Source: Desulfobacterales bacterium (lineage in GTDB: Bacteria; Desulfobacterota; UBA8473). From it: a stretch of 32,195 nt of DNA. Below, one piece after another: positions 1-32,195 of the stretch. Below the pieces are notes generated by a model. That model saw only the letters and a program-made list of their open reading frames with translations, was not told the origin of the DNA and ran no database searches. Within the stretch, counting starts at the first letter, position 1. The number at the start of each line of letters is the position of its first letter. The DNA is taken from contig JACQWO010000054.1 of assembly GCA_016209225.1 (NCBI GenBank), positions 1 to 32,195 on the forward strand, written 5' to 3'. The translations under genes and the position numbers were made by a program.

Positions 1-132
1 ATGCTATTTATGTTGTCAAAGAACGTTTTTCGAAGGCTTGGGGCCAACTGAGAAAAATTTTCACCCTATTTGACCGTCGTTATGGGCATCCGCTCATAAT
101 GACTGCATAAGGGATGCCTGACTTTTTACGAG
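1..132. repeat. Non-coding DNA ending in a putative dispersed-repeat terminus
   Basis: No convincing gene is seen here. A 7-bp inverted repeat (GGCATCC at 85-91 and GGATGCC at 112-118) forms a hairpin. Immediately after it, 120-132 reads GACTTTTTACGAG, identical to 12722-12734, where it forms the right end of a structured repeat. In both places coding sequence lacking its natural start begins just downstream. Reading this stretch as the end of a dispersed repeat is an inference from those two copies. Confidence 0.45.
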
Positions 133-1252
133 TCCATCAATTGTTGATGACGACAAAACAAACATTACGCTCCTGGAAGCCCTGCTTGCGTGGGAGAATT
201 ACCGCCTTTTTTCAGCTCTTAATGGGGAAGAAGCCCTTAAAATGGTTGCCGATATATCTCCGGATATAATCTTGTTGGACGTGATGATGCCAGGAATTGA
301 CGGTTTTGAGGTATGTAAGAGAATAAAGAGCAATGAGAAAACCAGAATCATTCCTATTGTAATGGTCACAGCCTTAACTGAAAAGGAGGCTCGTATAAAG
401 GCGATAAAGGCGGGAGCCGATGAATTCCTGAGTAAACCGCTTGATCGAACCGAGTTGTTGGTTCGGATCAAATCACTTCTCCGCATTAAGTCTTATCATG
501 ATGAACTCCTGGATAGTTACAAAGAAATAACTGAGAAGAACGAGAAACTCTCCGAAATGGAAAGAATTAAAGGGGGATTAATACATATGATTATACACGA
601 TCTAAATAATCCTCTCCATGCGATCTCTATCAGTTTAGAAATGGTTTTAATGGAAAAAGAGAAACTTACTAAAAAACAGTTCAAGAGATTGAACGAGTGC
701 CTTTATAACTGCATGGATCTTGAAGCGTTAATTCAGAGCATCCTTGATATTAATAAGATGGAGGAGGGCAAACTGGAGCCAGCTAAAGAGTTGATCGATC
801 TTTTTGAATTGACAGACTGTGTATTAACAGAATTTATGCAAATAATAAAGGCGAGAGAAATTTCCCTATTCTTTTCAAGGCGGAAAGATATACCCCGCAT
901 TAATATTGATCCTAATCTTATAAAGAGAGTCATTGCTAATCTGATTAATAACGCAATCACACACACATCTGTGGGGGGTAAGATAGAAATTAGAATCGAT
1001 TACCATTCTGAAAGAGAAACTATCTGTTTCACTATAAAAGACAATGGGGTCGGAATCAAGCCCCAGTATCACCAAAAGATATTTAACAAGTTCGAACAAC
1101 TCGAAGTTAAACAAGCCGGAGCCCTGGCTGGACGAAGCGGTTTAGGCCTGGCTTTCTGTAAATTGGCCATAGAGGCACACCAAGGACAGATATGGGTTGA
1201 AAGCGAGGGAGAAGGAAAGGGAAGCTCTTTTAGTTTTACAATTTCTGTTTAG
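122..1252 (+). CDS. Receiver-histidine kinase (REC-HisKA-HATPase), 5' end damaged
   Basis: A cytoplasmic two-component protein with an N-terminal receiver domain and a C-terminal kinase. The frame is open from 122, after a TGA at 119-121. It encodes a full receiver core: an acidic VDDDK patch near 143-157, phospho-acceptor Asp in LLDVMMPG, and a conserved Lys in LSKP. A HisKA helix with H box IIHDLNNPL follows, then an N box (NLINNAITH), G1 (DNGVGI) and G2 (GRSGLGLAF). No membrane segment is visible. The first ATG in frame (242) lies inside the receiver, so a product from there would lose the acidic pocket. An ATG at 114 would join the frame if the T run at 125-129 had one more base. The start may therefore be lost, frameshifted or non-canonical. 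The domain calls are secure, but whether the gene is intact is uncertain. Confidence 0.82.
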   Translation, partial: LFTSPSIVDDDKTNITLLEALLAWENYRLFSALNGEEALKMVADISPDIILLDVMMPGIDGFEVCKRIKSNEKTRIIPIVMVTALTEKEARIKAIKAGADEFLSKPLDRTELLVRIKSLLRIKSYHDELLDSYKEITEKNEKLSEMERIKGGLIHMIIHDLNNPLHAISISLEMVLMEKEKLTKKQFKRLNECLYNCMDLEALIQSILDINKMEEGKLEPAKELIDLFELTDCVLTEFMQIIKAREISLFFSRRKDIPRINIDPNLIKRVIANLINNAITHTSVGGKIEIRIDYHSERETICFTIKDNGVGIKPQYHQKIFNKFEQLEVKQAGALAGRSGLGLAFCKLAIEAHQGQIWVESEGEGKGSSFSFTISV

Positions 1253-1326
1253 TTTTAAAAAGATACTTAGTTCATCATGAAAGTAATGAACATCTGGAGT
1301 ATTTAGTGGCAGAGCAATCCCCTATT

Positions 1327-1571
1327 TGGCAAGAATCTGAAACCAACTATTAGAGAATCGTGGGATACTCCCTAACAGGAATACTTGTTGTCACGGTCCA
1401 TAATATCCGCTTTGTCAATGGCACATTCAAGGCAATTACAGGCTACGCCCAGAAGGATCTCCGCTCCATGAGTCCCTAGGATATAATCCACCCGGATAAG
1501 CATAAGGTGGTTCCAAAATAGGATCAAGCCTTTTAAATAAGAAGCATCTATCGGCGACACATGAAACCCGT
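1327..1571 (+). pseudogene. Degenerate PAS domain remnant upstream of the second kinase
   Basis: In the frame of 1402 the DNA reads like a PAS domain: GILVVTVHNIRFVNG, then FKAITGYAQKDLRSMSP, then DIIHPDKHKVVPK. The frame is broken by a TAG at 1477-1479, a TAG and a TAA further on, and an earlier TAG near 1350. The tail of the same PAS domain (HETRLIHKDGRS) continues in another frame and runs into the next kinase ORF. The kinase gene therefore once began upstream and has lost its first PAS domain through several stops and at least one frameshift. The mix of TAG and TAA and the frame change argue against simple stop-codon readthrough. Confidence 0.75.
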
Positions 1572-3494
1572 TTGATTCATAAAGATGGTCGTTCAATCTG
1601 GGTGGAGGTTCGGGCCACACACATTGAGGAACAAGGCAAGCCAGCCATACTGATGAGTGTTATGGATATCAGCGAGCGCAAACAAAAAGAAGAAGCACTG
1701 CAAAAGGCTCATGACAAGTTGCAAATGCGGGTGAATAAGTGCACTACTGACCTGGCCAGAATAAACAAAAAGTTACAAGTAGAAATGGCTGAGCGTAAGC
1801 AAACCGAGGAAAAACTTCGCGAGATTGAGGAGAAACACAACGTATACTTCGAGAACATAAATGATGTAATTTACTCCCTAGATCGGGACTTCAGATTTTT
1901 GAGCGTATCCCCCTCAATAGAAAGGATATTAGGATACAAGCCCCAGGAACTCATTGGCAGGCCGTTCCCAGATATGAATCTCTTGTCATCAGATTCCCTG
2001 GAAACTGCACTATCTAATACTCTGCGTGTATTGGGCGGGGAAGAAACCTCTTCCTCAGTGTATGAGTTTATAGCTAAGGATGGAACAAGAAAGTTCGGTG
2101 AAGTCAGTGCTGCCCCCTTGATCCGTAACGATAAAGTCATTGCGCTGGTCGCAGTGGCCAGGGACATCACCCAACGGAAACTTGCAGAAGAAGCCCTATA
2201 CAAAGCCCACGAGCAATTAGAAAAACGGGTTCATGAACGGACAGCAGAGCTGGAAAAGGCTAATGAGGCATTGCAGGCTGGAATCATCGAGCGAAAAGAG
2301 GCGGTAGAAGAACTGAAGAATTCGGAGGAGCGGCTAAAAATTTTATTCGAATTTGCCCCGGATGCATACTATTTGAACGATTTAAAAGGTTACTTTGTCG
2401 ATGGGAATAGAGCCGCTGAAGAGATGATTGGGTATAAGAAAACGGAACTAATTGGCAAGAGTTTCTTAAAATTAAACCTAATCTCCATGAAAGAAATTCT
2501 AAAAGCAGGGAAGCTTTTGGCTAAAAATGCTTTGGGGAAACCTACTGGACCCGATGAATTCGCTTTAAATCGGAAAGATGGTTATAAGATTCCAGTAGAG
2601 ATAAGCACATTTCCAGTGAAGATCAAAGGTAAAACCATGATTTTAGGTATTGCCCGGGACATCAGCAAGCGCAAGCGCACTGAAGCAGAGTTGTTACATG
2701 CCAAGGAAGCGGCCGAATCTGCTAACCTGACAAAATCTCGCTTTCTAGCCAATATAAGTCATGAACTACGCACGCCCTTAAACGCCATTATTGGTTTCAC
2801 CGAGCTAGTGGTAGATAAAAACTTCGGGGATTTAACTCAAGCCCAGGAAGAATATTTGAACAATGTGCTTCAAAGCAGTCGACACCTCCTCTCCCTGATC
2901 AATGATGTCCTGGATATTTCCAAGATAGAGGCGAATAAACTAAAGCTTTTTCTTTTGGAATTTAATTTGAATGACCTTCTCTTGGGCAGTCTGGTCATGG
3001 TCAAGGAAAATGCCAAAAAACATGGCATAAAACTGTCAACGAACATAAATAAAATACCCGAGACTATAAAGGCAGATGAGCGTCACCTCAAGCAAATTAT
3101 TTATAATCTTCTCTCCAATGCTGTCAAATTTACACCAGATGGTGGTGCAGTTATCCTTGCTGCCCGTCATCTGTCTTTTAACAATAGCCATCTGGTAACG
3201 CAGGACGGACAAGAAATTGTTTCGCCAGTAACGGATAACCAGGAACCAATAACTAACGGAAATTTTGTGTTAATTTCTGTGGAAGACACCGGTATCGGCC
3301 TCAAAGCTGGGGACTTAGGGAGGGTTTTCAAACCCTTTGAACAGGTTGATAGCTCATTGGGTCGGAGGTATGAGGGTACGGGATTGGGCCTAGCCCTGAC
3401 CAAACATCTTGTTGAACTACACGGCGGCAGGATATGGACAGAGAGTAAAGGAAAAGATAAAGGGAGCAAATTTAGTTTTATAATTCCTGTTTAG
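1572..3494 (+). CDS. PAS-PAS sensor histidine kinase, N-terminally truncated
   Basis: A soluble sensor kinase of 640 residues from a TTG at 1572. Residues 1-35 are the end of a PAS/PAC unit whose first part is degenerate upstream. Charged coiled-coil linkers (about 35-85 and 203-250) separate a PAS domain at about 88-202 from another at about 252-366. Each PAS ends in the usual DIT/DIS-RK signature. HisKA has H397 in SHELRTPLN. The ATPase domain has an N box (NLLSNAVKF), G1 (EDTGIGL), an F box (FKPFEQVD) and G2 (GTGLGLAL). No transmembrane segment is seen. Between the N box and G1 there is an unusual insert of about 35 residues that contains a heptanucleotide array. A response regulator follows 32 bp downstream and is the likely partner. 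The TTG is only where the open frame becomes usable; it may not be a real start. Confidence 0.85.
   Translation: MIHKDGRSIWVEVRATHIEEQGKPAILMSVMDISERKQKEEALQKAHDKLQMRVNKCTTDLARINKKLQVEMAERKQTEEKLREIEEKHNVYFENINDVIYSLDRDFRFLSVSPSIERILGYKPQELIGRPFPDMNLLSSDSLETALSNTLRVLGGEETSSSVYEFIAKDGTRKFGEVSAAPLIRNDKVIALVAVARDITQRKLAEEALYKAHEQLEKRVHERTAELEKANEALQAGIIERKEAVEELKNSEERLKILFEFAPDAYYLNDLKGYFVDGNRAAEEMIGYKKTELIGKSFLKLNLISMKEILKAGKLLAKNALGKPTGPDEFALNRKDGYKIPVEISTFPVKIKGKTMILGIARDISKRKRTEAELLHAKEAAESANLTKSRFLANISHELRTPLNAIIGFTELVVDKNFGDLTQAQEEYLNNVLQSSRHLLSLINDVLDISKIEANKLKLFLLEFNLNDLLLGSLVMVKENAKKHGIKLSTNINKIPETIKADERHLKQIIYNLLSNAVKFTPDGGAVILAARHLSFNNSHLVTQDGQEIVSPVTDNQEPITNGNFVLISVEDTGIGLKAGDLGRVFKPFEQVDSSLGRRYEGTGLGLALTKHLVELHGGRIWTESKGKDKGSKFSFIIPV
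3225..3259 (+). repeat. Heptanucleotide array inside the kinase ATPase domain
   Basis: Successive 7-mers read CCAGTAA, CGGATAA, CCAGGAA, CCAATAA and CTAACGG. The same kind of 7-mer (CGGACAA, CGGTGAA) makes up the hairpin at 8868-8931. The array lies in a loop between the N and G1 boxes and keeps the reading frame. Confidence 0.6.
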
Positions 3495-3526
3495 TTCATC
3501 CGAAACATGAAAAAGGGGAGGGGCTT

Positions 3527-3907
3527 TTGGAAGACAAAACTATTCTAGTTATTGAAGACAATGAAATGAACATGCAGCTATTCAGAAGCCTTCTTAAACT
3601 TGGTAAATACCAGATGCTGGAGTCCGTAGATGCCAAAACAGGCATCAAAATAGCCCGTCAGTACAAACCGGATATTATCCTTATGGACATTCAACTTCCG
3701 GGCATGGATGGATTGGCAGCCACCAGGATAATTAAGAAAGATCCTATCTTAAAACATATACCTGTCATAGCCGTAACCTCTTATGCAATGCAAAGCGACA
3801 AGCAGAAAGCCATAGAAGCCGGATGTTCTGCCTATATAACCAAGCCGATTGACACTCGAAATTTTTTGGAAACTGTAGCCCAGTTTCTTAGGCAAGAACA
3901 GATATGA
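3527..3907 (+). CDS. Single-domain response regulator (CheY/SpoF-like receiver)
   Basis: A 126-residue receiver with no output domain, probably a phosphotransfer partner of the preceding kinase. The acidic pair is in VIEDNE, the phospho-acceptor is D54 in DIILMDIQLPG, the switch Thr is in VIAVTSYAM, and the conserved Lys is in ITKPID. The domain fills the whole protein. The start is a TTG at 3527 behind a strong purine-rich site (AGGGGAGGGG, about 4 bases upstream). The 32-bp gap after the kinase suggests co-transcription. The sequence resembles the detached receivers of hybrid kinase systems, which act through other proteins rather than DNA. Confidence 0.92.
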   Translation: MEDKTILVIEDNEMNMQLFRSLLKLGKYQMLESVDAKTGIKIARQYKPDIILMDIQLPGMDGLAATRIIKKDPILKHIPVIAVTSYAMQSDKQKAIEAGCSAYITKPIDTRNFLETVAQFLRQEQI

Positions 3908-3939
3908 AAAGAATGTAAAAATAGATGTTAAGAGGCTTT

Positions 3940-4266
3940 TTAGTTTTTGGTTACCTCATCAATCCAACTCAAATAATCCTCGGATCCTGAATGAATGGTA
4001 ATGGCGATTATCTCTGGGACATCATAACTGTGAAGCTCTATCACCCTTTCCTTAATCTGCTGGAATAGGGATTCTTTGCTTTTAGCAATCAGAAGTACCT
4101 CGTTTTCATCGCAAATCTTGCCCCTCCAGTTAAATATTGATCTTATTTCAGGAACAATGTTGGCGCATGCGGCCAGTTTATCTTCTACCAGAGTTTTTCC
4201 AATCTTCACTGCTTCTTCTCCCGAACTTGCAGTAATGAAAATTATTATGTACCTGGTTTCGTTCAT
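3940..4266 (-). CDS. cutA: Divalent cation tolerance protein CutA
   Basis: A 108-residue cytoplasmic protein of the CutA1 family, trimeric and PII-like in fold and associated in other bacteria with metal tolerance. Family marks seen are FITASSGEEA near the start, LVEDKLAACANIVP, the SIFNWRGKI strand, and ELHSYDVPEIIAI followed by YLSWIDE at the end. The length is usual for the family and the whole domain is present. A GGAG element sits a few bases before the ATG. The gene is convergent with the upstream regulator gene, 32 bp away, and shows no obvious operon partner. Confidence 0.95.
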   Translation of the reverse strand: MNETRYIIIFITASSGEEAVKIGKTLVEDKLAACANIVPEIRSIFNWRGKICDENEVLLIAKSKESLFQQIKERVIELHSYDVPEIIAITIHSGSEDYLSWIDEVTKN

Positions 4267-4615
4267 CTTTCTCCATTCTTTATCTTATAGCAAGTTGTAT
4301 TCAATCCATTTCTTTCCAAATTGTCATTGCGAACAAAGTGAAGCAATCTCAAAAAAGGAAATTCCTACTATGTAGATTAGCGAATGATATAGGAATAGTC
4401 AATATTTTATTAACATTTGTGGATGTTGCACAAACTATTCAAAAAACTGATCGCCCTCTGGGATATCTAGAGCACTTGAAAGCTCTAGGAGAGATTCGAT
4501 GGTCTGGTGAAAAGTCTGGCGCGATTTCTTAAACCTTGGGAGTCATTTTAGCCTCAGGGAACCATGATGTGGTCTTACGCAAGGCCGGAATCTGGGGATC
4601 TGTGCTGGTGTTCGA
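4267..4615. other. Intergenic region with repeat debris, no firm gene
   Basis: About 350 bp with no gene that can be supported. It holds the repeat fragment at 4319-4351 and a perfect 7-bp inverted repeat with an 8-base loop (CTAGAGC at 4467-4473, GCTCTAG at 4482-4488). A 64-codon ORF (4338-4532, +) starts inside the repeat. It has no clear ribosome binding site and no family that I recognise, so it is probably spurious or a remnant. Confidence 0.5.
4319..4351 (+). repeat. Dispersed repeat fragment of the CHCE(R/Q)SEAI type
   Basis: The sequence TTGTCATTGCGAACAAAG followed by GAAGCAATCTC translates as NCHCEQSEAIS. This word is familiar from dispersed intergenic repeats in many bacterial genomes, where it is often mistaken for protein. 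Only one copy was seen in this window, so repeat status rests on recognition. Confidence 0.5.
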
Positions 4616-4912
4616 TCATCTAACTTTATCTTTAAAAAAAGCATCGAAATCCAGAACCTCTTCTTCTTTATTTTCTCTCTTAGGGGGGTCGGGGATTTGA
4701 TTATCCACCTGAATAGAAGGCTCCGCCTCCGGCAATTTCGATTTTTCTAGATGATTTCTCAAAAGTTTCACTTCATCTGTCAACGAAGCAATGCTTTGTT
4801 GGATGCCCCTTAGGATGAAAGGAACTTCTGAGAAGAGATTTGTGGAGAGATCGTTTTTGGTATTGAGCTTATCCAGAGAATCAACTTCCTTTTGATCTTC
4901 TTCAATATCCAT
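4616..4912 (-). CDS. Small acidic protein of unknown function
   Basis: A 98-residue hydrophilic protein with no family I recognise. The N-terminus is very acidic (MDIEEDQKEVDSLDK). The middle (about 30-55) is a likely amphipathic or coiled-coil helix (RGIQQSIASLTDEVKLLRNHL). The C-terminal third is Pro/Glu-rich and ends in DFDAFFKDKVR. There is no signal peptide or membrane segment. A GAGGAAG site lies about 9 bases before the ATG. It is on the same strand as the upstream ATPase gene, 112 bp away, so it may be the distal gene of that unit, perhaps an accessory factor. That link is by position only. Confidence 0.6.
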   Translation of the reverse strand: MDIEEDQKEVDSLDKLNTKNDLSTNLFSEVPFILRGIQQSIASLTDEVKLLRNHLEKSKLPEAEPSIQVDNQIPDPPKRENKEEEVLDFDAFFKDKVR

Positions 4913-5024
4913 TTATTGGTACTTCCTCTGTGTCTTCGGTTCTTTGTTTTAGCTTTAAAGGGTTAGCAATGGTGATAAGTCGATGTTTTTTGTGGTTTTG
5001 ATAATCCTATTTTGAATATTTTCT

Positions 5025-7658
5025 CTATCCAATAAATTCAGGTGCTGCTCTGACCTCTGTCATTCCTGTACCATTTGATACAAAAAAATTGACTCTCTGA
5101 CATTTGTGTTCATTACAGATACGCTGAAAATGATGGATTATAAATTCCTTAAAATAACTGGAATCTACAGTATCATAATCAGGATCTATCAAGGTTCGCA
5201 TCCTTCGATATTCTTCTTCCATCTTATCGACTAGATGAGCTTCTTTGCCCAGGTCAGATAGAGAAAAGTCAAGGACGTTTGGTACACTCTCCAACGGTTC
5301 TTTCTTCTTTTTTAGCATTGAATCTATTAAGTCATCTACCAGGTCTTGGGCCTGGACTCTTTTACGGGACATTTTTAGCATATCGTGGGGTATAACTCGT
5401 AAGACCTCGCTCATGGTAGTTTCATGGAGTTTTGAAAGACCATCCTCCAGCATTGTTTTCATGCCACTTTCTAGAGCCATCTTGCGAAGATATTCCTCTT
5501 CTACGCCTCTACTCAATCGGTAAGAAATTTCTTTATCAATTACAAATAGTTCTGAAATTACAGTACGGCCTTTATATCCAGAAAAAAAACAGGTTTCACA
5601 CCCTTCTCCCCTATAGAATTTAAGATGCTTTGGCTCTCTGTCAAATAAAACCCCCCATTCAATTTCATCAGGTTTATATTCCTCGATACAGTGCGGACAA
5701 ATTTTCCTGACCAGGCGTTGAGCAAGGATTCCCTTCAGGGATGCAGATATCTGCCCATAATCTATTTTCAAATCCAGCAATCTTCTTATAGCTTGAATCG
5801 CATCATTGGTATGTAATGTACTGAGAAAAAAGTGTCCTGTTTGTGCTGCATCAAACCCTATTTTCGCTGTTTCTTCATCCCGCATTTCTCCCACCAGGAT
5901 TATATCAGGATCTAATCGTAGAAAGGAGCGGAGCAGCCTAGAAAAGGTAAGGCCTATTTTAGGATATGCCTGGGTCTGCATAATCCCTGGGAAACTGTAT
6001 TCGATAGGATCTTCCGCCGTAATGATCGTCACTTCCGGTTTGTACAAATATTTTAAAAGTGCATAAAGGGTAGAAGTTTTACCGCTACCCGTTGGCCCTG
6101 TAGCTAGTATCATCCCGGAAGAGCTTTTCAGCAGGGGTTCAAGGCGTTCCAAAGTATCCGGAGAAAAGCCAACAGTATACAGGCTGTTATCTGCCTTGCG
6201 AGAATCTAAAATTCGTATGATGACGTTTTCTCCCACAATAGCTCGACATGTAGCCACCCTAAAGTCAATGTCAAATTTCTGCTTTGTTGATCTATTATAA
6301 TAATTTACTCGAAAGACACCATCCTGGGGGAGACGTTTTTCAGCAATATCAAGATCTGATATTACTTTAATGCGAGAAATTATCGCAGCTATCTTTTCTT
6401 TGAGCTTCGCCTTGAGCCATGGGAGATTGGGTTCTTGCATCACTCCATCTATGCGGTACCGGACCCGGGGCCCTTCCCTATCTCGTTCGATATGAATGTC
6501 ACTTGCTCGATTCAGGATAGCATATTTAACTATAAAGTTGACAAGCTCTTCTGTTTCGACATCTTTCCTGTCAACGTGATACGGGGAAATACGTCCTTCT
6601 TCTGAATCTTCCCCAGAGTCAATTTGGAAAATCTCGCCTGCTTTACGCAGATCATCATCTGTTGTTTCTACAATCCCTGCTGGCTTAAGATTATAAAGAG
6701 ACTTAAAAAGCTCGCCAAATTTATCTTCTGAAACAAGAACACAGGAAACTTCTAAATGGCTGAATATCTTTTTGATCTCTTGAATGATTCCTATAGAACT
6801 AGGTTTGGTTAAGGCAATTGTGATTTCGTTTTTATTTATAGAGATAGGGATAATTTGATTTTTTTCAGCATATTTACTGTTGATTAATCCTGATAGAATA
6901 TCCTTCGACTTTTCATCATATTCAAATCCCTCCAACGTCAAGTATTTAATACCGAGATGTTTAGCCAGAGATTCCAAAAATTGGTCTTTGCTTAGCAATT
7001 TCTTGCTGATTAATATATTACCGAGAGACAGGGGATCGCCATTTACCATTTTGAGCGATGAATCAAGTTCTTCTTTGCTAACCAATCCGTCATTGAGTAT
7101 GATTTTATCGATTCCTATGGATTTACCGTATTGCTTCAAGACGTTATTGAGTTCAAAGGGGCTTATAAAGTTTTGCTCACAAAGAATCTCACCAAGGAGG
7201 CGTGGACTCTGCTTAATTCTAAGATACTTCTTCATCTCCCTTTCGTTAATAAATCCTAATTTAACGGCCAACGCTGCTATGTCTGGACTGTTGATTTGTT
7301 CTCTAAGGAGTTCTTGTCGTTGTTCCTCAGTGATCAATCCTTTGCTCACCATCAATTTCCCTATTGGTATACTAGAACTGCTCTCTGAAAAAGCCTTTTC
7401 CAGTTCTTTCCTTTCTACTAAGCCTTTTAATACGGCCATATCGCCAAGTCTTCTTCTTAGGTCAGGATGAGCCGACAATTGTTCTACCTGGCTATCCGTA
7501 AGCAGCCCCTTTTTAACCATAATTTGGCCTAATGCTAATTCAGCTAATTCTCTCTCCTCCTTTTGTATCTTCAATGCCTTTTGGATCTGCTCTTCGGTAA
7601 TAATGCCTTTTTTTAAGAGAATTTCGCCAATCCTCAAATTTGAACCTTTATCTAACAT
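5025..7658 (-). CDS. PilB/GspE-type secretion ATPase with eight MshEN-like half-repeats
   Basis: A cytoplasmic hexameric-type ATPase of type IV pilus or type II secretion systems. The C-terminal half holds Walker A (GPTGSGKTSTLYAL), the Asp box (ITAEDPIEY), Walker B (PDIILVGEMRDEETA), the His box (STLHTND) and the zinc-binding Cys pairs (CPHC and CETC). The N-terminal 260 residues are a tandem of about eight MshEN-type half motifs of the form (R)xG(E/D)xLxxxGLI-helix, the family that binds cyclic di-GMP. The frame is open to an ATG at 7730 (901 residues). The ATG at 7658 is preferred because GGGAGAGAAAGGTG precedes it directly, while 7730 has no such site. About 130 extra residues follow the ATPase core, ending in a predicted alpha/beta segment. 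No pilin, platform or secretin gene is nearby, so this is an orphan. Motor function is well supported; its partner machine is unknown. Confidence 0.92.
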   Translation of the reverse strand: MLDKGSNLRIGEILLKKGIITEEQIQKALKIQKEERELAELALGQIMVKKGLLTDSQVEQLSAHPDLRRRLGDMAVLKGLVERKELEKAFSESSSSIPIGKLMVSKGLITEEQRQELLREQINSPDIAALAVKLGFINEREMKKYLRIKQSPRLLGEILCEQNFISPFELNNVLKQYGKSIGIDKIILNDGLVSKEELDSSLKMVNGDPLSLGNILISKKLLSKDQFLESLAKHLGIKYLTLEGFEYDEKSKDILSGLINSKYAEKNQIIPISINKNEITIALTKPSSIGIIQEIKKIFSHLEVSCVLVSEDKFGELFKSLYNLKPAGIVETTDDDLRKAGEIFQIDSGEDSEEGRISPYHVDRKDVETEELVNFIVKYAILNRASDIHIERDREGPRVRYRIDGVMQEPNLPWLKAKLKEKIAAIISRIKVISDLDIAEKRLPQDGVFRVNYYNRSTKQKFDIDFRVATCRAIVGENVIIRILDSRKADNSLYTVGFSPDTLERLEPLLKSSSGMILATGPTGSGKTSTLYALLKYLYKPEVTIITAEDPIEYSFPGIMQTQAYPKIGLTFSRLLRSFLRLDPDIILVGEMRDEETAKIGFDAAQTGHFFLSTLHTNDAIQAIRRLLDLKIDYGQISASLKGILAQRLVRKICPHCIEEYKPDEIEWGVLFDREPKHLKFYRGEGCETCFFSGYKGRTVISELFVIDKEISYRLSRGVEEEYLRKMALESGMKTMLEDGLSKLHETTMSEVLRVIPHDMLKMSRKRVQAQDLVDDLIDSMLKKKKEPLESVPNVLDFSLSDLGKEAHLVDKMEEEYRRMRTLIDPDYDTVDSSYFKEFIIHHFQRICNEHKCQRVNFFVSNGTGMTEVRAAPEFIG

Positions 7659-7730
7659 AACACCTTTCTCTCCCATTGATTTGGACTTCCGTCTAAAGAG
7701 AGTTTTTTGAATATGTTTATTATTCGGCAT

Positions 7731-7966
7731 AAAGCGATAATATCTTTAATATATATATACCTATCATAGTGAATATCTTAGATAAATAAACGTAATATTT
7801 TGATCTTTATTAAAGAACTGTAACTTTCCATTTTATTGGTGGCCATTGCAGTTTCTCTTCTCGTTACAGTTACCTCTCTTTGCTTTATCTACCAAAACGG
7901 TTTGCCAAGATTTTTCGTCTTGATTTAGGCGTACATAACTGCTAAATGTTAAGATGATTTTCAGAC
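7731..7966. other. Divergent intergenic region
   Basis: An AT-rich spacer between the leftward ATPase gene and the rightward hydrolase gene, with a run of TATATATATA near 7750. It must hold promoters for both genes, but I cannot place a convincing -35/-10 pair on either strand. No small gene was found. Confidence 0.4.
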
Positions 7967-8002
7967 CCACACAACAGCGCACTTAAGTGCGCTGTTGTGT
8001 GG
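7967..8002. promoter_or_regulatory. Perfect 36-bp palindrome upstream of the MBL-fold gene
   Basis: The left half CCACACAACAGCGCACTT is exactly complementary to the right half AAGTGCGCTGTTGTGTGG, with its centre between 7984 and 7985 and no spacer. It ends 29 bp before the preferred ATG of the hydrolase (8032). It could be an operator for a dimeric repressor or an mRNA hairpin. There is no T tract, so a standard terminator is unlikely. Confidence 0.85.
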
Positions 8003-8031
8003 AGCTGGAAGGGAGACTTAAAGGTTATTAT

Positions 8032-8871
8032 ATGAACGCCTTAAAGATCAGTCAAAATTTGTACCTGATAGAGTTAGAGCAGAATGTTAGGGGATTCAGA
8101 AAGTTCATAGGTTCATGGGTATACATTGGTGATTATACCTTTCTGGTCGATGTAGGGCCCTCCGCTACAGTGGAAGAACTTGTAAAGTCTTTGAGAAACT
8201 TGGGGATCAAAAGATTGGACTACGTTCTTTTAACCCATATCCATCTGGACCATGCCGGTGGCATTGGAGAACTTATAGAGCGATTCCCTGATGCAAAAGT
8301 TGTATGCCATGAACGTGCTGTTGAGCATTTGGCAAAACCTCAAAATCTATGGGAAGCGACAAAAAAGACACTGGGGGATATAGCTATGGCCTATGGAGAG
8401 ATGAAGCCTGTCTCAGAGAAGAAGATAATCCCCTCTTTTGAGTTCCAGCTAGAGGGCATTGAGGCTATAAATACACCAGGCCATGCAGTACACCATGTAA
8501 GTTATAACTATGGTAGGTACCTATTTGCCGGAGAGGCAGGGGGCGTATTTCACTCTTTGAAGAACGAAATCTACCAAAGACCTGCTACCCCCCCTAAGTT
8601 CTATCTCGAGGAAGCAATAGAAAGTATAGACAAGCTCCTGAACCTGGGTAAAAAACAGATGTGCTTTGGACACTTTGGAATCCATAAGGACTCTAAAGAG
8701 GTCCTTCAAAAACACAGGGAGCAGTTGTTTTTATGGAAGGAAGTCATAGACGATCAGATTGAAAAATCATCAAACATGGGGAATTTAATTGAAGAGTGCA
8801 TATCAAGACTACTTGCAGTAGATAAGTCCCTTATGCCGTTTGGCTATATTAACTACATTAACAGTCTGTAG
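8032..8871 (+). CDS. Metallo-beta-lactamase-fold hydrolase
   Basis: A 279-residue cytoplasmic metal-dependent hydrolase with the glyoxalase II-like fold. The metal motif is THIHLDHAGG, followed by the third-motif His in TPGHAVHH and a late His in FGHFG. The bridging acidic position reads AGEAGG, with Glu where most members have Asp. The substrate cannot be read from sequence; thioester, lactone or phosphodiester substrates are all possible. The frame is also open from a GTG at 7987, but that codon lies inside the palindrome. The ATG at 8032 has AAAGG about 7 bases upstream and starts the fold properly. Its stop codon lies within the hairpin at 8868-8931. Confidence 0.88.
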   Translation: MNALKISQNLYLIELEQNVRGFRKFIGSWVYIGDYTFLVDVGPSATVEELVKSLRNLGIKRLDYVLLTHIHLDHAGGIGELIERFPDAKVVCHERAVEHLAKPQNLWEATKKTLGDIAMAYGEMKPVSEKKIIPSFEFQLEGIEAINTPGHAVHHVSYNYGRYLFAGEAGGVFHSLKNEIYQRPATPPKFYLEEAIESIDKLLNLGKKQMCFGHFGIHKDSKEVLQKHREQLFLWKEVIDDQIEKSSNMGNLIEECISRLLAVDKSLMPFGYINYINSL

Positions 8872-8931
8872 CCGTTCACCGTTGTCTGTTAACTGTTATT
8901 CGTCGATCAACGGACAACGGTGAACGGCTAC
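8868..8931. terminator. Inverted heptad-array hairpin between convergent genes
   Basis: Arms of 19 bp at 8868-8886 and 8913-8931 are perfectly complementary (GTAGCCGTTCACC... against ...GGTGAACGGCTAC). The right arm splits into 7-mers CGGACAA, CGGTGAA and CGGCTAC; the left arm read on the minus strand gives CGAATAA, CAGTTAA, CAGACAA, CGGTGAA and CGGCTAC. The TAG stop of the hydrolase lies in the left arm, and the acyl-CoA dehydrogenase stop is 8 bp beyond. Position suggests a bidirectional terminator, although no T tract is present. Confidence 0.7.
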
Positions 8932-8938
8932 AAAAGTC

Positions 8939-10087
8939 TTACAACCCCATCATATTCCCAATGATAACCTTCATGATTTCATTGGTGCCGGCAGCGATAG
9001 CCATAGAACGGACATCTCCCGGTACCCTTGCAACATAATACTCCTTCATACACCCGTATCCTCCATGAAGCTGGGTGCAATGGTAAGCAACCCTATTGAC
9101 CATCTCCGTTATCCACCACTTGGCCATAGACACCTTTAGGGTAATGTCTTTTCCGTTAATAAAATCTTCGATTAGAGAGTTGAGAAACGCCCTGCCTATT
9201 TCTATCTCAGTGGCCATCTCAACGATCTTGAAGGTGTTATGCTGAAATCTGCTAACAGGACGCCCAAAGACATTACGGGTTTTACAATAATCAATTGTTT
9301 TTTCCAGTACATATTCCGCAGTAGCCTGGGAATCGATAGTGATGATAAGGCGCTCCTGTTGCAGGTTGTGCATAAGATACTTGAATCCCTCTCCTTCTTC
9401 ACCCAATAGGTTCTCCTGAGGCACTCGACAATCTTCGAAGAAGAGTTCTCCTGTATCCTGGCTGTTGGCGCCTGTCTTTTCCAAAAGACGCCCCTTGGAA
9501 AATCCCGGAGTGCCTTCTTCAATAAGCAATATACTGATCCCTTTATGTGGCGGGTCTGCCTTTGAATCTGTCTTTACAGCCACCACTGCCAGATTACAGG
9601 TAATACCATTGGTAATGAAGACCTTCTGGCCATTCACAATGTAATCATTGCCGTCCCTGATTGCCTTGGTGCGGATGCTGGCAAGATCGGAGCCGGCCTC
9701 TGGCTCTGTCATAACTATAGAGGTAACAATATCTCCACTGACGCATCCGGGGAGGTACTTCTCCTTCTGCTTTTCGCTCCCATGGTGATGAATATAAGGG
9801 ACGACGATATCACTATGAACACCCATTCCACCCACGCCAGGGACCTCTGACCTGCAGATTTCTTCATGGAGAATCACTGAATATTCAAATCCGGCTCCAG
9901 AGCCACCATATTTCTCATCAACCCACGGGCATAAATACCCTTGTTCACCCACCTTATGCCATAAATCCCTGGGAATTCCCTTTTCATGCTCCCACTTTTC
10001 AGCATTAGGTTTAATCTCCTTATTAACAAAATCCCTGAAAGCTTTGCGAAAAATTTGGTGCTCTTCTTTGTAGAACCGTGCTTGCAT
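8939..10087 (-). CDS. Acyl-CoA dehydrogenase, long-chain (LCAD)-like
   Basis: A 382-residue FAD flavoprotein that would oxidise an acyl-CoA to the 2-enoyl-CoA and pass electrons to an electron-transfer flavoprotein. Seen: VTSIVMTEPEAGSDLAS (FAD/substrate segment), FITNGITCN, KTRNVFGRPVSRFQ, QLHGGYGCMKEY and a C-terminal AGTNEIMK. The usual catalytic Glu of the YEGT motif is absent (AAGT). Instead LQQERL carries a Glu where long-chain and isovaleryl types keep their base, so the enzyme should be active. AAAGGAAG precedes the ATG. It is a lone gene; the true chain length and substrate are not shown by sequence. Confidence 0.93.
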   Translation of the reverse strand: MQARFYKEEHQIFRKAFRDFVNKEIKPNAEKWEHEKGIPRDLWHKVGEQGYLCPWVDEKYGGSGAGFEYSVILHEEICRSEVPGVGGMGVHSDIVVPYIHHHGSEKQKEKYLPGCVSGDIVTSIVMTEPEAGSDLASIRTKAIRDGNDYIVNGQKVFITNGITCNLAVVAVKTDSKADPPHKGISILLIEEGTPGFSKGRLLEKTGANSQDTGELFFEDCRVPQENLLGEEGEGFKYLMHNLQQERLIITIDSQATAEYVLEKTIDYCKTRNVFGRPVSRFQHNTFKIVEMATEIEIGRAFLNSLIEDFINGKDITLKVSMAKWWITEMVNRVAYHCTQLHGGYGCMKEYYVARVPGDVRSMAIAAGTNEIMKVIIGNMMGL

Positions 10088-10485
10088 AGTATCTTCCTTT
10101 CAAGTTATTTTCTTTCAATGAAGATAAAGGGACAAGGCTGCCCCTTAAATCTGTCTATGAATTGGATGTTTTTTGTTTGTCCGCAAAACAGTTAGCGAAA
10201 ACACCATTTCAAAAACACTACCCCATAAATATGTCTTTTTCAAGAAAAATATTTTTCATAAAAAAACAACACTGAATATCCTGTGTAGTAGCATAAAAAA
10301 TTTTACTTTTCAGGATGAGCTGTTTAAATTGTTTGACACATTGTATACAATTTGTTAACTAATAGATTAATAGATATTTGGTAAATTCGGAACGGGTTTT
10401 TCTCTTTATTCGTATTTACAACTTATGAATCACTTTTCCCGATTTTCGACTTTTGATTTTTGACTGTATTTTACGAGGAGGTAAA
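10088..10485. promoter_or_regulatory. Divergent intergenic region with a small palindrome and heptads
   Basis: About 400 bp without a credible gene; a 61-codon ORF at 10173-10358 is AT-rich and unsupported. A perfect 12-bp palindrome ATTGTATACAAT lies at 10340-10351, just after TTGACA at 10333-10338. It resembles a dimeric repressor site placed over a promoter that would serve the oxidoreductase operon; no good -10 box is evident. Further on, 10438-10465 is a heptad array. Confidence 0.4.
10438..10465. repeat. Four-unit heptanucleotide array
   Basis: The 7-mers CCCGATT, TTCGACT, TTTGATT and TTTGACT follow one another just before the ribosome binding site of the ferredoxin gene. On the minus strand they read TCAAAAA/TCAAAAG-like, matching the style of the TCGTAAA/TCGTAAG array at 31840-31867. 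Confidence 0.5.
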
Positions 10486-10725
10486 ATGGCTAAAGGGGTT
10501 ATTCAAATCGAGGAGAATCGCTGTATGGGTTGTGGTTTTTGTGAGATGTTTTGCAATAAGGGATGCATCGAGATGACGGACAGGGTTTCGCAGTTTGGGT
10601 TGCCTTTGCCTGACTTCAGCAATCCTGAGGATTGCAGTGCTTGTGGCATGTGTGCATGGATGTGTCCCCATGTTGCTATTGAGGTTTATAAATATGTAGA
10701 AAAATCTTCTTCTACCTCAAACTAA
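10486..10725 (+). CDS. 2-oxoacid:ferredoxin oxidoreductase delta subunit (2x[4Fe-4S])
   Basis: A 79-residue ferredoxin-like subunit. The two cluster motifs CMGCGFCEMFC and CSACGMCAWMCP bind two [4Fe-4S] clusters that carry electrons away from the thiamine diphosphate site. The start is the ATG at 10486 with GAGGAGG upstream; the open frame begins earlier at 10453 but without support. The next gene starts 12 bp downstream, and the order delta-alpha-beta-gamma is the usual one for KOR and VOR enzymes. Confidence 0.93.
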   Translation: MAKGVIQIEENRCMGCGFCEMFCNKGCIEMTDRVSQFGLPLPDFSNPEDCSACGMCAWMCPHVAIEVYKYVEKSSSTSN

Positions 10726-10737
10726 AGGGGGGCCAAA

Positions 10738-11820
10738 ATGACGGAAAGAATTTTAATTCAAGGAAACGAAGCTGTTGGCTGGGGTGCTTTGGCAGCAGAT
10801 TGCAGGGCATTCTTCGGTTATCCCATAACACCCCAAAATGAAATCATAGAATGGTTTGCAAGGGAGTTTCCAAAAAGAGGAAGGGTCTTTCTCCAGTCTG
10901 CCTCTGAAACGGGGTCAATAAACATGCTTCATGGAGGTGCCGCTACTGGAGTTCGGGTAATTACCTCAACATCCAGTCCTGGATGGGGGCTTATGCAGGA
11001 GGGTATGAGCAATCTGGCTAATGCCGAACTTCCCTGTGTTATTGTCCTTGTACAAAGGGGATGGAACACTACGCGGCATGCTCAAACGGATTATACCTCT
11101 GCAACCCAGGGAGGTGGATACGGGGGATATAAAACCATAGTCCTTGCGCCAAAATCAGCTCAGGAACTCTATGATTTTGTTCAGCTTGCCTTCTATCTCG
11201 GAGACAAGTACAGAACCCCGGTCGTAGTCCTCAGTGATGCAATTCTTGGCCAGATGATGGAATCCGTTGAACTTCGAACTCTGGATTTTGAACCGCTTCC
11301 TGGAAAAGATTGGGCAGTTACGGGTAAAGCAAATCATAAAGACGGAAACAGACGTTTTTCATCTATAGCCCAGGGTATGTTACCCACTCCAAAACACCCA
11401 AACCTCTGTGCATTCTGGGATGATTATAAAAAAAAGCTCGATACTATAAAGGAGAATGAAGCCAGATATGAAACCTGTCAGGTGGATGATGCCGACTTGA
11501 TATTGGTGGCATTTGGTTATGTGGCACGGGTATCTCAAGAAGCGCTGTACAGAGCCAGGAAAAAAGGATTAAAGGTTGGTATGATACGACCAATTACGCT
11601 TTGGCCTTTCCCTGAGAAAATAATTAAAGAAAAGGCCGTTCAAGGAGCCAGATTCTTGGTAGTAGAGGACAATATGGGTCAAATGATCGAGGACGTTAAG
11701 CTGGCTGCACAAGGCCGTACAGAGGTTTATCTGGTAAGCTCTCTTGAAAGGCATTTACCGACAGAAGAAGGGGCGATCTATCCTCGGAAAGTCCTGGAAA
11801 AAATAGAAGAGTTGATTTGA
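10738..11820 (+). CDS. 2-oxoacid:ferredoxin oxidoreductase alpha subunit (KorA/VorB type)
   Basis: A 360-residue subunit carrying the pyrimidine-binding and transketolase C-terminal-like domains. Typical segments are GNEAVGWGALAADCRAFFGY, PITPQNEI, a Gly/Ser-rich stretch GVRVITSTSSPGWGLMQEG, VIVLVQRGWNTTRHAQTD and the C-terminal EDNMGQMIEDV. With the beta subunit it would cleave a 2-oxoacid with CoA and reduce ferredoxin, in catabolism or in reductive carboxylation. I cannot separate 2-oxoglutarate from branched-chain 2-oxoacid specificity. AAAGGGGGG sits just before the ATG. The gene is complete. Confidence 0.93.
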   Translation: MTERILIQGNEAVGWGALAADCRAFFGYPITPQNEIIEWFAREFPKRGRVFLQSASETGSINMLHGGAATGVRVITSTSSPGWGLMQEGMSNLANAELPCVIVLVQRGWNTTRHAQTDYTSATQGGGYGGYKTIVLAPKSAQELYDFVQLAFYLGDKYRTPVVVLSDAILGQMMESVELRTLDFEPLPGKDWAVTGKANHKDGNRRFSSIAQGMLPTPKHPNLCAFWDDYKKKLDTIKENEARYETCQVDDADLILVAFGYVARVSQEALYRARKKGLKVGMIRPITLWPFPEKIIKEKAVQGARFLVVEDNMGQMIEDVKLAAQGRTEVYLVSSLERHLPTEEGAIYPRKVLEKIEELI

Positions 11821-11834
11821 GAAAGGAGGCTATA

Positions 11835-12659
11835 ATGGAAGAAAAATGGACTACGGGAACACCCAGATTATGGAGAGATATTCCACTGATTATACCTTTC
11901 TGCCCTGGCTGCCAGCATGGCACTGCTATCAAGGCACTATGTGAGGTAATAGATGAATTGGGGATGGAGGGAAATTCGGTTTTAGTAGTTGGTGTCGGTT
12001 GTTCTACAATGGCATCTGTATTGGTAAACGTGGATTCAATAATGGTTGCCCACGGCAGGCCATGTGATGTGGCATCTGCTATGAAACGTATCCTTGGCAA
12101 GGATACCATAGTCATAACCTGGCAGGGAGACGGAGATGCGCTGGCTATAGGTTGTGAGCCAACGATACATGCAGCAGCCAGAAGTGAAAAGATAACCACC
12201 TTTATGGTCAACAATGGCAACTATGGAACCACAGGTGGACAATTGGCTCCTACCACAGTTATCGGGCAGGTAACTACTACAACGCCTTTTGGAAGAAATC
12301 AAGACCAGGGGTACCCTATACAGGCAACCGAATTCATAGGCAGTTTAAAAGGGGTAGCCTATTCTGCCAGGGGTGCATTTACCAGCCCAGCCAATTATAA
12401 AAAAACCAAAAAATACATGAAAAAGGCACTGGAGAAGCAGAGGGACGGTGTAGGGTATAGCTTTGTAGAGATGCTCTCTACCTGTCCTGCCAACTGGCAC
12501 CTATCCCCTAAAGAGAGCTTAAAGAGAATAGAGGAAGAAGTAATACCTGAATTTCCTCTAGGGGAATTCAAAGACGTTGATAAGATTGATGAACTCGTAA
12601 AAAGTCAAAATTGGGATGGCAAAGTAAAAAGCTCCAGATGCAAGGCGCGCAAATCCTGA
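11835..12659 (+). CDS. 2-oxoacid:ferredoxin oxidoreductase beta subunit (TPP-binding)
   Basis: A 274-residue thiamine-diphosphate-binding subunit. The Cys motif CPGCQHGT, GVGCSTMAS, the TPP motif WQGDGDALAIG followed by MVNNGNYGTTGGQ, and PFGRNQDQGYP are all present. The start is the ATG at 11835 with AAAGGAGG 6 bases upstream; an earlier TTG at 11817 overlaps the alpha gene and is unlikely. The last few codons (about KVKSSRCKARKS) fall in the repeat that begins near 12629, so the native C-terminus seems to have been replaced. The catalytic core is intact. Confidence 0.92.
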   Translation: MEEKWTTGTPRLWRDIPLIIPFCPGCQHGTAIKALCEVIDELGMEGNSVLVVGVGCSTMASVLVNVDSIMVAHGRPCDVASAMKRILGKDTIVITWQGDGDALAIGCEPTIHAAARSEKITTFMVNNGNYGTTGGQLAPTTVIGQVTTTTPFGRNQDQGYPIQATEFIGSLKGVAYSARGAFTSPANYKKTKKYMKKALEKQRDGVGYSFVEMLSTCPANWHLSPKESLKRIEEEVIPEFPLGEFKDVDKIDELVKSQNWDGKVKSSRCKARKS

Positions 12660-12734
12660 GGAGTGAGGCGTACTTAGGGGTACGCCGCAACGACGAAGGA
12701 TGCAGTGCAACGCCGCAGATGGACTTTTTACGAG
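12629..12734. repeat. Structured dispersed repeat at the beta/gamma junction
   Basis: This stretch (it begins AAAGCTCCAGATGCAAGGCG) looks like a known style of dispersed element of Desulfobacterota-like genomes, by recognition only. It contains a perfect stem GGCGTAC-6-GTACGCC and ends in GATGGACTTTTTACGAG. The last 13 bases also occur at 120-132. It overlaps the 3' end of beta and occupies the place where gamma should start. Spurious ORFs in several frames cross it. Confidence 0.6.
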
Positions 12735-13217
12735 CAGATTCTGGCATCTGCGGCTGTCTCTCAATACACACATGTACTGTGGAATCCCAGCATGACCACT
12801 GCAAGAAGAGGAGCGCCGGCTGATTGCACAGTTATTCTCTCTGATGATGAGATTGCTTCACCTCTCCTTTTTGGGGCACAGACCATAGTTATGACAGAAT
12901 CGTCTCGCCTGAAAGTCTTTGAAGATAGAGTACTGCCCGATGGCTTGATTATTATGGAGAGCGTCGGAAAAAGTGAAAATGTGGGAAGAAGCGACATCAA
13001 GGCATTAGAAATCCCCGGTGTTGAAACCGCTGCAAGACTGGGCAATGCCCTGGCCCGAAATATGGTTCTTCTAGGAGCATACATAGAAAAAGTAAGGCCC
13101 ATTCCAGTCGAATTGATAGAGGAAGAGATCAATAAAAGGTTTCATAATAACAATAAATTACAGGAACTTAATCTAGCAGCCTTCAGAGAAGGGATTAAGA
13201 TAGCAGCAAATATCTAG
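12705..13217 (+). CDS. 2-oxoacid:ferredoxin oxidoreductase gamma subunit, N-terminus replaced
   Basis: The gamma domain is clear from 12735 on: QILASAAV, HVLWNPSMTTARRGAP, CTVILSDDEIASPL, then a regular C-terminus to the TAG at 13215-13217. The first 20 or so residues of the family, including the glycine-rich GxGGQG start, are missing. In their place the repeat supplies VQRRRWTFYE from a GTG at 12705, with no clear ribosome binding site. The subunit may be poorly made or non-functional, or translation may be coupled to beta. A sequencing or assembly artefact is another possibility. In some relatives alpha and gamma are fused; here they are separate. Confidence 0.8.
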   Translation: MQRRRWTFYEQILASAAVSQYTHVLWNPSMTTARRGAPADCTVILSDDEIASPLLFGAQTIVMTESSRLKVFEDRVLPDGLIIMESVGKSENVGRSDIKALEIPGVETAARLGNALARNMVLLGAYIEKVRPIPVELIEEEINKRFHNNNKLQELNLAAFREGIKIAANI

Positions 13218-13305
13218 AGACAATTATCCTCTGAATCTCATTGGTTCCGTCGGCGATCTGAGCCCCTTTGGCATCTCTCATCAATCGATACGGGCCATCC
13301 TTACC
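13214..13305 (-). pseudogene. C-terminal fragment of an acyl-CoA dehydrogenase
   Basis: On the minus strand this reads DGPYRLMRDAKGAQIADG followed by TNEIQRIIVS, the standard C-terminal segment of acyl-CoA dehydrogenases (RDAK...GTNEIQR). Nothing upstream continues the domain. It is not a duplicate of the intact gene at 8939-10087, which ends in AGTNEIMK. It is a remnant. Confidence 0.65.
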
Positions 13306-13349
13306 CACTCAAAAGCAATATCTTACCAACCTGGTTGTAGGCGGATTGA

Positions 13350-13565
13350 AATTACAAAATTCAATTTGACAAAGGTTCGTCTAAGAAACTGCTTCCCATT
13401 GAAATCAAATCGGGAGAAACCGTAAACATGTCCTTTTTCGACGGCCTCCGTTATTTCATTGCTCTGGACGTACCCGCCGCTGAGACAGGCATCCTGATCC
13501 ATTAGGGAGATGGCTTGTATCAGCGTGCAAACTTATCGGTTATTCCCTGGCTTCAGGTATCATAA
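13350..13565 (+). pseudogene. C-terminal fragment of a DUF4143-type AAA ATPase
   Basis: The open frame reads QFDKGSSKKLLPIEIKSG, ETVNMSFFDGLRYFIAL and, after an in-frame TAG at 13503-13505, GDGLYQRANLSVIPW before a TAA at 13563-13565. The PIEIKSG core and the closing VIPW match the C-terminal nuclease-like domain of the ATPase family with DUF4143. The N-terminal ATPase domain is absent. Family assignment is by recognition. Confidence 0.6.
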
Positions 13566-13569
13566 TGCT

Positions 13570-13710
13570 GACAGGAAAATCTACTTTGTGGCTGAAGCAA
13601 AGGCTTCTCTGTAGGGCGACGACTTACTAAGGAAGGAAGAGATTAAGGATCACCCGGTTTTTGCGTACCTGCGAAAACTCTCTTTCTTACCGGAGCCGAT
13701 AATTCTCTAA
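13570..13710 (+). pseudogene. Possible C-terminal fragment of a type III restriction subunit
   Basis: The frame reads DRKIYFVAEAKASL, then a TAG at 13612-13614, then GDDLLRKEEIKDH to a TAA at 13708-13710. The (K)IYFVAE(T/A)K word followed by LR-EE-IK resembles the end of type III restriction (Res) subunits. It is short and broken, so the family call is tentative. From 13711 to 13974 I see no gene, only a near-perfect inverted repeat (GTTAACCGAACGGTAAC at 13748-13764). Confidence 0.35.
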
Positions 13711-13974
13711 CCGTGATAAGGATGCTACATTTCAAACGGCATTCAATGTTAACCGAACGGTAACATCCGAGAATATGGGCATGAAAACTAACGAACGGTA
13801 TTCTTGTCGACTAAAATAGAATGTTGACAATGCTCAATAATTATGCAACATTGCCACTGACAATCATATAAAAAAACAGAATTCGAACGTGCACAAAGAA
13901 AATGTACGTTCCGAAACCTCAATTTCTTAGGGTGAACCGAAAGCGGCAAGCAGGTGACCCCATGGGAGGACAAT

Positions 13975-14217
13975 ATGACCATTATGGTGAACGGCATTAT
14001 AGAAAAAGGTTCCATTCGCCTTCCCGACAATCTTCCTTTGCCCGACGGTACACGGGTAATCGTAAGGATTGATCCTGAGAGGCTGACGGAAGAAAAACGC
14101 CAAGTCATCGATGAATTATCGGGGGCATGGTCTGATGATCCCAGCATCGTTGATGTTTTTCAAGAGATTGAAGAACAACGGCATAGTTATCTGGGGAGAC
14201 AAGTGAATTTCTCATGA
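13975..14217 (+). CDS. Antitoxin (VapB/AbrB- or DUF104-like)
   Basis: An 80-residue protein whose N-terminal half (VNGIIEKGSIRLPDNLPLP, then DGTRVIVRID) has the beta-rich swapped-hairpin pattern of small antitoxins that pair with PIN toxins. The acidic C-terminal half would wrap the toxin. The ATG at 13975 follows GGGAGGA; the frame opens at 13954. Its TGA overlaps the ATG of a vapC start (ATGA at 14214-14217), the classic coupled antitoxin-toxin arrangement. The toxin is truncated, so the antitoxin is probably an orphan relic. Confidence 0.75.
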   Translation: MTIMVNGIIEKGSIRLPDNLPLPDGTRVIVRIDPERLTEEKRQVIDELSGAWSDDPSIVDVFQEIEEQRHSYLGRQVNFS

Positions 14218-14267
14218 TTCATTTGGATACCAATATTGTAATCGCCTTTATGAATGGTAACAAATAA
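14214..14267 (+). pseudogene. VapC PIN-domain toxin, truncated to 17 codons
   Basis: The start reads MIHLDTNIVIAFMNGNK and then stops at a TAA (14265-14267). LDTNIVIAF contains the first catalytic Asp of PIN ribonucleases. The remaining three acidic residues and the rest of the roughly 130-residue domain are missing, and none was found at the far end of the island. The break marks the left border of the accessory block. Confidence 0.75.
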
Positions 14268-14325
14268 TGTCAGCAGTTAAATCGATGACATAAACCCATC
14301 CTGATCCGGCCGTGAGAAGGTTTTA

Positions 14326-17300
14326 ATGTCTGTTCTTGAACGCAAGCAGACTGTGTTGAAGCTGCTGGAGCAACTGCGGGGCGTGGATGCCCTGAAAGAA
14401 TTGTTCTGGACAGAGCTGAATTACGAGCGCGAAAACAAGCCGCTCAGCATGCGCGGCTGGCCGGATTCCGCCAGAAACGCGCTGCTCGATGATCCTATCC
14501 TGTTTGCCGGCGGCGGCGAAGATCATACGTTTCATGTGGTGTATTGCCGCCTGGCCTCAGAAAACCTTCAGAGAAATCTTGAGCGGCCCATAGTTGATCA
14601 GTTGATACGCGAACATCCTTACTGCCTGTTTGTTTTCTCCGACACAACTCAATCCGCCTGGCATTTTCTGAACATCAGGTATGACGAGAAGGCTGAGAAG
14701 CGGCGGCTGTTCCGCCGGATTACCGTGCGAGCCGGCGGCGGTTTGCGCACAGCCGCCGAGCGACTGCAGATGCTTGATCTTACATCGTTCGGGAAAGAGC
14801 TGTCCGGCATCTCTGCGCTGGAGATTCAAAAACGCCACGACGACGCTTTCGATGTTGAGTCGGTCACCAAGGCGTTCTACAAGGAACTCGCCAACTGGTA
14901 TTTCTGGGCGCTGAAGCATGTTCACTTTCCCAAGGATGCGCCCAAGGAGGCTGACGGACACGACCACATCGGTGTGATCCGCATGATCACGCGGCTGATC
15001 TTCTGTTGGTTCGTGAAGGAAAAAGGACTGATTCCCGAAACACTGTTCAATCAGCGCCGACTAAATGAACTGCTCGATGGGTTCGCGCCGGACAATAACG
15101 CCGGGGAAGATTCCGTTTTCTACAAAGCGATCCTGCAAAACCTGTTCTTCGCCACGCTGAATACGGAGATGGACAAGCGCGGCTGGGCGCGGGATGAGCA
15201 GAACTTCATGGCACACAGTCTTTACCGCCATCGCGATTTGTTCAAGAAGCCCGGCGAGGCGCTGGCGCTGTTCAAAAACATCCCGTTCCTCAACGGCGGT
15301 CTGTTTGAGTGTCTGGACAAGGATTTGGGCGAAGGCGCCAGGCCGCGTTACGTGCGCATTGACGGATTCTCCCGACGGCCGGACAGCCAGCCGGTCGTCC
15401 CTGATTTCCTGTTCTTCGGACCTGAGCGCGAGGAAGACCTCAGTGCGGACTATGGCAACAAGAAATTCAGGAATGTCAGGGTGCGCGGGCTCATCCACAC
15501 CCTTCACCGATACCACTTCACGATTGAGGAAAACACGCCCATTGAACAGGAAGTCGCCCTTGATCCGGAGCTCTCCGGCAAGGTGTTCGAAAACCTGCTT
15601 GCCGCCTATAATCCCGAAACCGGCGCCACGGCTCGTAAACAGACCGGCTCGTTCTACACCCCGCGCGAGATCGTGGATTACATGGTGGACGAGGCGTTGA
15701 TCGCATTCCTGAAGGGGAGTTTTTCCACAGAGAATGCAGAGGACACGGAGAAGAGACTCAGGCGGCTGGTGTCGTGGGAGGAGACCGGCCACGATTTTGA
15801 CAACCAGGAAACCGAAGCGCTGATCGCCGCGATTGACGGCCTGAAGGCGCTGGACCCGGCCGTGGGCTCTGGCGCGTTTCCGATGGGCATCTTGCACAAG
15901 CTGGTGTTCATCCTGGGGAAACTCGATCCGGGCAATGAGCAGTGGGAGCAACGGCAAATTCAACGCGTACGCGACGCCATTGCCACAGTAGAAAAGATCG
16001 AAGACTCCGCCATCCGCGAGCGGACGGCCAGGGAACTTGAACAGCAGATCGTCGGCATCGAGGAGGCCTTTAATCGCAATGAACTGGATTACGGTCGCAA
16101 GCTCTACCTGATCGAAAACTGCCTTTACGGAGTGGACATCCAGTCCATCGCCGTCCAGATCGCCAAGATGCGGTTCTTCATCTCGCTGATCGTTGACCAG
16201 CGGGTGGACCCAGATGCAACAAACCTCGGCGTGCGCCCGTTGCCCAACCTGGAAACCAAATTCGTCGCCGCTAACACGCTGATAGGTATTGAAAAGCCCA
16301 AACAGATGACGTTCCGCAACCCGGATATTGACGCCAAGGAAACGGAACTGCGCAAAGTGCGGGAGAAGCACTTCAATGCCAGGACCCTGGCCAGTAAAGC
16401 CAAGTGCCGGGAACTGGACAAAAAACTCCGTGCCGAAATCGCGGAACTGCTCAAGCACGATGGCTGGGGTGACATCACGGCAAAACGACTCGCCGCCTGG
16501 GATCCTTACGATCAGAACGCCTCCGCTCCTTTCTTCGATCCTGAATGGATGTTTGGCATACGGGACGGATTCGACGTGGTCATCGGGAACCCGCCGTATG
16601 TTTTTGCGCGGAATAGTGCCGCAAAAGGCTTAACAAATGCAGATAAACGCTATTTCTACGAACACTATGAGTTGGCTGAATACCAAGTTAATCTCTACCC
16701 ATTATTCATCGAGAAAGCGAGTGGTTTACTGCGTGTTACCGGTTGTCTTTCGTTCATCACCCCGAATAACTGGCTGACGATTAATACGAACCGCTCTGTG
16801 CGGAAATTTGTTCTGCAGAAATCTGATATTACTCTGGTTAATTTTTACGCTCGCGTCTTTGAAACCGCTGATGTAGACAGTGCCATTGTCGTTTTCACAA
16901 ACGCCAGTTGTCGCCAGATAGTGAGTCTCTGTGAGTTCACGGACAGCCTTCATCTCATTAAGCGGATGAATTGTGATTTCTTCCTGAAGCAGAAAGATCA
17001 TGTTATCAACATCGAGGCGTTCAAATCTGGAGGGATAGCAGAGTCGCTCGCACAAATTGAAGAACGATCAGAACGCCTTGGGGATCTTGCCGACGTGAAG
17101 GTTGGCTTGGGCGCATATGGGATAGGGCGCGGCAAACCACCTCAAACCAAAGACATGATTGAAAAAAGAGTTTACCACGCCAACCATAGGGCATCGCCTC
17201 AATACTACAAGTATATCGACGGACGAGACGTTTGCAGATACTGGATCGGTTGGTCCGGAGAGTATCTGAAGTATGGTGAACACCTCCGTGAGCCGAGAAA

Positions 17301-17748
17301 CGACTTTCATCTCTTTTCAACAAAGCGAATCCTTGTCCGGCAGATTCCTTCGAAACCACCGTATTGCATCAATGCTGGACTGGCCGAAGAGACATTCCTG
17401 AACGATCGGAATTCAATGAATATCATTAACATGCGGGAATCGCCCGAGCTACTGCTCGGTATTATCAACTCCCGATTGCTGTCGTTCTGGTTCGTGCACA
17501 AATTTGGCAAGTTGCAGCGCGGGACATTCCCGCAGTTCAAGGTAAACGAGTTGGCCTCCTTTCCCATTGCTATAAATCGCATAATGCACAAAGAGAAGAT
17601 CGTTTCTCTCGTCACCCGCATCCTCGGCGCCAAGGCGGCGGACCCGGCGGCGGACACCTCGGCGCTGGAGGGTGAGATTGACCGGATGGTGTACGAACTT
17701 TACGGTCTAACTGAAGAAGATATTGCGATTATCGAGGGGAGAGAATGA
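14326..17748 (+). CDS. Eco57I-like N6-adenine DNA methyltransferase (type IIG/PglX-like)
   Basis: A protein of 1140 residues. The N-terminal 400 residues form a helical region with an all-beta segment (YCLFVFSD, WHFLNIRYDE) and no clear PD-(D/E)XK triad. The methyltransferase core has motif X (GSFYTPREI, about 441), motif I (DPAVGSGAF, D510) and motif IV (NPPY, N755). This is the order of gamma-class adenine methylases in type IIG, BREX PglX and DISARM DrmMI proteins. The region after NPPY should be the target recognition domain; its base composition is visibly lower in G+C. The C-terminus (MVYELYGLTEEDIAIIEG) is the usual end of such enzymes. GAGAAGG precedes the ATG. It would mark host DNA for the helicase-nuclease downstream. 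Confidence 0.9.
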   Translation: MSVLERKQTVLKLLEQLRGVDALKELFWTELNYERENKPLSMRGWPDSARNALLDDPILFAGGGEDHTFHVVYCRLASENLQRNLERPIVDQLIREHPYCLFVFSDTTQSAWHFLNIRYDEKAEKRRLFRRITVRAGGGLRTAAERLQMLDLTSFGKELSGISALEIQKRHDDAFDVESVTKAFYKELANWYFWALKHVHFPKDAPKEADGHDHIGVIRMITRLIFCWFVKEKGLIPETLFNQRRLNELLDGFAPDNNAGEDSVFYKAILQNLFFATLNTEMDKRGWARDEQNFMAHSLYRHRDLFKKPGEALALFKNIPFLNGGLFECLDKDLGEGARPRYVRIDGFSRRPDSQPVVPDFLFFGPEREEDLSADYGNKKFRNVRVRGLIHTLHRYHFTIEENTPIEQEVALDPELSGKVFENLLAAYNPETGATARKQTGSFYTPREIVDYMVDEALIAFLKGSFSTENAEDTEKRLRRLVSWEETGHDFDNQETEALIAAIDGLKALDPAVGSGAFPMGILHKLVFILGKLDPGNEQWEQRQIQRVRDAIATVEKIEDSAIRERTARELEQQIVGIEEAFNRNELDYGRKLYLIENCLYGVDIQSIAVQIAKMRFFISLIVDQRVDPDATNLGVRPLPNLETKFVAANTLIGIEKPKQMTFRNPDIDAKETELRKVREKHFNARTLASKAKCRELDKKLRAEIAELLKHDGWGDITAKRLAAWDPYDQNASAPFFDPEWMFGIRDGFDVVIGNPPYVFARNSAAKGLTNADKRYFYEHYELAEYQVNLYPLFIEKASGLLRVTGCLSFITPNNWLTINTNRSVRKFVLQKSDITLVNFYARVFETADVDSAIVVFTNASCRQIVSLCEFTDSLHLIKRMNCDFFLKQKDHVINIEAFKSGGIAESLAQIEERSERLGDLADVKVGLGAYGIGRGKPPQTKDMIEKRVYHANHRASPQYYKYIDGRDVCRYWIGWSGEYLKYGEHLREPRNDFHLFSTKRILVRQIPSKPPYCINAGLAEETFLNDRNSMNIINMRESPELLLGIINSRLLSFWFVHKFGKLQRGTFPQFKVNELASFPIAINRIMHKEKIVSLVTRILGAKAADPAADTSALEGEIDRMVYELYGLTEEDIAIIEGRE

Positions 17749-18050
17749 AATTTTATAAATATGGCTGATCCGGTTCTTGCGTACTTGTCTCAGATGTCTT
17801 TGCTGTAACGCACAATTGACACAATTTCACAAATATGCAAGATTACAATTGTTATTCATCGCAATTAACGAAGGGTTGTACCTTCCGTTCTCTTCCGATA
17901 GGGAGATTTTATAAATGGGCTGTAAATATCTTTTAATAGTCGGACGACTTATCGGCTGATTAATTGTTGGAATGTTAGATCTGACATCTATAAGACCTGT
18001 CCAAAGTCTCTTTTCACAACCGATTGCTTTGAGCTTAAAAAAGACATTAA
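17749..18050. other. Spacer between methylase and STAND gene with aborted starts
   Basis: About 300 bp without a gene. The methylase stop overlaps an ATG (ATGA at 17745) whose frame ends after 7 codons, and an ATG at 17761 opens only 15 codons (MADPVLAYLSQMSLL). Either could be the start of a lost gene. A weak inverted repeat (AACGAAGG/CCTTCCGTT) lies near 17868-17890. No convincing promoter or terminator was placed. Confidence 0.4.
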
Positions 18051-21000
18051 ATGGCAAAGAATTCCAGATCCACTGATAGTATAAGAGCATCCCACGACGG
18101 GCATGAGTTCCACGAGGCGTGGACAGCGCGTAAAGCCCTGCAACTCTTACATCCAACCGACAATCTTGTCGGAATTGCCGTTGAAGGGCTCTCCCCTCCT
18201 GATCAGGCAGAGGCTGCATCTGAAACCGTCGAAATTGCCGATACTACTCTATACTACGGCAACAGCCCGAAGTTCGAAAAGGCGTATAGGGTTAGTATCG
18301 TTCAGTTCAAATACTCTGTCGGTAGCAGTGATGATTACTTTCGTGCTAGTCACGCCAAGAAGACAGTAGCCAAGTTCGCGGCAGCCTATCTTGATTATAA
18401 GAAACGGTACCGTGCGAACGATGTTCGAGAGAAGCTCAAGTTCGAACTAATCACAAATAGACCTATCTACCCTGCTTTTCAGCAAGCGATTGCAAGCATT
18501 GCGGAGCGAAAGCCTTTATCCGGCGATGTCAAGAAGCAGGCGGAGCAATTCAAAACGGCTTGTGGTCTAGATGGCAAAACCTTAGTTGAATTTGCCGGTA
18601 AGTGCCTGATCACGGGTTTGGCTGGAAGTCTCACCGATACCAAAAGAGACCTGTCGAGAATCCTGGTTGATTGGTCCGCCACATCTGATCCCATGGCCCG
18701 AGCACGCCTAGGCGCAATGAGGGAGATGGTGCGCAAAAAGGTGGGTTATGCCGGAATGAACAGAAATGTCATAAAACACGTAGATGTCCTAGCTGCTCTG
18801 GACGTATCGGACGTAAACGAACTCTTACCTTGTCCTGCCAGTCTTCCCGAAGTCGGAAAGGTCGTTGAGCGCGAACAGCTTGCAGAGGCGATTAAGCTTG
18901 TTCCCAAGCTTGAAAGACCCCTCCTAATTCATGCGGCTGGTGGCGTAGGAAAGACCGTGTTTCTTGAAAGCCTCTCGCAGTCGCTCTCGGACAAGCATGA
19001 GGTTCTGCTCTTTGATTGCTTCGGTGGTGGGGCTTATCGCGCACCGGAGGATTCAAGACACCTCCCGAAGCGTGGTCTGGTTCACATCGTAAACACACTT
19101 GCGTGCCGTAGCCTTTGTGATCCCCTACTACCCGGCAATGACAACGTGGAATCCCTGTTCGAAACCTTTCGGCGCAGGCTCAAACAGTGCGTTAAGACAC
19201 TCTCGACAGCTTCCGCGGAGAGGGAGCTTATACTGTTCATTGATGCAATAGACAACGCGGCGAAGCATGCTGATGACATGAATCAACCACCGTTTCCAAC
19301 GCTTCTCTTAAAGAGCTTTCATCACGGCGGCTCAATTCCCGGCGTAAAACTTGTTGTTTCATGTCGCTCACATCGGATTGACATATTTGCAAAGGATGTT
19401 CCCTACCACGACTTCAAATTGGAGCCGTTTAGTCTCACTGAGACAGAAGCCTATGTGCGGGACCGCCTTCCAAACGTAACCCAGACAGAAATACAGGTCG
19501 CTCAGGCGAGATCAGGCGGCAACGCCCGCATTCTGGAGCATCTTGTTACCAGTGACAGAGGGTTACTCGACAAATCCGAGATTGACAACATCATCGAACT
19601 TGATGATCTGTTAAATGACCGGATTCAGAAAGCTCTCTTGGAGGCAATCGCACGTGGTTATAACAAAGCAGAAATAGGTGCTTTTCTCGCGGGATTGTCC
19701 GTATTGCCTCCTCCGGTGCCGCTTGATGAATATGCAGGCGCTCACGGGATGGATATCAGTGCCATCGAGAGTTTCGCGGCGGACTTGGCACCTTTGCTGG
19801 AGCGGACAAAGTATGGCCTGATGTTTAGGGATGAGCTGACAGAAACTCTGATTCGAGAAAAATACGGGTCTGATGATGACGCATTGCGACGTGTTGCAGG
19901 AAACCTTCTGAATCGACAAGACACATCCGTCTATGCCGCTCGCGCACTGCCTGGCCTGTTGCAAAAGCTTAATGACGGAAAGCAATTGTTCGAGCTCGCT
20001 TTCGACGAGAGATTCCCTGAATCAATTACGAGCACAGTCGGAAAACGAAACATTCGCTATGCCCGGCTAAAGGCGGCAGTGCTTCACGAATCGAACAATC
20101 ATGATCACAACCGATTAGTTCATCTTTTGGTGGAACTCTCAACAATCGCAGCGAGTGATCAAAGAGGTGCTAACTATATTCTGGATTATCCTGATCTCGT
20201 GATAGCAGCGCAGGATGTGGATGCGACAAGGCGTCTCTTCGAGACCCGCACAACCTGGCCAGGAACAAGACACGCTAGGCTTGCAATAGCAAATGCTTTG
20301 TCGGGTGATATCGATGATGCATATAGGCATGCAGTCAGCGCAGATGAATGGATTGTTCACTACCGACAGCAGGACCGTAAGCAAGGCATGGACCGCTCTG
20401 GTCCTGAACGGCTTGACGTCGCGGCAATTCCCTTTTGCCTCATCACCCAGAGCCGTGCCGAGAATGCGATTGGCTTTATGCGAGAATGGAAGGACTGGTA
20501 CGCATACGAAGTCGGTGGGCATCTATTTAGTCTGTTAGATCAAGTGGCAATATCCCAGTCCGGGTGCGATAAAACTGGATTTTTAAGTAAAGCAACAGAT
20601 GACATTGGAGTCATCGCTTCTGCCTTGTCGTTCCTCGAGTTGGATGACACCCAGCGGAGCCAACTAATCAAGCGGCTATCAAAGGCCTGCGAGAAGGAAA
20701 AGAAGCTGGAAACAAATGATAACTTTCATCGGGAAGCGAATTATCGTCTTCAGGATGGTCTAATAAAGGCATCAGTTATTGCCGCCTCAATGGGTCTCAG
20801 CACAGAGGCGTTAACGATTTCCAGTCGTGCACCGCACGCGAGACCGAATGTATGGGCCTTTAGCGATCATTTTTCTGATCAGCATATCCTTCCGTTTTTG
20901 GTATACACGGCGTTACATGCAGCAGTTAAAGGAAAGGAACTCCGCGAACGAGACATCCTCCCAAATGAACTGTACGCAATCTGTTCCAAATGGAGGTGTA

Positions 21001-24000
21001 CTGGTAGTGGTGTTGAGTTTAAAAGGAAACTGAAGAAGTGCCTGGAAGGCTTTGTCCGGTCCAAGCAAGACCAATCAAAGGAAGATAAGAAATCCATCAG
21101 CTACGAACTAAAACGTGATGCCGAAAGTTTTATTGATACTCGGATAGAGCCCTTACTTAAGTTAGCCAAGGCATTCGCCGCCCTGACAGGCGCGTCCATC
21201 AAGAAAGGTGACCAAGCGTTTCTGGCTCTACTGGAAGCGTGGGCAGAGACGAGACGAAAGCGTGATCTGTACAGTATCCAGAAATTCAATCGCTTCTTTC
21301 AATCGCTGGGGTGCCAACTCGCTGTCTTTGCGCTTTGGGCTCGCACCGATCTAACAGTAGCGTCCGTTAAAGCATTTCTAGAGCGATTGCACGAACAAGA
21401 GATACTCGGCGCTTCGACCTTAATCGAAGTAGTGGCTATCCTCGCAAAGAGAAGCCACCTGCACGCACTTGCAGGCGAACAGGCCTTGAAAGCCAACTCT
21501 TTGATCGAAAAGGAGTACGACGTCAGCTCAAGAGCCACCCTTTATGCGCAACTTGCGAGGGCAATTTTACCGGCTAGTAGAGATGAGGCTGCAACATACT
21601 TCAAAGCAGGTCTAGAACAGATGGATGCCATCGGTTCCGGCGACTATCAATTTACGAACGAACTTCTGTTATTCGCTTCGTCTCTAAGAGGAGAGGAACT
21701 CGCCGAGCAGAATTTTCATACGCTCACAAACATATGTGAGCTCAACATGCCTGACGAAGAAGAAAAATTTCCCTGGTTCGCGTTTGCGAAGGGTCTGTCA
21801 AGGACCTCGGGCTGCAAGGCTCTCGCAAAACTGGCTCGCTGGGATGATCGATCGAGGGTTTCTCTCAACTGCACGCTGCTTCCTTATCTCATAGCGCTCA
21901 TTGATGACGGCAAAATTGCACCTGAAGATGCATTGGCATTACTGAGGCTATCGAATCCTGTTGAATTTTGGAGTTGTAACACAGAGACATTTGCCAAGGC
22001 TCTTGACGACCAGAGTTACCAAAATCAAGAGATATTGATAAGCGAATTGATCCAGCAATTCGAGGACAACAACCCCGGCTTAGCAATGGATAGCATCATA
22101 GAAACGCTGGCATCTATCGCAGAAAGAACGTTTGGTAAGGCATCGGAGACCACCGTTTATCTTTCTGCTGCATGTGTGCATTTTGCCAAAGTTCGTGCCG
22201 AGCGCAATGAGCACACGAATTATCACGGAAGATCAGACCCTCGGTTGGCTAAGAAAGTGATCAGTACGGACATGCAGAACCGAGCCATGCTCAGAAAACT
22301 GGCTACCAGAACCAAGCCAAATGATGAAGTCTCCTTGGGAAAGGCGATAGATGAGCTAAATAAAATGCAGCACATCTATGATCTTAAAGGAGAATTTTTC
22401 GTAAAGCTGCGTTCAAAAGTTCTGTTCTCAGATAGACCTCAGTACATAAAGACAATCTCCCGACTTGAGAATCTCTCAATATACACGAAATTGCACGAAC
22501 TGGAGACGTGTAAAGGCGAGTGGGGGAAATCGTCGGCAGCGTTGGCATCAATCTACGAGTCGCTTGGAGTGCCGATATTGCAGCTTCATGCGGATGATTT
22601 TGTATGTTTCGATCAGCTGTCGGGGCACAAACTAAAAGAGTTATCCGATCTTTCGGGAGTCCCTATTACAACACTGGCAATGGAACTTATCAATGTTTTC
22701 TCGTCGCCAGCTTCCCATACCGCGGCCTCCGTATGGTTAGGTCTTGCTTCCTTTATTTGCGATAAAGCTGATGATGGGGAGGGGCAATCAGCGCTGAAAA
22801 GATTGTTAAACAGCAATGCCGCCAAACTGGCTTCCAATGTTCCTGATGGGGAATGGAAAGATGGACTCTATCCAACTAATGACATAACAGAAATAGCTTC
22901 GGGATTAGTATGGCGAATGCTTGGCTCTCCTCAAGCCTCCGACAGATGGCGAGCTGCACATAGCGTAAGGTGTTTTGCGAAATTCGAAAGATGGAAGGTC
23001 ATAGATGCGCTGGTTGCGAGGTTCCCAACAAGAGACGCTCATCCCTTCCAGGCTCCCGAATTGACTTTCTACTACATGCATGCACGGCTTTGGCTTCTGA
23101 TAGCCTTGGCCAGAATTGCGATGGACTATCCTCAAAACATCGCCCGTTATCACAAAATCCTCATGGAGATCGTTCTGGACGAGGAATCACCACACGTTCT
23201 CATGAGACACTTCGCCGCACAGACAATTTTGGTGTGCATTGCTGCTGGAAACTTAAAGCTTTCATCCGTAAAGGAAAAGCAGATTAGAACTATTAATCTC
23301 TCACCATTTCCGAGATTAAGAAAAAAGTTAAAAAAAGGCAGTCATAACTCCTTCTATCAGGGTAGACCAAAGGACGTGCTGGAACCAAAAACGGAATTCC
23401 ATTTGGATTATGACTTCGACAAATATGATGTTCATGGCCTTAGTGATGTTTTCGGAAGACCGGGTTGGGAAGTTAGAGACTTAATATCCGAAGAAGTCCA
23501 CAGTTTCGATCCAAATGTAAAAAGCATGTATGAGACAGGCGGTCGTGAAGTAAGCCGCAGGCATCGTTCGGGCGGAATGACTTCGCTGTATCACTCTTAT
23601 GGCCAGCAGCTTGGATGGCACGCGCTGTTCCCAGTGGCTGGCCGACTACTGCGGCAGTACCATGTAACAGACGATTGGTACTACGATGATCCTTGGACAG
23701 AGTGGCTGAATAGGAGTTTACTTACCAGAAATGACGGCTTTTGGCTGTCGGACGGTATTGACAGGCCATCCCTCGATGTAAAAGTCAATCTGCTTGAAGA
23801 AGGCGAGAAAGGCCTCATCATAACTGGTTCCAAACGCATATTATTGAATTTAGTTGGTATCGGTTCTGGTCAAGGCAAAGGGATCGTTGTCAACGGAAAC
23901 TGGAATTCACCCGATAATATCGATATCCACATTAGTTCTGCTTTAGTTTCATCAAGAATGTCTAAGACTTTGGCAAATGAGCTTATCCAAGAGGAACCCT

Positions 24001-24518
24001 TTTTCGTCTGGCTTCCAACTTACAGAGAGGATGAAACAGAGTACCTTAATAACAATAAGAAAGACTATGTTCCTTGGGTTGTCTGTTCCTACTCTGAAGG
24101 AAGACTTGATGAAAATGATCCTCTTGCCTCGAATAGCGCTATTCATCGTCCTCACTTTTCAGAGAACATTACCAAAATCTTCTCGCTCAAATCTGATGAT
24201 CCATTTAGGCGAGTTTGGAAAAATTCTTCTGGAAAGACTATGGCGTCCGCAGAAGCGTGGGGCTGTGAGAACAAATTTGAAGACGAAACATCCTGCTCGG
24301 GCGTCCGTTTTGTATGCTCAGGAGAGCTGCTGAGAGAAGTGTTAGCCACACTAGACACGGATCTCCTACTGCTCGTTAAACTGCGAAGATACGAAGAAGG
24401 AAGGGGTATTACGGACAGTAAGTTTTCTCACACGATAGCTGTAGTCTGCATAAAGCAAAACCTGGATTTTGAGTTCTATAAGGGTGCTGTCAATAAGCTT
24501 CATCAAGCGAGATCTTAA
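18051..24518 (+). CDS. Giant STAND NTPase with N-terminal PD-(D/E)XK-like nuclease (Avs-like)
   Basis: One open frame of 2155 residues. Residues 12-130 look like a Cap4/Mrr-type nuclease: E22 and E45, D64 in EIADTTLYYG, and the QFK motif (Q85, K87). A STAND/NACHT-type ATPase follows, with Walker A HAAGGVGKT (about 295-303), Walker B ILFIDAIDN (about 394-402) and a sensor-like VVSCRSHR. From about 500 to 1750 the protein is mostly helical, compatible with TPR-like sensing repeats. The last 400 residues form a distinct Trp/Gly-rich domain (YGQQLGWHALFPVAGRLL, DPWTEWLNRSLLTR, DGFWLSDGIDRP). Nuclease, STAND and a long repeat sensor is the plan of Avs antiphage proteins; I cannot assign a numbered type. 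No good ribosome binding site precedes the ATG. There are no stops across 6.5 kb, so it is under selection or recent. Confidence 0.85.
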   Translation: MAKNSRSTDSIRASHDGHEFHEAWTARKALQLLHPTDNLVGIAVEGLSPPDQAEAASETVEIADTTLYYGNSPKFEKAYRVSIVQFKYSVGSSDDYFRASHAKKTVAKFAAAYLDYKKRYRANDVREKLKFELITNRPIYPAFQQAIASIAERKPLSGDVKKQAEQFKTACGLDGKTLVEFAGKCLITGLAGSLTDTKRDLSRILVDWSATSDPMARARLGAMREMVRKKVGYAGMNRNVIKHVDVLAALDVSDVNELLPCPASLPEVGKVVEREQLAEAIKLVPKLERPLLIHAAGGVGKTVFLESLSQSLSDKHEVLLFDCFGGGAYRAPEDSRHLPKRGLVHIVNTLACRSLCDPLLPGNDNVESLFETFRRRLKQCVKTLSTASAERELILFIDAIDNAAKHADDMNQPPFPTLLLKSFHHGGSIPGVKLVVSCRSHRIDIFAKDVPYHDFKLEPFSLTETEAYVRDRLPNVTQTEIQVAQARSGGNARILEHLVTSDRGLLDKSEIDNIIELDDLLNDRIQKALLEAIARGYNKAEIGAFLAGLSVLPPPVPLDEYAGAHGMDISAIESFAADLAPLLERTKYGLMFRDELTETLIREKYGSDDDALRRVAGNLLNRQDTSVYAARALPGLLQKLNDGKQLFELAFDERFPESITSTVGKRNIRYARLKAAVLHESNNHDHNRLVHLLVELSTIAASDQRGANYILDYPDLVIAAQDVDATRRLFETRTTWPGTRHARLAIANALSGDIDDAYRHAVSADEWIVHYRQQDRKQGMDRSGPERLDVAAIPFCLITQSRAENAIGFMREWKDWYAYEVGGHLFSLLDQVAISQSGCDKTGFLSKATDDIGVIASALSFLELDDTQRSQLIKRLSKACEKEKKLETNDNFHREANYRLQDGLIKASVIAASMGLSTEALTISSRAPHARPNVWAFSDHFSDQHILPFLVYTALHAAVKGKELRERDILPNELYAICSKWRCTGSGVEFKRKLKKCLEGFVRSKQDQSKEDKKSISYELKRDAESFIDTRIEPLLKLAKAFAALTGASIKKGDQAFLALLEAWAETRRKRDLYSIQKFNRFFQSLGCQLAVFALWARTDLTVASVKAFLERLHEQEILGASTLIEVVAILAKRSHLHALAGEQALKANSLIEKEYDVSSRATLYAQLARAILPASRDEAATYFKAGLEQMDAIGSGDYQFTNELLLFASSLRGEELAEQNFHTLTNICELNMPDEEEKFPWFAFAKGLSRTSGCKALAKLARWDDRSRVSLNCTLLPYLIALIDDGKIAPEDALALLRLSNPVEFWSCNTETFAKALDDQSYQNQEILISELIQQFEDNNPGLAMDSIIETLASIAERTFGKASETTVYLSAACVHFAKVRAERNEHTNYHGRSDPRLAKKVISTDMQNRAMLRKLATRTKPNDEVSLGKAIDELNKMQHIYDLKGEFFVKLRSKVLFSDRPQYIKTISRLENLSIYTKLHELETCKGEWGKSSAALASIYESLGVPILQLHADDFVCFDQLSGHKLKELSDLSGVPITTLAMELINVFSSPASHTAASVWLGLASFICDKADDGEGQSALKRLLNSNAAKLASNVPDGEWKDGLYPTNDITEIASGLVWRMLGSPQASDRWRAAHSVRCFAKFERWKVIDALVARFPTRDAHPFQAPELTFYYMHARLWLLIALARIAMDYPQNIARYHKILMEIVLDEESPHVLMRHFAAQTILVCIAAGNLKLSSVKEKQIRTINLSPFPRLRKKLKKGSHNSFYQGRPKDVLEPKTEFHLDYDFDKYDVHGLSDVFGRPGWEVRDLISEEVHSFDPNVKSMYETGGREVSRRHRSGGMTSLYHSYGQQLGWHALFPVAGRLLRQYHVTDDWYYDDPWTEWLNRSLLTRNDGFWLSDGIDRPSLDVKVNLLEEGEKGLIITGSKRILLNLVGIGSGQGKGIVVNGNWNSPDNIDIHISSALVSSRMSKTLANELIQEEPFFVWLPTYREDETEYLNNNKKDYVPWVVCSYSEGRLDENDPLASNSAIHRPHFSENITKIFSLKSDDPFRRVWKNSSGKTMASAEAWGCENKFEDETSCSGVRFVCSGELLREVLATLDTDLLLLVKLRRYEEGRGITDSKFSHTIAVVCIKQNLDFEFYKGAVNKLHQARS

Positions 24519-24776
24519 ATGTACCCACTTTGCAAGTTATAGGATAGGTATATTGCAGGAAGTCATTATGAAAAGAGATGAACCATACAGATAGGCTCGG
24601 GCCGCTAAGTTTTATGTTACTATCTTTCAATCAGTAATGCTCAATTTAGAAGAAACCCCACTACTGAATAGTTGTAGGTGCAAATCCGGCAGCCTGAAGC
24701 CGTATTACCTTTTCAAATCAGAAAGTACGCAAGAACCGGATGAACCTCTAAAAACATCTTTCAATGGCAGGTGTCC
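24519..24776. other. Intergenic spacer, possible untranslated RNA signals
   Basis: About 260 bp with no gene. The stretch near 24670-24710 (GTAGGTGCAAATCCGGCAGC, then CTGAAGCCGTATTACC) has the look of structured RNA, but it matches no RNA family I can name. It may be the leader of the radical SAM gene. Confidence 0.3.
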
Positions 24777-25910
24777 ATGATGATAGGGCATGGGAATAAC
24801 GCGGTTCGTGAACAGCAGGCGGCGTATGCGGCGGTAGGTATGTTGCAGGATCATGCTCTGGTCCGGGAATTGTGGGCTATCGAGGGACAATCGGATCCGT
24901 TCCATGTTCAGCGAATAGCCGAAAGGTCGGGACTGCCGGTTAAATGGCTTTCCGCACTACCTAAGATCAATGGTGAGCGGGGCATGGATAAGCTCATGGA
25001 GGAGCGGAATGTCCTGTTGCTTCGCGACCGCAAGAGCCCGTTCATCGAACAGTTTCAACATCCGCTGGGACGGTGCGCGAAGTTCTATAAGCTGACGGCT
25101 TACAACAACTGCAATTTCTGGTGCGAGTACTGTTATCTGTACCTGACGTTTCGAGCTTGTCCGGTGTCAACGCACTTTGTGAATTACGACAGGATGTTTA
25201 AGGACATAGAGAAGTTTGACAGGCAAGATGTTCACGATGCCCTTCGCGTTTTGAATCTTGGCGAACTTGGCGATCCGTTGGCCGTAGATGATGTCACCGG
25301 ATTATCGGAGCAACTTGTTCCGTTTATGCCTGCACATGCGCCCCATACGAAGCTGCTGTTCCTGACCAAGAGCGACTGCGTAAAAAATCTCCTGGAGATT
25401 GAACATGGCGGACAGACGATCGTTTCGTTCAGCGTCAACACAGACATGGTATGGCAGCATCTGGAGCACCGGACGCCGTCACCGGCGGACCGGTTGAAAG
25501 CGGCACACAAGGTTAAGGATGCCGGGTACGAGATACGTTTGCGAATCGATCCGGTCGTCCGATATTCAACATGGGGAAAAGATTATCGCAGGCTTACGGA
25601 GATGATTTTCGATCACGTCGAGCCTTCGAGGATAACGATTGGCGAGTATCGACCCGCAGAAGGACTCTCAAGCCACATCAAAACACGCTTTCCGGAATCA
25701 CCCCTACTGAAGGTCAATGGTTCGCTGATTGTCGAGGCGGGAAAGCTGCGCTATCCGAGGGAATGCAGGATTGAAATGTTCCGCACAATTGCAGGCGGGA
25801 TTCGCCGTTGCAACAGTAAGGTTCAGATTGCGCTTTGCAAGGAGATGCCGCAGGTCTGGAAGGCCGTTGGTTTAGAGGGGAAAGGACTGTATTGTAACTG
25901 TACCGACTGA
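24777..25910 (+). CDS. Spore photoproduct lyase-like radical SAM protein
   Basis: A 377-residue radical SAM enzyme. The cluster motif CNFWCEYC gives C112, C116 and C119 for the [4Fe-4S]/SAM site. NLGELGDPLAVDDVTGLS, KLLFLTKSD, TIVSFSVNTD, YEIRLRIDPVVRY and the C-terminal ALCKEMPQVWKAVGL plus CNC are all marks of the SPL family. Y118 and Y120 flank the third Cys, as in spore photoproduct lyase, but the Cys that quenches the radical there (C141 in Bacillus) aligns with Gly/Glu of the NLGELGD motif. True thymine-dimer repair is therefore doubtful. Starts at GTG 24771, ATG 24777 and ATG 24780 are all in frame; AGG just upstream favours an ATG. It sits between nuclease genes, so a nucleic acid substrate is plausible, but this is unproven. 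Confidence 0.88.
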   Translation: MMIGHGNNAVREQQAAYAAVGMLQDHALVRELWAIEGQSDPFHVQRIAERSGLPVKWLSALPKINGERGMDKLMEERNVLLLRDRKSPFIEQFQHPLGRCAKFYKLTAYNNCNFWCEYCYLYLTFRACPVSTHFVNYDRMFKDIEKFDRQDVHDALRVLNLGELGDPLAVDDVTGLSEQLVPFMPAHAPHTKLLFLTKSDCVKNLLEIEHGGQTIVSFSVNTDMVWQHLEHRTPSPADRLKAAHKVKDAGYEIRLRIDPVVRYSTWGKDYRRLTEMIFDHVEPSRITIGEYRPAEGLSSHIKTRFPESPLLKVNGSLIVEAGKLRYPRECRIEMFRTIAGGIRRCNSKVQIALCKEMPQVWKAVGLEGKGLYCNCTD

Positions 25911-26033
25911 CGGGTTGTGGAATTACAGTAGAAATATCTTGTATTGATCGACAAATTATTCAATAATACTGATCGAGGACAATCATCATGGTTGAGAGAA
26001 TTTGTATATGAAGCGGGCAGCGGAGGTGCTTCG

Positions 26034-26279
26034 ATGGTTAACGAATCTGTCGTAAAAGGCGTTAGATATTGCAACTATGACGAGGTTTTTGACGATATTC
26101 CTTCGACCTTTACCATCAAAGAGACGTCAGAGTATCTGGAAGTCGCTGAAATAACAATACGAAGATGGGTGAAAGAGGGAAAGCTGCCCTATGACAGGGT
26201 GGGCAAGAACTATGTTTTTCATGTAGGTGATTTGAGGGAAATAAAACGTAAGATATCTCTCAAATCCATAAAGGGATAG
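26034..26279 (+). CDS. Small excisionase/MerR-type helix-turn-helix protein
   Basis: An 81-residue DNA-binding protein. The HTH_17-type domain is FTIKETSEYLEVAEITIRRW followed by VKEGKLPYDRVGKNYVFHVGDL, with the wing in RVGKNYVFH. The ATG at 26034 has GGAGGTG about 7 bases upstream; the frame is open from 25944 without support. Its TAG is 3 bp from the ATG of the helicase gene, so the two are almost certainly co-translated. It may work as a control protein for the operon or as a DNA-binding specificity subunit of the helicase. The excisionase-like fold alone does not imply a phage origin. Confidence 0.8.
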   Translation: MVNESVVKGVRYCNYDEVFDDIPSTFTIKETSEYLEVAEITIRRWVKEGKLPYDRVGKNYVFHVGDLREIKRKISLKSIKG

Positions 26280-26282
26280 TCT

Positions 26283-29200
26283 ATGCCTGCCCATGACATC
26301 ATAGACAACCGTCGTGAAAAACTGGTGGATCACATCAACCGGATTCTCGATTCCAGCGATGCGGCGCGCTTTGCCGTAGGTTATTTTTTCCTGTCCGGCC
26401 TGACGGCTATTTCCGAAAAACTCTCCCGTGTCAAGGAATTGCGGCTCCTCATCGGTAATACGACCAACCGGGAAACCCTGGAACAGTTGGCCGAAGGCTA
26501 TCATCGTCTGGAAATGGTCGTCGAGGCCGCCGAGGCGGAGCGCTACCCGAAGCGGAGCGACATCAGGCAGATGTCCACGGAGACAACAGGGAGCATCCGG
26601 GCCGGTATGGAACTGATGGACCAGACCGATGAAGGGGAAACTCTGGTCAAATCCCTCGTGCAGATGATTGAGGAAAAACGCCTCAGGGTGCGGGTTTATA
26701 CACGGGGGCGTCTCCATGCGAAGGCCTATATCTTCGATTACGGCACGGTTTACGATCGGAACGGTAACTCCGTAGACCGCCACGAAGAAGGAATTGCCGT
26801 TGTCGGCTCATCCAACCTGACCCTCTCCGGCGTCACTCACAACACGGAACTCAATGTCATTGTTCAGGGCAACGACAACCATGCCGAGCTTGTCCGGTGG
26901 TTTGAAGACCTCTGGAAGGAAGCCCAGGATTTCGATGAAAGCCTGATGCAGGAAATGAAGGCATCCTGGGCAATCGCACCTGTCCGGCCCTATGACGTTT
27001 ATATGAAGACCCTCTATGCCTTGGTCAGAGACCGGATCGAAGGCGGCGAGGATCAGGATATCCTCTGGGATGATGAGATCACCCGGAGGCTGGCCGATTT
27101 CCAGAAAGTTGCCGTGAAGCAGGCCGTTCAGATCATACGGGACTTCGGGGGCGCCTTTGTCTCCGATGTGGTGGGTCTCGGGAAATCCTATATCGGCGCC
27201 GCCATTGTCAAACACTTCGAACGAGTGGAACACGCCCGCCCCCTGATTATCTGTCCCGCCACGCTGGTCGAGATGTGGGAGCGTTATAATGAGGTGTATC
27301 AACTCAATGCCCGGGTACTGTCTATGGGATACCTCAGGGAGCGGGATGACCGGCCTGCGCAGTTTCTGAAAGAAGACGTTATCTATCGGGATCGAAACTT
27401 TCTGCTTGTCGATGAAAGCCACAATTTCCGTTATGCGGACACACAGCGTTACAAGATGGTGGAGGCCTTCCTGGAAACGGGGAAGAAGTGCTGCTTCATC
27501 ACCGCCACTCCCCGTAATAAAAGCGCCTGGGACATCTATTATCAAATGAAGCTCTTCCACCAGGATGACAGGACGGATCTGCCCATCGATCCGCCGAATC
27601 TGAAAGAATATTTCCGCATGATTGAAAAAGGGGAAAAGAATCTTCCTGATCTCTTGTCGAACCTGCTGATCCGCCGGACACGAAATCACATCCTGCGGTG
27701 GTACGGTTTTGATTCCGAAACCCACCGGCAGATTGATCCCTCCCGGTTCAGAGATTATCAGGACGGCCGCCGCCGGGCCTACGTCATGGTGGGAGGGCGT
27801 CACCAGTTCTTCCCAAAACGGGAACTGGAAACGGTTGAATACAGCATCGAAGAAACGTATCAGGGTCTCTATCATGAACTGCGAGAGCATCTGGGAAAGG
27901 CACGCAAAGGACAACCGGTCAAACCTCCTCCAAATGAACTGACCTATGCCCGGTATGGTCTGTGGCATTATGTCATGAAGGAGAAGCAAAAAAAGGAGCC
28001 TTATACCAGTCTCCACCGGGCCGGATCCAACTTGCGCGGCCTGATTAGGGTTCTGCTCTTCAAGCGGTTTGAATCGAGCGTTTATGCCTTCCGGGAAACG
28101 GTTCGACGTTTGCTGGCTGTTCACGGATATTTCTTAGAAGCCCTCTCACAGGGGATCGTTCCTGCCGGGGAAGATGCTCAGGCCATTCTGTACGAACCGA
28201 ATCAGGACGAAGAACAGGATTTAATGGACGCCCTGAGGCAGGTTTCCGGAAAATACAACGTCGCTGATTTTGACATGCCAAGACTGAAGGAACACATCGC
28301 CCACGATATCCGATTGCTGGAAAGGATGCTGGAACTCATCGAGCCCGTCACGCCGGACCGGGATGCCAAGCTTCAGACCCTGATCGGAAGACTTTCCGAA
28401 AAGCCGCTCCAGGACGGCAAGAAGCTGATTTTTACCCAGTACGCGGATACGGCCCGCTACCTGTTTGACAACCTGAACCCACGTAGCGAGCGACAGGATA
28501 TTGATGTAATCTTCAGCGGAGACAAGAGCAAGGCCAGGGTTGTAGGCCGTTTCGCGCCAAAGGCAAACCCGGAATACCGCTTCACCACCGGGGAGCAGGA
28601 GTTGATGATGGTCATTGCCACGGACGTTTTGGCCGAAGGGTTGAACCTTCAGGACTGCGACAAGGTCATCAACTATGACCTGCACTGGAATCCGGTCCGA
28701 TTGATTCAACGGTTTGGCCGCATTGACCGGATAGGCTCCGAGCACGATGTGGTGTATGGATTTAACTTTCTTCCCGAAACAGGAATTGACAAGCATCTCG
28801 GTCTTCGTCAGAAACTCCACAATCGTATCCAGGAAATCCATGATACCATCGGGGAAGATTCGGCTATCCTCGACCGCTCTGAACAGCTTAACGAGGAAGC
28901 TATGTACGCGATTTACGAAAAGAAGGGCGGCCAGCTTTCCCTGTTCGAGGATGAGGAAGAGGATTTTCTGGATATCAATGAGGCGGAGGAACTCCTCCGG
29001 CAATTGCGTCGTGACAACCCTGCGGAATATGACCGTATCGCCGATCTGCGGAACGGCATCCGCACCGTGAAACCATCGGCAACAAAAGGGCTTTATGTGT
29101 TCTGTCAGGCCGGTCGATATCAGCAGCTGTTTCTATTGAACGAAAAGGGGGAAATTGTCTCCAGAGACATCCCGCGTATCCTCGGAGTTATCAAATGTGG

Positions 29201-29618
29201 ACCTGAACTTGAGGCACTCGGTTTTCCGTCCGGATATAATGAAGCCGTCATGCGGGTCAAGCGCCGGTTTGCAGAGACGGTCAAACAACGACAATCGGAA
29301 TTGGAACATACCCTGTCACTATCCCAGGGACAGCGTTATGCACTGCGGGAATTGCGAGTAATGTTCGGACTGAGCGCTGATGACGATGCGAAAGTTCAGA
29401 TCAACATACTTGAAAAGGCTTTTCGCATGCCGATGACGTCGGCTATCAATAAGGAACTCAACCGCATCCGCCGGAACGGAATGATGGGAGAAAATCTAAT
29501 GCGGGTGTTGACAGACCTCTATCATCAACACGGTATGCGCGATTGGTCAGACCGACGAAACCGGAAATCCGAAGACCAAACCATACCGAAGATCGTCTGT
29601 AGCGAAGGCTTAATCTAA
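26283..29618 (+). CDS. PLD nuclease-SNF2 family helicase fusion
   Basis: An 1111-residue protein. The N-terminal PLD domain has one HKD motif (H145, K147, D152 in LHAKAYIFD) followed by GSSN (175-178), so two chains would be needed for a full active site. The superfamily 2 (SNF2) helicase follows: motif I SDVVGLGKS (about 294-302), II DESHNFR, III FITATPRN, then TDVLAEGLNLQDCDKVIN and motif VI QRFGRIDRIG (about 808-818). The C-terminal 250 residues are helical and of unknown role. Such proteins occur next to Eco57I-like methylases in defence islands; DISARM keeps comparable functions on separate proteins (DrmC PLD, DrmD SNF2). It would track on and cut unmodified DNA. AAAGGGA lies before the ATG. 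Confidence 0.9.
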   Translation: MPAHDIIDNRREKLVDHINRILDSSDAARFAVGYFFLSGLTAISEKLSRVKELRLLIGNTTNRETLEQLAEGYHRLEMVVEAAEAERYPKRSDIRQMSTETTGSIRAGMELMDQTDEGETLVKSLVQMIEEKRLRVRVYTRGRLHAKAYIFDYGTVYDRNGNSVDRHEEGIAVVGSSNLTLSGVTHNTELNVIVQGNDNHAELVRWFEDLWKEAQDFDESLMQEMKASWAIAPVRPYDVYMKTLYALVRDRIEGGEDQDILWDDEITRRLADFQKVAVKQAVQIIRDFGGAFVSDVVGLGKSYIGAAIVKHFERVEHARPLIICPATLVEMWERYNEVYQLNARVLSMGYLRERDDRPAQFLKEDVIYRDRNFLLVDESHNFRYADTQRYKMVEAFLETGKKCCFITATPRNKSAWDIYYQMKLFHQDDRTDLPIDPPNLKEYFRMIEKGEKNLPDLLSNLLIRRTRNHILRWYGFDSETHRQIDPSRFRDYQDGRRRAYVMVGGRHQFFPKRELETVEYSIEETYQGLYHELREHLGKARKGQPVKPPPNELTYARYGLWHYVMKEKQKKEPYTSLHRAGSNLRGLIRVLLFKRFESSVYAFRETVRRLLAVHGYFLEALSQGIVPAGEDAQAILYEPNQDEEQDLMDALRQVSGKYNVADFDMPRLKEHIAHDIRLLERMLELIEPVTPDRDAKLQTLIGRLSEKPLQDGKKLIFTQYADTARYLFDNLNPRSERQDIDVIFSGDKSKARVVGRFAPKANPEYRFTTGEQELMMVIATDVLAEGLNLQDCDKVINYDLHWNPVRLIQRFGRIDRIGSEHDVVYGFNFLPETGIDKHLGLRQKLHNRIQEIHDTIGEDSAILDRSEQLNEEAMYAIYEKKGGQLSLFEDEEEDFLDINEAEELLRQLRRDNPAEYDRIADLRNGIRTVKPSATKGLYVFCQAGRYQQLFLLNEKGEIVSRDIPRILGVIKCGPELEALGFPSGYNEAVMRVKRRFAETVKQRQSELEHTLSLSQGQRYALRELRVMFGLSADDDAKVQINILEKAFRMPMTSAINKELNRIRRNGMMGENLMRVLTDLYHQHGMRDWSDRRNRKSEDQTIPKIVCSEGLI

Positions 29619-29710
29619 ATAATGGATCATCTCCAAATTAGTTGATCGATGATAAGGATTAGAGGGGTCCAGGATTCAAGGATTCGAGTGAAATGCTGAA
29701 ATTGAGAGGA
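29619..29710. other. Right border of the island
   Basis: A short spacer with no gene. ATCGATGA occurs at 29645-29652 and also at 14281-14288, flanking the island. An 8-mer reiteration (ATTCAAGG, ATTCGAGT) lies near 29671-29688. No integrase, tRNA or clear attachment site is visible. Confidence 0.35.
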
Positions 29711-30457
29711 TTAAAAATTTTTCAGAAGGACCAGTACGAAGATCAACACTAAAACCTCGCTTATCTCATTGACAGCACCAAAGGTGTCTCCGGTGACGCC
29801 TCCAATCTTGCCCTTCAGAAATTTGGCTGAACCCCAGGCAAATAGGCCACTAACAATCATTATAATTATCCCTTTTATCCCCAAGAGCGCAAAGGATGCT
29901 AAAATGGCAGTAGCCGAGGCAAATAAGAATTCCCTTTTCCTTAGATAAGCGGTAAAGGGTAACCCAATACCCTCTGTTGACCTCGCATACTTAGAGAAGA
30001 GAGAAAGCTCTACCATAGACCACCTGCCGATCATTGGCATAGCGAGCAAAACCTGATTCTTAGTTTCATGCGGGATATTCATGAGGGCAGTATATTTCAA
30101 TAATAGTGTCATCGTTAAACCAACAGCTCCAATGGCACCTGTATTACTATCGCGCATTATATGAAGAATTTCTTCCTTAGAATTCCCCCCAGCCAAACCA
30201 TCAATACTATCAGCAAGACCATCCAGATGCAATGCCCCGGTAGAGATTATCAATATAATTATCAAGATACCATCTACTACAGGATCAGGTAAGAAATGTA
30301 AAAACAATGTGTTAAAAAAGACTAGGATAAACCCGAGAACCAATCCAACCATGGGAAAGTATCCCATTGATCTTCCCAGTTCTTTAGGTTCAACTTGAAT
30401 GTTTCTCCCGAGGCGAATAATTGTTAGGAATTGCAGGGCAATTATGAACCGTTTCAT
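29711..30457 (-). CDS. cobS: Adenosylcobinamide-GDP ribazoletransferase (cobalamin synthase)
   Basis: A 248-residue polytopic inner membrane enzyme that joins adenosylcobinamide-GDP and alpha-ribazole to make adenosylcobalamin (phosphate). Family signatures are TGALHLDGLADSIDGLAGG and MRDSNTGAIGAVGL, with acidic metal-binding residues, followed by VTGDTFGAVNEISEV near the end. Several hydrophobic segments (about 33-55, 60-78, 105-125, 180-215, 228-245) fit the known topology. The length is normal. GAGGGAG precedes the ATG. The gene begins 12 bp after cobU, so the pair is one operon for nucleotide loop assembly. Confidence 0.96.
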   Translation of the reverse strand: MKRFIIALQFLTIIRLGRNIQVEPKELGRSMGYFPMVGLVLGFILVFFNTLFLHFLPDPVVDGILIIILIISTGALHLDGLADSIDGLAGGNSKEEILHIMRDSNTGAIGAVGLTMTLLLKYTALMNIPHETKNQVLLAMPMIGRWSMVELSLFSKYARSTEGIGLPFTAYLRKREFLFASATAILASFALLGIKGIIIMIVSGLFAWGSAKFLKGKIGGVTGDTFGAVNEISEVLVLIFVLVLLKNF

Positions 30458-30469
30458 TATCTCCCTCTA

Positions 30470-30994
30470 TCACTTTATTCTTACAGGTAACCCCGATATT
30501 ATCAAGTAAACGGAATTGGCTATATTCCCTAACCTTTGATTTGTCTTGCCAGAGATATCCCTAAATAACCGTGCCATTCTGTTTTCTGGAACTATGCCCA
30601 TCCCTACCTCGTTGGAGACAAAAATAAGACGAGAGTCAATTTCGGTACACACACTTATTAATTTCTCAACATCATCCATTACAGTCTTTTCATCATTTTT
30701 ATATAGATGTAAGAGATTAGATATCCAAAGAGTTACACAGTCTACCAGGACTACTATGTACTTCCCCCTTATCCTGTTAAAAACCCCTGGCAGATCAATG
30801 GATTCCTCTATGGTATCCCAACCTGCTCCCCTTTCTTCTTGATGCCTCTTTATTCTTTCCCTCATCTCCTCATCCAGAGGCTCAGCAGTAGCGATATAAG
30901 CTCGGGGGCTGCTCATTGAGTTGGCGAGATTGTAGGCAAAGGTACTCTTACCGCTCCGTGCTCCACCTGTTACAAAGATTATTTCATGGCTCAT
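30470..30994 (-). CDS. cobU: Adenosylcobinamide kinase / guanylyltransferase
   Basis: A 174-residue bifunctional enzyme that phosphorylates adenosylcobinamide and transfers GMP to give adenosylcobinamide-GDP, the substrate of CobS. Seen are the P-loop GGARSGKS, YIATAEPLDEEMRERIKRHQ (with the guanylylated His), ERGAGWDTIEE, the VDCVTLWISNLL strand and SNEVGMGIVPENRMARLFRD. The length is standard. No strong ribosome binding site is visible before the ATG at 30994. It is followed directly by cobS. The heptad hairpin at 31015-31101 separates it from the upstream genes, so it may have its own promoter. Confidence 0.96.
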   Translation of the reverse strand: MSHEIIFVTGGARSGKSTFAYNLANSMSSPRAYIATAEPLDEEMRERIKRHQEERGAGWDTIEESIDLPGVFNRIRGKYIVVLVDCVTLWISNLLHLYKNDEKTVMDDVEKLISVCTEIDSRLIFVSNEVGMGIVPENRMARLFRDISGKTNQRLGNIANSVYLIISGLPVRIK

Positions 30995-31014
30995 ATTAAC
31001 AAGAAGGTCTACTA

Positions 31015-31101
31015 CTCAGGTTGTTTAGGCTGAAGGCTGTAGTAGCCTAATAGTCTACAGGCTAATAGTCTATAGCCTAAACTTCAGCCTATCCACCTGA
31101 G
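31015..31101. terminator. Long inverted-repeat hairpin made of reiterated 7-mers
   Basis: CTCAGGT (31015-31021) and TAGGCTGAAG (31026-31035) pair with CTTCAGCCTA (31082-31091) and ACCTGAG (31095-31101). Inside are repeated words AGGCTGA, AGGCTGT and AGCCTAATAGTCTA. The TAG stop of the 98-residue gene (31089-31091) lies in the right arm. It is probably a transcript end for the upstream genes. Confidence 0.6.
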
Positions 31102-31385
31102 CAGTTACAAATCTTTTTCTTAATGGCTGATATTTCCTGGTCAAAGGCTGTGATGCTGCAACCACACCTCTCTTCCCATATTTGATATATAAAGTCTGCA
31201 TACTTATTAGCATCATCTTCAGTTAGACCGTGATCCTCCATTATCTGGTCAGCCATGGACTCTACGAATTCTTCCCTGTCCTGTAATATAATCTCTTTTT
31301 TTGCCTTCCTGAGTATCTTAGAAAAGATATCTTTTGCATTATCAAATTTCTTAAAGAAATCCAGATTTATATCTTTTTCTTCCAT
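31089..31385 (-). CDS. Small Cys-tailed protein of unknown function
   Basis: A 98-residue soluble protein that I do not recognise. It is mostly helical and charged, with DFFKKFDNAKDIFSKILRKA near the start. A C-terminal Cys cluster (CGCS near 74-77, and CNCSGG at the end) could bind metal or a cluster. GGGAGGG lies about 7 bases before the ATG. It starts 50 bp after a ferredoxin gene and is probably in its operon. Redox or metallocentre assembly is a guess from neighbours only. Confidence 0.6.
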   Translation of the reverse strand: MEEKDINLDFFKKFDNAKDIFSKILRKAKKEIILQDREEFVESMADQIMEDHGLTEDDANKYADFIYQIWEERCGCSITAFDQEISAIKKKICNCSGG

Positions 31386-31435
31386 GTCAGGCCCTCCCAG
31401 AGTTTAAGCATTCATAAATCCTTAGTCCCAAGACA

Positions 31436-31711
31436 CTACCATGTATGGGAGATTACATCACGTTTGCACACACTTCGACAATTCGCCTCATTTTTACTGC
31501 ACCCCGGGTTAAAGCCCAGGCATACATAGCTAACCTTGCTCTTTACTTCATCTCTTACCTTTACAACTATATCCCCGTAATCATCCTCGGCAAGTTCCAG
31601 TACATTTTGGGGACAGGCTGGAACACATTCCCCACAGCCGTCACACTTATCAGTATCTATTACAATATAATACTCTCCACTGCCATCTGTATACCCATAG
31701 TTGATTATCAT
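31436..31711 (-). CDS. 4Fe-4S ferredoxin
   Basis: A 91-residue ferredoxin. The first cluster motif is the canonical CDGCGECVPACP. The second Cys group is unusual: CLGFNPGCSKNEANCRSVC, with four Cys spaced 7, 6 and 3 residues apart, which may bind another cluster or metal. GGGAGGA precedes the ATG. It lies between the VWA-protein gene and the small Cys-tailed gene on the same strand. The electron partner is not shown. Confidence 0.85.
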   Translation of the reverse strand: MIINYGYTDGSGEYYIVIDTDKCDGCGECVPACPQNVLELAEDDYGDIVVKVRDEVKSKVSYVCLGFNPGCSKNEANCRSVCKRDVISHTW

Positions 31712-31791
31712 GGCATCCTCCCTTCAGTGATAATCTCTTTGAGAGCTTTGTAAAAGTATTCCTGAGAGCGAACATTGTCAAAAACCGGAAG

Positions 31792-31867
31792 TCGTGAATC
31801 GTGAATCGTGAATGGGTTTTATACCTTTTATTTATTTTAGTTACGACTCGCGACTTACGATTTACGA
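31792..31867. repeat. Opposed heptanucleotide arrays
   Basis: Three exact copies of TCGTGAA (31792-31812) face four 7-mers ending in ACGA or GCGA (GTTACGA, CTCGCGA, CTTACGA, TTTACGA; 31840-31867). The two arms can pair imperfectly around an AT-rich loop. It lies in the 227-bp gap after the VWA-protein gene. Confidence 0.65.
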
Positions 31868-31938
31868 TCATAGATGGGTCAAAGTTTATCCCGTTGAAAA
31901 ACGGGAAATGTATGCTGAAGCGAAAAGGGGTACGGAGC

Positions 31939-32195
31939 TTACATCCTGCTTCTTTCTTCCATAAGAGCGGAGGTTATGTCTCCTGCTTCGCCTATCATGT
32001 ATATCCTGCCTTTACCTATACGGGATATCTTCTTCATAATCTGCGGATTGGCTGACTCCTCATTGATGCATACGCAGGATATGGTGATCCCCTTCCTGGC
32101 TGTCTTTATAGCCTCTCTTATAGCATACTTCTCTGGAGAAGGATGCGGCGCTGTCGCATCTCCGTCTGATATCAAGATTATGTGCTGATTGGCAT
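31939..32195 (-). CDS. C-terminal part of a VWA-domain protein (runs off the window)
   Basis: The frame is open to the window edge and reads NQHIILISDGDATAPHPS, then KYAIREAIKTARKGITISCV and RIGKGRIYMIGEAGDITSAL. This is the last strand-helix part of a von Willebrand factor A domain. Such domains occur in chelatase-like subunits and MoxR-associated maturation proteins, but which type cannot be told from 85 residues. The start lies outside the window. Its product may act with the ferredoxin and Cys-tailed protein encoded downstream. Confidence 0.75.
   Translation of the reverse strand, partial: ANQHIILISDGDATAPHPSPEKYAIREAIKTARKGITISCVCINEESANPQIMKKISRIGKGRIYMIGEAGDITSALMEERSRM

Follow-up and report, generated by a model that had tools for sequence, protein, structure and literature searches.

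In known systems, Avs3 acts as a single gene, and the characterised Avs3 proteins are triggered by the large terminase of a phage and act abortively. A backup effector may also be carried within a restriction operon, as is the case for prrC inside the type I hsd operon. Backup effectors are likewise embedded within the core loci of BREX and BREX-related (BR) systems (PMC12839542), and BR type 2 combines an HKD-Swi2/Snf2 helicase with an N6-methyltransferase (N6-MTase) and the DUF499 ATPase, along with DUF3780 (PMC12839542). We analysed a defence locus that has features of each of these arrangements, found in a 32,195-nt stretch of DNA from a Desulfobacterales bacterium, which we call the window. 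Its features are as follows.

13226..29710 (~16.5 kb), no strand assigned: the whole inserted genomic island, between the gene for the POR gamma subunit and cobS
14326..17748, + strand: core gene 1, an Eco57I/TaqI_C (type IIG-like) adenine DNA methylase
17763..17786 (24 nt), + strand: left inverted-repeat arm of the cargo cassette
18051..24518, + strand: the cargo, a divergent Avs3 (Cap4-like nuclease, STAND NTPase, long C-terminal sensor region)
24723..24746 (24 nt), - strand: right inverted-repeat arm of the cargo cassette
24771..25910, + strand: SPL-family radical SAM protein
25944..26279, + strand: second variable slot, a small HTH_17/excisionase-type protein
26283..29618, + strand: core gene 2, an HKD(PLD)-Snf2 helicase, the presumed restriction effector

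The extent of the island was determined from genomes in which the site is empty. In the congener G039 (L157), window positions 13225, where the POR gamma gene ends, and 29711, in cobS, correspond to bases that lie close together (1555 and 1576), and POR adjoins cobS in G212 and G189 as well. Because the end of POR and cobS are contiguous in G039, the ~16.5 kb from 13226 to 29710 is an insertion, that is, a genomic island. Its G+C content is ~0.50, versus ~0.41 outside it in the window. A sequence-only reading of the window had placed a five-gene island at 14281-29652. All five + strand genes are present where it put them, with open reading frames, domain matches, and intact catalytic motifs, but the true insertion is larger and also takes in an antitoxin ORF upstream of the methylase (13954-14217) and a truncated PIN ORF starting at 14216, a vapC-type remnant. 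The same reading overlooked the inverted repeats that flank the STAND gene. Unrelated to the island, the window holds a response-regulator/kinase hybrid at its start (242-1252) and a PAS-rich histidine kinase (1572-3494).

The methylase matched Pfam Eco57I (1.1e-32) and TaqI_C (1.1e-17) and the PADLOC IIG restriction-methylase models (1.6e-61), and its catalytic motifs are intact (DPAVGSG-510 and NPPY-755). The helicase matched Pfam PLDc_2 (1.3e-12) and Helicase_C (1.9e-14), with intact H145/K147/D152, GLGKS, and DESH, and its best PADLOC match was the candidate C3a139 HKD+Snf2 (5.5e-82), a model whose name gives the domain pair of the helicase and which states no partner or mechanism. To the model of the anti-phage PLD helicase, it scored 158 bits against a cut-off of 1100.

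We searched an alignment of this helicase against 84,980 bacterial and archaeal species genomes and kept the best 80 loci, which came from many phyla, with flanks of at most 10 kb per side and many of them shorter. A methylase was present in 58 of the 80, and many of the other 22 lay on short contigs or in sequence ending close to the helicase. STAND, SPL, HTH, TcmP, and SduA genes were found within these flanks in none of the 80 loci, although, with flanks limited to 10 kb, a STAND gene farther away could have escaped detection in some. The conserved unit is a two-gene, putatively restriction-like methylase-helicase pair. Other genes commonly lie between the methylase and the helicase in the loci of the window's helicase clade. 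In distant phyla this interval carries AIPR, TPR, AAA_21, DUF4276, and Schlafen-AlbA_2 (L068), PLDc (L075), DUF3800 (L079), or a nucleotidyltransferase (L065).

Relatives of the helicase were also observed elsewhere. Two further HKD-Snf2 homologues (28-37%) are encoded in the same genome (G000:C87 20809-23553 and G000:C51 16664-18769; L002-L004), which may thus contain several systems of this type. At L044:6536-7192, there is a 218-residue remnant with 73% identity to the N-terminus of the window helicase. It lies downstream of TcmP-SPL and of nucleotidyltransferase/HEPN-like genes, and the PLD helicase of that operon is a different one.

Compared with the described systems, the island resembles BR type 2 in having an N-terminal HKD domain fused to an Snf2 helicase, together with an N6-MTase. 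It differs from it in its Eco57I/TaqI_C-type methylase and in the lack of DUF499; no Pfam match to DUF499 or DUF3780 was found in the five genes. With DISARM, it shares an adenine methylase and an Snf2 helicase, and the DrmMI and DrmD models match weakly. However, its PLD domain is a fused part of the helicase instead of a separate drmC, drmA and drmB are missing, and the weak DrmA and DrmD matches of the helicase reflect the shared helicase domain. Membership in DISARM was thus rejected, as was membership in BREX because pglZ and brxC are missing from the island genes; the absence of all four genes had been correctly noted from the sequence, and they are found nowhere in the window. A relation to "DISARM logic" that had been proposed alongside holds as a general modification-restriction idea only. 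MADS (MAD1-MAD8) was also considered and rejected (HTH protein, 33.6/80 bits for MAD1; methylase, 22/720 for MAD2).

The STAND protein, 2155 residues long, had been called Avs-like, which understated the similarity. It matched NCBIfam Avs3a (1.9e-240), PADLOC Avs3a (1e-209), and SeAvs3 itself (PDB 8dgc; 3.6e-122), the last over residues 11-974, 1124-1309, and 1447-2116. In its length, its domain order, and its homology along almost the whole chain, it is like Avs3 (AVAST type III, SeAvs3), whereas it is only distantly similar in sequence and sits inside a restriction-like operon between inverted repeats. Its nuclease (D64/Q85/K87) and NTPase (GGVGKT-297 and FIDAIDN-396) residues are intact. 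Judged by homology, it is a divergent full-length Avs3 homologue and not an Avs3a equivalog, scoring 801 bits against the NCBIfam equivalog cut-off of 2800, and with a score so far under the cut-off its trigger may differ. No methylase or helicase of this kind adjoins its nearest Avs3 relative in the phylum sample (G072, 32%). No sigma-70 match was found upstream of the gene, which is uninformative as to a promoter.

The same site carries a different cargo in the congener G137 (L040), where the order is POR, methylase, Shedu SduA, TcmP, SPL, RelE-type toxin-antitoxin, helicase, and cobS. The helicase is 97.5% and the SPL protein 92% identical to that of the window, but the Avs3 gene is absent from this operon, with Shedu and TcmP in its place. 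In the second slot, a ParE/RelE toxin pair (L040:9309-9767) lies where the window has the HTH gene (Pfam HTH_17, 2.8e-9), which more probably starts from an ATG at 26034 than from the doubtful TTG. The methylase itself is 92% identical to that of G137 at the DNA level up to window base 16602 and divergent after it, and the similarity to a distant locus (L063, 84%) ends at the very same base, which is the border of the specificity half. This is what an exchange of the C-terminal specificity domain would leave. Behind the G137 methylase (L040:13427-14013), a small gene that resembles DUF2283 by eye precedes a repeated copy of the 3′ end of the methylase gene (a 49-nt direct repeat, 84%), an arrangement that recombination adding a specificity half could have produced.

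The SPL protein matched TIGR04070 (4.9e-37) and has an intact C114-x3-C-x2-C motif. Its subfamily shows 56-92% identity within the genus, clearly apart from housekeeping relatives at 33%, and we used it as a lead to other copies of the locus in the genus. It adjoined this kind of methylase in seven of the nine loci found; no close relative was found on plasmids. Directly upstream of SPL in L040, L042, L044, and L045 lies a TcmP gene (TIGR04474), whose motif YVDAFAGAG is by eye SAM-methylase-like. TcmP is absent from the window and from the rest of its genome, and the window therefore has no TcmP beside a cysteine-rich or radical SAM partner. Because TcmP precedes SPL elsewhere and is missing here, SPL looks like the kept half of a separate TcmP-SPL accessory pair whose partner was displaced by the cassette.

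The cassette is bounded by the two inverted arms, the left one between the methylase and Avs3 genes and the right one between Avs3 and SPL. The window arms share 19 exact bases, versus a maximum of 12 in shuffles (60 per pair of flanks). Arms each orthologous to the left or right arm of the window were found in two congeneric loci, L041 (G108) and L046 (G075), so that three loci have longest exact inverted matches of 19, 17, and 16 nt, while no shuffle gave more than 13 nt. The region around the right arm (24681-24771) is conserved ahead of SPL in L041 and L046. The contents between the arms differ entirely: 6936 nt with Avs3 in the window, 2149 nt with two unknown ORFs in L041, and 3423 nt with sce7726, sce7725, and a RES-domain protein in L046. 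The G108 contig is only 4 kb long, and the chromosomal site lies outside it. L046 (1-5640), which has the same POR side, is a decayed version of the locus, with its methylase reduced to end pieces and a stop and deletions in SPL, and with its sce7726/sce7725/RES cargo still open. No arms were found in G137, so the arms are not required for the slot to vary, and inverted ends around the cargo were likewise absent from the operons L043, L044, L045, L068, and L075 and around the Avs3 gene of G072.

The members of the island belong to known or near-known families; the novelty lies in a cassette slot whose inverted ends are fixed and whose defence cargo is swapped in sister species. Of the two readings that the sequence-only reading offered, a nesting of two systems and a single new system, the first is supported because the STAND gene is absent from the G137 operon and from all 80 helicase loci and is bounded by inverted repeats. 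We consider the locus to be most probably a layered, nested defence island, not one five-gene system (probability of about 0.8). Like prrC in hsd and the backup effectors of BREX and BR loci, it would carry a second, suicidal layer among restriction genes. It differs from them in that its slot has fixed inverted ends and a content that varies among close relatives.

Single arms were found at only two further places, both in G164, a member of the same family. The matching one lies near the ferredoxin gene that follows cobS in the window, and the weaker one near asnS. Their occurrence suggests that the arms are the termini of a small mobile element that is rare. At the start of a contig (L142:1-211; G164:C209), a perfect arm stands beside a hairpin with a 24-nt stem and adjoins a gene syntenic with window 31437-31737, perhaps representing a small repeat element of this family. 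Of a putative complete element of small size in G164, only one arm and the hairpin are visible, as the contig ends there. Two other origins of the arms were rejected: a coding remnant, since translations in all frames gave only short, inconsistent peptides, and the ends of an abundant transposon, since the pattern is rare and confined to the same family and a transposase partner was not found.

The arms might then be leftovers of small transposable elements in an ordinary defence island, in which no slot mechanism operates and unrelated defence genes gathered by chance at a permissive site. Defence genes do cluster in general, and both the lack of a recombinase and the lone arms of G164 fit such an origin. 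However, the arms occupy the same operon position in three congeners around three different cargos, and the core genes keep their order around the cargo, which makes this explanation somewhat unlikely. In another reading, the inverted ends may constitute a dedicated exchange socket in a restriction-modification operon, through which defence modules (Avs3, sce7725/sce7726/RES, and others) are swapped while the operon stays constant. We put this forward tentatively, as an idea with rather less than even odds, perhaps one chance among several.

A once-mobile insertion cassette, inserted three times independently at a hot target after the stop codon of the methylase, is a distinctly improbable origin of the pattern. 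The term "mobile insertion cassettes" is in use (PMC5444012 and PMC6542083), and terminal ends of 19-24 nt around passenger genes with no transposase among the ORFs do fit that idea. No clear target-site duplication was found, and beyond the three loci there are the single arms at the two places in G164. Against this origin, both arm contexts, including ~40 nt inside the right arm, are orthologous across the three genomes, which is better explained by one insertion followed by exchange of the content. Since transposase, recombinase, and clear target duplication were all absent from our searches, we infer the manner of this exchange.

A single multi-layer system with the Avs3 sensor, methylase, helicase, and radical SAM enzyme as partners is barely credible: the five genes do lie closely spaced on one strand over ~15 kb, with the SPL subfamily beside such a methylase in seven of nine loci, but the reading fails because STAND and radical SAM genes are missing from all 80 helicase loci, the STAND gene is missing from the same operon in G137, and Avs3 is self-sufficient in known systems, so that it is refuted as a general system and could survive only as an association in one lineage. 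A tempting false call of a five-gene system is thereby corrected.

In the nested, layered island that we favour, each role is assigned from the homology of the gene concerned. The methylase would mark adenines, with its exchangeable C-terminal specificity domain determining the target site, and the HKD-Snf2 helicase, judging from its families, would translocate on unmarked DNA and cut it. Between these two core genes would lie accessory slots, the first of which is occupied here by an independent Avs3. By homology, Avs3 would sense a phage protein, oligomerise, and degrade DNA through its N-terminal nuclease, aborting the infections that escape restriction. The arms of the first slot resemble the termini of a passenger cassette that lacks a transposase; the contents of this slot were swapped among related species with the ends and core genes left in place, and the TcmP half of the TcmP-SPL pair was probably lost upon arrival of the cassette.

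The locus points to a possible route by which layered immunity is assembled, with a conserved restriction-like pair as the frame and an abortive system in a bounded slot. The slot-borne abortive system would consist of one or a few genes and differ among sister species. If the socket reading is true, exchanging cassettes would let a species replace its second line of defence. Provided that the ends are functional, they would offer a testable route for the turnover of defence genes within a fixed operon, and new defence genes may be found by searching between the arms.
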